Shown here: piece by piece, positions 1 to 64,000 of the stretch
How the letters are laid out: each line of letters opens with the position of its first letter
Position numbering within the stretch: position 1 is the first letter of the stretch
Assembly: GCF_036017915.1 (NCBI RefSeq)
Contig: NZ_CP107929.1
Span: 4,654,001 to 4,718,000, forward strand
Reading direction: 5' to 3'
DNA length: 64,000 nt
Origin: Micromonospora sp. NBC_00421
GTDB taxonomy: Bacteria > Actinomycetota > Actinomycetes > Mycobacteriales > Micromonosporaceae
Translations under genes and position numbers: made by a program
The notes under the pieces: generated by a model
Database searches by the model: none
Told to the model about the DNA's origin: nothing
Seen by the model: the letters and a program-made list of their open reading frames with translations, nothing else

Positions 1-1546
1 AGCTCCGACCGCCGTAGACGGTGCGGCCGGACTCGGTGACGTCCTTGCCGAGCCGGCGGGTCAGGTGCAACCCCTCCAGCACGAACTCGACACCGGCGGC
101 GGCCTGTTCCGGGGTGGGCGCGTCGCCCAGCCCCAACCGGTCAAGTGCCTTGGCCAGCCCCGGCACGGTGCCGACCTGGCGCAGCAGTTCCGCCGAGGCG
201 ACCAGCTCACCGGTCTCGATCACCGCCCCCTCGGCGACCAGCGCGGTGAAGCCGGACAGGTCCAACCCGGCCAGCCGGGCCCGGAACGTCTCGGCGGTCG
301 CGGTACGCAGCACGTGGGCCAGGATCTCGGTCTCCCGCCCCTCCTCACCGCTCTCGAACTCGACCTTGCCCCGCAGCGTCGAGGTCACCGACACCGCGTC
401 ACCGACCCGGGCGACAGGCGCTTCGGGACGTACCGTGGCGGCGCCGGCACCCGACGCGGAGCCGGCACCCCGCGACCCGGCCGGACCGGGGTCGGTGGCC
501 GGGGACCCGGCGGGACCGGAGTCGGAGGTCGGCGCACCGGCGGGACCGGCGAGCAGGCCGGCGCGGCGCAACGCGGCGGCGGCGACCGTCTCGGCGGCGG
601 CGATGGCGAACCGGGCGGAGACCCCGGAGCGCGGGTCCACCGACGGCGACTCGCGCACCGCGCGGGCGAACCGGGCCAGCACCTCCAGCACGTGCTCCGG
701 CACCTCGGCGACCAGGTCGGCCTCCTGCCGGATCAGGGCCAGCTCCAGGTCCAGGTCGACCGGGTAGTGGGTCCGGACCTCCGCACCGAACCGGTCCTTG
801 AGCGGGGTGATGATCCGGCCCCGGTTGGTGTAGTCCTCCGGGTTGGCGCTGGCCACCAGGAAGAGGTCCAGCGGCAGCCGCAGCTGGTAGCCACGGACCT
901 GGATGTCCCGCTCCTCCAGCACGTTGAGCAGCGCCACCTGGATCCGCTCGGCCAGGTCGGGCAGCTCGTTGACGGCGAAGATGCCCCGGTTGGTACGCGG
1001 CACCAACCCGAAGTGGATCGTCTCCGGGTCGCCGAGGGTGCGCCCCTGGGCGATCCGGATCGGGTCGACGTCGCCGATCAGGTCACCGACGCTGGTGTCC
1101 GGGGTGGCCAGCTTCTCGCCGTACCGCATGGAGCGGTGCAGCCAGCCGATCGGCAGGTCGTCACCGGCCTCGGCGACCAGCGCGCGGGAGGCCGGGGTGA
1201 GCGGGTGCAGCGGGTGCTCGTTGAGCACCGACCCGGGGAGCACCGGGGTCCACTCGTCGAGCAGCGCCACGAGCGAACGGATCAGTCGGGTCTTGCCCTG
1301 GCCGCGCTCGCCGAGCAGCACCATGTCGTGGCCGGCGAGCAGGGCCCGCTCGACCTCGGGCAGCACACTGTCGTCGTAGCCGACGATGCCGGGGAAACGG
1401 TCCTCGCCGGAGCGCATCCGGGCGAGGAGGTTGTGGCGGAGTTCCTGCTTGACGGTCTGGTACCGGTGTCCGGCGGCGCGCAGTGCGCCGAGGGTGCCCG
1501 GCAGGTCGGCGGGCGGGACCGGGAGAGCCTGGTTGGGCGCAGTCAC
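1..1546 (-). CDS. AAA+ ATPase, magnesium-chelatase subunit I / MoxR-like (3' end outside window)
   Basis: I translated the minus strand from the GTG at 1546; the frame stays open to base 1, so the C-terminus lies outside the window. The product has an AAA+ core with Walker A GERGQGKT at about residues 79-86. Downstream are FAVNELPDL and SANPEDYTNRGRI, which read as Walker B/sensor regions typical of the ChlI/BchI-like ATPases that are usually paired with a von Willebrand A-domain protein. An Ala/Gly/Pro/Ser-rich linker (about nt 430-555) splits the AAA+ core from a C-terminal helical part. Such ATPases remodel partner proteins; the substrate is unknown. It lies 112 bp downstream of an aldo/keto reductase on the same strand, with no obvious functional link. 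The partner VWA gene would be expected just left of the window. Confidence 0.85.
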   Translation of the reverse strand, partial: MTAPNQALPVPPADLPGTLGALRAAGHRYQTVKQELRHNLLARMRSGEDRFPGIVGYDDSVLPEVERALLAGHDMVLLGERGQGKTRLIRSLVALLDEWTPVLPGSVLNEHPLHPLTPASRALVAEAGDDLPIGWLHRSMRYGEKLATPDTSVGDLIGDVDPIRIAQGRTLGDPETIHFGLVPRTNRGIFAVNELPDLAERIQVALLNVLEERDIQVRGYQLRLPLDLFLVASANPEDYTNRGRIITPLKDRFGAEVRTHYPVDLDLELALIRQEADLVAEVPEHVLEVLARFARAVRESPSVDPRSGVSARFAIAAAETVAAAALRRAGLLAGPAGAPTSDSGPAGSPATDPGPAGSRGAGSASGAGAATVRPEAPVARVGDAVSVTSTLRGKVEFESGEEGRETEILAHVLRTATAETFRARLAGLDLSGFTALVAEGAVIETGELVASAELLRQVGTVPGLAKALDRLGLGDAPTPEQAAAGVEFVLEGLHLTRRLGKDVTESGRTVYGGRS

Positions 1547-1658
1547 CCGACCCACGCTAGCGCGGTCGCGCTCCCGCCGCCCCCGTCACCGGGATCGCCC
1601 CCCGCCGCGGGAGGTGGTTCCGGTGCGGGAGGCGGGCCGGTGGTCGGCGTCGTGCCGC

Positions 1659-2627
1659 TCACCTGCCGGCGCGGGCGCGGATCAGCTTCGGCAGCGCGGC
1701 CAGGCCGGTGACCGGCCGGAACTGCCGGGCGGCGGTGGCCAGGGCGGCGTACTCGTCGGCGGGCAGGTCGATCTCCGCGGCGGCGGCGTTGCGCTCCACC
1801 TGCTCCACGCTGGAGGCCCCGGGGATGGCCACCACGTTCGGGTGGTGCAGCAGGTAGGCCAGGGCGATCTGGCTGGGGGTGGCGTCGTGCGCGTCGGCCA
1901 CCTCCCGCAGGGTGCCGATCAGCGCCGCGCCGCGTTCCAGGTTCTCCGGCAGGAAGTACGGGTTGGCCCGGCGCACCGCCCCGGTGGGCGGGTGGGCCGC
2001 GTCGTACCGGCCGGAGAGGAAGCCCTGGGCCAGCGGGCTGTACGCGATGACGACCCGCCCGGCCTGCTCCGCGTACGGGATCAGGTCCTCCTCCGGACCA
2101 CGGTCGACCATGCTGTAGCGGACCTGGTTGCTCAGCACCCGCCGACCCAGCGCGGCCTCGGCGAACTGCCAGCGACGCAGCGGATAGTTGCTGACCCCGA
2201 CCTCGCCGACCAGGCCGACGTCCTGGAGGGCGCGCATGCCCCGCATGGTGTGCGTGTCGGCGACCACCGGGTTGGCCTGGTGCACCTGGTAGAGGTCGAT
2301 GCAGCGGACGCCGAGCCGGGCCGCCGAGGCGACCGCGCGCTGCTGCACCACCGGGGCCACCGGCAGCAGCGGAAAGATCTTGCTGGCCACCACGACCTTG
2401 GCCCGGTCGGCGTCGAGCGCCTCGCCGAGGATGCGCTCGCTGCGACCGAAGCCGTACAGCTCGGCGGTGTCGAACAGGGTCACCCCGAGGTCGAGTGCCC
2501 GCCTGACGATCTGGGTCGCCCGCCGCTCGTAGTCGGGCCCGTAGCCCCACTCCCGGGAACCGAACTGCCAGGTGCCGAGGCCGATCTTGGAAATGGGCTT
2601 GGGAGTGTCGACCGGGACGAAGCGCAT
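1659..2627 (-). CDS. Aldo/keto reductase
   Basis: This 322-residue protein is a single-domain aldo/keto reductase with a TIM-barrel fold that uses NAD(P)H to reduce carbonyls. The catalytic tetrad is visible as D53, Y58 (in DTAELYG), K83 and H116 (YQVHQ). The C-terminal cofactor region reads AIPGASSVEQVERNAAA, as in the family. The ATG start lies just after the ATG-proximal purine-rich stretch and gives a full-length protein. It is divergent from a second aldo/keto reductase at 2747; about 120 bp separates the two starts and must hold both promoters. Substrate cannot be told from sequence. Confidence 0.93.
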   Translation of the reverse strand: MRFVPVDTPKPISKIGLGTWQFGSREWGYGPDYERRATQIVRRALDLGVTLFDTAELYGFGRSERILGEALDADRAKVVVASKIFPLLPVAPVVQQRAVASAARLGVRCIDLYQVHQANPVVADTHTMRGMRALQDVGLVGEVGVSNYPLRRWQFAEAALGRRVLSNQVRYSMVDRGPEEDLIPYAEQAGRVVIAYSPLAQGFLSGRYDAAHPPTGAVRRANPYFLPENLERGAALIGTLREVADAHDATPSQIALAYLLHHPNVVAIPGASSVEQVERNAAAAEIDLPADEYAALATAARQFRPVTGLAALPKLIRARAGR

Positions 2628-2746
2628 ACGCTCGAAGCTACCCTGGGCGGCGGCCCGACGAGCCCGAGTCGCCGTGTGCTGCCGGCGACGGGACGGCCCC
2701 GACCAGGGTGAACGCCCTGTCGGGGGGTCGGGCTAGGGTCGGGGCC

Positions 2747-3736
<990 letters not shown>

Positions 3737-3757
3737 CTCCCCCGCCGGCCGTCCCGC

Positions 3758-4717
3758 TCACCAGATGCGGCGGCGGCCGGCGCGGTGGTTGCGCACCCCG
3801 CAGGGGCGGCCGGGCGGGACGGGTGCCGGGCGGCGCAGCCGGGTCGCCACCAGCGCCACCAGCAGCACGGTCACCACCACCGCCGCGCCCACCACCAGCC
3901 GCAGGTTGCCGCCGCCGAGCCGGGTCACCGACGCCACCGGTACGCCGGCCTCCCCGCCCGGGCCGACGGACCCGCCGACGACCGAGGTGGCTTCGGGGGA
4001 GGCCGCCGGGGCCGTGCCGGCACCTGTCGACGTGGCACCTGTCGACGTGGTGCCGCTCGGGGCGGTGTCGGTCGGGCTGGCCGCCAGCACGCCGCCGGCC
4101 GGCCGGAACAGCACGTCGGAGCAGGAGTAGTAGGTGTCCGGGGTGTCGGAGTTCTGCCACACCGTGTAGATCAGGTGCCGGCCGGTCAAACCTGCGGGCA
4201 ACCGCCCCGGCATCTGGTACGACCCGTCCCGCAGCGGCGGGTCGGTCACCGACAGGAACGGAATCCTGTCGAGGTCGGCCCAGCGCAGCGGAGTCTGCGG
4301 GTCGTACCCGGGGCGGGTGGTGTACAGCCGGAAGGTGCCCTTGTGCGGGATGGTGCCCCGGTAGCGGAAGGTGTACTTCGCCCCGGCGGTCAGCTCGGTC
4401 GCCGGCCAGTCCGCGCGGGCCAGGTCCAGCCCCCGGTAGGCGGAGAGCCCACCGCTGCACAGCTCGCCGTCCGGGATGCGCTGCCGGTCCCGGCCGGCGA
4501 CGCCGTACACCCGGATGTTGTCCCACTCGCGCAGTGCCGCGCCCGCCGACACCGCCGCCAGGCAGGCCGGTGTCGAGACGTGCGGCCCGTCCGGGCCGCA
4601 GGCCGCCGAACGGCTCAGCGGGCTGGTCGGTGCGCCGTGCGCGGCGGCGGGAGCCGCGTCGAGCAGCACAGTCACCGCCACGACCGCGAGGGCGGCGAGC
4701 GTTCGGCGTACGGTCAT
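3758..4717 (-). CDS. AA10 lytic polysaccharide monooxygenase with C-terminal membrane anchor
   Basis: The 319-residue precursor has a signal peptide ending AAPAAA. After cleavage the mature protein would start with H27 (HGAP), the first residue of the copper histidine brace; the second is H125 in TIPHKGTF. VWQNSDTPDTYYSCSDVLF (about 186-204) matches the AA10 core, with F204 as the usual axial residue. The catalytic domain ends near 210. A Thr/Ser/Gly-rich spacer follows, then one hydrophobic segment (about 260-285, LVVGAAVVVTVLLVALVA) and a basic tail. I infer a cell-surface enzyme that oxidatively cleaves chitin or cellulose. Most AA10 enzymes are released or carry a binding module, so the membrane anchor is unusual. 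It converges on the AKR gene at 2747. Confidence 0.92.
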   Translation of the reverse strand: MTVRRTLAALAVVAVTVLLDAAPAAAHGAPTSPLSRSAACGPDGPHVSTPACLAAVSAGAALREWDNIRVYGVAGRDRQRIPDGELCSGGLSAYRGLDLARADWPATELTAGAKYTFRYRGTIPHKGTFRLYTTRPGYDPQTPLRWADLDRIPFLSVTDPPLRDGSYQMPGRLPAGLTGRHLIYTVWQNSDTPDTYYSCSDVLFRPAGGVLAASPTDTAPSGTTSTGATSTGAGTAPAASPEATSVVGGSVGPGGEAGVPVASVTRLGGGNLRLVVGAAVVVTVLLVALVATRLRRPAPVPPGRPCGVRNHRAGRRRIW

Positions 4718-4856
4718 CTGGTCGACCTCCCGCCACTGGTACGGATGCGGACGGGCAAAGGTTCGACGGTCGGGCGCGGCGTGCCGGCGGCGAGGGGCGG
4801 CGGGTGGGGTCTGGTTGGCTCTACAGTGACCGCACTTCCCGTATCAAGGAGCGTGC

Positions 4857-7094
4857 GTGTCCGAGCCGGAACCGACGTCAGACTCCCCCGGGGGCAGCCC
4901 ACCGCCGTCCGGGCCCCCGCCCGCCGCCGGGACGCCGTACCTGTTGACCATGCCCACCCTGGCGGGGGCGCCGCCGGCCATCAGGTGGCCCGGCCGGGAG
5001 GGTGAGCCCGGGTGGGCCATCCCGGTCCAGGTCCCGGACGGCACCCTCGGCTATGCCATCTTCCTGCCCCTGGTGCCGGCGACCACCGACGCCCCGGCGG
5101 GCGACGTCGACGCGCATCCGGAGACCGCCCCCGCCACCGGGCGGACAGAAGCACTCCCGTCGGCCGCCGCCCGGGCAACGGCAGCTCCTGCCGTGCCGGC
5201 CGCTCGAAGCGACGGGGCCCCGGCCGGCTCGACCGACGATGACCCGGCTGGCGAGGTATCCGGGCAGGCAGGGCAGGTTCCCGCAGCCCAGCGGGCCACG
5301 ACGGTCCCCGCTCCGCGCACCGGGGCAGCCACCACCGCCGGCGAGCCGGCCCCGAAGAACCCGGCAGCGCCCGCCCCACAGCCCGGCCCGGACCGGCCGG
5401 CGACGCCCGGTCCGGGCGCGCCCCCGGTGCCGCCCGGTCCGGGCGCGCCCCCGGTGCCGCCGGGTCCGGGCGCGCCCCCGGTGCCGCCGGGTCCGGGCGC
5501 GCCCCCGGTGCCGCCGGGTGCCGGTGCACGGCCGGCCCCGTACTGGGGTGGGCCGCCGGCGTCCTGGGCCCCGCAGCCGCCACCGCCGTCGTTCCTCAGC
5601 ACCCGGTGGCCCGGACCCCGGCCCGCGACCGGGTGGGCGGTGCCGGCGGCGGTGCTCGTCGGCGCGCTGGGCGTGGCGTTCTTCGTCCCGCTGAGCCGCA
5701 CCGGCATCGGCTGGTTCCTCGGCTGGTTGATCCTCACCGTCGGGGTGGTCGCCGCCGTCCGGAAGAGCACCGAGGCGCTGACCCGCACCGACCGGCTGAT
5801 CCGGGGCGGCTGGGCGGTGGCCGCGCTGGCGCTGCTGGCCGTGCTGGCCTTCCGTAACGCCTGGTGGCTGGTGACCTTCTGCGTGTTCGGGGCACTGGGC
5901 TGCGCGGCGCTGGCCATCGTGGGCGGAAGACAGCTCCGTTCGATCCTGTTCAGCCTGGTCGCGGCCCCGTTCGCGGCGCTGCGCGGGCTGCCCTGGGTAC
6001 GTCGGCACGTGACCACCACCGGCTCCGGCCAGTTGGTGCCCCGGGTCGTCGGCTCGGTCGTCGCCACCGCCGTGGTGCTGCTCGTCTTCGGGCTGCTGCT
6101 CTCCTCCGCCGATGCCGCCTTCAACCAGGTGCTCGGCGCGATCGTGCCCGAGATCAACGTCGGTACGGTGATCCGCTGGATCTTCCTGGCCACGCTGGGC
6201 GGGTTGATCGCGGTCGCCGCCACCTACACCCTGACCGCCCCGCCGGACCTGTCCGCTGTCGACCGGGAGGGTCGCCGTCGGTGGGGGACGCTGGAGTGGG
6301 CCCCGGCCATCGCGGCCCTGACACTGCTCTTCGTCGGCTTCGTCGCGGTGCAGTTCACAGTGCTCTTCGGCGGTCAGCGGCACGTCCTGCGCACCGCCGG
6401 CCTGAGCTACGCCGAGTACGCCCGCAGCGGGTTCTGGCAGCTCACCGTGGTGACCCTGCTGACCGTGGCGGTGCTGGGCGGGGTGACCCGGTGGGCGCGA
6501 CGGGAGACCCGGGTCGAACGGATCCTGCTGCGGGTGCTGCTCGGGCTGCTCAGCGCGCTCAGCGTGGTGATCGTGGTGTCCGCGCTGTCCCGGATGTACA
6601 CCTACCAGAAGGTCTACAGCTTCACCGGCGAGCGGATCTTCGTGATGGCCTTCGAGCTGCTGCTCGGCGCGGTCTTCCTGATGATCCTGGCGGCGGGGGT
6701 GCGGTGGCAGGGCCGCTGGGTTCCCGGCGTCACCGTCGGCCTGGCCGTGGTGATGCTGCTCGGCCTGGCCGTGCTCAACCCGGAGGACTACGCGGCCCGC
6801 CGCAACATCGCCCGGTACGAGCAGTCCGGCAAGATCGACGCCTGGTACCTGCGGGCGCTCTCCGCCGACGCCACCCCCGCCCTGGCCAACCTGCCGGACC
6901 GGGTCCGCCGCTGCACGCTGAGCTGGATCGACGACGACCTCGCCGAACCGGATCCGTGGTACGCCTGGAACCTGGGCCGCACCCGGGCCCGCGCCGAACT
7001 GGACCGGCTGGGCCCGCGCGCGATCGGTGGGCAGAAGGACTGCAAGGCCGCCGACCAGTTCGACCTGCCGAAGACCCGCCGCACGCCCCGCTGA
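4857..7094 (+). CDS. DUF4153/DUF4173 multi-spanning membrane protein with Pro-rich N-terminus
   Basis: The product is 745 residues. Residues 1-250 are low-complexity Pro/Ala/Gly and probably cytoplasmic and disordered. They include four tandem GPGAPPVPP units. From about residue 255 there are roughly a dozen hydrophobic helices. The segment AGLSYAEYARSGFWQL followed by a helical pair and MYTYQKVYSFTGERIF is typical of DUF4153/DUF4173 proteins, whose function is unknown. After the last helix comes a periplasmic-type tail (about 640-745) rich in Trp, Arg and Asp. The GTG start at 4857 is 139 bp from the divergent LPMO start. A stem-loop at 7137 would end the transcript. Confidence 0.85.
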   Translation: MSEPEPTSDSPGGSPPPSGPPPAAGTPYLLTMPTLAGAPPAIRWPGREGEPGWAIPVQVPDGTLGYAIFLPLVPATTDAPAGDVDAHPETAPATGRTEALPSAAARATAAPAVPAARSDGAPAGSTDDDPAGEVSGQAGQVPAAQRATTVPAPRTGAATTAGEPAPKNPAAPAPQPGPDRPATPGPGAPPVPPGPGAPPVPPGPGAPPVPPGPGAPPVPPGAGARPAPYWGGPPASWAPQPPPPSFLSTRWPGPRPATGWAVPAAVLVGALGVAFFVPLSRTGIGWFLGWLILTVGVVAAVRKSTEALTRTDRLIRGGWAVAALALLAVLAFRNAWWLVTFCVFGALGCAALAIVGGRQLRSILFSLVAAPFAALRGLPWVRRHVTTTGSGQLVPRVVGSVVATAVVLLVFGLLLSSADAAFNQVLGAIVPEINVGTVIRWIFLATLGGLIAVAATYTLTAPPDLSAVDREGRRRWGTLEWAPAIAALTLLFVGFVAVQFTVLFGGQRHVLRTAGLSYAEYARSGFWQLTVVTLLTVAVLGGVTRWARRETRVERILLRVLLGLLSALSVVIVVSALSRMYTYQKVYSFTGERIFVMAFELLLGAVFLMILAAGVRWQGRWVPGVTVGLAVVMLLGLAVLNPEDYAARRNIARYEQSGKIDAWYLRALSADATPALANLPDRVRRCTLSWIDDDLAEPDPWYAWNLGRTRARAELDRLGPRAIGGQKDCKAADQFDLPKTRRTPR
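5408..5515 (+). repeat. 27-bp tandem repeat, four units, in frame
   Basis: Four near-identical 27-bp units encode GPGAPPVPP each within the Pro-rich N-terminus of the DUF4153/DUF4173 protein. The unit length is a multiple of three, so copy-number changes keep the frame. Read as a coding repeat, not a regulatory one. Confidence 0.9.
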
Positions 7095-7136
7095 CCGTCC
7101 CACACCGCACCGCACCGCACCGCACTGCACCGAATC

Positions 7137-7174
7137 CGCTGCCCGGCCCGGATCGTTTACCGGGTCGGGCAGCG
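7137..7174 (+). terminator. Stem-loop terminator after the DUF4153/DUF4173 gene
   Basis: A 15-bp stem (7137-7151 with 7160-7174, one G-U type mismatch, CGCTGCCCGG pairing with CGGGCAGCG) encloses an 8-nt loop 43 bp after the stop codon. There is only a short T-containing tail (CTGTT), as is common in actinobacteria. An imperfect CACCG tandem run precedes it. Confidence 0.7.
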
Positions 7175-7275
7175 CTGTTCCACCACCGAACCGCCCGGTG
7201 ACGATTTCGCCGGGACGGGCAACCCGCGGCGCCGGACCCCGCGTGACTATCTCGACATGGGGATCGGAGGCCTGA

Positions 7276-7785
7276 ATGGGTGATCGCGACGCGGCGTTCG
7301 CGGCGTACTTCGCGGCGAGGTCGGAGGCGATGCGCGGCACCGCGTACCTGCTCTGCGGCGACTGGCACCGGGCGGAGGACCTGGTGCAGACCGCGTTCAC
7401 GAAGCTCTATCTGGTCTGGAACCGGGTCTCCCGGCACGAGGTACTGGACGCCTACGTGCGGCAGATCCTGGTCCGGACCTTCCTCGACGAGCGGCGGCGC
7501 GGCTGGTGGCGGCGGGAACGGGTGGGTGCCGAGCAGAGCGAGCGGCCGGCACCGCCCGAGTCACCGGAGAACCGGCTGGTGCTGCTCCAGGCGCTGGCCG
7601 CCGTACCGCCACGGCAGCGGGCCGTCCTGGTGCTCCGTTACTGGGAGGACCAGTCCGTCGAGGAGGCCGCGGCGGTGCTCGGCTGCTCCACCGGGACGGT
7701 GAAGAGCCAGTCGGCGCGCGGGCTGGAAACGCTGCGCGGCCTCCTGTCCCCCACCCTCAGCGGAGTCCGGAAGGGACAACGATGA
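7276..7785 (+). CDS. SigE-family ECF RNA polymerase sigma factor
   Basis: The 169-residue protein has only sigma regions 2 and 4, the ECF layout. Region 2 (about 10-75) contains AYLLCGDWHRAEDLVQTAFTKLY. Region 4 (about 105-155) contains LPPRQR-like VPPRQRAVLVLRYWEDQSVEEAAAVLGCSTGTVKSQ, the -35-binding helix-turn-helix. SAV-type 'SigE family' sigma factors are abundant in Micromonosporaceae. The ATG at 7276 follows GGAGGCCTGA, a good ribosome site. The stop overlaps the next start (ATGA), so the downstream membrane protein is translationally coupled and is the likely partner. Confidence 0.93.
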   Translation: MGDRDAAFAAYFAARSEAMRGTAYLLCGDWHRAEDLVQTAFTKLYLVWNRVSRHEVLDAYVRQILVRTFLDERRRGWWRRERVGAEQSERPAPPESPENRLVLLQALAAVPPRQRAVLVLRYWEDQSVEEAAAVLGCSTGTVKSQSARGLETLRGLLSPTLSGVRKGQR

Positions 7786-8627
7786 ACGGCGAAGAGTTGC
7801 GCGAGGCACTACGTACCGAGATGGCCGGCACCACCCGGCCGCCGTCGTTGAGCGTGGACGCCGCGCTGCGTGCGGCCCGACGGACCCGGGTACGACGCCG
7901 TACCGCCTGGGCCGGCGTCGGACTGGCGGTGGCGCTGCTCGCGGTGACCGGGGTGGGGGCGATCGGCGCCCCCGGTTCCGGCGGGTTCACCCCGGCGGCG
8001 TCCGATCCCGGTCCCGTCCCACCCCCGTCGGTGCACGACACCAAGCAGGCGTGGCCGACCGGGCCCGACGGTCGTCCCCAGGAGGACCGGACCGCGCGGG
8101 CGGGCACCCGGTACGACCAGGGGGTCCGACTGCTCGACGAACTCGTCGCCGTGGTACCGACCAGGTACACCGTGCCGGCGGACCCGGCGAACCCGCCCGC
8201 CGGCCAGCCCCTGGTGCGCGACCATCAGGCACAGTTCGACGGCGAGTTGGACGGGGTCGAGGTGTGGAGTTACACGTCCTCGGTCACCGTGCAGCAGGGG
8301 CAACGGATGGGCCGGTTGCTCGTCGAGGTGCACAGTGCCGGCAACCGGTTGTCGACCGGGCCGTGCCCGCTGACCCGGCAGTTCTGGGGCATGGCGGGCG
8401 AGTGCGAGGTGGTGACCGTCGGCACGACGCAGGTCGGCGTGGTGGTCCGGCCCGGCGGGGACGACCGGTTCGACCAGTGGGCCGCCTACCGGCACCCGGA
8501 CGGGGTGGTGGTCTTCGTCGCGCAGTCGGCGAGGCTCGGCGACGGCCAACCGGAACTGACCGCCCTGCCGTTCTCGCCGCGACAGCTGGCGACCCTCGCC
8601 GGTGACGAACGGTTCCATCTGCGCTGA
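7782..8627 (+). CDS. Membrane protein coupled to the sigma factor; possible anti-sigma regulator
   Basis: The 281-residue product has an N-terminal cytoplasmic part of about 45 residues, one hydrophobic helix (about 47-70, WAGVGLAVALLAVTGVGAIGA) and an outside domain of about 210 residues with two cysteines (PCPLTRQFWGMAGEC). The ATG overlaps the sigma stop by 4 nt. Downstream membrane proteins of SigE-family sigma genes have this topology and may act as anti-sigma factors. No zinc HxxxCxxC motif is present, so an anti-sigma role is inferred from position and topology only. Confidence 0.85.
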   Translation: MNGEELREALRTEMAGTTRPPSLSVDAALRAARRTRVRRRTAWAGVGLAVALLAVTGVGAIGAPGSGGFTPAASDPGPVPPPSVHDTKQAWPTGPDGRPQEDRTARAGTRYDQGVRLLDELVAVVPTRYTVPADPANPPAGQPLVRDHQAQFDGELDGVEVWSYTSSVTVQQGQRMGRLLVEVHSAGNRLSTGPCPLTRQFWGMAGECEVVTVGTTQVGVVVRPGGDDRFDQWAAYRHPDGVVVFVAQSARLGDGQPELTALPFSPRQLATLAGDERFHLR

Positions 8628-8847
8628 GAGGACTTGCCCGGGATAAGCGGGTTGCCCGGTAGGCGGCAGCCATCCGCAATTCCGGCACCCGTCCGGTTAC
8701 CCGCCGGGTTACCGTCGCGGGCGCATTTCCCCTGGTAGGACGGTATTTGATCAGCCAGAAAACGGCTGTCAACGGAAACCTCGGAGAAACGAGAACTGGT
8801 TAGCGTTCGCGACCGTTGAACGCTCAACTCGTTCCGAGGAGAATCCT

Positions 8848-11800
8848 TTGAAGGTACGAACATCGAGGAGTATGCGCGTACTCCTCTCGGTGATCGTCGC
8901 GGTGACGGCCCCGGTGGCACTGGCGACGCCGGCCACCGCGGCGTCACCCACCGCAGTCGCACCACCCCCGGCCGCCTCGCCGGACCTGCCCGACCCGACG
9001 GCCCGCGGCCCCTTCGGTCACCGGGCCGTCCAGGAGGCCAAGTTCGGCCTCGCCAGCATCCAGGAGCCGAACTCCGCAGGCGCCGACCCGACGGCCGGCA
9101 CGGCGCAGGCGGCGGAGCAGGTCGAGATCCGGGGTCAGCTCTACACGCCGGACTGGACCAAGCGCACCACCCCGTCGCCGGTGATCGTGCTGGTGCACGG
9201 CAACCACGGCTCGTGCGACTCCGGTCAGGACACCGCCCAGCTCACCTGCGCCCAGTTCAAGCACAACGAGAACGGCTACGCCTACCTGGCGGAAAACCTC
9301 GCCACCTGGGGCTACACCACGTTCTCGGTGTCCCAGGACCAGCTGATGATGCGGCAGGACAGCAGCAAGGGCAAGGGCATGCACAGCCGGCGGCTGCTCA
9401 TCGCCGCCACCCTGGACGCGATAAGCGCGGCGAACCGCCCCGGCGGGCTGCCTGTCGACCCGCACACCACAGTCGGCACCACCCTCGCCGGTCGCCTCGA
9501 CCTGACCCGCATCGGCCTGATGGGCCACTCGCGCGGTGGTGACGCGGTGTCGAGCTTCATCGACTACAACCGGATCCGCACCGACGGTCCGCGTTATCCG
9601 CTGCGCGGGGTCATCTCGCTAGCGCCTGTGGACTACGAGCGCAAGGCCCCGTACGGGATGCCGTACATGTCGATCCTGCCGATGTGCGACGGCGACGTCT
9701 CCAACCTCCAGGGCGCGCGGCTCTTCGAACGCAGCCAGTACGTCAACCCGGGCGACCCCTTCCCCCGGATCCAGGTGGAGCACCTGGGCTCGATCCACAA
9801 CTGGTACAACACCGTCTGGTACGCCGACGGCGGCGCGGACGGCCAGGCCAACAACGACGCCGCCTGCGGCAACTCGGCGCCGTTCGCGACCAACAACATC
9901 CACCCCAACAACCTGCGGCTCAGCGGTGCGGCCAGCTACACCGACCCCGACCTGAACTACTCCATCGACAACTCCGACCCGTTGAACCCGGCCGTGAACA
10001 CCAAGTTCTCCGGCGACGCGGCGCGGATGGGCGACCAGGAGAAGCTCGGGCTGGCGACGATGGCCGCCTTCTTCCGGCGCTACGTCGGCGGCGAGGGCGC
10101 GTTCCAGCCCTACCTGACAGGTGAGCTGGCGAACACCCCGAGCGGGCTCCAGGTCCCGGCGTCGGCCTGCCCGACCAGCCCGTCCGGCACCGCCATCGGA
10201 TGCAACGAGCGGGTCAACACCAGCTACTTCGCCGCCCCGCAGGAGCGGGTGGACGTGATCCGTCCCGAGGTGAACAACCCGCTCACCCGCAACGCCCTCG
10301 GCGGCACCCTGACCGGCAGCGGCTTCGCCGACCCGTACGCGCAGGCCGCCGGGGTGACGCCGAAGCCGGCGACCACCACAGGTGGTTACGACTGGTGCAA
10401 CCCGGAGCCGCAGGACTTCGCCCCGGCGCAGCTCGGCAGGACCGGGCTGCCGACCGCCGCCAAGCCCTGCCCGCTGCCGGCAGCCGGTGCGCTCGGCGGG
10501 CAGAACGGCACCCGGGAGAACAGCCCGGTCAACCACTCCTACGGCCGACAGCTCACCCTCGCCTGGGAGCCGGGCTCGACCGCGTCGCTGACCGCCGCGA
10601 TCCCGGCCGCGTCCGGCGACGTACGGCACCTGAAGGCGCTCGCCCTCAGCGCCGCCGTGAACTTCTTCGACACCCGCAACCCGGGTGCCGACAACCGGGG
10701 CGACAACACCCGGGACACCACTGTCAACGGCACCCCGACCAACCCGGTCTGGCCCAACGAGAAGCCCACGTCGTACGACCCGTCGTCGACCACCCAACGG
10801 TTCGTGATCGCGCTGCGCGACACCGCCGGCCACGAGGGGACCGTCGACGCCGGGGATCCCCGCTGGGGCAACGCCCTGCACATGTCGACGGGCACCAACA
10901 CCCCGAACACCCACGTCGTCCTCGACCAGATCCGGGTCCCGCTCGCCGAGTTCGCGGCGCAGGGCGTGGACGTGGGCGCCCTGGCGAAGCTGGAACTCCG
11001 CTTCGGCGTGGGCGACCTGCCGAAGTCCGGCTCGATCGAGCTGGCCGACGTACGTTTCCAGGAGACCGAGGCGGGGGCGCAGATCCTGTCCGACGGCGAC
11101 AAGGCCGACGGCGCAGGTCACGGCCCGGCCGCCCTCGGCGGCCCCGACCCGGCGACCTACCTCGCCGGCTACGACAACACCCCGGGCAACGTCGCGCTCG
11201 TCGACCCGGTGGCCAACCCGCAGGGCAACACCACCTGGACTGTCGACGACGACCGGAAGCAGTGCCCGACGGCGGACTTCACCTCGATCCAGCGGGCAGT
11301 CGACTTCGCGTCGCCGTGGGACACCATCGTGGTCTGCGCGGGGGTCTACCAGGAGTCGTCGACGCCGGTGAACCACGCGTCCAACCTGGTGCAGACCGGC
11401 GCCCGTAACGGCCTGACCATCACCAAGCCGCTGAAGATCAAGGGGGCCGGCGCGGACAAGGTGACCATCAAGCCGGACCCGTCGTTGGGGAACCTGGCGG
11501 GCGACCAGCCGTACCTGCGCGACGGCGGCGGCAACGTGATCACCGTTTCCCGCCAGTCGCTCGGCTCGACCGACACCAACGAGATGTTCCTCGACCTGTC
11601 GGGGGTGACGGTCACCTCCGGTGAGGTCTGGGCCGAGGCGGGCATCGCGTTCTTCGGCGCGGCCGGCCGGGTCGCGGACAGCGTCGTCGGCCCGCTGCGG
11701 GTGGCGAGCACCGACGAGGAACTGGCCGCGCACCCGCACGGCTGGGGCATCGTGAAGACCGGCGTCATCCGGGGAGCGGGCACCGGCACGGTGGAGAGCG

Positions 11801-12966
11801 AGGTGACGGTCACCGGCAGCGTGGTCAGCGGCTACCAGTCCGGGGGCATCCTCTTCGACGGCGCGCGGGGCCGCGACGGCACCCCCGACACCACCGTCCG
11901 CAGCGGCATCAGGCAGCACGGGTACGTGACCGACACCGTCGTCACCGGCGAGCCGAACAGCCGGTTCCCGCAGACCGGCATCGCGTACACCAGCGGGACG
12001 GACGGCTTCGTGAACACCAGCCGGATCACCGGGAACTACTATGCGCCCGCGCCGTCGCGGTCGTACGGCATCCTGCTGACCGACGCCGGCACCGGGACGG
12101 CCGGGGCGCTCGCCGGCACCCGCAACGTGCTCACCGGCAACGGGTTCGCCGTCTACAACGCCAACGCCGACAACACCGCCGTCCGCGAGGGTGCACCGTT
12201 CGCGCTGACCGGCAGCTACCTCGGCAGCGGGCAACCGGTGCCGGGCGGCCCGGCGGTCCCGGAGACCGGCGTCGAGGCGGTCTCCGGCGTGGACAGCACC
12301 GGTGCGGCCACCGTCACCGTCACCAAGCGCCGCCCGACGCCGCCACCGGCGGTGCCCACCGGAGTGGGTCGGGTCGCCGACGCCGCGCCCTCGGCCGAAC
12401 TGGCCGACCCGGGACGCGGCGCGGTGTTCCAGGTCGGGACGACGGTGCACCCGCTGATCCGGGGCACCGACGACTTCGCCATCGCCTCGACGAGCCTGTT
12501 CGTCAACGGCACCCTGGTCGGCACCAGCACCACCGCCCCCTACCTGTTCGACTGGACGCCGACGGCGAAGGACGCCGGCCGGCAGGTCAGGTTCCAGGCG
12601 ATGGTGGTCGACTCGTCCGGGCAGTCGACGCTGTCCAAGCCGATCGTCGGCACCGTGGATCCGGCGACGCCGCCGCCGACGGTACGGATCGACAAGGTGG
12701 AGGCCAACGCCGCGTCGGGGACGGCGACGCTCACCGCGACTGTCAACACGGCCGGCACCCTCACCCTCACCGGTGAGAAGGTGAATGCGGTCACCCGGCA
12801 GGTGGCGAAGGCGAACACCGTGACGATGACCGTGATGGTGGCACCCGCGTACCGCCAGACCCTTGTCAAGACCGGTCGACTCGACGTGGCGTTCACTGTC
12901 GGGTTCGCCAACGCGGCCGGGCAGAGCCCGGACGAGACGGTGCAGATGACCCTGATCAGGTCGTGA
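8848..12966 (+). CDS. Large secreted alpha/beta hydrolase fused to a parallel beta-helix and Ig-like domain
   Basis: The 1372-residue product has a signal peptide ending ATPATAA (about residue 32). Residues 85-430 form an alpha/beta hydrolase: VIVLVHGNHG gives the oxyanion strand, GHSRGG holds the nucleophile S228, and D281 or D283 and H317 are candidate triad members. About 430-800 is a Cys-poor region with sugar-binding-like strands. CPTADFTSIQRAVDFASPWDTIVV (from about 806) begins a right-handed beta-helix of the pectin-lyase type that runs to about 1180. An Ig-like domain follows (about 1187-1275). The TTG start at 8848 is chosen because GAGGAG ends 5-6 nt upstream; the ATG at 8872 has none. 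It may be an extracellular esterase acting on a polymer, but the substrate is unknown. A strong terminator follows. Confidence 0.88.
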   Translation: MKVRTSRSMRVLLSVIVAVTAPVALATPATAASPTAVAPPPAASPDLPDPTARGPFGHRAVQEAKFGLASIQEPNSAGADPTAGTAQAAEQVEIRGQLYTPDWTKRTTPSPVIVLVHGNHGSCDSGQDTAQLTCAQFKHNENGYAYLAENLATWGYTTFSVSQDQLMMRQDSSKGKGMHSRRLLIAATLDAISAANRPGGLPVDPHTTVGTTLAGRLDLTRIGLMGHSRGGDAVSSFIDYNRIRTDGPRYPLRGVISLAPVDYERKAPYGMPYMSILPMCDGDVSNLQGARLFERSQYVNPGDPFPRIQVEHLGSIHNWYNTVWYADGGADGQANNDAACGNSAPFATNNIHPNNLRLSGAASYTDPDLNYSIDNSDPLNPAVNTKFSGDAARMGDQEKLGLATMAAFFRRYVGGEGAFQPYLTGELANTPSGLQVPASACPTSPSGTAIGCNERVNTSYFAAPQERVDVIRPEVNNPLTRNALGGTLTGSGFADPYAQAAGVTPKPATTTGGYDWCNPEPQDFAPAQLGRTGLPTAAKPCPLPAAGALGGQNGTRENSPVNHSYGRQLTLAWEPGSTASLTAAIPAASGDVRHLKALALSAAVNFFDTRNPGADNRGDNTRDTTVNGTPTNPVWPNEKPTSYDPSSTTQRFVIALRDTAGHEGTVDAGDPRWGNALHMSTGTNTPNTHVVLDQIRVPLAEFAAQGVDVGALAKLELRFGVGDLPKSGSIELADVRFQETEAGAQILSDGDKADGAGHGPAALGGPDPATYLAGYDNTPGNVALVDPVANPQGNTTWTVDDDRKQCPTADFTSIQRAVDFASPWDTIVVCAGVYQESSTPVNHASNLVQTGARNGLTITKPLKIKGAGADKVTIKPDPSLGNLAGDQPYLRDGGGNVITVSRQSLGSTDTNEMFLDLSGVTVTSGEVWAEAGIAFFGAAGRVADSVVGPLRVASTDEELAAHPHGWGIVKTGVIRGAGTGTVESEVTVTGSVVSGYQSGGILFDGARGRDGTPDTTVRSGIRQHGYVTDTVVTGEPNSRFPQTGIAYTSGTDGFVNTSRITGNYYAPAPSRSYGILLTDAGTGTAGALAGTRNVLTGNGFAVYNANADNTAVREGAPFALTGSYLGSGQPVPGGPAVPETGVEAVSGVDSTGAATVTVTKRRPTPPPAVPTGVGRVADAAPSAELADPGRGAVFQVGTTVHPLIRGTDDFAIASTSLFVNGTLVGTSTTAPYLFDWTPTAKDAGRQVRFQAMVVDSSGQSTLSKPIVGTVDPATPPPTVRIDKVEANAASGTATLTATVNTAGTLTLTGEKVNAVTRQVAKANTVTMTVMVAPAYRQTLVKTGRLDVAFTVGFANAAGQSPDETVQMTLIRS

Positions 12967-12978
12967 CGGCCCGACGCT

Positions 12979-13016
12979 GAGGGGAAGGGTCTCTCCGCAA
13001 GGGGGCCCTTCCCCTC
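12979..13016 (+). terminator. Stem-loop terminator after the hydrolase/beta-helix gene
   Basis: A perfect 11-bp stem, GAGGGGAAGGG (12979-12989) with CCCTTCCCCTC (13006-13016), encloses a 16-nt loop 13 bp beyond the stop. It lies between convergent genes and could work in both directions. Confidence 0.8.
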
Positions 13017-13072
13017 GGTGTGTCCGGGGTCGCCGACGTGCCCTGCCCTGTGCGGATCGGGCGTCGGCGTGA

Positions 13073-13273
13073 CTAGCTCGTCGGGTCGGCCTTGAGGCTG
13101 GTCAGGAAGCTGGCCCAGGAGCGGCCGTCGAAGGCGAGCACCGGGCCGCTGCGGTCCTTCGTGTCGCGGACGTCCACCGCTCCACCGACGAACCGCACCT
13201 CGACGCAGGCCGCGTTGTTTGAGCTGCGAGAGGACTTGAACCAGCCACGATCGGGGGTGGGGAGAATGGTCAT
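13073..13273 (-). CDS. DUF397 domain protein
   Basis: This 66-residue protein shows the full DUF397 pattern: WFKSSRSSNNAACVEV, then VDVRDTKDRSGPVLAFDGRSWASFL. DUF397 proteins are small actinobacterial proteins encoded next to XRE/DUF5753 regulators; the pair is thought to act together, and in Streptomyces some of these pairs affect development. The ATG at 13273 shares one base with the stop codon of the upstream XRE gene (TGATG), so the two are translated together. A longer upstream frame exists but has no family match. Confidence 0.93.
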   Translation of the reverse strand: MTILPTPDRGWFKSSRSSNNAACVEVRFVGGAVDVRDTKDRSGPVLAFDGRSWASFLTSLKADPTS

Positions 13274-14172
13274 CACGTCATCTCCTTGGCGATCCGCCGG
13301 ATCAGCTCCAGCGACTCCGTCGAGCTTAACGCCCGTTCCCGCGCCTCGGCGAAGGTGACGACGTAGTCCGCGACCCGGCTGGACTGGTCGATGATGTCGC
13401 TGGAGGTCAGCACCTCCTGCCACACCAGGTCGGGCAGTCGGGGCGACGGGAACGACAGGATCTGGAACGGGCCACCGAGCGCGGGATGCGCTCCGGCGGT
13501 GAACGGCATCACCCGGATCTCGATCTGCTCCGGGCGCTCGGTCAGCAACCGGCCGAGGTGGTCGAGCTGGGCGCGCATCACCTCCGGCCCGCCCACCTGC
13601 TGCCGCAGCACGCCCTCGGCGATCACGGTGGTCACGCGGATAGGGTAGTCACCGTCCAATCGCCGTTGCCGCGCCATCCGCGCGGCAACGCGCCGGTCCA
13701 TCTCGGTCAGTCGCACGTAGGTGTTGCCGCCCCGGATGACGGCGCGGGCGTATTCCTCGGTCTGCAACAGCCCATGGAGCAGCTCGTTATCGTAGGTGCG
13801 GATGTGGTCGGCACCTGCCTCGTAGCCGAGGAAGCGCAGGAACTCGGCCGGGAAGAGCTGCGAATACTGGTGCCACCAGGCCCGCTGCGCGGCAGCGACC
13901 CGCAGCCCCTCCAGCTCGGCCGCGTCGGCAGGATCGAGTTCGTAGACCGTGACCAGCTGGGCCAGTCGGTCGGCGGGCAGCTTGACCCGCCCCGCCTCCA
14001 CCCCCGAGATGTACGCCTGCGTGATGCCGCTCGCGCGGCCCGCCGCGACGGCTGTCATCCCCACCTCTTCCCGGCGCTCCCGCAGCCGCATGCCCAGCTC
14101 CCACGCCTGCACGGTGGGCGACACGAGCGGCGGTGGCGACTTGCGGCGCGTCTTTGCGGGGTTCGGTGTCAT
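13273..14172 (-). CDS. XRE-family DNA-binding regulator with DUF5753 domain
   Basis: The product (299 residues) has an N-terminal helix-turn-helix (about 25-80, LRERREEVGMTAVAAGRASGITQAYISGVE) and a DUF5753 domain from about residue 105 (LGYEAGADHIRTYDNELLHGLLQTEEYARAVI) to the end. I start at the ATG at 14172 because GGAG lies 5 nt upstream; an in-frame start at 14205 would add 11 unmatched residues. It is coupled to the DUF397 gene and divergent from the small gene at 14309. The proteins of this type bind DNA and respond to an unknown signal; no target is visible here. Confidence 0.92.
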   Translation of the reverse strand: MTPNPAKTRRKSPPPLVSPTVQAWELGMRLRERREEVGMTAVAAGRASGITQAYISGVEAGRVKLPADRLAQLVTVYELDPADAAELEGLRVAAAQRAWWHQYSQLFPAEFLRFLGYEAGADHIRTYDNELLHGLLQTEEYARAVIRGGNTYVRLTEMDRRVAARMARQRRLDGDYPIRVTTVIAEGVLRQQVGGPEVMRAQLDHLGRLLTERPEQIEIRVMPFTAGAHPALGGPFQILSFPSPRLPDLVWQEVLTSSDIIDQSSRVADYVVTFAEARERALSSTESLELIRRIAKEMT

Positions 14173-14308
14173 CTCAACTCCATCCGTCCATGGTCTGCAT
14201 GGCAACCATGACCATAGTCGGCTGACACTCCGAAGACCAGGGTCTTGATATCATCATCTTCATCGGTAATGCTCTTTGGCAGGAGGTTCATCGACAGGAG
14301 GAGGCAGC

Positions 14309-14650
14309 ATGTTCGAGCCGGGCAGCTGGACCAGCCAGGAGCCGCAGGTGCGGCACGCGTTCTCGCTCTGCCGGGTCGTCGACGCCGGCACCCCCGACCA
14401 GTGGTACGACCTGCTCGGTGTCGTCCGGGTGCCGGTCGACCGGCTGGCCCCCGACAAGCAGCGTGACCAGCTCCGCCCCTGGGCGCTGGCCACGCTGACG
14501 GCCGGCGGTTACGGCTTCGGCCGCTACTACGCGTGCTACTCCACGCTCGACGAAGACGACGAACCCGACAAGGCCATCACCGACGAGGACATCAACTGGT
14601 CCGGCAGCACCATCCTGGTCCCCGCCACGCCACCGGCCACCCCGTGCTGA
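14309..14650 (+). CDS. Hypothetical small protein, divergent from the XRE regulator
   Basis: I do not recognise a family. The 113-residue product is soluble, with no signal or membrane segment. It carries aromatic-rich strands (DQWYDLLGVVRVPVDRL, GGYGFGRYYACYSTLDEDDEPDKAITDEDINWSGSTI) and an acidic patch. The ATG at 14309 is preceded by AGGAGGAGG, one of the strongest ribosome sites in the window. Its divergent position, 136 bp from the XRE gene, suggests it may be the regulated partner of the XRE/DUF397 pair. Confidence 0.75.
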   Translation: MFEPGSWTSQEPQVRHAFSLCRVVDAGTPDQWYDLLGVVRVPVDRLAPDKQRDQLRPWALATLTAGGYGFGRYYACYSTLDEDDEPDKAITDEDINWSGSTILVPATPPATPC

Positions 14651-14689
14651 AACGTGGCCTTCATTAGACTGCCCTGGTTGAGACGTAAG

Positions 14690-15556
14690 TCAATTTCTGC
14701 GGAGGCGCTGCACACCCAGGGGGTCACGAACGAAGCGCGGTACAGCCGGCAGCACTAGCTGCGGCGTATGTCGCGTTACCGCAAGCTCAACATCCGAGTC
14801 ACTGACGCTGCGGGCAGGCGGGAATCGGATGGCCCCCACCGCGGGCCAGATGGGTACCCAACAGTCTGGGCGACGCCGAGGAACTGGCACTCCCCAACCT
14901 GTGACGGTATAGGTCAACAGCGCCACACCCCGGAAGACGAGGCACGTCCACATAGCGTGCCGCACCTCGGAGTCATCCCATGACCGGTCTCTTCGGATAA
15001 TTCTCACCGTGGCTTGAGGAAGCGAGAACTCGCGCTCTCCAACGTGCCTCCCCAGCCAAACCGAACTGTGCTCGGGTGGAAGCTCAGTCTGTTGGAGCCG
15101 GCGACGCATTGCTAAGGTTGTCGTCGCCGGCGTCGGTGTGGAAACTTCCCGCATCCACGCCGTCTTGATTGCCCAGGTAGCAAGATCGGCTGCCCGATCT
15201 GGCTGAATCACAATTGCCTGCCGGCTACCCGCCGAGTCGATCAGGTCTGACACGGTGGGTTGCACCCGCTGCTCAAGCCGACTCATCCACCCGTTGTTGC
15301 AGCCCCGACAAACCTCTCGCGCAACCAACGTCAGGACAGAACCTTGGCGTTCAGTCACTACAGTCGGATCCTCGGTGAAAGCATCGACAGCGGTTCGCCG
15401 AAAGCCGGCATGGTGTACGTAACGGGTGGGGTTCGGAGTCTCCAGGTACCCGTGCATCCACCGTGGCCAGATGTGCTCTTTGCTGAGCGATCCGGTGAGG
15501 CCACAAAACGCACACGCCCGCCCCTGGCGTGTCCGGCCGCGCTGTCCATTCGCCAC
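14690..15556 (-). CDS. HNH-endonuclease-like protein with two CxxC knuckles
   Basis: The 288-residue product begins with CAFCG (C15, C18), SKEHIWPRW (E27, H28) and then VCRGCNNGWMSRLE (C83, C86, N87-N88). This spacing of Cys pairs, EH and CNN matches HNH-type nuclease-like proteins found in phage and mobile or defence contexts. The rest (about 100-288) has no motif I recognise. The GTG at 15556 follows GGGAAGGG. The gene is visibly less G+C-rich than its neighbours and uses codons such as ATT and TTG more freely, which suggests transfer. It lies between convergent gene 14309 and the 3' end of tRNA-Ala. Nuclease activity is inferred. Confidence 0.72.
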   Translation of the reverse strand: MANGQRGRTRQGRACAFCGLTGSLSKEHIWPRWMHGYLETPNPTRYVHHAGFRRTAVDAFTEDPTVVTERQGSVLTLVAREVCRGCNNGWMSRLEQRVQPTVSDLIDSAGSRQAIVIQPDRAADLATWAIKTAWMREVSTPTPATTTLAMRRRLQQTELPPEHSSVWLGRHVGEREFSLPQATVRIIRRDRSWDDSEVRHAMWTCLVFRGVALLTYTVTGWGVPVPRRRPDCWVPIWPAVGAIRFPPARSVSDSDVELAVTRHTPQLVLPAVPRFVRDPLGVQRLRRN

Positions 15557-15877
15557 GGTGCCCTTCCCCGTCCACGCTCACCCCGCCGGGTCCTCTATCA
15601 ACTTTCATCATCTGGCGTCAGGAAGGTAGCTTCCACCGCACGAGCGCGTCGCCATACTCGCACCTGACCTGCCTCAAGAAACCTGGCAGCCGGACCGAAG
15701 AGGGCAAACTGCGACCTCGGGCCACCAAGAACCGAAGGCCATTGCTTTGTAGCAGGTGGCGGCCGTACCGTCACGTCCACTTCATGATCCACCCACCCAG
15801 GTCGGGCAAAGTGACCGCCGTCACGTAGTAGCTTCGGACGGGTCGTGGACCGCGTCCGGGGCCGAATAGGGTCAAAC
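15557..15877 (+). other. Non-coding or degraded stretch, 321 bp, less G+C-rich
   Basis: Between the HNH-like gene start and the palindrome next to tRNA-Ala I find no reading frame with a ribosome site, family motif or actinobacterial codon use. Base composition resembles the HNH-like gene rather than the flanking core genome, so this may be the remnant end of a transferred segment. Confidence 0.4.
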
Positions 15878-15921
15878 AATCAAGGGCTTGCTCATCAAAT
15901 TCGATGAGCAAGCCCTTGATT
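15878..15921 (-). terminator. 19-bp perfect palindrome downstream of tRNA-Ala
   Basis: Arms 15878-15896 and 15903-15921 are perfect reverse complements of 19 bp (AATCAAGGGCTTGCTCATC on the plus strand), with a 6-nt loop AAATTC. It starts 13 bp beyond the tRNA 3' end. On the tRNA strand it is followed by TTGTTTGAC, a weak T-tract. Most likely it terminates the tRNA transcript. It does not belong to the 60-bp repeat family of this window. Confidence 0.7.
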
Positions 15922-15934
15922 CGCTACCTAAGGG

Positions 15935-16007
15935 TGGAGCCGAGGGGACTCGAACCCCTGACCCCCACACTGCCAGTGTGGTGCGCTACCAGCTGCGCCA
16001 CGGCCCC
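15935..16007 (-). tRNA. tRNA-Ala (GGC)
   Basis: The 73-nt gene folds as a standard cloverleaf. The acceptor GGGGCCG pairs with CGGCTCC (one G-U). The D arm is GCGC/GCGC, the anticodon stem CCACA/TGTGG with loop CTGGCAG gives anticodon GGC, and the T arm is AGGGG-TTCGAGT-CCCCT. The discriminator is A and the CCA end is not encoded. A promoter lies 35 bp upstream. The 3' end borders the less G+C-rich HNH-like segment. Confidence 0.97.
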
Positions 16008-16041
16008 TTGCGGTCGGCCCGGTCGCCCGGGCACGGAGAGA

Positions 16042-16070
16042 ACTATACACACGACGCCCGGCATGGTCAT
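16042..16070 (-). promoter_or_regulatory. Housekeeping-type promoter of tRNA-Ala
   Basis: On the minus strand ATGACC (16070-16065) and TATAGT (16047-16042) are 17 bp apart, close to the sigma-70 consensus. Transcription would start about 28 nt before the mature tRNA. Confidence 0.6.
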
Positions 16071-16103
16071 CTCGCGGGGGTGCCCCCGGAAGCGCCCGGT
16101 GGA

Positions 16104-16703
16104 TCAGTTCAGTGCCACGTCCGGGGGGAAGTGCGCGACCGCCGCCATCATGCCGCCCTGCCGGCGCAGCACCATCGGCCAGAGGTCGTCCGGGCGGTCG
16201 ACGAAGGCGTCGCCGGGCAGCGCGTCGAGCACGAACCAGGAGCCGTCCTCGATCTCCTGCTCCAACTGCCCGGCGCCCCAGCCGGAGTAGCCGGCGAAGA
16301 CCCGGATGCCGCCGATGCTGTCCCGCATCCGCTCCGGGTCGACCGACAGGTCGACGGTGCCGACCGCGCCGGAGATCGGCTGGAAGCCCTTCAGCCGCCG
16401 CATCGGGTGGCGCATCCGGGCCAGGCAGATCGCCGACTCCGGCTGCACCGGGCCGCCTTCGAAGAGCACCGCCGGGTGCCGGGCGAGGTCGCTCCACTCA
16501 CCGAGGACGTCCGCGACGGCGACCTCGGTGGCCCGGTTGAGCACCACCCCGAGCGCCCCGTTGGCCTCGTGGGCGACAAGCAGCACCACCGTACGATCGA
16601 AGTTCGGGTCTTTGAGGGCCGGTGTCGCGACCAGCAGTCGCCCGGTCATCGACTCCACGGCACGACCGCTGATCGCCGGTCCCTCCCCCTGCATCTCGGA
16701 CAT
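16104..16703 (-). CDS. YqgE/AlgH family protein
   Basis: The 199-residue product matches the YqgE/AlgH fold along its full length: GRLLVATPALKDPNFDRTVVLLVAHEANGALGVVLNR at the N-terminus, then FEGGPVQPESAICLAR and VFAGYSGWGAGQLEQEI. The family is conserved in bacteria but its biochemical role is not settled. Starts at 16703 and 16694 are both possible (MSEMQ or MQGEG); neither has a clear ribosome site and I chose the longer. It is about 140 bp from the divergent phosphorylase gene. Confidence 0.92.
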   Translation of the reverse strand: MSEMQGEGPAISGRAVESMTGRLLVATPALKDPNFDRTVVLLVAHEANGALGVVLNRATEVAVADVLGEWSDLARHPAVLFEGGPVQPESAICLARMRHPMRRLKGFQPISGAVGTVDLSVDPERMRDSIGGIRVFAGYSGWGAGQLEQEIEDGSWFVLDALPGDAFVDRPDDLWPMVLRRQGGMMAAVAHFPPDVALN

Positions 16704-16844
16704 CGTCAGCCGCGCACCGGGTCCGACAACCGGGCACCACCGACCATCCGTGCTGTCACCGCCATGTCTGGCACCATAGCCTGCACCCGGTGCGGTGGCT
16801 AAGGTCTGACCGACAGGTGATCGAGGGCGGTCGAGGGAGGGTCG

Positions 16845-17648
16845 ATGGGTCCGACGGCGGACATCGCGGTGATCGGCGGTTCGGGGTTGTACGCGCTCCT
16901 CGACGACGCGACGGAACACCGGGTGGAGACACCGTACGGCGACCCTTCGGACGTGATCACCGTCGCACCGGTGGGCGGCCGGCGGGTGGCCTTCCTGCCC
17001 CGGCACGGGCGTGACCACCGCCACCCCCCGCACCTGATCCCGTACCGGGCGAACCTGTGGGCGCTGCGCACGCTGGGGGTACGCCAGGTGCTCGCCCCGT
17101 GTGCCGTCGGCGGGCTCCGCCCCGAGCTGGGCCCCGGCACCTTCGTGGTGCCCGACCAGCTGGTCGACCGGACCAGTGGCCGGGTGCAGACCTACTACGA
17201 CCAGGGCGCGGTGCACGTGGCGTTCGGTGACCCGTACTGCCCGGTGGGGCGGCGTACCCTGCTCGACGCGGCGACCGGGCGGGACGTGCCGGCGGTGGAC
17301 GGCGGCACGGTGGTGGTTGTCGAGGGCCCCCGCTTCTCCACCCGCGCGGAATCCCGCTGGTACGCCTCGATGGGCGGCGCGGTGGTCAACATGACAGGCC
17401 ACCCGGAGGCGGTGCTCGCCCGCGAACTGGCCCTCTGCTACACCTCCATCGCCCTGGTCACCGACCTGGACGCCGGTGTGGAGGCCGGCGACTCGGTCAC
17501 CCAGGACGAGGTCTTCCGGGTCTTCGGCGAGAACACCGACCGGCTGCGGGGCGTACTGCTGGACGCGGTGGGCGCCCTGCCCGCCGACCGCGACTGCTCC
17601 TGCGGGCACGCGCTGGACGGCATCAGGACCCCGTTCCCGCTCCCCTGA
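16845..17648 (+). CDS. mtnP: S-methyl-5'-thioadenosine phosphorylase family protein
   Basis: The 267-residue product is a trimeric-type nucleoside phosphorylase. The phosphate loop GGSGLY is at about 11-16, FLPRHGRDH (about 51-59) binds phosphate and ribose, and VNMTGHPEAVLAREL is the base/ribose-site helix. The family splits methylthioadenosine to adenine and methylthioribose 1-phosphate in methionine salvage. Some actinobacterial members prefer methylthioinosine or other purines, so exact substrate is uncertain. VNMTGHPEA differs from the VNMTxxPE of classic MTAPs only in the variable residues. C-terminal CSCGHALDG holds a cysteine pair. Confidence 0.88.
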   Translation: MGPTADIAVIGGSGLYALLDDATEHRVETPYGDPSDVITVAPVGGRRVAFLPRHGRDHRHPPHLIPYRANLWALRTLGVRQVLAPCAVGGLRPELGPGTFVVPDQLVDRTSGRVQTYYDQGAVHVAFGDPYCPVGRRTLLDAATGRDVPAVDGGTVVVVEGPRFSTRAESRWYASMGGAVVNMTGHPEAVLARELALCYTSIALVTDLDAGVEAGDSVTQDEVFRVFGENTDRLRGVLLDAVGALPADRDCSCGHALDGIRTPFPLP

Positions 17649-17795
17649 GCCGCGCCCGGCGGGCGCGGTCCGGGAGGCGATAGCCGGCAAAGCGCCTGAA
17701 CCGCAGCCTGCCGCCCGATAGATTCGGCAGGTCGGGGGCGGATCGCCGGGGCCCGGCGGGCAGCGGCGCGGGCCGGGGACACGGAGGCGGGGGCG

Positions 17796-19391
17796 ATGGC
17801 GACCGTCCGGGAGACCACCTACGACCTGCTCCGCGCCCTCGGCCTGACGACGATCTTCGGCAACCCCGGTTCGACCGAGGAGCCGTTCCTGCAGGACTTC
17901 CCGGCCGACTTCCACTACGTGCACGCCCTGCACGAGGCGTCGGCGGTGGCGATGGCCGACGGGTACGCCCAGGCCACCGGCCGACCGGCGCACGTCAACC
18001 TGCACACCGCCCCGGGCACCGGCAACGGCATGGGCAACATCGTCACCGCCTGGCACAACCGGACCCCGCTGATCGTCTCCGCCGGGCAGCAGAGCCGGGA
18101 GATGCTGCTGCTGGAGCCCCGGCTGGCCAGCCGGCGACCGACCGAGCTGCCCCAGCCGTACGTGAAGTGGAGCCACGAGCCGGCGCGGGCGCAGGACGTG
18201 CCGGCGGCCTTCATGCGGGCGTACGCCACGGCGGCGCAACCGCCGACCGGACCGGTCTATCTCTCCCTGCCGCTCGACGACTGGCAGCAGCCGGCGGACC
18301 CGCCGCCACAGGTGCGGACGGTGGCCACCCGGTTCGCCCCCGACCCGCGTCGGCTGCGGGAGTTCGCCGCGGTGCTGGCGGCCGGCCGCAACCCGGTGCT
18401 GGTGCTCGGCGCGGCCGTGGACCGGGCCGCCGCCTGGCCGGTCGCGGTGGCGGTGGCGGAGCGGCTCGCCGCGCCGGTCTGGTCCGCGCCGGCACCGGAG
18501 CGGGCCGCCTTCCCGGAGCACCACCCGCATTACCGGGGGGTGCTGCCGTACGCGATCGCCCCCCTGGCCGAGAAGCTCACCGGGCACGACGTGGTGCTGG
18601 TGGTCGGTGCGCCGGTGTTCCGCTACTACCCGCACGTGCCCGGCGACCACCTGCCGCCCGGGGCCCGGCTGCTGCACGTCACCGACGACCCGGACGAGGC
18701 GGCCCGCGCCCCGGTGGGCGACAGCCTGCTCGGTGACGCCGGGCTGACCCTGGCCGCGCTGCTGGACCTGCTGCCGGCGGCCGACCGGCCCCCGCCCGCG
18801 CCCCGCCCGACACCGCCGCCCCCGGAGCCCGGTGACCCGCCCGGCGCGGACGCGCTCTTCGCCGCGTTGGCCGCCTGCTGGCCCACCGACGGGGTGCTGG
18901 TGCAGGAGTCACCGTCCAACCTGGCGGCGCTGCGTCGCCGGCTCCCGGTGACCCGCCCGGCGTCGTACTTCACCATGGCCAGCGGCGGGCTCGGCTACGG
19001 GCTGCCGGCCGCCGTCGGCATCGCCCTCGCCGAACGGGACACCGGGCGGGGCCGGCCGGTCGTCGCGGTGATCGGGGACGGCTCCTTCCACTACTCGGTG
19101 CAGGCACTGTGGACCGCCGCCCGGCTGCGGTTGCCGGTGGTCGTGCTGGTCCCGGTGAACCAGCAGTACGCCATCCTCAAGGCGTTCGCCGAGCTGAAGT
19201 CCACACCCGGCGTGCCCGGACTGGACCTGCCGGGCCTCGACCTCACCGCCATCGCCCGGGGCTACGGCTGCGCCACCCGCGTCGTCGACACCCCGGCCGA
19301 CCTGGACGACGCCCTGACCGAGGCACTACGCGCGAACCGACCGACCGTACTGGCCGCCCCCATCAGCCCCACCATCCCCAACCTCCTCTAA
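17796..19391 (+). CDS. Benzoylformate-decarboxylase-like ThDP enzyme (one catalytic residue changed)
   Basis: The 531-residue product aligns from end to end with benzoylformate decarboxylase. It keeps S26 (FGNPGSTE), E47 (ALHEAS) and H70 (NLHTAPGTGN) and the ThDP motif GDGSFHYSVQALWTAA. Two things differ from the Pseudomonas putida enzyme as I remember it. The catalytic H281 of APVFRYHQY becomes Y278 here (APVFRYYPH), with a histidine two residues later. The NN of the ThDP motif reads VN (VPVNQQY), keeping the metal-binding second Asn. It may decarboxylate another 2-keto acid. A 147-bp gap separates it from mtnP, and a GC-rich array with a 60-bp palindrome follows the stop. Confidence 0.85.
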   Translation: MATVRETTYDLLRALGLTTIFGNPGSTEEPFLQDFPADFHYVHALHEASAVAMADGYAQATGRPAHVNLHTAPGTGNGMGNIVTAWHNRTPLIVSAGQQSREMLLLEPRLASRRPTELPQPYVKWSHEPARAQDVPAAFMRAYATAAQPPTGPVYLSLPLDDWQQPADPPPQVRTVATRFAPDPRRLREFAAVLAAGRNPVLVLGAAVDRAAAWPVAVAVAERLAAPVWSAPAPERAAFPEHHPHYRGVLPYAIAPLAEKLTGHDVVLVVGAPVFRYYPHVPGDHLPPGARLLHVTDDPDEAARAPVGDSLLGDAGLTLAALLDLLPAADRPPPAPRPTPPPPEPGDPPGADALFAALAACWPTDGVLVQESPSNLAALRRRLPVTRPASYFTMASGGLGYGLPAAVGIALAERDTGRGRPVVAVIGDGSFHYSVQALWTAARLRLPVVVLVPVNQQYAILKAFAELKSTPGVPGLDLPGLDLTAIARGYGCATRVVDTPADLDDALTEALRANRPTVLAAPISPTIPNLL

Positions 19392-19459
19392 CCCCCCACC
19401 CCCCCCCCACCCCACCCCACCCCCACCCTCCCCCTCGCCCCACCCCCCACCCTCGCCCC

Positions 19460-19519
19460 GTTGATCAAGAGGTTTACGTCAAGTTGATCGCCGGGGATGA
19501 CGCAAACCTCTTGATCAAC
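19460..19519. repeat. 60-bp palindromic repeat, copy 1
   Basis: Two 22-bp arms (19460-19481 and 19498-19519) pair at 21 of 22 positions around a 16-nt centre (19482-19497). The arms contain GATCAAGAGGTTT and its complement. It lies between convergent stops (19391 and 19550), just after a C-rich run. By its centre sequence it is in the same orientation as copy 2 and opposite to copies 3 and 4. It could be a bidirectional terminator or a mobile repeat. Confidence 0.9.
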
Positions 19520-19549
19520 AGCGGCATCGGGGTGGGGGCGGCGTTCGCG

Positions 19550-20503
19550 TCAGGGGGTGGTGAGGGTGAGGAGTCGGCCGGTGGCGACGTCGAGGACCGG
19601 GCGCGTGCCGAGGGGGGCCGCCAGTGTCACGGTGACCGGTTTGAGTGCCGCGAGATCTATGCACTCCCCGGTGGCCTGGACCACGCCGCCGCCGACCACC
19701 ACCACGTCGTCGCTCTCCCGCACCAGGGCGGTGGGCCCGCCGTCGCAGGCGCCCAGGGCGACCGTGTACGTCAACCGGGTCCCGTCGACCCGTTGGAGCC
19801 GATCGGCACCGGCCACGCCAGCCGGAAGTGGCCGGGTCGGCGTGGACGGTTCGGGCACGGCGGTGACCGCCCGGGGGGCCACCGCGAGCCGGGCCACCTG
19901 GGTGGTCAACTCGGCCACGGTGAACAACCAGGCCGGCACGACGGCGACCCCCCGGCTGGTGCGTACCTCGGTGGTGCCGAGGACCACGCCGGTGACGGTG
20001 AGCGGGATACAGGGGGTGACGGCCTGGGTGGAGACCGAATCGTCCGGCCTGGCGGCGTCGGTAGAGGTGGGAGCCTGCGGTGCCCGGGGCCGCCCCTCGC
20101 ACGGCTGCGGATCCCCCTGGTCCAGTTCCCGGTACGCCTCGGCTGCGCTGACCAGCGGAACAGTCAGGGCACCGTCCGGGAAGCGGATCGCCGCGTCGGC
20201 GGGCACGGCCGTCGGCAGTGCGATCTGGTCCCGGTACCAGCCGGCGCGGAAGGCCGCCTCGGTCTCGGCGCTGAAGCCGGGATCGCCGACGAGCACCGTG
20301 ACGTCCTGCAGCGGCAGGTAACCGCCCGACCAGTCGGCCCCGGGCCGCCACGCCCCCGCGACCTCGGCGGCCCGCTTGTCGAACTCCTCCCGATGCCACC
20401 CCGGATCACCCCCAGCCACCCCACCCGGCCCAGCCCCGGCTGGCGCACACCCACCCACCCCCACCACCAGAAGGCCCAAGCCCACCAAAACAAGTCGCCG
20501 CAT
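19550..20503 (-). CDS. Secreted lipoprotein of unknown function
   Basis: The precursor is 317 residues from the ATG at 20503. A signal peptide ends in the lipobox VGVGGC, so the protein is lipid-anchored on the outside at C19. The mature part contains strands rich in Thr and Val and paired cysteines (PCEGRP, TPCIPL, GACDGG, GECIDL), but no family that I recognise. A GTG at 20521 would add six residues. The gene is bracketed by copies 1 and 2 of the 60-bp repeat, 30 bp after its stop and 61 bp before its start. Confidence 0.8.
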   Translation of the reverse strand: MRRLVLVGLGLLVVGVGGCAPAGAGPGGVAGGDPGWHREEFDKRAAEVAGAWRPGADWSGGYLPLQDVTVLVGDPGFSAETEAAFRAGWYRDQIALPTAVPADAAIRFPDGALTVPLVSAAEAYRELDQGDPQPCEGRPRAPQAPTSTDAARPDDSVSTQAVTPCIPLTVTGVVLGTTEVRTSRGVAVVPAWLFTVAELTTQVARLAVAPRAVTAVPEPSTPTRPLPAGVAGADRLQRVDGTRLTYTVALGACDGGPTALVRESDDVVVVGGGVVQATGECIDLAALKPVTVTLAAPLGTRPVLDVATGRLLTLTTP

Positions 20504-20564
20504 ACCCCTGAGACGCCCCACCCCCGCCCCCGGTTCCCCACCCGCCCCGCCCTCGCCCCGCCCC

Positions 20565-20624
20565 GTTGATCAAGAGGTTTAAGTCAAGTTGATCGCCCCA
20601 GATGACGCAAACTTCTTGATCAAC
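20565..20624. repeat. 60-bp palindromic repeat, copy 2
   Basis: Arms 20565-20586 and 20603-20624 pair at 19 of 22 positions around a 16-nt centre (20587-20602), AGTTGATCGCCCCAGA, which shares AGTTGATCGC with copy 1. Flanking CCCC and GGGG extend the stem by four pairs. It lies between the start of the lipoprotein gene and the tmRNA terminator, so here it is not between convergent genes. Confidence 0.9.
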
Positions 20625-20752
20625 GGGGCCGGGGCCGGGGCCGGGGCAGGAGCCGGGGCCGGGGCAGGGCAGGGGCAGGGCGGGGCGGGGAGAGACGGGC
20701 GGGGGCGGGGAAGGCCCGGGAGTGCGGGGGCGGGTGGGTCAGGGAGGAATGG

Positions 20753-20788
20753 CGATGCGCCCCGGTCCTTGGGGACCGGGGCGCATCG
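20753..20788 (-). terminator. tmRNA terminator hairpin
   Basis: A perfect 16-bp stem (20753-20768 with 20773-20788; CGATGCGCCCCGGTCC and its complement) closes a TTGG tetraloop 3 bp beyond the tmRNA 3' end. It would end the ssrA transcript. Confidence 0.85.
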
Positions 20789-20790
20789 TG

Positions 20791-21166
20791 TGGTGGAGGT
20801 GCCGGGAATCGAACCCGGGTCCTTCGCCGGTTTGTCAGGGCTTCTCCGAGCGCAGCTCGCTATGCCTCTACTCGGCCCCACCGCTCACGCGAGCAAGTTG
20901 GTGTGACGGGCCCAGTCGCTGATTGATCTCGCCGCACGGACCCCGCGACCGGGTCCGGTTGGCCAGCCTCCTAACTGATGCCGGCTATTGGGACGAAGGC
21001 GTTCCCAGGCCGACAGACTCAGCTACTCGCCTCAGGCGGCGAGAGCGAAGTCAGCGCGATTTTGCTTGGCGCTTATAGTTTTCCGACGACCGATTCTCGA
21101 GACGACGTCGGCTTCCTCGGCTCGCTTCCCCTGTCGCTGCGTACGAAGTCGAAACCAGTCACCCCC
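20791..21166 (-). ncRNA. ssrA: tmRNA (transfer-messenger RNA)
   Basis: The tRNA-like ends are clear: 5' GGGGGTG (21166-21160) pairs with 3' CACCTCC, the T arm is CCGGG-TTCGATT-CCCGG, and the CCA end (20793-20791) is encoded. The tag open frame reads AKQNRADFALAA followed by TGA (21070-21032); FALAA is the expected degradation signal. tmRNA with SmpB frees stalled ribosomes and marks the nascent chain for proteolysis. It lies 104 bp downstream of smpB on the same strand. 376 nt is a normal length. Confidence 0.97.
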
Positions 21167-21197
21167 TCGACGGGCCGCCGATGTGGCGGCACTGACA

Positions 21198-21225
21198 AGA
21201 CTAACGCCTACCGCAACGGGTTTCA
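21198..21225 (-). promoter_or_regulatory. Candidate ssrA promoter
   Basis: On the minus strand TGAAAC (21225-21220) and TAGTCT (21203-21198) lie 16 bp apart, upstream of the mature tmRNA 5' end, which RNase P would produce. It is a weak match to sigma-70, offered because smpB and ssrA are 104 bp apart. Confidence 0.45.
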
Positions 21226-21270
21226 TCCCGAGCCCCGGGTCGGCGCGTCCAGCCCGACAAACGGGACGAA

Positions 21271-21750
21271 TCAGTCGTCCATTCCCTTGCCCCGCCGGCC
21301 CGAGACCCGGGCGATCTCCCGGTCGGCGTCCCGCTTGGCGAGGTCCTGCCGCTTGTCGTACGACTTCTTGCCCTTGGCCAGGGCGATCTCCACCTTGGCC
21401 CAGCCGTCGGAGAAGTAGACCTGCAACGGGACCATGGTCAGGCCGCCCTCGCGGGTCTTGCCGACCAGCTTGTCGATCTCCAGCCGCTTCAGCAGCAGCT
21501 TGCGGGTACGCCGGGGCTCGTGGTTGGTCCAGGTGCCCTGGGTGTACTCCGGGATGTGCATGCCGTGCAGGAACAGCTCGCCGTCGCGCTCCTGGGCGAA
21601 GGCGTCGACAAGCGAGGCCCGCCCCGCCCGCAGCGACTTCACCTCGGTGCCGGTCAACGCCATGCCCGCCTCGTACGTGTCGAGGATGGCGTAGTCGTGG
21701 CGGGCCTTCCTGTTGGAGGCGACCACCTTGCGGCCCTTTTCCCGTGGCAT
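21271..21750 (-). CDS. smpB: SsrA-binding protein SmpB
   Basis: The 159-residue product is a typical Smp[35 protein letters not shown] at the N-terminus, an OB-fold core ([16 protein letters not shown]) and a basic C-terminal tail ([23 protein letters not shown]). SmpB brings tmRNA to stalled ribosomes. The ATG at 21750 sits after GAAGGGGG. Longer in-frame starts have no family support. It is followed by its RNA partner, ssrA. Upstream is ftsX, with a terminator hairpin between them. Confidence 0.97.
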
Positions 21751-21822
21751 CGGCGCACCCCCTTCCTGGTCCGCGCACCGGCCGTCCGGCCGGCGAGCGG
21801 GGATCATGCTACCCGAACGACA

Positions 21823-21864
21823 AGGACCCTTCCGCGCCGTTTGTTCCCGGCGCGGAAGGGTCCT
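21823..21864 (-). terminator. Terminator between ftsX and smpB
   Basis: A perfect 17-bp stem (21823-21839 with 21848-21864; left arm AGGACCCTTCCGCGCCG) encloses an 8-nt loop TTTGTTCC. It lies 22 bp after the ftsX stop and so separates the ftsEX transcript from smpB. Confidence 0.85.
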
Positions 21865-21885
21865 CACGGAACACCCCTGCGGTGA

Positions 21886-22761
21886 CTAGACCCGCAGGTA
21901 GAAGCGGAGCGTGACCCAGGCGGTGGCGGCGCTGATCAGACCACCGACGCCGGCCATCAGCGGGAACATCAGGAAGATGTCCGACCACTGGATCGGCGAG
22001 AGCAGCCCCTCGAGCGCCTTCAACGAGCCGCTGAACAGCAACTGCTTCGCACCGATCAGCGCGACCAGGCCCAGCAACGAGCCGATCAGGCCGGCGACCA
22101 CCGCCTCCAGCACGAACGGCGCCTGGATGAACCAGTTCGACGCGCCGACCAGCTTCATGACCGCGACCTCACGCCGCTTGCTGTAGGCGGCCACCTGGAT
22201 GGTGTTCGCCACCAGCAGCAGCGCGGCGATGGCCATCACCACCGCGGCGGCCAGCGCGATGTTCTGGATCGCGGTGAGCACGTTGAAGATCTTGTCGAGC
22301 AGCCGGCTCTGGTCGACGATCACGTCGACCCCCTCGGTGCCCTGGTACTGGTCGTAGATGTTCTTGTACTGCTCCGGGTTGACCAGCTTCAGCCGGAACG
22401 ACTCGGGCAGCAGGTCCGGCTTCACGGCGTTCACCAGGTCGGGCGCGTCCTGGTACATCTCCTTGAAGGTCTTGTACGCCTCGTCCTTGTTGACGTAGAG
22501 GACCTCCTTGACCAGGGGATCGCCCTTCAACTTGGCGTCGAGGTCGGTGCGCTGCTGCTCGGTGACGTCGGTCTTCAGGAAGATCGAGACTTCGACGTTC
22601 TTGTAGTAGAGATCCTTCATGTCGCCGACCTGTTTGTACATCAGGCCACTGGCGCCGAGCATGGTCAGCGAGACCGCCATCGTGATGATCATCGCGACGG
22701 TCATGGTGACGTTGCGCCACAGTCCGACCAGTACCTCGGACAGGACGTACTTCATCCGCAT
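21886..22761 (-). CDS. ftsX: Cell-division membrane protein FtsX
   Basis: The 291-residue product has four membrane segments: one near the N-terminus (about 18-42), then after a large outside domain (about 45-165) three more (about 168-192, 220-245 and 262-288). This is the FtsX layout. Together with the ATPase FtsE it forms an ABC-type complex that activates cell-wall hydrolases at the septum. An ATG at 22761 is preceded by GGAGG at 8 nt. It is 70 bp downstream of ftsE. Homologues in actinobacteria partner with RipC-like hydrolases; no such gene is visible here. Confidence 0.97.
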   Translation of the reverse strand: MRMKYVLSEVLVGLWRNVTMTVAMIITMAVSLTMLGASGLMYKQVGDMKDLYYKNVEVSIFLKTDVTEQQRTDLDAKLKGDPLVKEVLYVNKDEAYKTFKEMYQDAPDLVNAVKPDLLPESFRLKLVNPEQYKNIYDQYQGTEGVDVIVDQSRLLDKIFNVLTAIQNIALAAAVVMAIAALLLVANTIQVAAYSKRREVAVMKLVGASNWFIQAPFVLEAVVAGLIGSLLGLVALIGAKQLLFSGSLKALEGLLSPIQWSDIFLMFPLMAGVGGLISAATAWVTLRFYLRV

Positions 22762-22831
22762 CGGGTGTTCCTCCGGCTCTCCGGCGTGAGGTGTTCGTCG
22801 TCAGGTCGTACGGCAGGGGTGGAGCGCCGGC

Positions 22832-23512
22832 TCACCCGTAGACGCCGCGGGCCTGGTCGCGCACGATCCGGCCGCTCTCGATCTCGACGACCCGGCGGCG
22901 CATCTGGTTGACGATGTTGGAGTCGTGCGTGACCATCACGACGGTCGTGCCGGTGCGGTTGATCCGGTCCAGCAGGCGCATGATCTCGATCGAGGTGTCC
23001 GGGTCCAGGTTTCCGGTCGGCTCGTCGGCCAGCAGGATCAGTGGACGGTTCACGAACGCCCGCGCGACCGCGACCCGCTGCTGCTCACCACCGGAGAGCT
23101 CGTGCGGGTAGCGGTGCTCCTTGCCACCGAGACCGACCAACTCCAGCACCTCGGGCACGACCCGGCGGGCCACCGCCTTGGTCTTGCCGATCACCTCCAG
23201 GGCGAACGCCACGTTCTCGTAGGCGGTGCGGTTCGGCAGCAGCCGGAAGTCCTGGAAGACACAGCCGATGGAACGCCGGAAGTGGGGTCGCTTCCAGGAA
23301 CGCATCGAGGTGACGTCCTTGCCGTTGACGACGACCCGGCCCTTGTTGGGGGCGACCTCGTGCAGCAGCATTTTGATGATCGTGGACTTCCCGGAGCCCG
23401 ATGGCCCGATGAAGAAGACGAACTCGCCCTTCTCGATCGAGACGGACACGTTGTCGAGCGAAGGCCGGGACGCCTTCGGGTACGTCTTCGTCACTTGCTC
23501 AAGCTGAATCAC
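22832..23512 (-). CDS. ftsE: Cell-division ATP-binding protein FtsE
   Basis: The 226-residue ATPase has Walker A GPSGSGKS (residues 36-43), Q-loop in [10 protein letters not shown], signature LSGGEQQ and Walker B LILLADEP followed by the H-loop in VTHD. It powers FtsX. The GTG at 23512 ([13 protein letters not shown]) is the usual FtsE start; the frame remains open farther upstream but without family match. prfB lies 119 bp upstream on the same strand. Confidence 0.97.
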
Positions 23513-23630
23513 GGGTCGTGAGTCTACGCGGTGTAACCGCAGAGCCAAGTGCCACGCCCCGCCGATGCGAGGCGCGTCGTCGATTCACCCGGTCAACCCG
23601 GCATCGATGACGCGCCCCGTCCACGATCGA

Positions 23631-24752
23631 TCACGCAGCGTCGTTGGCGAGCTGCTGCTGTTTGCGCCAGCGGATACCGGCTTCGATGAAGCTGTCCAGC
23701 TCGCCGTCGAAGACCGAGGACGGATTGCCGGTCTCCTGCTCGGTTCGCAGATCCTTCACCATCTGATAAGGGTGCAGCACGTACGAGCGCATCTGGTCGC
23801 CCCAGGAGCTGGTGCTCCCGGTCTTCAGACCGGCCAGCTTCGCCTCCTCCTCCTGCCGCTTGCGCTCCAGCAGCCGGGACTGGAGCACCCGCATCGCGGA
23901 GGCCTTGTTCTGGAGCTGGGACTTCTCGTTCTGGCAGGTCACCACGATGCCGGTGGGGATGTGGGTGAGTCGCACCGCCGAGTCGGTGGTGTTGACGCTC
24001 TGCCCACCCGGGCCGGACGACCGGTAGACGTCCACCCGTACCTCGTTCTCCGGGATGTCGATGTGGTCGGTCTGCTCGGTGACCGGCAGCACCTCGACCC
24101 CGGCGAAACTGGTCTGCCGACGGCCCTGGTTGTCGAACGGGCTGATCCGGACCAGCCGGTGGGTGCCCGACTCGACGCTGAGCGTGCCGTAGGCGTACGG
24201 GACCTTCACGGTGAAGGTGGCGGACTTGAGGCCGGCCTCCTCGGCGTACGAGGTCTCGTAGACCTCCGTCGGGTAGCCGTGCCGCTCGGCCCAGCGCAGG
24301 TACATCCGCAGCAGCATCTCGGCGAAGTCGGCGGCGTCCACCCCGCCCGCGCCCGCCCGGATGGCGACAAGCGCCTCCCGGGAGTCGTACTCGCCGGAGA
24401 GCAGGGTGCGGACCTCCATCTCCTGGATGGCCCGGGTCAGCCCGGCGATCTCCGACTCGACCTCGCCGAGCACCCCGGAGTCTGCCTCGTCCTCGGCCAG
24501 CTCCAGCAGCACCCGGGCGTCGTCCAGCCCGGACCGCAGGCTGCCCAGCTTGCTGATCTCGCCGTTGACGTACGACAGCTGCGAGGTCACCTGCTGTGCC
24601 CGGGCCTGGTCGTCCCAGAGATCCGGCGCGGACGCCTGCTCCTCCAGCCGGGCCTTCTCCTCCCGCAGGCGGTCGAGGTCGAGCACCGACTCGATGTTGC
24701 GCAGGGTCGCGTCGAGTTCCTTGAGTTGTTCGGCGTAATCGGCAGCGGTCAC
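23631..24752 (-). CDS. prfB: Peptide chain release factor 2
   Basis: The 373-residue product carries the RF2 peptide anticodon SPF (204-206) and the catalytic GGQ (249-251, SGPGGQSVN), which triggers release at UGA and UAA. A coiled-coil region (about 10-110) precedes. I place the start at the GTG at 24752 ([13 protein letters not shown]). The frame is continuous, so there is no programmed +1 frameshift in this gene. prfB upstream of ftsEX is a conserved actinobacterial order. Confidence 0.97.
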
Positions 24753-24816
24753 GACAGACAAGGGTACTGTGCGTGCGGCGGTCCGCTCACTGCACACCAC
24801 CTACCAGGGCGGATGA

Positions 24817-25332
24817 TCAGCCGACCGGGGCGGTCTTGAGCCAGGACAGCGCGGCCTTGTGGTAGGCGACGGCGAACTCCAGCGCGCTGGCGTCGTACTC
24901 GTCGCCCTCCTTCTTGGCGGTCTTGACCTGCTCCCGGACGTACGCGAGGGCCTCGGTGTGGTATTCGTTGGCCGAGGTGTAGAGGTTCTTGAGCTGACTG
25001 GCCGAGTGCAGGTTGCCGAACGCGATCCGCAGGGCGATCGGGTTGCGGATGGTGTCCCGGCCGGGGTTCTCCGCCAGCCAGCGGGAGAAGGTCCGCTTCC
25101 CGGACGCGGTTATCGCGTAGGGTTGGCTCATCCGCGGCCCGGGCTTGCCCAGCCGCACGAAACCACGCTCCGCCAGCACCGGCAACTCACGGTAGACCTG
25201 ACTGCGTGTCATAGACCAGTACGGCGCCAGTCGGCGCTCAGCGGCGGCCATCAGCTGGCCGCCTGTCATCGGGCCCTCATGCAACAACCCCAGCAGGGCC
25301 GCCGCAGTGGGGTTGACTCCGGAATCCGCCAT
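24817..25332 (-). CDS. PadR-family transcriptional regulator
   Basis: The 171-residue product has an N-terminal winged helix (about 8-85), with LLGLLHEGPMTGGQLMAAAERRLAPYWSMTRSQVYRELPVLAERGFVR characteristic of PadR, and a C-terminal helical dimerisation part. The ATG at 25332 follows AGAGGG. It lies 65 bp upstream of prfB. The ligand and targets are unknown. Candidate operator repeats lie in its promoter region. Confidence 0.92.
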   Translation of the reverse strand: MADSGVNPTAAALLGLLHEGPMTGGQLMAAAERRLAPYWSMTRSQVYRELPVLAERGFVRLGKPGPRMSQPYAITASGKRTFSRWLAENPGRDTIRNPIALRIAFGNLHSASQLKNLYTSANEYHTEALAYVREQVKTAKKEGDEYDASALEFAVAYHKAALSWLKTAPVG

Positions 25333-25367
25333 GCCCTCTAAGCTGCCACTTTGCGGTCCCGGCGTCC

Positions 25368-25429
25368 AGGATTTCCGGATTTGCCACCCGGGAGGATTTC
25401 CAATGTGCACTGTCGGCCGGCGACAGTGC
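25368..25429 (-). promoter_or_regulatory. Candidate operator region upstream of the PadR gene
   Basis: Two direct copies of AGGATTTCC (25368-25376 and 25393-25401) lie 25 bp apart in the 178-bp gap between the PadR gene and the end of the P5C dehydrogenase gene. A perfect 9-bp inverted repeat GCACTGTCG/CGACAGTGC (25407-25415, 25421-25429) lies next to them. These could be PadR autoregulatory sites or a terminator for pruA. Neither is proven. Confidence 0.3.
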
Positions 25430-25510
25430 TCCCAGGACCACCGTCGGTCACCCCGCGCGGCGGCGTGGCCGGCGGTGACCTGGGGCGCGGCACCGCCGGC
25501 CGACGCCGGT

Positions 25511-27139
<1,629 letters not shown>

Positions 27140-27525
27140 CACAGGCTCCTGGGCGATCTCGACAGCGGCGGCGAAATCGGCCCCGCAGGCGTCGACCGGA
27201 CGGCCGGACGCCGGACGCCACGCGGCGTACCTGGCGCGGCGGCGGGACCTGGCGACGATTCTCCCACGCCCATCCCGGTCGACTCACGCCCCGCCCGGCC
27301 TGCGCCGTGGATAGCGAGGCACAATCGCCCATCCGGCGACGATTCCCTTCGGAACGCGTCGGTGGGCCGACGAAAAGCAGGGTCGCCGGTTCGGGCGGCC
27401 GAGGCCGACCGGGCCGGTCGGGAGCGCCCACGCCCAGCCCGGGTCGACCCGGCCCGCCCGCGTACGCTGGTTGGCGAGAAGGGCCCGTCCCGGTGCCGGG
27501 GTGGCGCGGTGTCGAGAGGGAGACG
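27140..27525. other. Divergent intergenic region, 386 bp, no gene seen
   Basis: This region lies between the starts of pruA and the membrane protein at 27526. It must carry promoters for both. I see no convincing sigma-70 pair, riboswitch or repeat, and the open frames across it have no ribosome site or family match. Confidence 0.5.
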
Positions 27526-28509
27526 ATGAGCAACCAGCCCGGCAGTTCGACGGCCGCGTCCATCGACCCGCCGACCGACGAGCCGGCCGGGCGGACGGGC
27601 TACGCCCCCGGCACGCCGGTGCTGGCGCTGCTGGCGGTCGGCTGGCTGGCCGCGATGCTGTGGTCCACCCGGGAGGCGATCCACTCGGCGGCGGTCGGCC
27701 TCACCGCGATCACCCTCTCCGCCTTCGCCCTGCCCGGGGTGATCTCCGCCGCACTGGTCGCCGGTGCGGCCGTCGCGCTGGCCGCGAGCGAGCTGACCGC
27801 CCGCCGGCTCGGCGACCGCGCCTCGCTGCGCTTCGCGGCGGCGATCGGCGCCGGCATGCTGCTCGGGCTGGGCACCGCCCTGGCCATCAACCTGACGTAC
27901 GCCGACAACGCCACCACCAACACCATCGCCGGCACCAGCGCGGCGGCGGCAATCATCGGTGGGGCGCTCGCCGGAGCCCGTACCCCGGGACCGGTCGGCG
28001 CGGCGGTCACCGCCGCGCTCGGCACCCTGCTCTTCGTGGTGCTCTTCAGCCAGGCCCGCGACCCGCTGTTCGACCTGTTCGGCGCCGACGACTCCCAGGC
28101 GTCGCTGGTCGGGGCGGCGAAGTGGGTCTCCCGCACCGAGTCGCTGCTCGCCGGGCTGCTCGCCGGGCTGCTCGCCTTCGGCTACCTCACCTGGGCCCGC
28201 CGCCGGGCGATCCGGCACGCCCCCGACGCCCCGGCCCCGCGCTGGCCCGCCTACCTGGTCGCCGGGGGCGGCCCCGGCCTGCTCCTGCTGCTCACCGAGG
28301 TGATCATCCGGGTCGGCGGCCGGACCCTGCTGGACCTGGCCGGCGCGTTGAGCGAGGCGGACGCGGTGGCCCAGACCAGCATGGGCACCTCGCGGGTCGA
28401 CAACGGCATCTGGGTGCTCTTCGTCGGCGCACTGACCGCGGTCGTCCTCTTCGGCCGCACCCTCGGCCCGACCCCCCGCGACGACGACCCAGAGCCCGCC
28501 GAGGACTGA
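27526..28509 (+). CDS. Integral membrane protein of unknown family
   Basis: The 327-residue product has about eight hydrophobic helices spread along its length, a short Pro/Ser-rich cytoplasmic N-terminus and an acidic C-terminal tail (RDDDPEPAED). No motif that I recognise. The ATG at 27526 lies downstream of GAGAGGGAGA. It is divergent from pruA and convergent with the DUF6912 gene. Confidence 0.8.
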   Translation: MSNQPGSSTAASIDPPTDEPAGRTGYAPGTPVLALLAVGWLAAMLWSTREAIHSAAVGLTAITLSAFALPGVISAALVAGAAVALAASELTARRLGDRASLRFAAAIGAGMLLGLGTALAINLTYADNATTNTIAGTSAAAAIIGGALAGARTPGPVGAAVTAALGTLLFVVLFSQARDPLFDLFGADDSQASLVGAAKWVSRTESLLAGLLAGLLAFGYLTWARRRAIRHAPDAPAPRWPAYLVAGGGPGLLLLLTEVIIRVGGRTLLDLAGALSEADAVAQTSMGTSRVDNGIWVLFVGALTAVVLFGRTLGPTPRDDDPEPAED

Positions 28510-28590
28510 TCCCGGCCGTCACCCGGCGTCCCACCGCCGCCAGGCACCACTCCCGTCCCGCCGGCCGGCGGGCCCGCTTCGGCGGGAGGG

Positions 28591-29103
28591 TCAGGAGGCG
28601 GTGCGGAGCAGCAGTTCCCACTCGGAGGGGGCGTACCACTCCAACTCGTGGTCCTCGGCCCCGTCGACGGTGAACTGGGCGTCCGGGTCACCGTCGAGCG
28701 CCTCGACCACCACGTCGACGGCGGCGGCCACGTCCTCGACCGCGTCGGTCCCGTCCACGTGCAAGGCGGCCACCGCCGACGCCGGCACCGGCCCGTCGAG
28801 CTCCACCACGCTGGAGCCCAGCTCGCCGTCGCCCCGACCGACGGCGGTCGCGGGCAGGTCCACCGAGACGACCACCCGACGGCGGGGCGCGGCCGAATCC
28901 TCCCGCAGCAGTTGCAGGGCGTCCTGGGCGGCCCGGGTGAAGGCGACGTACTCCAGCTCCTCCTCGTCGCCCTCGGCGTACCACTCCCGCAGCATGGGGG
29001 TGACCGCGTGCCCGCCGCTGGCCGGCAGTCCCCGCTCGCGCAGCAGGGCCAGCATCGGCACGGTCGCCGGCACGTACACCCGGACCAACTCGTCGCCCAC
29101 CAT
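28591..29103 (-). CDS. DUF6912 family protein
   Basis: The 170-residue acidic product begins [19 protein letters not shown], the hallmark of this actinobacterial family, followed by [16 protein letters not shown] and VVVSVDLPA. The family has no assigned function. The start is the ATG at 29103; upstream the 425-bp gap contains a 14-bp tandem array. It is convergent with the membrane protein. Confidence 0.8.
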
Positions 29104-29354
29104 CGTCTCCCCTGTCCGTTACGGTCCCACCCGGCCGTGCTCGCCGGGCCTCTCGACCCGGGCCCACGCCGGCTCGTGACGGCCCTCGCCGTCCGGGAGG
29201 GACCATGGAAACCCCGAAGGCCGATCATGCCGTACGCCGAGACCGTCATACACCGCGCACCGCCCCGGGGGAAGCCGCCGCACCGACGGACGACACCACC
29301 CTGCGCCCGGGGGACCGCTCCACACGGACGGGCACCGACGGCCGGGGCCGGTCG

Positions 29355-29424
29355 GGTCAGAGCCGCTCGGTCAGAGCCGGTCCGAACCGGTGGGTCGGTC
29401 GGAGCCGGTCGGTCAGAGCCGGTC
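29355..29424. repeat. 14-bp tandem array, five units
   Basis: Five consecutive 14-bp units occupy 29355-29424. Units 1, 2 and 5 read GGTCAGAGCCGSTC, unit 4 GGTCGGAGCCGGTC, and unit 3 is diverged. The array lies in the 425-bp gap (29104-29528) between the divergent DUF6912 gene and the small HTH gene, about 105 bp before the HTH gene start. Nothing else in that gap is recognisable. Spacing of 14 bp is not a helical turn multiple; an operator role is unproven. Confidence 0.75.
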
Positions 29425-29528
29425 GGTCGTGGACCTGACAGTGAGGGCTGGCCGGCAGGGTCCGGTGCTGGGCGGGGAAGGCAGTCGGTGGCAAACTGAG
29501 CCCAACGACGCCAAGCCGAGGGGTTTCC

Positions 29529-29756
29529 GTGGAGCCGAGGTTTCTCCTGCTCTCCGACGTGGCCGCCGAGCTGAACGTGTCGGACTCGCAGGTCTACCAC
29601 ATGGTACGCAGCGGCGAGCTGCCCGCCATCAAGATCGGCGGACGGGGTCAGTGGCGGGTCGAGCGCGCCCGGCTGGAGGAGTACATCCAGCTCAAGTACG
29701 CCGAGACTGCCGAGTGGGTACGCGGCAACCCGCTCACCGACCGCGACCCGGAGTGA
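29529..29756 (+). CDS. Excisionase/MerR-type helix-turn-helix protein
   Basis: The 75-residue product is almost entirely one winged helix-turn-helix: LLLSDVAAELNVSDSQVYHMVRSGELPAIKIGGRGQWRVERARLEEYIQ. It matches the small BldC/excisionase-like regulators of actinobacteria. GAGGGG lies 6 nt before the GTG start. No integrase is adjacent, so a chromosomal regulatory role is more likely than excision. The upstream 14-bp array may be its own operator. Confidence 0.85.
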   Translation: MEPRFLLLSDVAAELNVSDSQVYHMVRSGELPAIKIGGRGQWRVERARLEEYIQLKYAETAEWVRGNPLTDRDPE

Positions 29757-29858
29757 TCACGCCAACCCGCTGAGCCATTGACCCCGCGCGTTGCCATGCC
29801 CGACAATCGACGCTGTCGGAAGCAAACGTAGGCAAACGTAGAGAACGAGGGGGCAGCG

Positions 29859-30440
29859 ATGGCCGACTCCCGCCGTCCGGGGCCGACCCGACCGCCGATC
29901 CGGTTGCGCCCCGCCCCCGTCGCCGATCCGCCCTACGTCGACGAGGTGCCTGATCTGTGGCCCCGGCCAGCCGGCCAACTCGCCCTCGACCTGTTCGGTA
30001 CGGGACAACCGCCCGTCGGCCGCCCGGCCAGCAGGCGACCCGACCCCCGGCCCCGCCCCGGGCATCCGGCCGCCCCGCCACCGCCACCGCCCGCCACCGC
30101 CACTCCCGAGGCGACCCGCGCGGCCCACCGGTTCGTCGGCACCTGCCTGGAGATCCTCAACGGCTACCGGCCCCCCGGCCAGATCCGGGCCCTGGTCGAG
30201 CCGGGCTCCACCGTCGAGGTGACCGAACAACTCGCCCGCGCCGCCTCCCGCACGCCGCCGGTGCGTCGGCGCTCCACCCGGCCCGCCGTACACCTACGCC
30301 GGCTGCGGGTGTGTGAGCCACGAGCCGCAGCGGTCGAGGTGGCCGCCGTGGTCACCGCCGGCGGTCGCACCTGGGCAATGGCGCTCCGCCTGGAACACCG
30401 CCGGGGCCGCTGGCTCTGCACCACCCTCCAGGTCATCTGA
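29859..30440 (+). CDS. Rv3235 family protein
   Basis: The 193-residue product has a Pro/Arg-rich N-terminus (1-85) and a conserved C-terminal part (ATRAAHRFVGTCLEILNGYRPPGQIRALVEP, then VCEPRAAAVEVAAVVTAGGRTWAMALRLEHRRGRWLCTTLQVI) that I recognise from Rv3235-like proteins next to secA in actinobacteria. Its function is unknown, but the linkage to secA (convergent, 268 bp away) is retained here. The ATG at 29859 follows GAGGGGGCAGCG. Confidence 0.85.
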   Translation: MADSRRPGPTRPPIRLRPAPVADPPYVDEVPDLWPRPAGQLALDLFGTGQPPVGRPASRRPDPRPRPGHPAAPPPPPPATATPEATRAAHRFVGTCLEILNGYRPPGQIRALVEPGSTVEVTEQLARAASRTPPVRRRSTRPAVHLRRLRVCEPRAAAVEVAAVVTAGGRTWAMALRLEHRRGRWLCTTLQVI

Positions 30441-30529
30441 CCCCGCCCCCCACCCCGCCCCGCGCCCCGCCGCCCCGCGCCCCGCCGCCCCGCCCCGCGC
30501 CGCGCCGCGCCGCGCCGCGCCGGCGGAGT

Positions 30530-30589
30530 GTTGATCAAGAGGTTTAGGTCATCCCCGGAGATCGAACTGACGCAAACTTCTTGATCACC
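30530..30589. repeat. 60-bp palindromic repeat, copy 3
   Basis: Arms 30530-30551 and 30568-30589 pair at 18 of 22 positions around a 16-nt centre TCCCCGGAGATCGAAC. It lies between the convergent Rv3235-family and secA genes, directly after a run of CCGCG repeats. Its centre matches the reverse complement of that of copy 1 at 12 of 16 positions, so it is inverted relative to copies 1 and 2. Confidence 0.9.
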
Positions 30590-30660
30590 GCGGAAGGCGG
30601 CACACGGGGGTGGCAGGACGGGGGTGGCAGGACGGGGCAAGCGTCACGACAGGAACGGCA

Positions 30661-30698
30661 GGACGCCCGCCCGCTAGGCAGCGCGGGCGGGCGTCCTT
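30661..30698. terminator. secA terminator hairpin
   Basis: A perfect 15-bp stem (30661-30675 with 30684-30698; left arm AGGACGCCCGCCCGC) encloses an 8-nt loop, 11 bp beyond the secA stop. A T-run (CCTTTC) follows on the plus side, so it may also stop transcription from Rv3235. Confidence 0.8.
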
Positions 30699-30708
30699 TC
30701 GGTGCGGA

Positions 30709-33636
<2,928 letters not shown>

Positions 33637-33796
33637 GGATCAACGCTCCCCTAGACAGTCTCGAACCATCGTAGGCGCTCCGTCGGCGCGATGGTCACTG
33701 GTGGCGGCGGTCCGGCCCGACTAAACCGACATAACACTCGGCTCGGCCCGCCACCGGCGGTTATCCGGTTACGCCTACCGCGAACGATCCGGCACG

Positions 33797-34975
33797 ATGA
33801 CTCGGATGGAGCCTGTGGAGATCATCGAGGGCGGCATGCTGCTGCGTCCGTGGCTCGCCGCGGACGCCGACGACGTACACCGGGCTTGCCAGGACCCGGA
33901 CATCCAGCGCTGGACCACCGTACCGCGTCCGTACCGGCCTGAACACGCCCACGGATTCGTCACCGAGATCGCTCCCCGGGCCTGGGCCGACGGCACCGGC
34001 GCGCCGTTCGCGGTCTGCGACGCGGCCACCGGCGAGCTGCTCGGCTCCTGCGGCCTGGTCTCGATCGACCGCGCCCTCGACTCCGCCGAGATCGGCTACT
34101 GGACCGCCCCCTGGGCCCGCGGCCGGGGGGTCACCGTCCGGGCCGTCCGGGCGGTCGCCCGCTGGGCCTTCGGGGCGCTGGCGCTACGCCGACTCGTCTG
34201 GCAGGCCGAGGTCGGCAACCACTTCTCCCGGCTGGTCGCGCTGCGGGCCGGCTTCCAGGTCTCCGGCGAACTGCGGCTCGCCCACCCCGTCGAGGGCGGT
34301 CGGGCCGAGGGCTGGATCGGCTCGCTACTGCCCGGCGAGGTGCCGGCCGGCCAGGTGCCGGCCGGCGGTGCACCCGGTCCGGCCGGGCCGGGCACCCTGG
34401 ACGCCCGCCGGGCCGCCGTGTTCGGCCGACCGCAACCCGTCCTGTTCGCCACCACCGGCGGCACCGAGCTGCGGCTGCGGCCGATGGAGGAACGGGACCT
34501 GGACGGGGTGGTCGCCACCTGCCGGGACGCCGAGACCGTCCGGTGGACCAGCGTGCCGCACACATACCAGCGCACCGATGCGGAGGACTACCTGGGCTAC
34601 GGCGGGCTGTCCTGGGCGCGGGGCAGCAGCGCGTGCTTCGTGCTGGCCGACCCGGACGACGCCTACGCCGGCACCGTCGACCTGCGGTTGAGCCCCACCG
34701 ATCCGCTGCTGGCCGAGGTCGGTTTCATGACCGCGCCGCACGCACGGGGGCGGGGCTGGATGCCGGCCGCGCTCGGCGCGCTCGCCGCCTGGGGTGTCAC
34801 CAGCCTGGGCCTGGCCCGGGTCGAGTGGAAGGCCCACGTCGGCAACACCGCCTCCCGCCGGGTCGCCGAGAAGGCCGGTTTCACCGTCGAGGGCACGCTG
34901 CGGGGCGGGGTGTCGCAGCGGGGGAACCGGATCGACGCCTGGGTCGGCGCGCTGCTCGCCGAGGACCTGACGTGA
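33797..34975 (+). CDS. Double-GNAT acetyltransferase (first of a coupled pair)
   Basis: The 392-residue product has two RimJ/RimL-like GNAT domains, about 8-175 and 215-390. Each has the acyl-CoA strand and loop: EIGYWTAPWARGRGVTVRA and EVGFMTAPHARGRGWMPAA, and a closing RLVWQAEVGNHFSRLVALRAGF-type helix (…RVEWKAHVGNTASRRVAEKAGF). GNAT enzymes transfer acetyl from acetyl-CoA to an amine; the substrate is unknown. A Pro/Gly linker separates the domains. The ATG at 33797 or 33806 is possible. The stop overlaps the next start by 4 nt. Confidence 0.88.
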   Translation: MTRMEPVEIIEGGMLLRPWLAADADDVHRACQDPDIQRWTTVPRPYRPEHAHGFVTEIAPRAWADGTGAPFAVCDAATGELLGSCGLVSIDRALDSAEIGYWTAPWARGRGVTVRAVRAVARWAFGALALRRLVWQAEVGNHFSRLVALRAGFQVSGELRLAHPVEGGRAEGWIGSLLPGEVPAGQVPAGGAPGPAGPGTLDARRAAVFGRPQPVLFATTGGTELRLRPMEERDLDGVVATCRDAETVRWTSVPHTYQRTDAEDYLGYGGLSWARGSSACFVLADPDDAYAGTVDLRLSPTDPLLAEVGFMTAPHARGRGWMPAALGALAAWGVTSLGLARVEWKAHVGNTASRRVAEKAGFTVEGTLRGGVSQRGNRIDAWVGALLAEDLT

Positions 34976-36084
34976 CGCCGGAGATCATCGAGGCCGGCCG
35001 GCTGCGGCTGCGGCCGTACCGCCTGACCGACACCGACGACCTCGCCGCCGGGTGTGCCGATCCGGTGAACCTGCGGTTCAACCCGACGATGCCGAAGCCG
35101 TACACCCTGGCCGACGCCCACCGGTGGATCACCGAGGGCGCCCCGGCGGCCTGGCGGAGCGGCGGCGTCGCGTACGCGATCGTCGACGCCGGCACCGACC
35201 GGCTCGTCGGCGGTGCCGGGCTCGGCCACCTCGCGCCCGGCCGGGGTCAGGCGGAGCTGGGCTACTGGGTGGCACCCTGGGCGCGGCGGCGCGGGATCGC
35301 CACCGCGGCCACCCGGGCGCTGGCGACCGCCGCGTTCCGGGCCGGCCTGACCCGGCTGGAGCTGCTCGTCCACGCCGAGAACCCGGTCAGCCAGCGGGTC
35401 GCGCTGGCCGCCGGTTTCCACCCCGAGGGGGTACGCCGGTCCGCCGGCCAGGACCGCGACGGCAGCCGGCACGACCTGCTCGCCTGGGTACGCCTCGCCG
35501 GCGACCCACCCGGCCCGGCCCCGCGCCCGCTGCCGGATCTACCCGACGGCCGGCTCACCGACGGGGTGGTGACGTTGCGGCGGCTCTCACCTGCGGACGC
35601 CGAGCCGCTGTACCGGCTGTACACCCGCCCCGAGGTGGTGGCGACCCGGGTCCGTCAGGCCCCACCGACCCGGGCAGACATCGCCCGACGTTGCGCCGTC
35701 GCCGAGAGCGAATGGCTGACCGGCCGGTCGGCCGACTTCGCGCTGCTCGACGCGGTGACCGGCGCGATGGTCGGCGGCTGCGCCCTGATCTACGACGAAC
35801 CGGCCACCGGCCAGGCGATGATCGGCTACAGCCTGTTGCCCGAGGCGCGCGGCCGGGGTCTGGCCACCCGGGCCGTCCGGCTGCTCTCCGGCTGGGCGTT
35901 CGGCCCGGTCGGCCTGGCCCGCCTCTGGGCCGGCAACGCCCCCTGGGACACCGCCTCCCAGCGGGTCCTGCAACGGGCCGGCTTCCACCAGGAGGGCCTG
36001 ATGCGCGCCCGCCTCCCCGCCCAGGGCACCACCCCCCGCCCCGACACGGTCCTCTGGTCCCTCCTCCCCACCGACCCCCAATAA
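34972..36084 (+). CDS. Double-GNAT acetyltransferase (second of a coupled pair)
   Basis: The 370-residue product again has two GNAT domains, about 1-170 and 185-370. Acyl-CoA loops are ELGYWVAPWARRRGIATAA and MIGYSLLPEARGRGLATRA. The domain start IEAGRLRLRPYRLTDTDDL resembles the first domain of the upstream protein, suggesting a duplication. The GTG at 34972 overlaps the preceding stop (GTGA), so the two are translated together. Four GNAT domains in a row are thus made from one message. A 60-bp palindrome follows the stop. Confidence 0.88.
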   Translation: MTPEIIEAGRLRLRPYRLTDTDDLAAGCADPVNLRFNPTMPKPYTLADAHRWITEGAPAAWRSGGVAYAIVDAGTDRLVGGAGLGHLAPGRGQAELGYWVAPWARRRGIATAATRALATAAFRAGLTRLELLVHAENPVSQRVALAAGFHPEGVRRSAGQDRDGSRHDLLAWVRLAGDPPGPAPRPLPDLPDGRLTDGVVTLRRLSPADAEPLYRLYTRPEVVATRVRQAPPTRADIARRCAVAESEWLTGRSADFALLDAVTGAMVGGCALIYDEPATGQAMIGYSLLPEARGRGLATRAVRLLSGWAFGPVGLARLWAGNAPWDTASQRVLQRAGFHQEGLMRARLPAQGTTPRPDTVLWSLLPTDPQ

Positions 36085-36156
36085 CCCCGCTCCCCCACCC
36101 CGCTCCCCCCACCACCCCACCCACCCCGCCCACCCGCGCCCACCCCCGCCCACCCC

Positions 36157-36216
36157 GGTGATCAAGAGGTTTGCGTCATTCTTGAAGATCGAATTGACGC
36201 AAACCTCTTGATCAAC
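36157..36216. repeat. 60-bp palindromic repeat, copy 4
   Basis: Arms 36157-36178 and 36195-36216 pair at 21 of 22 positions around a 16-nt centre TTCTTGAAGATCGAAT. It lies between the convergent GNAT and HPF genes (stops at 36084 and 36282), after a C-rich run. Same orientation as copy 3 by its centre (both contain GATCGAA). Confidence 0.9.
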
Positions 36217-36281
36217 ACGGCGGGGGCGCGGGTGTGGCCGGCGCGGGAGGGGCGGGGGGCGGGGGGCGGAGGGCGGGAGGG

Positions 36282-36908
36282 TCAGGTGTCGAGGGAGATG
36301 ATGCCGTAGTCGTAGGCGTGGCGGCGGTAGACGACGCTGGGGCGGCCGGACTCCTTGTCGTGGAACAGGTAGAAGTCGTGGCCGACGAGCTCCATCTGGA
36401 ACAGGGCGTCGTCGACCGTCATCGGGTCGGCGGGGTGCACCTTGGCCCGGGCGATGTGCCAGGGCTGGTCGTCGTGCTCCTCCGGGCGCTCCTCGACGGC
36501 GGTCGCGGTGGCCGTGCCGGTGGCGGCGACGGCGACGTCGTCCAGGCCGGCCACCGGCAGACCGGCGGTGGCGGCGGCGACGGAGATCGGCGCGTGCCGG
36601 CCCCGGTGTACGCGGCGGCGGTCGGCCGCCCGGCGCAGTCGGGTGTCCAGCTTGGCGATGGCCGCGTCCAGCGCGCTGTAGAAGTCGTTGGTGCAGGCCT
36701 CGGCCCTGATCACCGGCCCCCGGGAGACACAGGTGATCTCCACTCGCTGGCAGGTGTCGGACTGCCGGGGATTGCGTTCGTGGAACAACTCCACATCGAC
36801 CCGGATGAGCTTGTGATCGTAGCGCTCGATCTTCGCGAGTTTCTCCGCTACGTGTACCCGGTAATGGTCCGGCACTTCGACGTTTCGACCCTTGACCACG
36901 ATGTCCAC
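36282..36908 (-). CDS. hpf: Long-form ribosome hibernation-promoting factor
   Basis: The 208-residue product has an N-terminal HPF/RaiA domain (about 1-105, VDIVVKGRNVEVPDHYRVHVAEKLAKIERYDHKL) and a C-terminal dimerisation domain (about 150-208, MTVDDALFQMELVGHDFYLFHDKESGRPSVVYRRHAYDYGII), joined by a Ala/Thr-rich linker. Long-form HPF pairs 70S ribosomes into inactive 100S dimers in slow growth. The GTG at 36908 is chosen because AGGGAGGT lies just upstream. The 250-bp gap upstream (36909-37158) contains no gene; its sequence is less G+C-rich and could carry a stress promoter. Confidence 0.95.
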   Translation of the reverse strand: MDIVVKGRNVEVPDHYRVHVAEKLAKIERYDHKLIRVDVELFHERNPRQSDTCQRVEITCVSRGPVIRAEACTNDFYSALDAAIAKLDTRLRRAADRRRVHRGRHAPISVAAATAGLPVAGLDDVAVAATGTATATAVEERPEEHDDQPWHIARAKVHPADPMTVDDALFQMELVGHDFYLFHDKESGRPSVVYRRHAYDYGIISLDT

Positions 36909-37158
36909 GTGACCTCCCTTTTCCGGATGGTCGGCTGATCTACGAATCCGGTCGAGCACCCTCGGGAGGGCCCCTGGGAGCGTCGACCGGTCAGGTACGG
37001 CTACGCCTCCTTCCACCGTCGGGGGCGGGTGGGAAACCCTTCCTACCCCGACACGAAAACGCTAACTCCTGTTCGCCCGACAGTCACCCCCGGTTGTGGG
37101 AAACCCTCAGAGAATTAACAGCAACCAACACCATGGGGTGAAACGGAAACACGAAGCG

Positions 37159-37866
37159 TCACCAATGCCGCCGCTTTTGCGTTGCACCCAACACGGCCGC
37201 GCCGTATGGCGTCATTCCCGCCGCGCGCAAGGTACGACTCATCGCCGCCAGGGTCGCCCCGGTGGTCAGGATGTCGTCCAGCACCACCACGGTCCGGCCG
37301 CCCGCGCCCCGACCGGCCCACCCCGGTCGCAGCCGGAACGCCGACGCCGCCGCCTCGGCCCGTCCCGCCCGGTCCAGCTCCACCGAGTCCGGCCGGGGTA
37401 GGGCCCGCACCGGCACCGCCGTCCGTACGTCCCAGCCGGCCCGCCGCAACCTGGCCGCCGCATGCCGGGCCAACCGGGTCAGGTGGTCGCCGTAGCGCGC
37501 CCGGGCCGCCGCCGCCCGGTCCGGCACCGGCACCAGCAGCACCGGCCGGGCCGCACCCACCGATGCCGCCACCACCTCCGCCAGCAACCCACCCAGCGGC
37601 CGGGCCAGCCCGTGCCGACCCCGTTCCTTGTACGCCAGCAGCGCCTCCCGCAGCGGGCCCGCGTACGGACCGAGGGCGTGGCAGGGCGGCAGGTCGGGCG
37701 GGGCAGGGGTGGGGCGGGCCGGAGCCGGACGCAGTGCGGCGAGCCGGTGTACGCAGTCCGGGCAGCACCCCTGCCGCAGGGTCGCGTCCCGCCGACCGCA
37801 ACCCGCGCACCCGGTCGGGAAGACCAGATCGGTCAGGTCCGCCCAGAGTCCGCCGACGTCCCGCAC
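37159..37866 (-). CDS. ComF family phosphoribosyltransferase-like protein
   Basis: The 235-residue product has an N-terminal zinc-knuckle-like part (CAGCG...CCPDCVHRL) and a C-terminal phosphoribosyltransferase fold with the PRPP motif VVVLDDILTTGATL. ComF proteins take part in DNA uptake in naturally transformable bacteria; in actinobacteria the role is not known. The GTG at 37866 lies 7 bp from the lpqB stop, which places it last in the mtrAB-lpqB operon. A longer frame would overlap lpqB by 44 nt and is not needed. Confidence 0.9.
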   Translation of the reverse strand: MRDVGGLWADLTDLVFPTGCAGCGRRDATLRQGCCPDCVHRLAALRPAPARPTPAPPDLPPCHALGPYAGPLREALLAYKERGRHGLARPLGGLLAEVVAASVGAARPVLLVPVPDRAAAARARYGDHLTRLARHAAARLRRAGWDVRTAVPVRALPRPDSVELDRAGRAEAAASAFRLRPGWAGRGAGGRTVVVLDDILTTGATLAAMSRTLRAAGMTPYGAAVLGATQKRRHW

Positions 37867-37873
37867 GACCGGC

Positions 37874-39766
37874 TCAGAACAGGAAGAACGGCGCGGTCGG
37901 GCTGCCCGCCCGACCACCGGCGGGCGGGGGCGGCACGTCCAGCACCTGCTCGGCCCGGATCGTCTCGACCGACGGTGACCGGTAGCGGTAGGCGACGCCG
38001 TTGGCCTCGTACATCATCATGCCCGTGGGCAGCACGTACGTGGGGTTGGCCGGGTACACCGACAGGTGGGTGACCCGGGCACCGACATCGGTGACCAGCC
38101 CCGACTGCTGCACCCCGTCCACGCCCAACTCGTACACCCCGGAACGGTCGGTCGATCCGGTCACGGCCAGGGTGTTCTCCTGCGCCCAGTCCACCGCCGA
38201 CAGCTCGGTCAGCGTGGTGGCGACCTGCCGCACCGGCCCGAGCGAGACCACCCCGCCGTCGAGGCCCGCCGCGCTGAGGTAGAGCCGACCACCGACGATC
38301 AGTGCGATCCGGTGCCCGTCCAGCGAGGCGGCGACCGCGCTCACCGGCCCCGCGGCGCCCACCGCGACCGGGAGCATCCGGGCCCGGTCGTCGAACCGGT
38401 AGAGCCGCCCGTCGGCCACCACCAGCCCGTAGGGCTGGGCCGCCGCGAGCGGGCGTAGCCAGACCGGCCGCCCGATCGCCGTGAACGTCTGCGTCCCCAC
38501 GGTCATCGCCTGCACCGGTGCGGCACCCGACCCGGCCACCAGCCGCTGCCGTCCGCCGGGGGCGGTGCCCACCAGGGCGGCGAGGATCTTCCCGTCGGCC
38601 CGCCGCAGGGCGGCCGAGACGATGTCGTGGTTGTCCTCCGTGCGGATCGGGACGGCGCCGACAGCCTCGCCCTCGGAGGCGAGCGGCCGGATCGCCCTCT
38701 CGTAGACGGTGAACCGCTGCGGCCCCTCGGTGAGGGGGTATACCGGGTTGTCGGCGCGGTGGGCGGCCAGATCGTCGATGGTCACCCGGGACTGGTTACG
38801 GGTGGTGAGCTGAAGCGGCCCGTTCAGATCGGACAGCGTCCAGGCCAGCTGGATGCCGAGCTTCTCCAGCTTGCGGCGGTCGTCCCCGGGCAGGTCGAGG
38901 TTGACCTCCCATCGGCCGTCGGTCTTCACCGCGTTGTTGATCAGGGCGGTCCGGTCCGGCAGGCCGCTCACCCCCTGCCGGAGCCAGTCCGACGGCCCGG
39001 CGATCAGCCACTTGACCGCCTCGCTGACCAACCGCTCGGCCGGCACGGCACGGGGCAGGTAACGCTGGTCGGCCACCAGCCGGGTGGAGTCGGAGTTCCA
39101 GAAGTAGACGTTCCGGCTCTGGTAGTACGTCAGCAAGGCCACCGTGTTCAGCAGCAGGACGCTGGGTGGATCGGTGACGTAGTACCCGGCGTCCTCCGCG
39201 TCCTCCCGGCCCGGCTCGGCGGATCCGCGCAGCGAGAACCGGTACTCCGTGTCGGTCGCCACCGGCGGGCCGAGCACCCCGTTGGACCGCAGCACCCCCA
39301 CCTGCTGCACCGGCACCCGGACGGTGAGCAGTCCACTGGCGTTCTGGGTGATCACCGGCTTCTCGGTCGGCCGGACCACGTTGATCACGACCTCGCTGCC
39401 CTGCTTCTCGGCCAGCCGGTCGCGGTCCTCCCGGGCGATGAACTGTTTGACCCGCGCGTACGCCCGCTCCGGCTCGCCGGCTGCGGCGGCCAGGAAGTTC
39501 TCGACGAATTTCTCCCGGTCGCTACCGCTTGCCGCGCGGGTGGGTGGCTCACTACGACCGAAGCTGGACGCGCCCGCCGAGACGGCCGGTCCCGAGCCGT
39601 CCACCTGCACGTCGGTGTGGTCGGGGATGCCGCAGCCGGCCGGGACGAGCGCCAGCAGCACGGCGCAGAGCAGCCCGGCCAGCGCGCGACGGCGGTCCAC
39701 GACCGGGCCTCCAGCCGCGCGGCGGCGGTCCACGACCCGACGTCCGCCCGCGCGACGGCCGTTCAC
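37874..39766 (-). CDS. lpqB: Lipoprotein LpqB
   Basis: The 630-residue precursor has a signal peptide with lipobox LVPAGC (about 40-45), a GerMN-like region (about 170-310) and a C-terminal beta-propeller (about 330-620). LpqB is the lipoprotein partner of the MtrAB two-component system and affects MtrB signalling and cell-envelope integrity. The GTG at 39766 overlaps the mtrB stop (GTGA). The first 28 residues hold two more copies of a VVDRRRA unit from a 33-bp tandem repeat. Each copy has a ribosome-site-like GGAGG or GGACG followed by GTG, so starts at 39733 and 39700 are also possible. Confidence 0.93.
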   Translation of the reverse strand: MNGRRAGGRRVVDRRRAAGGPVVDRRRALAGLLCAVLLALVPAGCGIPDHTDVQVDGSGPAVSAGASSFGRSEPPTRAASGSDREKFVENFLAAAAGEPERAYARVKQFIAREDRDRLAEKQGSEVVINVVRPTEKPVITQNASGLLTVRVPVQQVGVLRSNGVLGPPVATDTEYRFSLRGSAEPGREDAEDAGYYVTDPPSVLLLNTVALLTYYQSRNVYFWNSDSTRLVADQRYLPRAVPAERLVSEAVKWLIAGPSDWLRQGVSGLPDRTALINNAVKTDGRWEVNLDLPGDDRRKLEKLGIQLAWTLSDLNGPLQLTTRNQSRVTIDDLAAHRADNPVYPLTEGPQRFTVYERAIRPLASEGEAVGAVPIRTEDNHDIVSAALRRADGKILAALVGTAPGGRQRLVAGSGAAPVQAMTVGTQTFTAIGRPVWLRPLAAAQPYGLVVADGRLYRFDDRARMLPVAVGAAGPVSAVAASLDGHRIALIVGGRLYLSAAGLDGGVVSLGPVRQVATTLTELSAVDWAQENTLAVTGSTDRSGVYELGVDGVQQSGLVTDVGARVTHLSVYPANPTYVLPTGMMMYEANGVAYRYRSPSVETIRAEQVLDVPPPPAGGRAGSPTAPFFLF

Positions 39767-39781
39767 GACCCGACCTCCGCC
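39683..39781 (-). repeat. 33-bp tandem repeat, three units, spanning the mtrB stop and lpqB start
   Basis: Units 39683-39715, 39716-39748 and 39749-39781 are each 33 bp and agree at most positions. The unit on the minus strand holds GGAGGTCGGGTCGTG: a ribosome site and a GTG start. The right-most unit contains the stop of mtrB and the start of lpqB; the other two lie inside lpqB. The length is a multiple of three, so the copies stay in frame. Confidence 0.9.
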
Positions 39782-41517
39782 CGGTCATCGGTGGCGGTCG
39801 GCCCCGGGCCGATGGCCAGGACGCCGTCGCCGCCGGGGCCGATGGCCAGCAGGTCGCCGTCGCGGGGGCCGCCGAAGGGCAGGGTGGCGTCGGCCGGCAC
39901 CAGCCGCAGCGGTGAGGTGGTGAGTCGGTCCCCGGAGCGGACCGGCAGGGTGAGCCGGAACTGCGCGCCCTGCCCGGGTGCGCCCCACGCCTCCAGCCAG
40001 CCGCCGTGCAGGCGGGCGTCCTCCAGGCTGATCGACAGGCCGAGCCCGGTCCCGCCGGTCTGCCGGGCCCGGGACGGGTCGGCCCGCCAGAACCGGTTGA
40101 AGACCAGCTTCTCCTCGCCCGGCTTGAGCCCGACCCCGTGGTCACGCACAGTGACCGCGACGGTGGTCTGGTCGACGCCCAGGGTGATCACCACCGGTTT
40201 CGCCTCGCCGTGCTCGACGGCGTTGCCGACCAGGTTGCGCAGCACCCGCTCGACCCGGCGCGGATCCACCTCGGCGATCACCGGGGTCGTCGGCACGGCC
40301 AGTTCGATGGTGACGCCGACCCGTTCGGCCAGCCCGGCGAGGCGGTCGGCGACCCGGTGCACCACCGGCACCAGGTCGGTCGGCTCGGAGTCGAGCATGG
40401 CGAAGCCGGCGTCGAAGCGGCTGATCTCCAGCAGGTCGGTGAGCAGCTCCTCGAACCGGTCCAGCTCCGCCTGGAGCAACTCGGCGCTACGCGCCACCGC
40501 CGGGTCGAACTCGTCGCGCTCGGCGAAGATCAGGTCGGCGGCCATCCGGACGGTGGTCAGCGGGGTACGCAGCTCGTGCGACACGTCGGAGGTGAACCGG
40601 CGCTGCAGCCGGGACATCTCCTCCAGGCGCAGGATCTGCCGTTGCAGGTTGGTCGCCATCTGGTTGAAGGAGGCGGCGAGCAGGGCGAGGTCGTCCTCGC
40701 CGTTGACCACCATCCGTTGGTCGAGCAGGCCGGCGGAGAGCCGCTGGGCGGTCCGCGCGGCCACCCGGACCGGGGTCACCACCAGCCGGGTGACCAGGGC
40801 GGCGAGCAGGCCGAGCAGCAGCACCAGGGCCACCCCGGTGGCCAGCACGGTGGACCGCGCGTCGGCGGCGGTGGCGTCCTGCCGGTTGAGCGGGACGAGA
40901 TAGTAGAGCTCCAGCTGGCCGAAGCTGGTCGGCACCGGGGAACCGTAGACCAGGTACTTCGTCCGCTCGCCGTTGAGCCGGCCGGTGCGGATCTGGTGGG
41001 CCACCTTGCCGTCGGCGACGGCGGCCCGCAGCTCCCGGCTGACCAGCGGCCGGACGTCCGTCGCCGGTGAGGTACGGGTCTCGATGATGCCGACGTAGTT
41101 GTCGGCGGTGATCGCCACCACCACCCCGCTGGTCTGCTGAGGATCGCCCCCGGCCAGGTAGTTGACGGTGCCCTCGATGGTGTCCTGGAGCTGCGCCTCC
41201 TGCGGCTGGCTGTAGAGGGTGAACTGCTTGGCCGAGTAGTCGCTGCCGTTGCGCAGCCGCAGCAGCACGTCGGTCTCGGCGTTGTCGAGCAGGATGCTGG
41301 TGATCTTGTCAGCGATCAGGTAGGCGAAGCCGCCGACCAGCAGACTGGACACCACCAACGTGATGGTCACCACCCGGACCTGCAACGACCGCCGCCAGGT
41401 CTGCCGCAGGCCGGCGGTCACCCGCAGGCAGCGGCCCACCAGCACACGGTGCAGCGCCCGCGCGGCAGGACGCCAGCCGGCGGTGTGCTCGGGGGTGGGG
41501 TTCGGTGCGCTGGTCAC
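39763..41517 (-). CDS. mtrB: Sensor histidine kinase MtrB
   Basis: The 584-residue product has two membrane helices (about 48-72 and 225-250) around an outside sensor domain, then HAMP, HisKA (DVSHELRTPLT, phospho-His) and HATPase domains (NLVGNAVEHG, RDHGVGL, GGTGLGLSI). MtrB phosphorylates MtrA. A short C-terminal tail of about 70 residues follows the ATPase part. The GTG start at 41517 lies 13 bp from the mtrA stop. Its stop overlaps lpqB. Confidence 0.96.
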   Translation of the reverse strand: MTSAPNPTPEHTAGWRPAARALHRVLVGRCLRVTAGLRQTWRRSLQVRVVTITLVVSSLLVGGFAYLIADKITSILLDNAETDVLLRLRNGSDYSAKQFTLYSQPQEAQLQDTIEGTVNYLAGGDPQQTSGVVVAITADNYVGIIETRTSPATDVRPLVSRELRAAVADGKVAHQIRTGRLNGERTKYLVYGSPVPTSFGQLELYYLVPLNRQDATAADARSTVLATGVALVLLLGLLAALVTRLVVTPVRVAARTAQRLSAGLLDQRMVVNGEDDLALLAASFNQMATNLQRQILRLEEMSRLQRRFTSDVSHELRTPLTTVRMAADLIFAERDEFDPAVARSAELLQAELDRFEELLTDLLEISRFDAGFAMLDSEPTDLVPVVHRVADRLAGLAERVGVTIELAVPTTPVIAEVDPRRVERVLRNLVGNAVEHGEAKPVVITLGVDQTTVAVTVRDHGVGLKPGEEKLVFNRFWRADPSRARQTGGTGLGLSISLEDARLHGGWLEAWGAPGQGAQFRLTLPVRSGDRLTTSPLRLVPADATLPFGGPRDGDLLAIGPGGDGVLAIGPGPTATDDRAEVGS

Positions 41518-41530
41518 TGTGTAGACCAGG

Positions 41531-42220
41531 CTATCCGGTACCCGCCTTGTAGCCCACGCCCCGCACGGTCAGGATGATTTCCGGCCGCTCCGGATCCGGC
41601 TCGATCTTGGCGCGGAGCCGCTGGACGTGCACGTTGACCAGGCGGGTGTCCGCCGCGTGCCGATAGCCCCAGACCTGCTCCAACAGGACCTCCCGGGTGA
41701 AGACCTGACGCGGCTTGCGGGCGAGCGCGACAAGCAGGTCGAACTCCAGCGGCGTCAGTTTCACCTCCTCGCCGTCCCGGCTGACGGTGTGGGCCGGCAC
41801 GTCGATGGTGATCTGGTTGCCGGGCGGCCCGATGGTCAGCATCTCCGGTGCCACGTCCTCGCCCCGACGCAACCGGGCCCGCATCCGGGCCACCAGTTCC
41901 TTGGGCTTGAACGGCTTGACCACGTAGTCGTCGGCACCGGACTCCAGGCCGAGCACCACGTCGACGGTGTCGCTCTTGGCGGTCAGCATGACGATCGGCA
42001 CGCCCGACTCGCCCCGGATGGCCCGCGCCACGTCGATACCGCTCATTCCAGGCAGCATCAGGTCTAGTAGCACGATATCGGGGCGACTGTCCCGGAACGC
42101 GGCCAACGCCCGTTCCCCGTCGGCGACGAACGAGGGCAGGAAGCCCTCACTGCGCAGGACGATGCCGAGCATCTCGGCGAGCGCGGGGTCGTCGTCGACC
42201 ACCAGTACCCGGGCTCTCAT
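41531..42220 (-). CDS. mtrA: Response regulator MtrA
   Basis: The 229-residue product has a receiver domain with phospho-acceptor D53 (VLLDLMLPG), D10-D11, T80 and K102, and an OmpR-type winged helix (about 135-225, LTPLEFDLLVALARKPRQVFTREVLLEQVWGY). MtrA is an essential regulator of division, wall metabolism and development in several actinobacteria. The ATG at 42220 heads the mtrA-mtrB-lpqB-comF operon, and 214 bp separates it from the divergent operon starting at 42435. Confidence 0.97.
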   Translation of the reverse strand: MRARVLVVDDDPALAEMLGIVLRSEGFLPSFVADGERALAAFRDSRPDIVLLDLMLPGMSGIDVARAIRGESGVPIVMLTAKSDTVDVVLGLESGADDYVVKPFKPKELVARMRARLRRGEDVAPEMLTIGPPGNQITIDVPAHTVSRDGEEVKLTPLEFDLLVALARKPRQVFTREVLLEQVWGYRHAADTRLVNVHVQRLRAKIEPDPERPEIILTVRGVGYKAGTG

Positions 42221-42434
42221 GGGGTTTATGTTTCCATCCCCGTTCAGTTGGTGGGATCGGAGTCTGGATGGCACGGTACTGCCGGAAGAGGTGTCACCGC
42301 ACGTCCCACGCGCGATATCTCCCCCGATGGCCGCATCGATGGGCCGCACGGCGGGTCCACCCGGCCCGTCGGGCCGTGTCACCATGATCCCCGGGCAGGT
42401 CGCCGCCCGCCAGCCACCATCCGCAGGAGTACGC

Positions 42435-43280
42435 GTGCCCGACGTCGGCCCGACCGCCGTGCTCCCCAGGCGTCCGCTCACCGTCGGTGAACTGCTCGAC
42501 TCCGCCGTGCTGCTGCTGCGCTCCCAGGGGCGGGTGCTGGTCCCGGCGGGCGTCCTGCTCGCCACCGGTGAGCAACTACTGCTGTACCCGCTGCGCCGGC
42601 TCGCCGACGCCGTACCCCCGGTGTGGTGGAACGACAGCGGGTCGTTCCCGCTCTGGTGGCAACTGCTCGCGGTGGGCGCGGCCAGCGAGGCGGTGATCGT
42701 CCTGCTGCTGGGCAACCCGGCCGCGCGGGCGGCCGGCGTGGCGCTGCTGGGTCGCCGGGCCGGCGTGGGCGAACTGCTCCGCCCGGCCGGGGCCCGCTGG
42801 GGCGTCACCCTGCTGCTCGCCCCGGTGGTCGGCCTGCTGATGCTGGTCACGGCGCTGCTCGGCCCGGCCTGGCTGGTCGGCTACGGCCTGCTCGGCTCGG
42901 TCGCCGCGGCGGTGGTGCTGGACCGGACGCCCGGGGTGTCGGTGGTGGTCCGCGCGGCCCGCGTCGCGACCCGGGGCCGGGCCGCCGCCGTCCGGGTGCT
43001 CGGATACCTCGGCTGGTGGGTGCTGCGGGTCGGCCTGGCCCTCGGCCTCTTCTTCGGCGTCCAGTCGCTGCACCTGGTCGACCTGGCCGACCCGACCGTC
43101 CGGGTCGCCGCCACGATGGTCGCCTGGGCGGCGGTGAACAGCGTCGCCTACCCCGCTCTGGCCTGCCTGGACGCGGTGCTCCACCTGGACACCCGGATGC
43201 GCACCGAAGGGCTGGACATCCAGCTGGCCCGTACCCCCGCCCGGGTCCTCGCGGCCGGCCTGCCGGCGGCCGACCGGTGA
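42435..43280 (+). CDS. Integral membrane protein heading the DUF4129/MoxR operon
   Basis: The 281-residue product has about six hydrophobic helices and no motif that I recognise. It begins VPDVGPTAVLPRRPLTVGELLDSAVLLLRSQGRVL, a pattern often seen in actinobacterial proteins that precede DUF4129 genes. AGGAG lies 5 nt before the GTG at 42435. Its stop overlaps the next start by 4 nt. The position suggests a membrane partner of the downstream MoxR/DUF58 system. Confidence 0.85.
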   Translation: MPDVGPTAVLPRRPLTVGELLDSAVLLLRSQGRVLVPAGVLLATGEQLLLYPLRRLADAVPPVWWNDSGSFPLWWQLLAVGAASEAVIVLLLGNPAARAAGVALLGRRAGVGELLRPAGARWGVTLLLAPVVGLLMLVTALLGPAWLVGYGLLGSVAAAVVLDRTPGVSVVVRAARVATRGRAAAVRVLGYLGWWVLRVGLALGLFFGVQSLHLVDLADPTVRVAATMVAWAAVNSVAYPALACLDAVLHLDTRMRTEGLDIQLARTPARVLAAGLPAADR

Positions 43281-43882
43281 GCCGGTGGTGGACGGAGTCC
43301 GTCGCCGCGCTCGGCGACGTGCTGCCGCTGCCGCTGGCGGCGCTGCTGCTGGTGCTGGCCGCCGGGCTGACCGCGCTCGCCTGGTACCACTTCCCGGCCT
43401 GGGTGCCGCGCCGACTGCCCCGGTTCCGGCTCCGGTTCCCCCGGCTCCGGTTGCCCCGGTGGCGGCGACGATGCCGGGCGCACCGGCCGGCCGACGGCAC
43501 GGCCGCTGCCGGGCTGCCCCGCCCCCGCACCGGTGACGACACCACCCCCGTCGGCCCCGGGCGGTCCCTGGCCGACCGGCTGGCCGCCGAGGGCCGGTAC
43601 GCCGAGGCCGTCCGGGAGCGGCTGCGCGACATGGTCCGCCGGCTGGTCGCCGTCGGCGCGGTGGCCCCCCGCCCGGGGATGACGGTCACCGAGTTGACCG
43701 ACGCGGCGGCCCGCGCCCGCCCCCAGGTCGCCCCGCCGCTGCGCGCCGCCGGGGCGATCTTCACCGAGCTGTGGTACGCCCAACGCCCGGCCGCCGCCGG
43801 ACACGACCACCGGATGCGGGAACTCGCCGACGACCTGGACCGGGCGCTCGCCACCCCACCGCCGGACGGGAGCGCCACGTGA
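43277..43882 (+). CDS. DUF4129 domain protein
   Basis: The 201-residue product has one N-terminal membrane helix (about 15-35, PLPLAALLLVLAAGLTALAWY), a basic Pro/Arg segment and a cytoplasmic DUF4129 domain (about 95-190, GRYAEAVRERLRDMVRRLVAVGAV … ELWYAQRPAAAGHDHRM). DUF4129 proteins occur with MoxR and DUF58 genes; function unknown. GTGA overlap with the upstream gene couples translation. Confidence 0.9.
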   Translation: MSRWWTESVAALGDVLPLPLAALLLVLAAGLTALAWYHFPAWVPRRLPRFRLRFPRLRLPRWRRRCRAHRPADGTAAAGLPRPRTGDDTTPVGPGRSLADRLAAEGRYAEAVRERLRDMVRRLVAVGAVAPRPGMTVTELTDAAARARPQVAPPLRAAGAIFTELWYAQRPAAAGHDHRMRELADDLDRALATPPPDGSAT

Positions 43883-43956
43883 CCCGACCCACCACCGCGC
43901 GACGGCACCCGGTGACCCGGTCCACCGCCCCAGCCGCGCCCCGGGATCTGCCGTGA
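43879..43956 (+). other. Possible 25-codon coupling frame
   Basis: A GTG at 43879 overlaps the DUF4129 stop (GTGA), and this short frame ends in a TGA at 43954-43956 that overlaps the next GTG at 43953. It encodes 25 residues rich in Arg, Pro and Thr. The encoded sequence resembles the start of the following protein (VTRP...), so it could be a translation-coupling leader or a vestige of a duplicated start. Confidence 0.35.
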
Positions 43957-45422
43957 CCCGTCCCGCCACACCGCCGACCGGCGGCCCACCTGTCGCACCG
44001 CCGACCGGCAGCCCACCACCTGTCGCACCGCCGACCGGTGTACGCCCGCAGGCCGGTCCGCCGGCACCGGCCCGGCGGCGGCGACGCCGGCACCGGGTGC
44101 TCGTTCCGTTGGCGCTGGCCGCCGCACTGATCGCCGGCACCATCGGTGCGCACGCCCTGGACCAGCCCGACCCGACCGATCCCGGTTTCCTCTCCCCGGT
44201 CGCCACCGACGACGACGGTGGCAGCCGCCTGGCCGACGCGCTGCGCGCCCGGGGCGTCACCGTCCAGCGGGAGACCGACCTGCTGCCCGCGCTGCTCGCC
44301 CTCGACAGCACCGCGTCCACCCTCTTCGTCCCGGCACCGGAACTGCTGCATCCGGACACCCTCGGTGCGCTCGGCGAACTGCCGGCCGGGCGGCGGCTGG
44401 TCCTCGTCGACCCCTCCCGGCGGGTACTGGAATCGGCCGGCCTGCCGCTGGTGCCGACCGACCGTCGGTGGGCCACCCGGGCGGTCGGACCGGAGACCGA
44501 CGGCCGGCCCTGCCCGCTGCCCGAGACGACCCGGGCCGGGGTCGCCGCCGCCCAGCTCCAGCGGTACGCCGCCGCACCCGGCATGCCGGTCGCCCTGGAC
44601 CGCTGCTACTCCGCCGGCCTGGTCCGGCTGCCCGGCCGGGCCGAGACGGTGGTGATCGGCGCCAGCGACCCGTTCCGCAACGACCGGATCGCCGAACGGG
44701 GCAACCGGGCGCTCGGCACCGGCCTGCTCGGCGTCCACGACCGGGTGGTCTGGCTGGACCTGGACGGTCCGGCACCGGCACCGTCGTTCGGCCGTACCGA
44801 CGGCAGCGGAGAACCCGCCTGGTCGCCCACCCCCGGCGGCTCCACCGAGTACGACGGCGGCGGCACCGGTGAGGGCGAGGGTCGACCGGGTGGCCCCCGT
44901 CCCTCCTCCGGCGACGACGGGTCGGGCGACCCTCCGGACCAGGCCGGTCCTCCACCACCGGCCGACCATCCGCTGCTGGACGCCTTCCCGCCCTGGTTCT
45001 GGGCGTTGCTGGTGCAGCTCGCCCTGGTCACCCTGCTGGTCGTGCTCTGGCGGGCCCGCCGACTCGGCCCGCCGGTGACCGAGCCGCTGCCGGTCGAGGT
45101 CCGCGCCGCCGAGACCGTCCTCGGCCGGGCCCGGCTCTACCAGCGGGCGCGTGCCCGGGGTCCGGCCGCCGCGACCCTGCGTACCGCCGCGCTGGACCGG
45201 CTGCGTGGCCGGCTCGGTCTGCCCGCCGCCACCGGGCCCGGGGAGCTGGCCGCCCGGGTGGCCGAGCGGGTCGGCGGCACCCCGGAGCAGATCCGCGAAC
45301 TGCTCTACGGCCGGGCCCCGGAGACCGACGCCGAACTGCTGGAGCTGGCCCGGTCGCTGGACCGGCTGACCCGTACCGTGGCGGCAGCCCCCGGCCGCCC
45401 GACCGAAGGAGACCACAGGTGA
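43953..45422 (+). CDS. DUF4350 domain protein
   Basis: The 489-residue product has a Pro-rich N-terminus with three PPTG units, a membrane helix (about 50-68), an outside DUF4350 domain (about 80-270, LLPALLALDSTASTLFVPAPELL), a Gly/Asp-rich stretch, a second helix (about 346-368) and a cytoplasmic tail with helical repeats (about 385-480). DUF4350 proteins accompany MoxR ATPases. Its GTG stop-end overlaps moxR by 4 nt. Confidence 0.88.
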   Translation: MTRPATPPTGGPPVAPPTGSPPPVAPPTGVRPQAGPPAPARRRRRRHRVLVPLALAAALIAGTIGAHALDQPDPTDPGFLSPVATDDDGGSRLADALRARGVTVQRETDLLPALLALDSTASTLFVPAPELLHPDTLGALGELPAGRRLVLVDPSRRVLESAGLPLVPTDRRWATRAVGPETDGRPCPLPETTRAGVAAAQLQRYAAAPGMPVALDRCYSAGLVRLPGRAETVVIGASDPFRNDRIAERGNRALGTGLLGVHDRVVWLDLDGPAPAPSFGRTDGSGEPAWSPTPGGSTEYDGGGTGEGEGRPGGPRPSSGDDGSGDPPDQAGPPPPADHPLLDAFPPWFWALLVQLALVTLLVVLWRARRLGPPVTEPLPVEVRAAETVLGRARLYQRARARGPAAATLRTAALDRLRGRLGLPAATGPGELAARVAERVGGTPEQIRELLYGRAPETDAELLELARSLDRLTRTVAAAPGRPTEGDHR

Positions 45423-46408
45423 CCCGACCCGCCACCGCCGTCGAGCCCACAGCCGGCCCGGACGACGCCCGGGCCGCCCTGCACCGGCTGCGCACCGAGG
45501 TGGCCAAGGCGGTCGTCGGCCAGGACGCCGTGGTCACCGGCCTGGTCATCGCGCTGCTCTGCCGGGGGCACGTCCTGCTGGAGGGGGTGCCGGGGGTGGC
45601 CAAGACGCTGCTGGTCCGCACCGTCGCCACCGCCCTCGACCTGGACTCCAAGCGGGTCCAGTTCACCCCCGACCTGATGCCCGGCGACGTCACCGGTTCG
45701 CTGATCTTCGACCCGCGCACCGCCGCGTTCACCTTCCGGGAGGGGCCGGTCTTCACCAACCTGCTGCTCGCCGACGAGATCAACCGGACCCCGCCGAAGA
45801 CCCAGTCGGCGCTGCTGGAGGTGATGGAGGAACGTCAGGTGTCGGTCGAGGGGGCCCGCAGGCCGCTGCCGGACCCGTTCATCGTGGCCGCCACCCAGAA
45901 CCCCGTCGAGTACGAGGGCACCTACCCCCTGCCCGAGGCGCAGCTCGACCGGTTCCTACTCAAGTTGACCGTGCCACTGCCCAACCGGGACGAGGAATTG
46001 GGCGTGCTGCGCGCCCACCACGCCGGGTTCGACCCGCGGGACCTCGGCGCGGCCGGCGTACGACCGGTGGCCGGGGCCGCCGACCTGGCCGCCGCCCGGG
46101 AGGCGGTCGGCCGGGTGCACGTGGCCGAGGCGGTGCTCGGCTACATCGTGGACCTGTGCCGGGCCACCCGGGCCACCCCGGCGCTGGAGCTGGGTGCCTC
46201 GCCCCGGGGCGCGACCGGGCTGCTGAGCACGGCGAAGGCGTGGGCCTGGCTCGCCGGCCGCGACCACGTCACCCCCGACGACGTGAAGGCCACCGCCCGC
46301 CCCACGCTGCGGCACCGGCTGCGGCTGCGCCCCGAGGTGGAGTTGGAGGGGGTCGGGGTCGACGCGGTGCTGGACACGGTGCTGTCCACCGTGCCGACCC
46401 CGCGATGA
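45419..46408 (+). CDS. MoxR-family AAA+ ATPase
   Basis: The 329-residue product has Walker A GVPGVAKT (residues 56-63), Walker B LLLADEINRTPPKTQSALLEVMEER and sensor 1 ATQNPVEYEGTYPLPEAQLDRF. MoxR ATPases act as chaperones that assemble or activate protein complexes, usually with DUF58 and VWA partners. The start GTG overlaps the DUF4350 stop and its stop overlaps DUF58 (ATGA), making a coupled unit. Confidence 0.96.
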   Translation: MTRPATAVEPTAGPDDARAALHRLRTEVAKAVVGQDAVVTGLVIALLCRGHVLLEGVPGVAKTLLVRTVATALDLDSKRVQFTPDLMPGDVTGSLIFDPRTAAFTFREGPVFTNLLLADEINRTPPKTQSALLEVMEERQVSVEGARRPLPDPFIVAATQNPVEYEGTYPLPEAQLDRFLLKLTVPLPNRDEELGVLRAHHAGFDPRDLGAAGVRPVAGAADLAAAREAVGRVHVAEAVLGYIVDLCRATRATPALELGASPRGATGLLSTAKAWAWLAGRDHVTPDDVKATARPTLRHRLRLRPEVELEGVGVDAVLDTVLSTVPTPR

Positions 46409-47715
46409 CCTGGCGGGCGGCCGTCCTGCTGCTGGCGGGCGTGCCCACCCTGGCGTTCTGGCCGGACCCGTTGGGCGGGGTGGCCGTGATGACCGGCGCG
46501 GTGCTGCTGCTGACCGCCGTGGACTGGGCGCTCGCCGCCCCGCTGCACGGGATCACCGTCGACCGCGAAGGTGACCGGGCGGTCCGGCTGGGCCACCGCG
46601 CGACCGTCACCCTGCGCCTGTCCAACACCTCCGGCCGTACGCTGCGCGCCCAGGTGCGCGACGGGTGGGTGCCGTCCGCCGGGGCCCGTCCGGACGTACC
46701 GCCGGGTCGGGTGTCGCGGGTCGGACCCGGCGGGGTGCTGGTGCTGCCCAGCCGGCTCACCCCCACCCGGCGCGGCGACCGGCCGGCGGTGACGGTGACG
46801 GTGCGCTCGCTCGGGCCGCTCGGGTTGGCCTTCCGGCAGCGGGCCGGTCGGCCGGTCGCCCCCGGCTGGACGCTGCGGGTGCTGCCCCGGTTCGACTCCC
46901 GGCGGCACCTGCCGGAGAAACTGTCCCGGCTGCGGGTCATCGACGGCACCCAGGTCACCCGGGGGCGGGGCCAGGGCACCGAGTTCGACACCCTGCGCGA
47001 GTACGTGGTCGGCGACGACGTCCGGTCGATCGACTGGCGGGCCAGCGCCCGCCGCTCGGACGTGCTGGTCCGCACCTGGCGGCCGGAGCGCGACCGCCGG
47101 TTGGTCTGCGTGCTGGACACCGGCCGCACCTCGGCGGTACGCGTCGGCGACGAGCCCCGGCTGGACACCGCCATCGACGCGGCGCTGCTGCTGACCGCGC
47201 TGGCCTCCCGGGCCGGCGACCGGGTCGACCTGCTCGCCGCCGACGCCGGGATCCGCGCCACGGTCACCGGCAGCGGCCAGCCGGCCCTGCTCCACCGGCT
47301 GGTGCACGCGCTCGCGCCGCTGCACCCGGCGCTCGTCGAGACCGACTTCGAGCTGATCGTCGCGGAGATCCTGCGCCGGCACCGGCGACGCAGCCTGGTG
47401 GTGCTCTTCACCGCCCTGGAGGCGGGCGCGCTCGCCGAGGGTCTGCTGCCGGTGCTGCCCCGGCTGGCCGCCCGGCACCGGGTGATCGTGGCGGCCGTGC
47501 ACGACCCGGTGCTCACCACGCTGACCACCGCCCCGCCGGTACGCCCCGAGGACGCCTATGCCGCCGCGGCCGGCTGGCGGGCGCTCGCCGAACGGAACCA
47601 GGTCCGCACCGCCCTCGGCAGGTACGGCGTGACAGTGGTGGACGCCCCGGCGGCCCGGCTCGCCCCCGCCCTGGCCGACACCTACCTCCGCCTCAAGGCC
47701 CTCGGCCAGCTCTGA
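46405..47715 (+). CDS. DUF58 domain protein
   Basis: The 436-residue product has two N-terminal membrane helices (about 4-45), a beta-rich outside or juxtamembrane region, and the DUF58 core (about 185-300, GTEFDTLREYVVGDDVRSIDWRASARRSDVLVRTWRPERDRRLVCVLDTGRTS) followed by a VWA-like fold. DUF58 proteins are the standard partners of MoxR. The ATG overlaps the moxR stop. It converges on the SpoIIM-like gene with 32 bp between stops. Confidence 0.93.
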   Translation: MTWRAAVLLLAGVPTLAFWPDPLGGVAVMTGAVLLLTAVDWALAAPLHGITVDREGDRAVRLGHRATVTLRLSNTSGRTLRAQVRDGWVPSAGARPDVPPGRVSRVGPGGVLVLPSRLTPTRRGDRPAVTVTVRSLGPLGLAFRQRAGRPVAPGWTLRVLPRFDSRRHLPEKLSRLRVIDGTQVTRGRGQGTEFDTLREYVVGDDVRSIDWRASARRSDVLVRTWRPERDRRLVCVLDTGRTSAVRVGDEPRLDTAIDAALLLTALASRAGDRVDLLAADAGIRATVTGSGQPALLHRLVHALAPLHPALVETDFELIVAEILRRHRRRSLVVLFTALEAGALAEGLLPVLPRLAARHRVIVAAVHDPVLTTLTTAPPVRPEDAYAAAAGWRALAERNQVRTALGRYGVTVVDAPAARLAPALADTYLRLKALGQL

Positions 47716-47747
47716 CAGTGGGATCCCACCCTCCGACAGTGGGGAGG

Positions 47748-48785
47748 TCAGCGCGGGCGGTGGGTGGGGTACCAGGCGCGGGCGGGATCGGTGGAGGGCC
47801 AGAGTTCGGCCAGCCACGGGTCGGCCCGCTCGGCCGGTACGCGTCCGGCGGCGACCGCCCGGCGACCGAGCAGCACCACGTACGCCAGGAAGCCCAGCCA
47901 CACCGCCGCGCCCACGCCGACCCGCAGCGCCACCGGCACCGGTGACGGGGTGACGAACGCCTCCAGCAGTGCGGAGATCGCGAAGAGCCCCACCAGGCCC
48001 ACCGCGACCAGGATCGCCGAGCGGCCCGCCTCGGCGACCGCCCGGCCCCGGCCCAGGTGATCCGGCGGTGAGATCCAGGCCCAGGCGGTCTGCAACCCCA
48101 CCCCGGCCGCGACGAAGACCCCGGTCAGCTCCAACAGCCCGTGCGGGGTGATCAGTCCGAAGAAGACGTCGGCCCGGCCGTAGGAGACCATCACCCCGCC
48201 CACCACGCCGACGTTCAGCGCGTTCTGCCACAGCAGGTAGAGCACCGGCACCACGAGCACCCCCGACGCCAGGCACTGGGCGGCGATCCAGGCGTTGTGG
48301 GTCCACAGGTGGAAGGCGAACGTCGGTGCCGAGAACTCGGTGTAGTAGCCGGCGAAGCCGGAGTCGACAAGGTCGGCGGCGGCCTCCTGGCCGATGAACG
48401 CGGCGGCGGTGCCGGGGTTGGCCGCGACGTACCAGATGAGGAAGCCGCTGAGCAGGCTGAACCCGGTGGCCACCGCACACCACCACGGCCAGGCCCGGTA
48501 GACCGCGCCGGGGAACCCGACGGTGACGAACCGCCCGAGGGCGGCCCAGGACGGCCGGCGGCGGCCGGTGATCCGGGCGCGGGCCCGCAGCACCAGCTGG
48601 GAGAGCCGGCCGACCAGGGCCGGATCGGGTGCCCGGCTGCGCAGCGCCGACAGGTGGGTGGCGGTGCGCTGGTAGAGGACGATCATCTCGTCGATCTCGT
48701 CGACGTCGAGCCGGCGACGGTCGCAGTACAGCTCCAGCCGTCGCCACTCGTGGCCGTGCTCGGCGACGTACGCGTCGAGATCCAC
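47748..48785 (-). CDS. Stage II sporulation protein M-like membrane protein
   Basis: The 345-residue product begins with a soluble helical region (1-90, MDLDAYVAEHGHEWRRLELYCDRRRLDVDEIDEMIVLYQRTATHLSALRS) and then has six to seven membrane helices including GLITPHGLLELTGVFVAAGVGL, the SpoIIM/DUF95 signature. The family is found beside MoxR/DUF58 and RDD genes in actinobacteria. In Bacillus SpoIIM works in engulfment; here that role cannot be assumed. It is divergent from the RDD gene by 41 bp. Confidence 0.9.
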   Translation of the reverse strand: MDLDAYVAEHGHEWRRLELYCDRRRLDVDEIDEMIVLYQRTATHLSALRSRAPDPALVGRLSQLVLRARARITGRRRPSWAALGRFVTVGFPGAVYRAWPWWCAVATGFSLLSGFLIWYVAANPGTAAAFIGQEAAADLVDSGFAGYYTEFSAPTFAFHLWTHNAWIAAQCLASGVLVVPVLYLLWQNALNVGVVGGVMVSYGRADVFFGLITPHGLLELTGVFVAAGVGLQTAWAWISPPDHLGRGRAVAEAGRSAILVAVGLVGLFAISALLEAFVTPSPVPVALRVGVGAAVWLGFLAYVVLLGRRAVAAGRVPAERADPWLAELWPSTDPARAWYPTHRPR

Positions 48786-48826
48786 TGGTCCTCCCCCGTC
48801 CCGCGCCCATAGTGTTCACTGTCCGG

Positions 48827-49891
48827 GTGAGCGCGCAACCACCGGTGCCGGCCGGCGTCGGCCCGGCGGGCAGTTGGGCAGACCTCGGAGCAGCCGTCGG
48901 CCCGGCCGATCGAGGGGCGGACGCCGGGCTGGTCAGCGGCGAGGCCGTCGAGCTGGACGTCCGGGCGGCACGACTCGGTTCCCGGGTGCTGGCGCTGCTG
49001 ATCGACATCGCCGGTCAACTGCTCTGCGCGGTCCTGCTGGCCCTCACGCTGACCCCGCTGGTGCTGATCCTGCTCCCCGAACCGGTGGTGGACCGCGCAC
49101 TCACCGGAGCACTGGAGACGCTCGGCCTGGTGCTGGTGGTCGTCGGTTACCCGGTCGCCTGGGAACGCCTCAACCACGGCCGTACGCCCGGCAAGCTCGC
49201 GGTGGGGCTGCGGGTGGTCAGCGCCGACGGCGGTCCGGTGGAGTTGCGGCAGTCGTTGACCCGGGCGCTGGTGGGGGCGGCGGTGGAGTGGCCGGGGCTG
49301 GTGCTGCCGCTGCTGAGCTGGGTGGCCGGGGCCACGGTGATGCTGACCGACCCGCGCGGCCGACGGCTGGGCGACCTGGTGGCCGGCACCATGGTGGTGC
49401 ACACCCGGACCACGCAGACCTGGCGACCGGCCCCACGGATCATCCCACCGTTGGCCGGATGGGCGGCCACCCTGGACCTGACCAGGCTCGACGACGCGCT
49501 GGCCCTGGCGGTACGGCAGTACCTGACCCGGGGCGAGCAGATCGTCGAGCCGTACCGGAGCCGGTTGGCCCGGGGGTTGTGGGGCGAGGTGGCGGCGGTG
49601 ACCACCCCGACGCCGCCGCCCGGCGTACCGGAGTCGTTGCTGTTGGCGGCGGTGCTGGCGGAACGCAACAGGCGGGGTGCGCTGCGGCTGCACCGCAACC
49701 GGGCACTCACCGCCACCATCTGGTCCGACCCGAATCCGGCCCCGGCCAGCCCCGCCCCCGCCGGTCCGCCGACCACCACCGGTCAACCGACCACCCTCGG
49801 GCCGCCGACCACCACCGGTCAACCGGCCACCGCCGGGGTACGCCCGGTCGGGCCGGCGCTCCGGGCGGCATCGCCGGACCGGCCGGCCTGA
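48827..49891 (+). CDS. RDD family membrane protein
   Basis: The 354-residue product has an RDD domain (about 45-195): LGSRVLALLIDIAGQLL, then YPVAWERLNHGRTPGKLAVGLRVV and the last helix ending in DPRGRRLGDLVAGTMVVH. A soluble region (about 205-300) and a Pro/Thr tail with three PPTTTGQP units follow. RDD proteins are membrane proteins of mixed roles, some as transporters. GTG at 48827 follows a 41-bp divergent gap. Confidence 0.9.
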   Translation: MSAQPPVPAGVGPAGSWADLGAAVGPADRGADAGLVSGEAVELDVRAARLGSRVLALLIDIAGQLLCAVLLALTLTPLVLILLPEPVVDRALTGALETLGLVLVVVGYPVAWERLNHGRTPGKLAVGLRVVSADGGPVELRQSLTRALVGAAVEWPGLVLPLLSWVAGATVMLTDPRGRRLGDLVAGTMVVHTRTTQTWRPAPRIIPPLAGWAATLDLTRLDDALALAVRQYLTRGEQIVEPYRSRLARGLWGEVAAVTTPTPPPGVPESLLLAAVLAERNRRGALRLHRNRALTATIWSDPNPAPASPAPAGPPTTTGQPTTLGPPTTTGQPATAGVRPVGPALRAASPDRPA

Positions 49892-49903
49892 CCGGATCGG
49901 TGC

Positions 49904-51205
49904 TCAGCTGAACAGGGCGCGGCCCCACCAGTCGGCGGCGTCGCGCACCCCGGGCGGGCAGGCGAACAGGCCGCTGGAGACGTGCCGCAGGTACTCGTTC
50001 ATCGAGTCGTTGCGAGCGAGCTGGGTCTGGATCGGCACGAACTGCCGGCGCGGGTCCCGCTGGTAGGCCATGAAGAACAGCCCGGCGTCGAGCCGGCCCA
50101 GCCCGTCCGACCCGTCGACGTAGTTGTAGCCGCGGCGCAGCAACCGGGCACCGTTGTTCAGGGTGGGATGGGCGAGCCGCACGTGCGAGTCGACGGCGAT
50201 CACCGGCTGGCCGTCGTCGCCCTTCGCGGCGAAGTCCGGCTCGTCGAACTCGTCCCGACGGCCCAGCGGAGCGCCGCTGCCCTTGGTCCGGCCGACGATC
50301 TGTTCCTGCTCGACGAGCGAACTGCGGTCCCAGGTCTCGATCTGCATCCGGATCTTGCGAGTGACCAGGTAGGACCCGCCGGCCATCCAGTCCGTACCGT
50401 CGTCCGGGTGGGCCCAGAGCTGCTCGCGCAGCAGCCCGGCGTCCTCGGCCTTCAGGTTGGCGGTGCCGTCCTTGAAGCCGAAGAGGTTACGCGGGGTCGC
50501 CTGGTCCCGCGACGTCGACGAGGTACGCCCGAAGCCGAGCTGCGACCAGCGGACGCTGACCACGCCCATCCCGATCCGGGCCAGGTTGCGGATGGCGTGC
50601 ACCGCCACCTGCGGGTCGTTGGCGCAGGCCTGCACGCACAGGTCACCACCGGAGATCTCCGGGCGCAACGCGTCCCCGGCGAAGTGCGGCAGGTCGGCCA
50701 GCGCGGCGGGCCGGCGGGCGGCGATGCCGAACCGGTCCCCGCCCTGCGCGTCGCGGAACAGCGTCGCACCGAAGCCGACGGTCAGGGTCAGCTGCGACGG
50801 GGGTAGGCCCAGCGCCTCACCGGTGTCGTCCGGCGGCGCCTCCGGCATGCCGCCGACGGCGCCGATCACCCCGGCGTCCTTCCCGCCGGTCATCCGGGCG
50901 GCGGCGGCCGTCCACTCCTGGAGCATCGCGACCAACCGGTCCCGGTCCTTGGTGATCACGTCGAAGGCGACGAAGTGCAGCCGGTCCTGGGCCGGGGTGG
51001 TGATCCCGGCCTGGTGCTCACCGTGGAACGGCACCGCCCCGGCGGCCCCGTCGTACGCGGCGGCCCGGTCACCGTCGCGGGTCAGCGCGCCCGCTCCGGC
51101 GGCCACCCCGGCGACCCCGGCGACGCCGACCCCGGCGAGGGTGATCGCCCGCCGTCGGGACAGCCGGCGCCGACCCCGGCCGGCGGTGCTGCTCTGCTCG
51201 CTCAT
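49904..51205 (-). CDS. efeB: EfeB deferrochelatase/DyP-type peroxidase
   Basis: The 433-residue precursor has a twin-arginine signal (RRRLSRRRAITLAGVGVAGVAG). The DyP domain has GFKDGTANL (the GxxDG motif with catalytic Asp) and the heme-ligand segment DSHVRLAHPTLNNGARLLRRGYNY. EfeB takes iron from heme or oxidises Fe(II) outside the cell for EfeU. It ends the efeU-efeO-efeB operon, 58 bp after efeO. Tat export is expected as cofactor is inserted before export. Confidence 0.95.
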   Translation of the reverse strand: MSEQSSTAGRGRRRLSRRRAITLAGVGVAGVAGVAAGAGALTRDGDRAAAYDGAAGAVPFHGEHQAGITTPAQDRLHFVAFDVITKDRDRLVAMLQEWTAAAARMTGGKDAGVIGAVGGMPEAPPDDTGEALGLPPSQLTLTVGFGATLFRDAQGGDRFGIAARRPAALADLPHFAGDALRPEISGGDLCVQACANDPQVAVHAIRNLARIGMGVVSVRWSQLGFGRTSSTSRDQATPRNLFGFKDGTANLKAEDAGLLREQLWAHPDDGTDWMAGGSYLVTRKIRMQIETWDRSSLVEQEQIVGRTKGSGAPLGRRDEFDEPDFAAKGDDGQPVIAVDSHVRLAHPTLNNGARLLRRGYNYVDGSDGLGRLDAGLFFMAYQRDPRRQFVPIQTQLARNDSMNEYLRHVSSGLFACPPGVRDAADWWGRALFS

Positions 51206-51263
51206 CGACTCTCCTGGGAGGGACCGGCCACCCTCGGGCGGCGGCGACCTTGCTGACCCGTCG

Positions 51264-52397
51264 TCACCTGGCGACGGCGGCGGCGACCTTGCTGATCGGC
51301 TCGGCGAGGGCGTTGATGCTGTCCGACAGCTCCTTGAGCTCGGCCTTGCTCAGCTGGGTGTGCAGCTTCCAGCCGTCGCCGTCGCGGTGCTTGCCGAGCG
51401 CCGCCTCCACGTTGGCGAACTCCTTGTCGAGCTGGGCGACCAGCTCCGGGGCGCGCTGTTCCAGCGCCGGGCGCAGCGCGGCGACGGCCGCCTTGGAGCC
51501 CTCCAGGTTGGCGTTGAAATCCCAGAGGTCGGTGTGCGAATACCGCTCCTCCTCGCCGGTGATCTTGCCGCTGGCCACCTCGTCGAGCAGTGCCTTGGCC
51601 CCGTTGGCGAGCTGGAGCGGGGTGAGCTTCTCGGCGTTGGCCCGTGCCACGATCTCCTTGACGTCGGCCAGCAGCCGGTCGGCGATCGGACCGTCCTTGC
51701 TGATGTCGCCGGTGGTCCAGAGGTCCTTCTCGATGCGGTGGAAGCCGGTGAACTCCATGCCCTCCTCGACCACCTCCTCCCGACCGTCGATCTTGGGGTC
51801 GAGGTCGCCGAAGCTCTCCGCGACCGGCTCGATCCGCTCCCAGTAGGTGCGGGCCACCGGGTACAGCGCCTTGGCCTTCGGCACGTCGCCGGCCTTGACC
51901 GCGGCGACGAACTCCTCGGTCTTGGTGAGCAGGGCGGCGGTCTGGCTGGTCACGTACCGCTGGTAGCTGGCGGTGGCCTCGGTCAGCGCGGCGTCCGGGG
52001 CGACGGTCGCGGCGGTGCCGCTGACCTTCAGCGCGCCCCGGATGCCCCGGCCGCTCATCCCCGGCTTGCAGGCCGTCTCGTACGTCCCGGCGGGCAGCTC
52101 CACCCGCAGCTCCCGGCTGAGCCCGGGGGCGATGTTCTCCACCTCGCCCATCACCCGGTCACCGGCGGCATAGACGTAGAACTCGTTGACCTTGCTGCCG
52201 GAGTTGGTCACCGTGAACGTCGCCTGGCCGGCGTCCAGCTCGGTCACGTCGACCTCGCACACGCTGTCGGTGGCCTTGACCTTGACCGTGTTGCCGGTGC
52301 CGGCGTCCTGCCGGTCGTCCTTGGCACCGCAGGCGGTGACACCGGTGAGGGCCAGCGCGCCGACGGCGGCGGGCACCAGGAAACGGGTGGTACGCAT
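51264..52397 (-). CDS. efeO: EfeO iron-binding lipoprotein
   Basis: The 377-residue product has a lipobox (TGVTAC, C23), an N-terminal cupredoxin-like part (about 35-125, VKVKATDSVCEVDVTELDAGQATFTVTNSGSKVNEFYVY), and a peptidase-M75 imelysin-like domain with FHRIEKDLW (HxxE-type iron site). EfeO gathers iron outside for EfeU. The lipid anchor fits a Gram-positive envelope. It lies between efeU and efeB. Confidence 0.95.
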   Translation of the reverse strand: MRTTRFLVPAAVGALALTGVTACGAKDDRQDAGTGNTVKVKATDSVCEVDVTELDAGQATFTVTNSGSKVNEFYVYAAGDRVMGEVENIAPGLSRELRVELPAGTYETACKPGMSGRGIRGALKVSGTAATVAPDAALTEATASYQRYVTSQTAALLTKTEEFVAAVKAGDVPKAKALYPVARTYWERIEPVAESFGDLDPKIDGREEVVEEGMEFTGFHRIEKDLWTTGDISKDGPIADRLLADVKEIVARANAEKLTPLQLANGAKALLDEVASGKITGEEERYSHTDLWDFNANLEGSKAAVAALRPALEQRAPELVAQLDKEFANVEAALGKHRDGDGWKLHTQLSKAELKELSDSINALAEPISKVAAAVAR

Positions 52398-52427
52398 GTT
52401 GCTTGTCTCCTCGCAGAGGGCGGTGGA

Positions 52428-53324
52428 TCAGACGCGCCGCGACCCGGCCGGCTGCGCGGTGGTGTCGGGGGTGGCGGGTCGCTCGGGTGCGTCGGCCGGC
52501 ACGGGCTTCGCGGGGGTCGCCGGTCGACGCAGGAACAGCACAAGCACCGGTACGGCGTACGCCACCCAGGCCACCGTCTCCAGCACGCTCGGCGCGGCGG
52601 TGATGTTGAACATGCCGGCGAGCAGGGCGGCGTACCAGGTGCTGGGGTCGAGCACACCGGTGATGTCGAAGGCCAGGTCGTTGAGGCCGGGCAGCACCCC
52701 GGCCTCCTGGAAGTCGTGCACGCCGTACTTGAGGATGCCGGCGGCGACCAGGATCAACAGCGCGCCCGTCCAGGTGAAGAACGTCGACAGGTTGATCCGC
52801 AGGGCGCTGCGGTAGATCAGGAAGCCGATCCCGACGGCGGTGGCGATGCCGCCGACCAGGGCCAGCAGCGGCCCGGAGCCGGTGCCCCCGGTCGCGCTCT
52901 GCGCCGCCGAGTAGAAGATCAGGGCGGTCTCCAGACCCTCCCGGATCACCGCGAGGAAGGCCATCCCGGCCACCGCTAGGGAACCGACGGCGAGCGCCTC
53001 GCTCAGTTTGCCGCGCAGCTCGCCGGCGATCGTCCGGGCGGCCCGGCGCATCCAGAAGATCATCCAGGTCACGAAGACCACGGCGGCCACCGAGGTGACC
53101 GCCTCGAACAGCTCCCGGTCCTCGGAGCGGGCCAGCAGCGAGGTCGAGGTGTACTCGATGAGCCAGCCGAAGAGGATCGAGAGCGCCACGGCGAGCCCGA
53201 CGCCGGCCCACACCTGGGGTAGCCGGTCGCGGCGCTGCGACTTGACCAGAAAGGCGATCAGGATGCTGACGACGAGCGTCGCCTCCAGGCCCTCCCGCAG
53301 GCCGATCAGGTACGTGGCGAACAT
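52428..53324 (-). CDS. efeU: EfeU ferrous/ferric iron permease
   Basis: The 298-residue product has seven membrane helices and two REGLE iron-binding motifs: REGLEATL (about 9) and REGLETAL (about 128). It is an Ftr1-like permease. The C-terminus is Pro-rich. It leads the efeUOB operon; the ATG at 53324 is about 40 bp from a DtxR/IdeR-like box. The frame is complete, unlike E. coli K-12 EfeU. Confidence 0.96.
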   Translation of the reverse strand: MFATYLIGLREGLEATLVVSILIAFLVKSQRRDRLPQVWAGVGLAVALSILFGWLIEYTSTSLLARSEDRELFEAVTSVAAVVFVTWMIFWMRRAARTIAGELRGKLSEALAVGSLAVAGMAFLAVIREGLETALIFYSAAQSATGGTGSGPLLALVGGIATAVGIGFLIYRSALRINLSTFFTWTGALLILVAAGILKYGVHDFQEAGVLPGLNDLAFDITGVLDPSTWYAALLAGMFNITAAPSVLETVAWVAYAVPVLVLFLRRPATPAKPVPADAPERPATPDTTAQPAGSRRV

Positions 53325-53362
53325 CGGTACTCCGTGTGGTGGTCAGGCATGCCTCAGGTAAC

Positions 53363-53381
53363 TTAGGGCAGCCATACCTTC
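53363..53381 (-). promoter_or_regulatory. DtxR/IdeR-like iron box upstream of efeU
   Basis: TTAGGGCAGCCATACCTTC keeps the AGG-N9-CCT dyad of the DtxR/IdeR box (TTAGGTTAGGCTAACCTAA) with about 12 of 19 matches. It lies 39 bp upstream of the efeU start. It would let iron-loaded IdeR repress efeUOB. Confidence 0.5.
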
Positions 53382-53612
53382 CTCCTGATCGAGGGCCACG
53401 TCAAGTCGTTCATGACAAGGTTCACCCTGGTCGGGAGCAGCGCTCGGAGAGCCTGCCGAGGGGTGTCCCACCGCCGCCCGACGTGACACGATCCCAGGTG
53501 TTCCCCAGGACAGGACGGTCATGCCCGACGCGCTGCGCAGCCCCCTCCGCCGCCCACCGGCCGGTTCGCCCGCCCCGGGTGCGCTTCACCACCGTCGGCC
53601 GGGACACCGCCG

Positions 53613-53771
53613 GTGAAGGGCTTCGGCCCGTGGCTGGGCGTACTCACGCTGGTGCTCGTCCTCAACGCGCTCCGGCTGCGCCCGCTGGCCGTGGCGGTCT
53701 CCCTCGCCTGGCTCGTCTGGTGCGTGTGGACCTGGATCCGCCCGGCCCGCCGCAGACCCGACGCACCCTGA
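53613..53771 (+). CDS. Small membrane protein
   Basis: The 52-residue frame VKGFGPWLGVLTLVLVLNALRLRPLAVAVSLAWLVWCVWTWIRPARR has one or two hydrophobic helices and a basic tail, as real small membrane proteins do. Its GTG overlaps the stop of a 31-codon frame (ATG at 53521, rich in Pro/Arg), which could be a coupling leader. A strong terminator starts 8 bp after the stop. Function unknown. Confidence 0.55.
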   Translation: MKGFGPWLGVLTLVLVLNALRLRPLAVAVSLAWLVWCVWTWIRPARRRPDAP

Positions 53772-53779
53772 CCTCGACA

Positions 53780-53822
53780 CGAGGGAGGGGGCCGGCCATG
53801 TCGCGGTCGGCCCCCTCCCTCG
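53780..53822. terminator. Bidirectional terminator between the small membrane gene and ahcY
   Basis: A perfect 15-bp stem (53780-53794 with 53808-53822; left arm CGAGGGAGGGGGCCG) encloses a 13-nt loop, between convergent stops at 53771 and 53836. Confidence 0.85.
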
Positions 53823-53835
53823 TCAGGCGCGGTGC

Positions 53836-55323
<1,488 letters not shown>

Positions 55324-55376
55324 GAAGGCTCCTGTCGAACGATGGCTGCGCAACCATCCACCTTACGCGCATCCGA

Positions 55377-55519
55377 GGGATGCACGGCGGGCCGTCCCCG
55401 GAACGACGCACGGCGGTGGGTGCCGGACAGCGCACGGGACGGTCGGTGCCCGGACAGCGCGCGGGGCGGCCGGCGTCGGACGGAAACTCCGCCCACCTGC
55501 CGACCGCCCCGTGCATCCC
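55377..55519 (-). promoter_or_regulatory. Structured ahcY leader with a long-range stem
   Basis: GGGATGCACGG (55377-55387) and CCGTGCATCCC (55509-55519) are perfect 11-bp complements, separated by 121 nt. The enclosed region contains about two and a half imperfect copies of a 26-27-bp unit with GGACAGCGC (about 55417-55480). I could not match it to a known SAM or SAH riboswitch. Confidence 0.4.
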
Positions 55520-55584
55520 CCCGGTTTGGTTCCCCCGCGCGCCGCCGGACCTTCGTCACGACAACGCTGCGCACACATGAAGTT

Positions 55585-55612
55585 ACCCTAAGCCATGGCG
55601 CTATCACGCCAA
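55585..55612 (-). promoter_or_regulatory. Candidate ahcY promoter
   Basis: On the minus strand TTGGCG (55612-55607) and TAGGGT (55590-55585) are 16 bp apart. The spacer holds an inverted repeat (TGGCG, CGCCA), which could be an operator. The leader would then be about 250 nt. Confidence 0.4.
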
Positions 55613-55703
55613 TTCCGGAAAGTCGGATTTGTGGCGTGTCGGGGTTTCTATGATTTTTCGCTGCCGACAACGATCTGACCGCCCCGCCCCGCCCCGCCCC
55701 GCT

Positions 55704-55738
55704 GCGGGCTGCGGGCTGCGGGCTGCGGGCTGCGGGCT
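55704..55738. repeat. 7-bp tandem repeat, five units
   Basis: Five copies of GCGGGCT follow a run of GCCCC repeats, just beyond the manA stop at 55756. The rest of the 432-bp gap (55324-55755) holds the ahcY promoter and leader and nothing else recognisable. Confidence 0.85.
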
Positions 55739-55755
55739 GTCGGCTGTCCGTACCG

Positions 55756-56943
55756 TCAGGCGCCGCAGGTGGCGACGAACGCCTCACCCGTACCTGAGAC
55801 GACCAGGGTCGTCGCGGTGGCCGCGCCCACGGCGGCCTGTCCCGGCCCGAGCGTCACCGCGCCGGCCCCGTCGTCCACCGCGACCCTGCCCCGGTGGCAG
55901 AGCACCACCCGGGGGCCCGGCAGCGGCAACCGCACCTGCGGCCCGGCCGCGTCCACAGTCACCCGGTGCAGCGCGAACTCGTCCACCGGCACCGGCCAGC
56001 GCACCACGCCGGGCATGACCGGACAGGCGACGACCACCGGATCGTCGAGCACCTCGAAACGCAGCACCCGCAGCAACTCGTCGACGTCCACGTGCTTCGG
56101 GGTGAGCCCGCCACGCAGCACGTTGTCACTGGCCGCCATGATCTCCACCCCGGTGCCGTGCAGGTAGGCGTGCAGGTTGCCGGCCGGCATCCAGATCGCC
56201 TCCCCCGGCGTCAGCCGCACATGGTGCAGCAGCAACGCCACGAGCACCCCCGGGTCGGCCGGGTAGCGGGCCGACAACTCCCGGGCCAGTTCCGCATCCG
56301 GCCCGGCGACGTCCGCCGTGCGCACCGCGTCGATCAGCCCGGCACGGTCCACGTCCGGCCAGCTCAGCAGCGCGCGTACGGCCTCCCTCAGCCCCGCCGG
56401 CCCGGCCCGCAACGCGGCCACCACCGGCGACAACTCCGGTACGCCGAACCCGGCCAACGCCGTCGCCGACACCCCCGGGTCACGGAACCCGCAGAGCGCG
56501 TCGAACGGTGTCAACGCGACAAGCAACTCCGGCTTGTGGTACGGATCGACGTAGTTGCGCGGCCCCTCCGCCCGGCCCGCCTCGGCCGCGTGCCCGCCCC
56601 GGGCCTGCTCGGCCGCGTAGCCGGCGCGGGCCTGCTCGGCGTCCGGGTGGGCCTGGAGACTCAGCGGGGCGTCCGCGGCGAGCACCTTCACCAGGAACGG
56701 CAGTCGGGTGCCGAACCGGCCGACCAGCCGGTCGCCGAGCCAGTGACCCGGCTCGGCGACCAGCAGGTCGGTCAGGTTCACCCGCTCGCCGCCGCGGTCG
56801 ACCGTGGCCGGGCCGCCCGGGTGGGCGCCCAGCCACAGTTCCGCCTCCGGGCCGGCGCTGGGCACCGGTCGCCCCTGCAGCTCGGCGATCGCGGAGCGGG
56901 ATCCCCAGGCGTAGTCGCGGATCGACCCGTGCAGCAGTTCCAC
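55756..56943 (-). CDS. manA: Mannose-6-phosphate isomerase, class I
   Basis: The 395-residue product has the type I PMI zinc site residues: QAHP (about 96-99), HKPE (about 136-139) and the NLHAYLHGTG segment. It converts fructose 6-phosphate and mannose 6-phosphate, feeding GDP-mannose for glycans. An Ala/Gly/Glu-rich insertion lies near 103-125 with two AAEQARGGH-like units. It lies 2 bp downstream of the CDF transporter, in a run with a PGI/PMI-like isomerase and ManB. Confidence 0.95.
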   Translation of the reverse strand: MELLHGSIRDYAWGSRSAIAELQGRPVPSAGPEAELWLGAHPGGPATVDRGGERVNLTDLLVAEPGHWLGDRLVGRFGTRLPFLVKVLAADAPLSLQAHPDAEQARAGYAAEQARGGHAAEAGRAEGPRNYVDPYHKPELLVALTPFDALCGFRDPGVSATALAGFGVPELSPVVAALRAGPAGLREAVRALLSWPDVDRAGLIDAVRTADVAGPDAELARELSARYPADPGVLVALLLHHVRLTPGEAIWMPAGNLHAYLHGTGVEIMAASDNVLRGGLTPKHVDVDELLRVLRFEVLDDPVVVACPVMPGVVRWPVPVDEFALHRVTVDAAGPQVRLPLPGPRVVLCHRGRVAVDDGAGAVTLGPGQAAVGAATATTLVVSGTGEAFVATCGA

Positions 56944-56945
56944 GG

Positions 56946-57953
56946 TCAGCCTCCGGCCCGACCGGCCACCTCGTCCGACTCGGTCGCCGGGGATACCACC
57001 GCGGTCGGCGCGGCCGTTCCGGTGCCCGCCCGCTCGGCGGCGACGCTGTAGATGTCCGGCTCCAGGTAGATCACCCGGGCGATCGGCACGGCCGCGCGGA
57101 TCCGCGCCTCGACCGCGTTGATCCCCCTGGCCAGCTCCTCGGCGCTCTCACACGCCGGGACGCCGATCTTGGCGGCCACCATCAGCTCCTCCGGGCCGAG
57201 GTAGAGCGTCTTCATGTGGATGATCCGCTCGACCTCCGGGCCGCCGGTGACGGCCCGCTCGATGGTCGCCAGGTCGCCCGGGTCGGCACCCTCACCGAGC
57301 AGCAGGCTCTTCGTCTCGATCGCCAGCACGATCGCGATGATCACCAGCAGTACACCGATCATCGCGGTGCCGGCGGCGTCCCACATGCCGTTGCCGGTGA
57401 TCAGCGTGAGCCCCACGCCGAACAACGCGAGCACCAGACCGACCAGCGCGCCGAAGTCCTCCAGCAGCACCACCGGCAGCTCCGGCGCCTTCGCCCGGCG
57501 GATGAAGTTCACCCAGGACTGGTTGCCCCGGGTGTGGTTGGACTCCTTGATCGCGGTACGGAACGAGAAGCCCTCCATCACGATGGCGGCCAGCAGCACC
57601 GTCACCGGCACCCACTGCCACGCGGTGATCGGGTGCGGGTCGGACGCCTTGTGCCACGCCTCGTAGAGCGCGAAGAGACCACCGAGGCTGAACAGCACGA
57701 TCGACACGATGAACGCGTAGATGTAGCGCTCCCGGCCGTACCCGAAGGGGTGCTCCGGGGTGGCCGCCCGCTTGGCCCGCTTGCCACCGAGCAGCAGCAG
57801 CGCCTGGTTGCCCGAGTCGGCCACCGAGTGGATCGACTCCGCCAGCATCGACGAAGAGCTCGTCAGCAGGAACGCGATGAACTTGGTGATCGCGATGCCG
57901 ACGTTCGCCAGCAGGGCGGCGATGATCGCCTTGGTCCCGCCGTTCGCGCTCAC
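56946..57953 (-). CDS. Cation diffusion facilitator transporter
   Basis: The 335-residue product has about six membrane helices and CDF features: SSSMLAESIHSVADSGNQ (metal site HxxxD) in helix II and EDFGALVGLVLALFGVGL in helix V, then a cytoplasmic domain (about 205-300) and a short Ala/Thr tail. CDF proteins export zinc, iron or manganese. Its place between two mannose-isomerase genes is conserved in many actinobacteria; a link to the metal needs of PMI is only a guess. Confidence 0.93.
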   Translation of the reverse strand: MSANGGTKAIIAALLANVGIAITKFIAFLLTSSSSMLAESIHSVADSGNQALLLLGGKRAKRAATPEHPFGYGRERYIYAFIVSIVLFSLGGLFALYEAWHKASDPHPITAWQWVPVTVLLAAIVMEGFSFRTAIKESNHTRGNQSWVNFIRRAKAPELPVVLLEDFGALVGLVLALFGVGLTLITGNGMWDAAGTAMIGVLLVIIAIVLAIETKSLLLGEGADPGDLATIERAVTGGPEVERIIHMKTLYLGPEELMVAAKIGVPACESAEELARGINAVEARIRAAVPIARVIYLEPDIYSVAAERAGTGTAAPTAVVSPATESDEVAGRAGG

Positions 57954-58029
57954 GCCGCCACCCCGCCGCGCGACGCGGCGACGTGGGACGCCGCACTCCT
58001 AAGCCCGATGGCGCGGTCCCTGCGTCCGT

Positions 58030-59223
58030 TCACTGGTTCGACAGCTCCTTCATCTCGGTGACGGCCGGAACGGCCATCGGGTCCAGCCCATGGGCCAGGG
58101 CCAGATAGATCGACGCGAAGTCGGGCACCGCGATGAGCGAGGCGAGCCGTTCCAGCGCGGAACCACCCTCGGCGGTGACCACGTCGCAGCGCACGCCGCG
58201 CCGCTCCGCGAGGGTCTGTACCGCGTCGGCGCGGCGCTCCTCGACGGCGAGCGGCTCGTCGGTGTCGTCGTCGGCGTTGAGGCCACCGTCGCGCAGCAGC
58301 ACCAGCCGCAACCGGGTCGGGTCGGGCTCGGCCTCGTCCGCGTCGGCGAAGATGTCCCGGGTCGACTCCACCAGGCCGCCGAAGACGCCGTCGAGCAGGC
58401 CGACCCGGCCCCGGCCGGCCTCACCCAACGCCCCGGTGACCACCGGGTAGCGGGCGTTGGCCGACAGCGTGTCGCCGAACCGGCGGGCCGCCACGGTGGC
58501 CAGCGGGGACGAACCCCAGACGATCGGGATCGACCCGGCCAGCCCCAGGGCCAGCGACTTCGCCGGGTTGACGAAGGACTCGGCGGTCGACCGGCACCGG
58601 TCGGCGTCGGCGTCCAGCCGGGCCGCCGTCTCGGCCAGATCCGCCTCGTTGACCTTCACCAGGCCGAGCGTACGGGCGGCGAGCAGAACCGGCACGGTGA
58701 GCGCCCAGAGGCTGGCGCGGGCCGGGGCGCGACGGGGCACCGGGATGAACGGTGCCCTGGCCCGTTCGGCCACCGACTGCAACTGCGAGTCGGGGGCGCC
58801 GACCGCGACCAGCCGGGCACCCCGGCGGTGCGCGGCCTCGGCGGCACCCAACGCCTCCGGGCTGCGACCGGACGCGCTGACCGCGATCACCACGTCGGCC
58901 GCGCCGACCCAGCCGGGCACCCCGGCGCTGCGATGCGGGATGACCGGCACCGGGCAGCGCGGCCCGGCGACCGTGGCGAGCACGTCCCCGGTACGCCCGG
59001 CGGTGCCGATGCCGGCGATGACTACCGCCCGGGGGCGGCCCTCGTCCTCCAGCAGCGCCAGGTTGGCCTCGGCGGCCAGCGCGGCGGACTCCCGCACCTG
59101 GGCCCCGGCCGAGGCGGTGAAGCGCAGCATGCCACCCGGGTCGTGGCTGGCGACCGCGTCCGGGTCGTCAAGCATCGATTCGTTGGCCACCCGCCGGCCA
59201 CTGACGCCGGCCGTTCCGTCCAT
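58030..59223 (-). CDS. SIS-domain bifunctional phosphoglucose/phosphomannose isomerase-like protein
   Basis: The 397-residue product has two SIS domains (about 30-190 and 200-390): VVIAVSASGRSPEALGAAEAAHRRGARLVAVG in the first, and IPIVWGSSPLATVAARRFGDTLSANARYPVVTGAL in the second, as in the Bact_PGI_C family. It may interconvert glucose/mannose and fructose 6-phosphates. The ATG at 59223 shares one base with the stop of the Trm112-like gene. Confidence 0.9.
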   Translation of the reverse strand: MDGTAGVSGRRVANESMLDDPDAVASHDPGGMLRFTASAGAQVRESAALAAEANLALLEDEGRPRAVVIAGIGTAGRTGDVLATVAGPRCPVPVIPHRSAGVPGWVGAADVVIAVSASGRSPEALGAAEAAHRRGARLVAVGAPDSQLQSVAERARAPFIPVPRRAPARASLWALTVPVLLAARTLGLVKVNEADLAETAARLDADADRCRSTAESFVNPAKSLALGLAGSIPIVWGSSPLATVAARRFGDTLSANARYPVVTGALGEAGRGRVGLLDGVFGGLVESTRDIFADADEAEPDPTRLRLVLLRDGGLNADDDTDEPLAVEERRADAVQTLAERRGVRCDVVTAEGGSALERLASLIAVPDFASIYLALAHGLDPMAVPAVTEMKELSNQ

Positions 59224-59408
59224 CACCGCTGCGCCTCCGGCCCGCCGCGCGCCTCGTCCAGCAGCAGCACCGGCACGTCGTCACGCACCTCGAAGATGCG
59301 ACCGCACTGCGTGCAGGTGAGGGTCTGGGCCTGAGCGTCGTAGTCCAGCGGTGCGTGGTGTGTGTCCGGGCAGGCGAGGATCTCGAGCAACTGCGGGTCC
59401 AGGGCCAC
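59223..59408 (-). CDS. Trm112 family protein
   Basis: The 61-residue product has the Trm112 layout: ILACPDTHHAPLDY, then LTCTQCGRIFEVRDDVPVLLLDEA. Only three of the four usual zinc cysteines remain: CPDT replaces the CPxC pair, as I expect in other actinobacterial members. Trm112 proteins activate methyltransferases in eukaryotes; in bacteria the role is unclear. GTG start after AAGGAG; coupled to the SIS gene. Confidence 0.92.
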   Translation of the reverse strand: MALDPQLLEILACPDTHHAPLDYDAQAQTLTCTQCGRIFEVRDDVPVLLLDEARGGPEAQR

Positions 59409-59471
59409 GGCGCGGCTCCTTCCACGTGTGTGGTCTGTGCCGGTCGGCGGTGCCGACCGGCGGAGGGGATC

Positions 59472-60854
59472 TTATCGGCGAACCCGTTCCAGCACCTCGT
59501 CGCGCAGCGAGGTCATCCGCTCCTCGGTCGGGCCCTCCACGTTGAGTCGCAGCAGCGGCTCGGTGTTGGAGGCGCGCAGGTTGAACCAGGCACCGTCGGG
59601 GAAGCGCAGGGTGAGCCCGTCCAGCTCGTCGGCCTCCGCCTGCGGGTACGCGGCGCGCACCTCGGCCACCCGGGCGGCCTGGTCGGTCACCGTGGAGTTG
59701 ATCTCGCCGGAGGCGACGTACCGTTCGTAGACGCTGGCCAGCAGCGACAGTGGCTGGGACTGCTCGCCCAGCGCGGCCAGGGTGTGCATGGCGGCGAGCA
59801 TGCCGGTGTCGGCGAACCAGAAGTCCCGGAAGTAGTAGTGCGCGGAGTGCTCACCGCCGAAGATCGCGTTGGTGCGCGCCATCTCGGCCTTGATGAAGGA
59901 GTGGCCGACCCGGGCCACCACCGGCACGCCCCCGTGCTCCCGGATGATCTCCGGCACCGCCCGGGAGGTGATCAGGTTGTGGATCACCGTGGAGCCCGGG
60001 TGCTTGGCCAGCTCGCGGGCGGCGACCAGGGCGGTGATCGCCGACGGGGAGACCGGCTCACCCCGCTCGTCGACCACGAAGCAGCGGTCGGCGTCGCCGT
60101 CGAAGGCCAGGCCGAGATCGGCGGAGTGCGCCACCACCGCGCGCTGGAGGTCGACCAGGTTCTTCGGATCGAGCGGGTTGGCCTCGTGGTTCGGAAAGGT
60201 GCCGTCCAACTCGAAGTAGAGCGGCACGATCTCCAGCGGCAGCGCCGGCAACGCCGCGTCGCCGAGCACGCTCGGCACCGTGTAGCCGCCCATCCCGTTG
60301 CCCGCGTCCACCACCACCTTGAGCGGGCGGATGGTCGACAGATCGACCAGCTTGCGCAGGTGGGCCGCGTAGTCGGGGAGCAGGTCGCGCCGGTCGACCG
60401 GGGCCGGCGACGCGGCGGGCGGCCGGGTGCCGGCGTCCAGCAGTGCCTGGGCCCGGACCCGGATGTCGGCAAGACCGCTGTCCTGACCGATCGGGCGGGC
60501 ACCGGAGCGGCACATCTTGATGCCGTTGTACTGCGCCGGGTTGTGACTGGCGGTGAACATCGCCCCGGGCAGGCCCAGCGCGCCGGAGGCGTAGTAGAGC
60601 AGGTCGGTGGAGGCCAGCCCCAACTCGATCACGGCCCGCCCCTCGGCCCGTACGCCGACGGCGAAGGCGGCGGCCAGCCCCGGGCCGGTGGCCCGCATGT
60701 CGTGCGCGACCAGCACGGCGTCGCCCGGCTCCCCGGACTCGTTGAGCACCTGGGTGAGGGCGGCACCGAGCGCCTCGGCGGCCCGCTCGTCCCACTGGTC
60801 GGGCACCGTCCCCCGGACGTCGTACGCCTTCACGATCTGGGACAGGTCAGACAC
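59472..60854 (-). CDS. manB: Phosphomannomutase/phosphoglucomutase
   Basis: The 460-residue product has the phosphoserine loop TASHNPAQYNG (S103), the metal loop AFDGDADRCF, the sugar-binding GGEHSAHYYF and the phosphate loop RASNTEPLLRL. It converts mannose or glucose 6-phosphate to the 1-phosphate, for GDP-mannose. The GTG at 60854 (VSDLSQIVKAYDVRG) has GAGGAG upstream; the longer frame from 60917 has no family match. Confidence 0.95.
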   Translation of the reverse strand: MSDLSQIVKAYDVRGTVPDQWDERAAEALGAALTQVLNESGEPGDAVLVAHDMRATGPGLAAAFAVGVRAEGRAVIELGLASTDLLYYASGALGLPGAMFTASHNPAQYNGIKMCRSGARPIGQDSGLADIRVRAQALLDAGTRPPAASPAPVDRRDLLPDYAAHLRKLVDLSTIRPLKVVVDAGNGMGGYTVPSVLGDAALPALPLEIVPLYFELDGTFPNHEANPLDPKNLVDLQRAVVAHSADLGLAFDGDADRCFVVDERGEPVSPSAITALVAARELAKHPGSTVIHNLITSRAVPEIIREHGGVPVVARVGHSFIKAEMARTNAIFGGEHSAHYYFRDFWFADTGMLAAMHTLAALGEQSQPLSLLASVYERYVASGEINSTVTDQAARVAEVRAAYPQAEADELDGLTLRFPDGAWFNLRASNTEPLLRLNVEGPTEERMTSLRDEVLERVRR

Positions 60855-60923
60855 CGGTTTCAGCTCCTCGGCAGGGGTCGTCAACGACCCTGAGCGTATC
60901 GGAGCGGTGGCGTCCACCCCCTC

Positions 60924-62150
60924 CTAGCCGGGGAGCTGGGGCGTGATCGCCGTCGGGTCACCACCGGTCGAGGGCACCGAGGCCGGTCGGCCCTGGGCTG
61001 GCGGAGCCGGGACCGGACCGCCCTGAGCGGGCGGGGCCGAGACCGGACCGCCCTGAGCGGGCGGGGCCGAGGACGGCGCGGTGGACGACGGGCGGGCACC
61101 GTACACCCCGCCGGCCGGGCGCGGGGTGGGTGTCACGGCCGGGTAGGTGCCGGGCGCCCCGTACAGACCGCCGGGGCGGATCGGCGCGGACGGCGGCCCG
61201 CCGTCGGGGCGAACCGGCGCGGACGACGGCCGCTGTCCCCCGTACACCTGGCCGGATGGCGTCGGTGCCGGGCCTGGCACCACGCCCCCGGAGCGGTAGG
61301 TGGTCGGACCCGGGTTGCGGGGTTGCGGCAGGGCCGGAAAGTCACCCGGGTCGGCGTGGCCAAGATCGGCACGGGCCGTGTCGGCGTGGGCGGTGTCGGC
61401 ACGGGCCCGGTCGGCGCGGGACCGAAAGATCAGCAGGGCGATGAGCCCGGCGCCCAGGATCACCAGGGCGATGCCGGCAAACATGATCATGGATCCTCCG
61501 GAGGTCTCTGCGGCGGCGCTGGCTCGGCCGGCGGGCGGGGCGGCGAGCACGGCCTGGGTGGTCGCCGGCTCGGTCGCGGGGATGGTCGCGTCGGGGGTGG
61601 GGGTGGAGGTGGGCTTCCTGGTCGGGGTGGGACTCGGGGTCGGGGTGGAGGCGGCCCGCCCGCCGACCCTGGACGTGTCGGCGCCCCGGCCGATCAGTCG
61701 GCCGACCGCCGTCGTCGCCTCACCGACCACCTCCAGTCGACCCGCGGGCGCCCCGGCCAGGAACGCCACCCGGTAACGGACGGTGCTGCTCTTCCCCTTG
61801 CACAACGCCGACTCTGCCGGCGAGGTACGGGAGACCCGCACCATGCCACCGTCACCGGAGACGGGCACGGCGGACCAGCGCCCCCCGACATTCACCTCTA
61901 CCCGCACCTGATCTGCGGTAACCCCGGTGAGGCTCAGCCCCAGACCGGTGCGCAGCAGGACGCACCCGTCGGTGCGCTTGCGCACCTCGATCGAGACCCC
62001 GCCCGGAGAGCCGCCGGCGGCGAAACCACCCGGGGCCCGGACCCGCACCCGGTCCGCGTCCGCGTACGCGGGGAGCGCGCCGACCGCCACCAGGCCACTG
62101 AGCAGCGCGCCGATGGTCACCACCCGCGCCGCCTGTCGACGCACGGACAT
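60924..62150 (-). CDS. Secreted/membrane protein with Pro-rich cytoplasmic tail
   Basis: The 408-residue product has a signal peptide (ending ALPAYA), an outside domain with two cysteines (DGCVLLRTG and SALCKGK) to about residue 150, a Thr/Pro-rich linker, a membrane helix (about 220-245, MIMFAGIALVILGAGLIALLIF) and a long Pro/Gly/Ala-rich tail with a three-fold APPAQGGPV repeat. I do not recognise the outside domain. Start at the ATG at 62150; the GTG/ATG upstream at 62165 is also possible. Confidence 0.8.
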   Translation of the reverse strand: MSVRRQAARVVTIGALLSGLVAVGALPAYADADRVRVRAPGGFAAGGSPGGVSIEVRKRTDGCVLLRTGLGLSLTGVTADQVRVEVNVGGRWSAVPVSGDGGMVRVSRTSPAESALCKGKSSTVRYRVAFLAGAPAGRLEVVGEATTAVGRLIGRGADTSRVGGRAASTPTPSPTPTRKPTSTPTPDATIPATEPATTQAVLAAPPAGRASAAAETSGGSMIMFAGIALVILGAGLIALLIFRSRADRARADTAHADTARADLGHADPGDFPALPQPRNPGPTTYRSGGVVPGPAPTPSGQVYGGQRPSSAPVRPDGGPPSAPIRPGGLYGAPGTYPAVTPTPRPAGGVYGARPSSTAPSSAPPAQGGPVSAPPAQGGPVPAPPAQGRPASVPSTGGDPTAITPQLPG

Positions 62151-62349
62151 CTCCCACCTCACCATCCCGCCCCGGCGGCGGCCGCCGGTCAGGGTACTAC
62201 CAGGTCAACAGGGCACCCGTCGACAGCGCGCCCCGCATGTGTGCCGCATTACCCTCCTCGGGAGGCGGCACCGAAGCCGTCGCCGATGCGGTGCGGGACC
62301 GCGGGCATCGGTGACGCTCGACCCGTCGCCGGGTGGCTGCCGTGTCCGC

Positions 62350-63078
62350 TCAGCCGGTGCGGGCGGGACCGGTGGCGGTGGCGAGGGTGTCGCGGCAGAG
62401 CCGGTCCGCGGTACGGGTGGTCTCCGGCAGCCGGTACCGCGGCGTCAACGCGAGCACCTGGTCCACCGCGTTGTCCAGACTCATCCCATGCCCGACGCTG
62501 ACGAAGACCGGCCGCACCCCGTCCCGGGTACGCAGCACCCGTCCGACCACCTCACCGGCGTCGACCAGTGGGGCATCGTCCCCCCGGCGTGGACCCGGCC
62601 CGGCCCACTCGCCGACCAGCGGGGTCTTGCCCACCCCGATCGCCGGGAGCCCGGTCACCACGCCCAGGTGACAGGCCAACCCGAAACGACGCGGGTGGGC
62701 CAGCCCGTGCCCGTCACAGACCAGCAGCTCGGGACGGGTCGTCAGCCGGTCAAGAGCGGCCAGCAACGCCGGCAGCTCCCGGAAGGCGAACAGCCCCGGC
62801 ACGTACCCGAAGGAGGGCCGGCCGACACTGACCGCCTTGTCCACCACCTCCAGGGTCGCGGCGTCGAGCACGGTCACGGCTGCGGCAAGCAGGTCACCAT
62901 CCTCCGCGTACGCCACGTCGAGGCCGGCCACCGTCGCGGGCCGACGGGGACCCGGCCCGACCAGGTCCGCGCGGGGCCGCAACCGATCCTGTACGGCCAC
63001 CGCCTCGGCGACCGTCAACTCCTGCGGCCCGGTGCCGTGGTGTCGCTCCGGCCGCCGGGCCGGCTCAGCTCGGCCCAC
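62350..63078 (-). CDS. nfi: Endonuclease V
   Basis: The 242-residue product has catalytic residues D54 (AGLDVAY), E101 (FAFRELPALL), D122 (VCDGHG) and H128 (GLAHPR), matching D43, E89, D110 and H116 of the Thermotoga enzyme as remembered. It cuts near deaminated adenine (inosine) in DNA. Start: the GTG at 63078, overlapping the upstream gene by 14 nt; farther starts lack family match. Confidence 0.92.
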   Translation of the reverse strand: MGRAEPARRPERHHGTGPQELTVAEAVAVQDRLRPRADLVGPGPRRPATVAGLDVAYAEDGDLLAAAVTVLDAATLEVVDKAVSVGRPSFGYVPGLFAFRELPALLAALDRLTTRPELLVCDGHGLAHPRRFGLACHLGVVTGLPAIGVGKTPLVGEWAGPGPRRGDDAPLVDAGEVVGRVLRTRDGVRPVFVSVGHGMSLDNAVDQVLALTPRYRLPETTRTADRLCRDTLATATGPARTG

Positions 63079-63268
63079 CGTCGCGCCCGTCCTGCTCTTC
63101 CTTCTTCCTGTCGAAGGCACCGAAGGCGACGGCGAAGGCGATGCCGATGGAGATCCCGAACGCCACGCCGACGGCGTCCTGGAACAGGATCCATCCGACG
63201 ATGACGCCGATGACCAGGCCAGACACCCAGGCGGTGGTCCGACGTGTCTTGGCAGCGGGGTCCGTCAT
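63065..63268 (-). CDS. Small membrane protein
   Basis: The 67-residue product has two hydrophobic segments (TAWVSGLVIGVIVGWILFQDAVGVAFGISIGIAFAVAFGAF) and a charged tail (DRKKEEQDGRDGG). It overlaps the nfi start by 14 nt. Family not recognised. Confidence 0.8.
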   Translation of the reverse strand: MTDPAAKTRRTTAWVSGLVIGVIVGWILFQDAVGVAFGISIGIAFAVAFGAFDRKKEEQDGRDGGPS

Positions 63269-63333
63269 CGCTTCATCCTATGTGAACACCGCAAATCACC
63301 CTTTTCACCAGCAGACCAACCCTGGCACCCACC

Positions 63334-63774
63334 TCACCCGCCGAGATCCGGATCAGCAGCCGAATCCCCGGCGGAGCGGAGCGCCTCCTCGAACATCACA
63401 AATGTCCTCCGCCTGATACCCCGCACGATCGCCTGTTCCTTGGCGGTCGGACTGCGCCGCTCGCGCCGAGCCGAATCGAGAATCGCCGCTGCAGTCTCGT
63501 ACAGAGCGAACACCGGCCCGTCGCCGGACAGATAGTCCGACCTGTACCTCTCCACGTCCTGCACGAACTCTTCAGCCGAACGCTTCGAGATCTCACCAGC
63601 GGTGGCGAACACGAGCTCGTCAAGGATGCTGTCGTCCCGCTGCCACCCGCCCGTCTCCATGGCGATGCGGCACACCTGCGGGGACCCGTCCTCCGCCGCG
63701 ACGACCTTCACGGGAGAGTCGTAGTAGGAGTAGTAGGCCGGCAGGTCCCCGCCTGCGCCCATGGCGGACATCAT
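63334..63774 (-). CDS. Hypothetical protein
   Basis: The 146-residue product is soluble, with a Tyr-rich strand (LPAYYSYYDSPVKVV) and a helical C-terminal half (AKEQAIVRGIRRRTFVMFEEALRSAG). Family not recognised. The ATG at 63774 overlaps the upstream stop (ATGA), so the two small genes are coupled. Nearby composition is less G+C-rich than average. Confidence 0.65.
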   Translation of the reverse strand: MMSAMGAGGDLPAYYSYYDSPVKVVAAEDGSPQVCRIAMETGGWQRDDSILDELVFATAGEISKRSAEEFVQDVERYRSDYLSGDGPVFALYETAAAILDSARRERRSPTAKEQAIVRGIRRRTFVMFEEALRSAGDSAADPDLGG

Positions 63775-63995
63775 GTCTCCCCGAGTGTCGACATCAACGC
63801 GCGCCAGAACAACTGTTGCTGCTGACGCAGAATGCTGGTCACGAGTGCCCACTCCACCCCGGTGAGGGTCCGGCCGTCCTGACGAGCAAGGCTATCCAGG
63901 TCACGGCGGACCTCATAGAGGGCATGCTCCCAGGCGGCCACCTCATCGAGCGCCGCCAGGTGCAGCCGGAACTCGGCGAGATGGCCGTTCGTCAT
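63771..63995 (-). CDS. Hypothetical small helical protein (start near window edge)
   Basis: The 74-residue frame MTNGHLAEFRLHLAALDEVAAWEHALYEVRRDLDSLAR... is predicted all-helical and acidic. The ATG at 63995 is 5 bp from the window edge, so an earlier start cannot be excluded. Coupled to 63334-63774 by a 4-nt overlap. Unknown function. Confidence 0.6.
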   Translation of the reverse strand: MTNGHLAEFRLHLAALDEVAAWEHALYEVRRDLDSLARQDGRTLTGVEWALVTSILRQQQQLFWRALMSTLGET

Positions 63996-64000
63996 CTCAA

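What the first reader, a model, noticed from the sequence alone, without database searches (positions are those of the whole stretch)
19460..36216. Family of four 60-bp palindromes with fixed 22-16-22 geometry
Seen directly: copies at 19460-19519, 20565-20624, 30530-30589 and 36157-36216 are each exactly 60 bp, with 22-bp arms (18-21 of 22 paired) and a 16-nt centre. The centre is conserved too, allowing an orientation: copies 1 and 2 one way, 3 and 4 the other (12 of 16 match after reversal). All contain GATCAAGAGGTTT on the left and TGACGCAAAC on the right. All sit in C-rich low-complexity DNA at gene ends; three lie between convergent genes. Fixed length and centre go beyond what a generic terminator needs, so a mobile (MITE/REP-like) or protein- or RNA-binding element is possible. 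Term-seq-like function as bidirectional terminator is the simplest model.
Basis: partly seen in the sequence, partly recalled or inferred. Interest (0 to 1): 0.7.

Follow-up and report, generated by a model that had tools for sequence, protein, structure and literature searches.

The report
Helically phased palindromes at gene ends
A soil bacterium and most of its relatives sampled carry many copies of a 60-letter DNA palindrome just past the ends of genes, and their strict geometry and turn-of-the-helix spacing suggest that an unknown protein sits on them, possibly to stop transcription from both sides.

Summary
The four window copies belong to a family of at least 96 in this 7.23-Mb Micromonospora-type chromosome, found in 41 of 44 congeners. 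Two ~20-bp half-sites face each other across 16 or 17 bp; the spacer drifts in sequence, not length. Arms of one copy resemble each other barely more than arms of different copies, so pairing is not what selection mainly keeps. Neighbouring copies lie mostly about 83, 93 or 104 bp apart (period 10.45 bp). This points to a DNA-binding protein. Copies sit about 75 bp past stops, are rare in divergent gaps, and lie between a C-rich left and G-rich right flank that element-free gaps lack on average. Their gaps hold fewer ordinary hairpins. Of 29 mapped sister-species sites 26 are shared, arms kept, spacer and flanks replaced. No Y1/RAYT transposase was found in this genome. Best model: a two-way terminator in which a bound protein blocks polymerase and Rho loads on C-rich RNA. 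Protein, binding and termination are inferred. The open-access searches I made listed no description.

The parts
19460..19519 (.). element copy 1 (arm 22, centre 16, arm 22), between convergent genes
   Evidence: present at the orthologous place in G011
20565..20624 (.). element copy 2, co-directional, downstream of ssrA and upstream of the next minus-strand gene
   Evidence: kept in M. matsumotoense, M. wenchangensis and M. antibiotica loci
30530..30589 (.). element copy 3, between convergent genes
36157..36216 (.). element copy 4, between convergent genes
19392..19459 (.). C-rich left flank of copy 1, from the stop of the plus-strand ORF 17796-19391
   Evidence: sequence, ORF; group statistic
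20625..20730 (.). G-rich right flank of copy 2
   Evidence: sequence; group statistic
30441..30529 (.). C-rich left flank of copy 3, after the plus-strand ORF 29859-30440
   Evidence: sequence, ORF; my gene caller missed this ORF (one search gives 776 bp to the left gene)
36085..36156 (.). C-rich left flank of copy 4, after the plus-strand ORF ending at 36084
   Evidence: sequence, ORF
36217..36281 (.). G-rich right flank of copy 4, up to the minus-strand ORF 36282-37016
   Evidence: sequence, ORF

Best explanation
Each copy is a pair of inverted half-sites for an unidentified sequence-specific DNA-binding protein, held 16 or 17 bp apart, placed about 75 bp past stop codons between a C-rich left and a G-rich right flank, so that RNA made from either side is C-rich and G-poor before it reaches the palindrome. 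Shown by computation: the geometry, the near-absence of arm covariation, helical phasing of neighbours, 3'-end location, the C-to-G flank switch, fewer other hairpins in the same gaps, and retention of arms and spacer length at orthologous places. Inferred: that a protein binds, that it blocks RNA polymerase from both sides, and that Rho loaded on the ribosome-free C-rich RNA releases the stalled polymerase, giving a two-way roadblock-type terminator.
For: Spacer 16 in 83 and 17 in 7 of 93 arm pairs when 0-80 was allowed. Arm differences 1.77 of 20 within a copy, 1.91 between copies; covariation equal to shuffles; no G-U over A-C preference, 33 to 27. 71 neighbouring pairs, period 10.45 bp, 0 of 5000 random sets as strong; 0 of 5000 after reduction to 28 linker clusters. 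35 convergent, 35 co-directional, 2 divergent gaps against 15.6, 36.9, 19.5 expected. Stop-to-element RNA 61-64% C, 18-20% G against 38% C, 36% G after 270 control stops. Hairpins in 10 of 35 convergent gaps with, 70 of 105 without an element. 26 of 29 mapped sister sites shared. Rho prefers C-rich, G-poor, ribosome-free RNA of 70-80 nt or more (PMC6407284, passages) and can terminate polymerase stalled at roadblocks in vitro (PMC4132739, passages).
Against: No protein was identified and no binding or transcript data were seen. Arms do correlate at positions 0 and 16 and in G363 (p 0.007). Across species both arms of a copy change type together (rows), which pairing would predict as well as a dimer does. 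Most G000 copies are single, 58 of 90. G000 pairs at 130 and 142 bp do not fit the phase and lay outside the tested linker range. Co-directional copies carry the G-rich side too, where no facing gene needs an end. ssrA already has its own hairpin before copy 2 and copy 3 lies near another hairpin. Part of the hairpin deficit follows from the skewed composition (shuffled 0.35 against 1.77 per kb). A few congeners have none or few copies (G005, G185, G208; G012, G014).
Confidence: 0.4

Rival explanations
1. Ordinary two-way hairpin terminators: the RNA stem of 20-27 bp stops polymerase or protects the 3' end, and arms are alike by descent.
For: 3'-end place and convergent excess; other hairpins fewer in the same gaps; arms change type together across species; some correlation at positions 0 and 16.
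Against: Loop of fixed length 16 or 17; no covariation beyond shuffles; no G-U preference on the sense strand; G-rich, not T-rich, DNA follows; phased neighbours.
Confidence: 0.25
2. REP- or MITE-like mobile palindromes that survive mainly where they do least harm, at gene ends, with no function of their own in the host.
For: Copy number, 3'-end bias and doublets as in REPs (abstract and section 14 of PMC3733652); some linkers alike at different loci; patchy presence outside the genus; array copy number changes between sisters.
Against: No Y1_Tnp in G000; 26 of 29 mapped sites kept in the sister while the flanks were replaced; helical phasing; flank skew; no clean empty site seen.
Confidence: 0.2
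3. Chromosome-architecture or supercoiling sites, like gyrase-bound BIME arrays, placed where transcription piles up supercoils.
For: Phased arrays and convergent excess; BIME-2 arrays bind gyrase (passage of PMC2817692).
Against: 58 of 90 copies are single; as many co-directional as convergent gaps; fewer other hairpins point to termination.
Confidence: 0.15

Closest known systems
REP elements and BIMEs
   Same: Many dispersed extragenic palindromes, mainly downstream of genes, often in doublets (PMC3733652 abstract and section 14; PMC2817692 passages)
   Different: 60 bp instead of 20-40, no GTAG or CGTC tag at an end, no Y1/RAYT gene found in G000, rigid 16/17 spacer and doublets at whole helical turns
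Two-way intrinsic terminators
   Same: Palindrome at 3' ends, often between convergent genes
   Different: Long loop of fixed length, no T-run after it, arms do not covary beyond shuffles, phased arrays
Rho-dependent terminators
   Different: Mirror-image tracts on both sides of one conserved palindrome; Rho dependence not shown
Protein-roadblock terminators (for example TTF-I Sal boxes, Reb1; recalled, not looked up)
   Same: A bound protein would stop polymerase; arrays of sites
   Different: Bacterial, inverted half-sites with fixed spacer, protein unknown

Membership tests
REP (RAYT type) | Y1/RAYT transposase in the genome | tested here: not met
   PF01797: no match in G000; 1 of 16 genomes (G013) has it
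REP (RAYT type) | 20-40 bp palindrome with an unpaired GTAG or CGTC tag at one end | tested here: not met
   60 bp, ends GTTGATC or GGTGATC (rows); definition from the abstract of PMC3733652
REP (RAYT type) | Extragenic, mostly downstream of genes | tested here: met
MITE | Target-site duplication and clean empty sites | tested here: inconclusive
   G011 against G000: flanks too diverged, no clean empty site in 8 alignments
MITE | Parent transposon with the same ends | not tested
   genes between some close copies were translated and read by eye only
Intrinsic terminator | GC-rich stem, short loop, T-run | tested here: not met
   loop 16 or 17; G-rich DNA follows
Intrinsic terminator | Stem kept by compensatory change | tested here: not met
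   within one genome no excess over shuffles, 1.77 against 1.91; G363 is an exception and types differ in both arms between species
Rho-dependent terminator | C-rich, G-poor ribosome-free RNA of 70-80 nt or more before the end | tested here: met
   median 74 and 79 nt, 61-64% C, 18-20% G
Rho-dependent terminator | Transcript end depends on Rho | not testable with these tools
   no RNA data
Protein-roadblock terminator | A bound protein that stops polymerase | not testable with these tools
   only indirect: phasing and half-site geometry

The most novel reading that the evidence does not exclude
A bacterial class of two-way terminator that works as a protein roadblock: an unknown protein on a rigid pair of half-sites, stacked in arrays on one face of the helix, with C-rich tracts on both sides that feed Rho, used by a whole genus in place of hairpins at a set of gene ends.
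Probability: 0.3. Interest if true: 0.8.

Novelty: new variant of a known kind. Interest (0 to 1): 0.6.

Why it matters
How high-GC actinomycetes end transcripts without T-runs is, as far as I recall, not settled. If right, this gives a defined, testable class of sites at dozens of gene ends per genome in a genus that makes antibiotics, bait to fish out the protein, and a case where DNA geometry rather than RNA pairing marks a transcript end. If it is only a mobile palindrome, it is an unusually rigid and phased one, without the transposase usual for such repeats.

Tried and rejected
RAYT-driven REP: rejected as a family label. RNA stem as the main selected trait: not supported within genomes, though arms change type together between species. 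Centre conserved as a sequence: rejected in general, kept for a subset. Parent transposon: genes around some close copies were translated and look like housekeeping or unknown genes by eye; they were not scanned against Pfam. Clean empty site: looked for in 8 G011-G000 alignments, none found. Position along the chromosome: spread by eye, not tested. Rfam: only tmRNA and tRNA in the window. Papers: the listings show nothing that describes these repeats (one search returned none); (Streptomyces terminators) was not followed up; only open-access text is held. Seen of the cited papers: PMC3733652 abstract, section 14 and passages; PMC2817692, PMC6407284 and PMC4132739 passages only.

Limits. First searches required or were trained on a 16-nt centre and the fetched DNA was chosen around such copies; the half-arm scan and the variable-gap patterns relax this only in part. 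The shared core TGATCAWG..GTT of the arm types was imposed by the pattern. Model searches scored at most 150 or 82 candidates a genome, so counts are lower bounds; the two copies seen near 1920949 and 5653112 are outside the fetched DNA. Genes were called with my own codon script, which missed the ORF before copy 3. The phasing test saw linkers of 20-50 bp only; G000 pairs at 130, 134 and 142 bp are outside it. The 32 G011 loci were the best-matching sites plus 13 that I picked from the list, so sharing may be overstated; the 27 pairs include array members matched by position. In one search I used 12 of 13, 9 of 13, 12 of 13 and 12 of 13 listed elements of G020, G032, G034 and G363 (other arm types left out) and 46 of G011. 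Of the 54 rows two are repeats (L191=L049, L309=L046) and two come from G011. One search was wasted by a pattern one base short; one search is the corrected search.
Full report
OBSERVATION. The window is 4654001-4718000 of a single 7,231,838-bp contig. The nearest named relatives by SmpB (99% in the best segment) are M. wenchangensis, M. antibiotica and M. matsumotoense; the genome itself may be left out of that list.

A GENOME-WIDE FAMILY. The arm-N16-arm pattern gives 84 forward and 85 reverse matches with up to 3 mismatches and none for the reversed control. In 1,358,265 fetched bases, chosen around known copies, a half-arm scan finds 96 elements, 88 with spacer 16 and 8 with 17 (spacers of 12-22 allowed). 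A scan allowing 0-80 in 1,211,768 bases gave 93 arm pairs: 83 at 16, 7 at 17, 2 at 38 (a duplicated arm in both) and 1 weak pair at 2.

DISTRIBUTION. A generalised variable-gap pattern hits 41 of 44 congeners and 2 of 254 other genomes in an order-wide sample. In a family-wide sample of 150 it hits 15 of 16 congeners and 5 of 134 others, patchily within genera: one of six g53 genomes, two of three g32 genomes. Several arm types exist, sometimes in one genome: TGATCAAGAGGTTTGCGTCA mostly with 16, TGATCATGAAGTTGGCGGC, TGATCATGAAGTTATTGCC and TGATCAAGGAGTTTGTGTCC mostly with 17 (rows; the pattern itself fixed the outer core).

PAIRING IS NOT THE MAIN CONSTRAINT. If pairing mattered most, the arms of one copy should resemble each other more than arms of different copies. 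They hardly do: 1.77 against 1.91 differences in 20 (90 elements). At arm position 15, where A and G are both common, identical pairs number 40 with 40.5 expected. Positions 0 and 16 do show correlation. A separate count gives covariation 0.036 against 0.035 in shuffles (22 sequences). On the sense strand of co-directional gaps G-U mismatches (33) are not clearly preferred over A-C (27). Of five further genomes four are negative (p 0.59, 0.76, 0.60, 0.12) and G363 is positive (p 0.007). Against this reading, both arms of a copy are of one type when species differ, which pairing would also produce.

HELICAL PHASING. In 11 of 61 genomes of the genus 71 neighbouring pairs with linkers of 20-50 bp were found. 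65 of 71 linkers are 26-28, 35-39 or 46-49 bp, i.e. spacings near 83, 93 and 104 bp. The best period is 10.45 bp (R 0.81, 0 of 5000 uniform draws). Without G000 and G011, 43 pairs give R 0.71 at 10.6. The 20 pairs of five species with other arm types give 2 of 5000 (best period 9.85). With linkers reduced to 28 similarity clusters it is 0 of 5000 (best 10.05). Some pairs join different arm types. Pairs at 130 and 142 bp in G000, outside the tested range, do not fit. Phasing by whole turns is expected for proteins meeting on one face of the DNA.

PLACE AND SETTING. Of 72 intergenic gaps with elements 35 are convergent, 35 co-directional, 2 divergent; 15.6, 36.9 and 19.5 were expected by length (p 2e-9). 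In co-directional gaps the upstream stop is the closer end in 29 of 35. From stop to element lie a median 74 nt (69 convergent sides; 64% C, 18% G) or 79 nt (32 co-directional; 61% C, 20% G), against 38% C and 36% G in 75 nt after 270 control stops. The skew rises towards the element and flips at it over roughly 120 nt each way, in convergent and co-directional gaps alike. Element-free convergent gaps of 100 bp or more show none on average (0.06 and -0.03, 78 gaps). In loci of relatives 52 of 54 rows show a C-rich left and G-rich right flank, and 31 of 41 in G011; the weakest rows are the few from outside the genus, but g32 rows (L205, L206) are strong. A compact hairpin outside the element occurs in 10 of 35 convergent gaps with and 70 of 105 without an element (p 1e-4), and in 5 of 35 against 104 of 331 co-directional ones (p 0.03). 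Composition explains part: shuffled sequence gives 0.35 against 1.77 per kb in convergent gaps.

EVOLUTION. In the sister genome G011 all four window sites carry an element and the finder saw no others in its 70 kb, while it found none in the compared stretches of G020, G018, G010 and G021. Of 32 G011 loci examined 29 map to fetched G000 DNA, and by my reading 26 of these share the element; L271, L279 and L293 do not. In the alignments shown arms are kept while centre and flanks are largely replaced. Arrays change number between the sisters (1 against 3 at L277, 3 against 2 at L278, 3 against 1 at L303) while the 83-bp step recurs. In 27 orthologous pairs the centre is recognisable (10 or more of 16) in 18, 12 in the same and 6 in inverted orientation; random pairs reach this in 14%. 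At the smpB-ssrA locus 5 of 80 named loci hold a detectable element, some contigs being cut short.

MECHANISM. The simplest account of rigid spacing, independent arms and phased neighbours is a sequence-specific DNA-binding protein. The place, the mirror-image flanks and the shortage of other hairpins suggest that transcripts end there from both sides. Rho binds ribosome-free C-rich, G-poor RNA of at least 70-80 nt (PMC6407284, passages), about the stretch seen here, and can terminate polymerase stalled at roadblocks in vitro (PMC4132739, passages). Binding, blocking and Rho action are inferred. Against: co-directional copies carry the G-rich side too, ssrA has its own conserved hairpin before copy 2, copy 3 lies near another hairpin, and the flanks could grow by slippage.

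COMPARISON AND NOVELTY. REPs and BIMEs resemble it in place, number and pairing but differ in size, end tag, transposase and spacing. Intrinsic terminators differ in loop, T-run and covariation. The listings show no paper on these repeats. I file it as a new variant of dispersed extragenic palindromes, with a bolder reading as a roadblock-type terminator.

Noticed in passing
L267, L268, L265, L280, L281 (G011) against G000 3993788, 4690159, 2415475, 4277973, 4673462, 4674567: The 16-nt centre is in inverted orientation between orthologous copies in 6 of 18 recognisable pairs, either by flipping or by replacement from another copy.
   Followed up: partly
window 20754-20787, minus strand: ssrA (20791-21166, minus) is followed by its own compact hairpin, present in all 7 sequences aligned; the element lies about 130 bp further on.
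   Followed up: yes
window 30661-30696: A compact hairpin with a short T-run beside copy 3; a similar hairpin stands in the G011 and M. wenchangensis sequences.
   Followed up: partly
G000 1604598, 4153864, 4846030, 5369045: Four copies have one arm with GAAA-type letters in place of GGTTT (rows), leaving an internal mismatch in only one arm.
   Followed up: no
G000 6794737 and 6797097: Two copies 2.36 kb apart share the same 17-nt centre and about 20 bp of left flank, a likely recent duplication; no transposase seen by eye between them.
   Followed up: partly
L169 11082 and L122 6963: M. mirobrigensis and M. endolithica have elements of another arm type downstream of smpB near the place of window copy 2, perhaps separate gains at one site.
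   Followed up: no
window 5370-5540: Five copies in register at 27-bp steps, G+C-rich, perhaps inside a coding region.
   Followed up: no
G013 (L240-L247): The only one of 16 genomes with Y1_Tnp matches, 8 of them, several cut by contig ends; this genome has few elements of this family (8 model matches).
   Followed up: no
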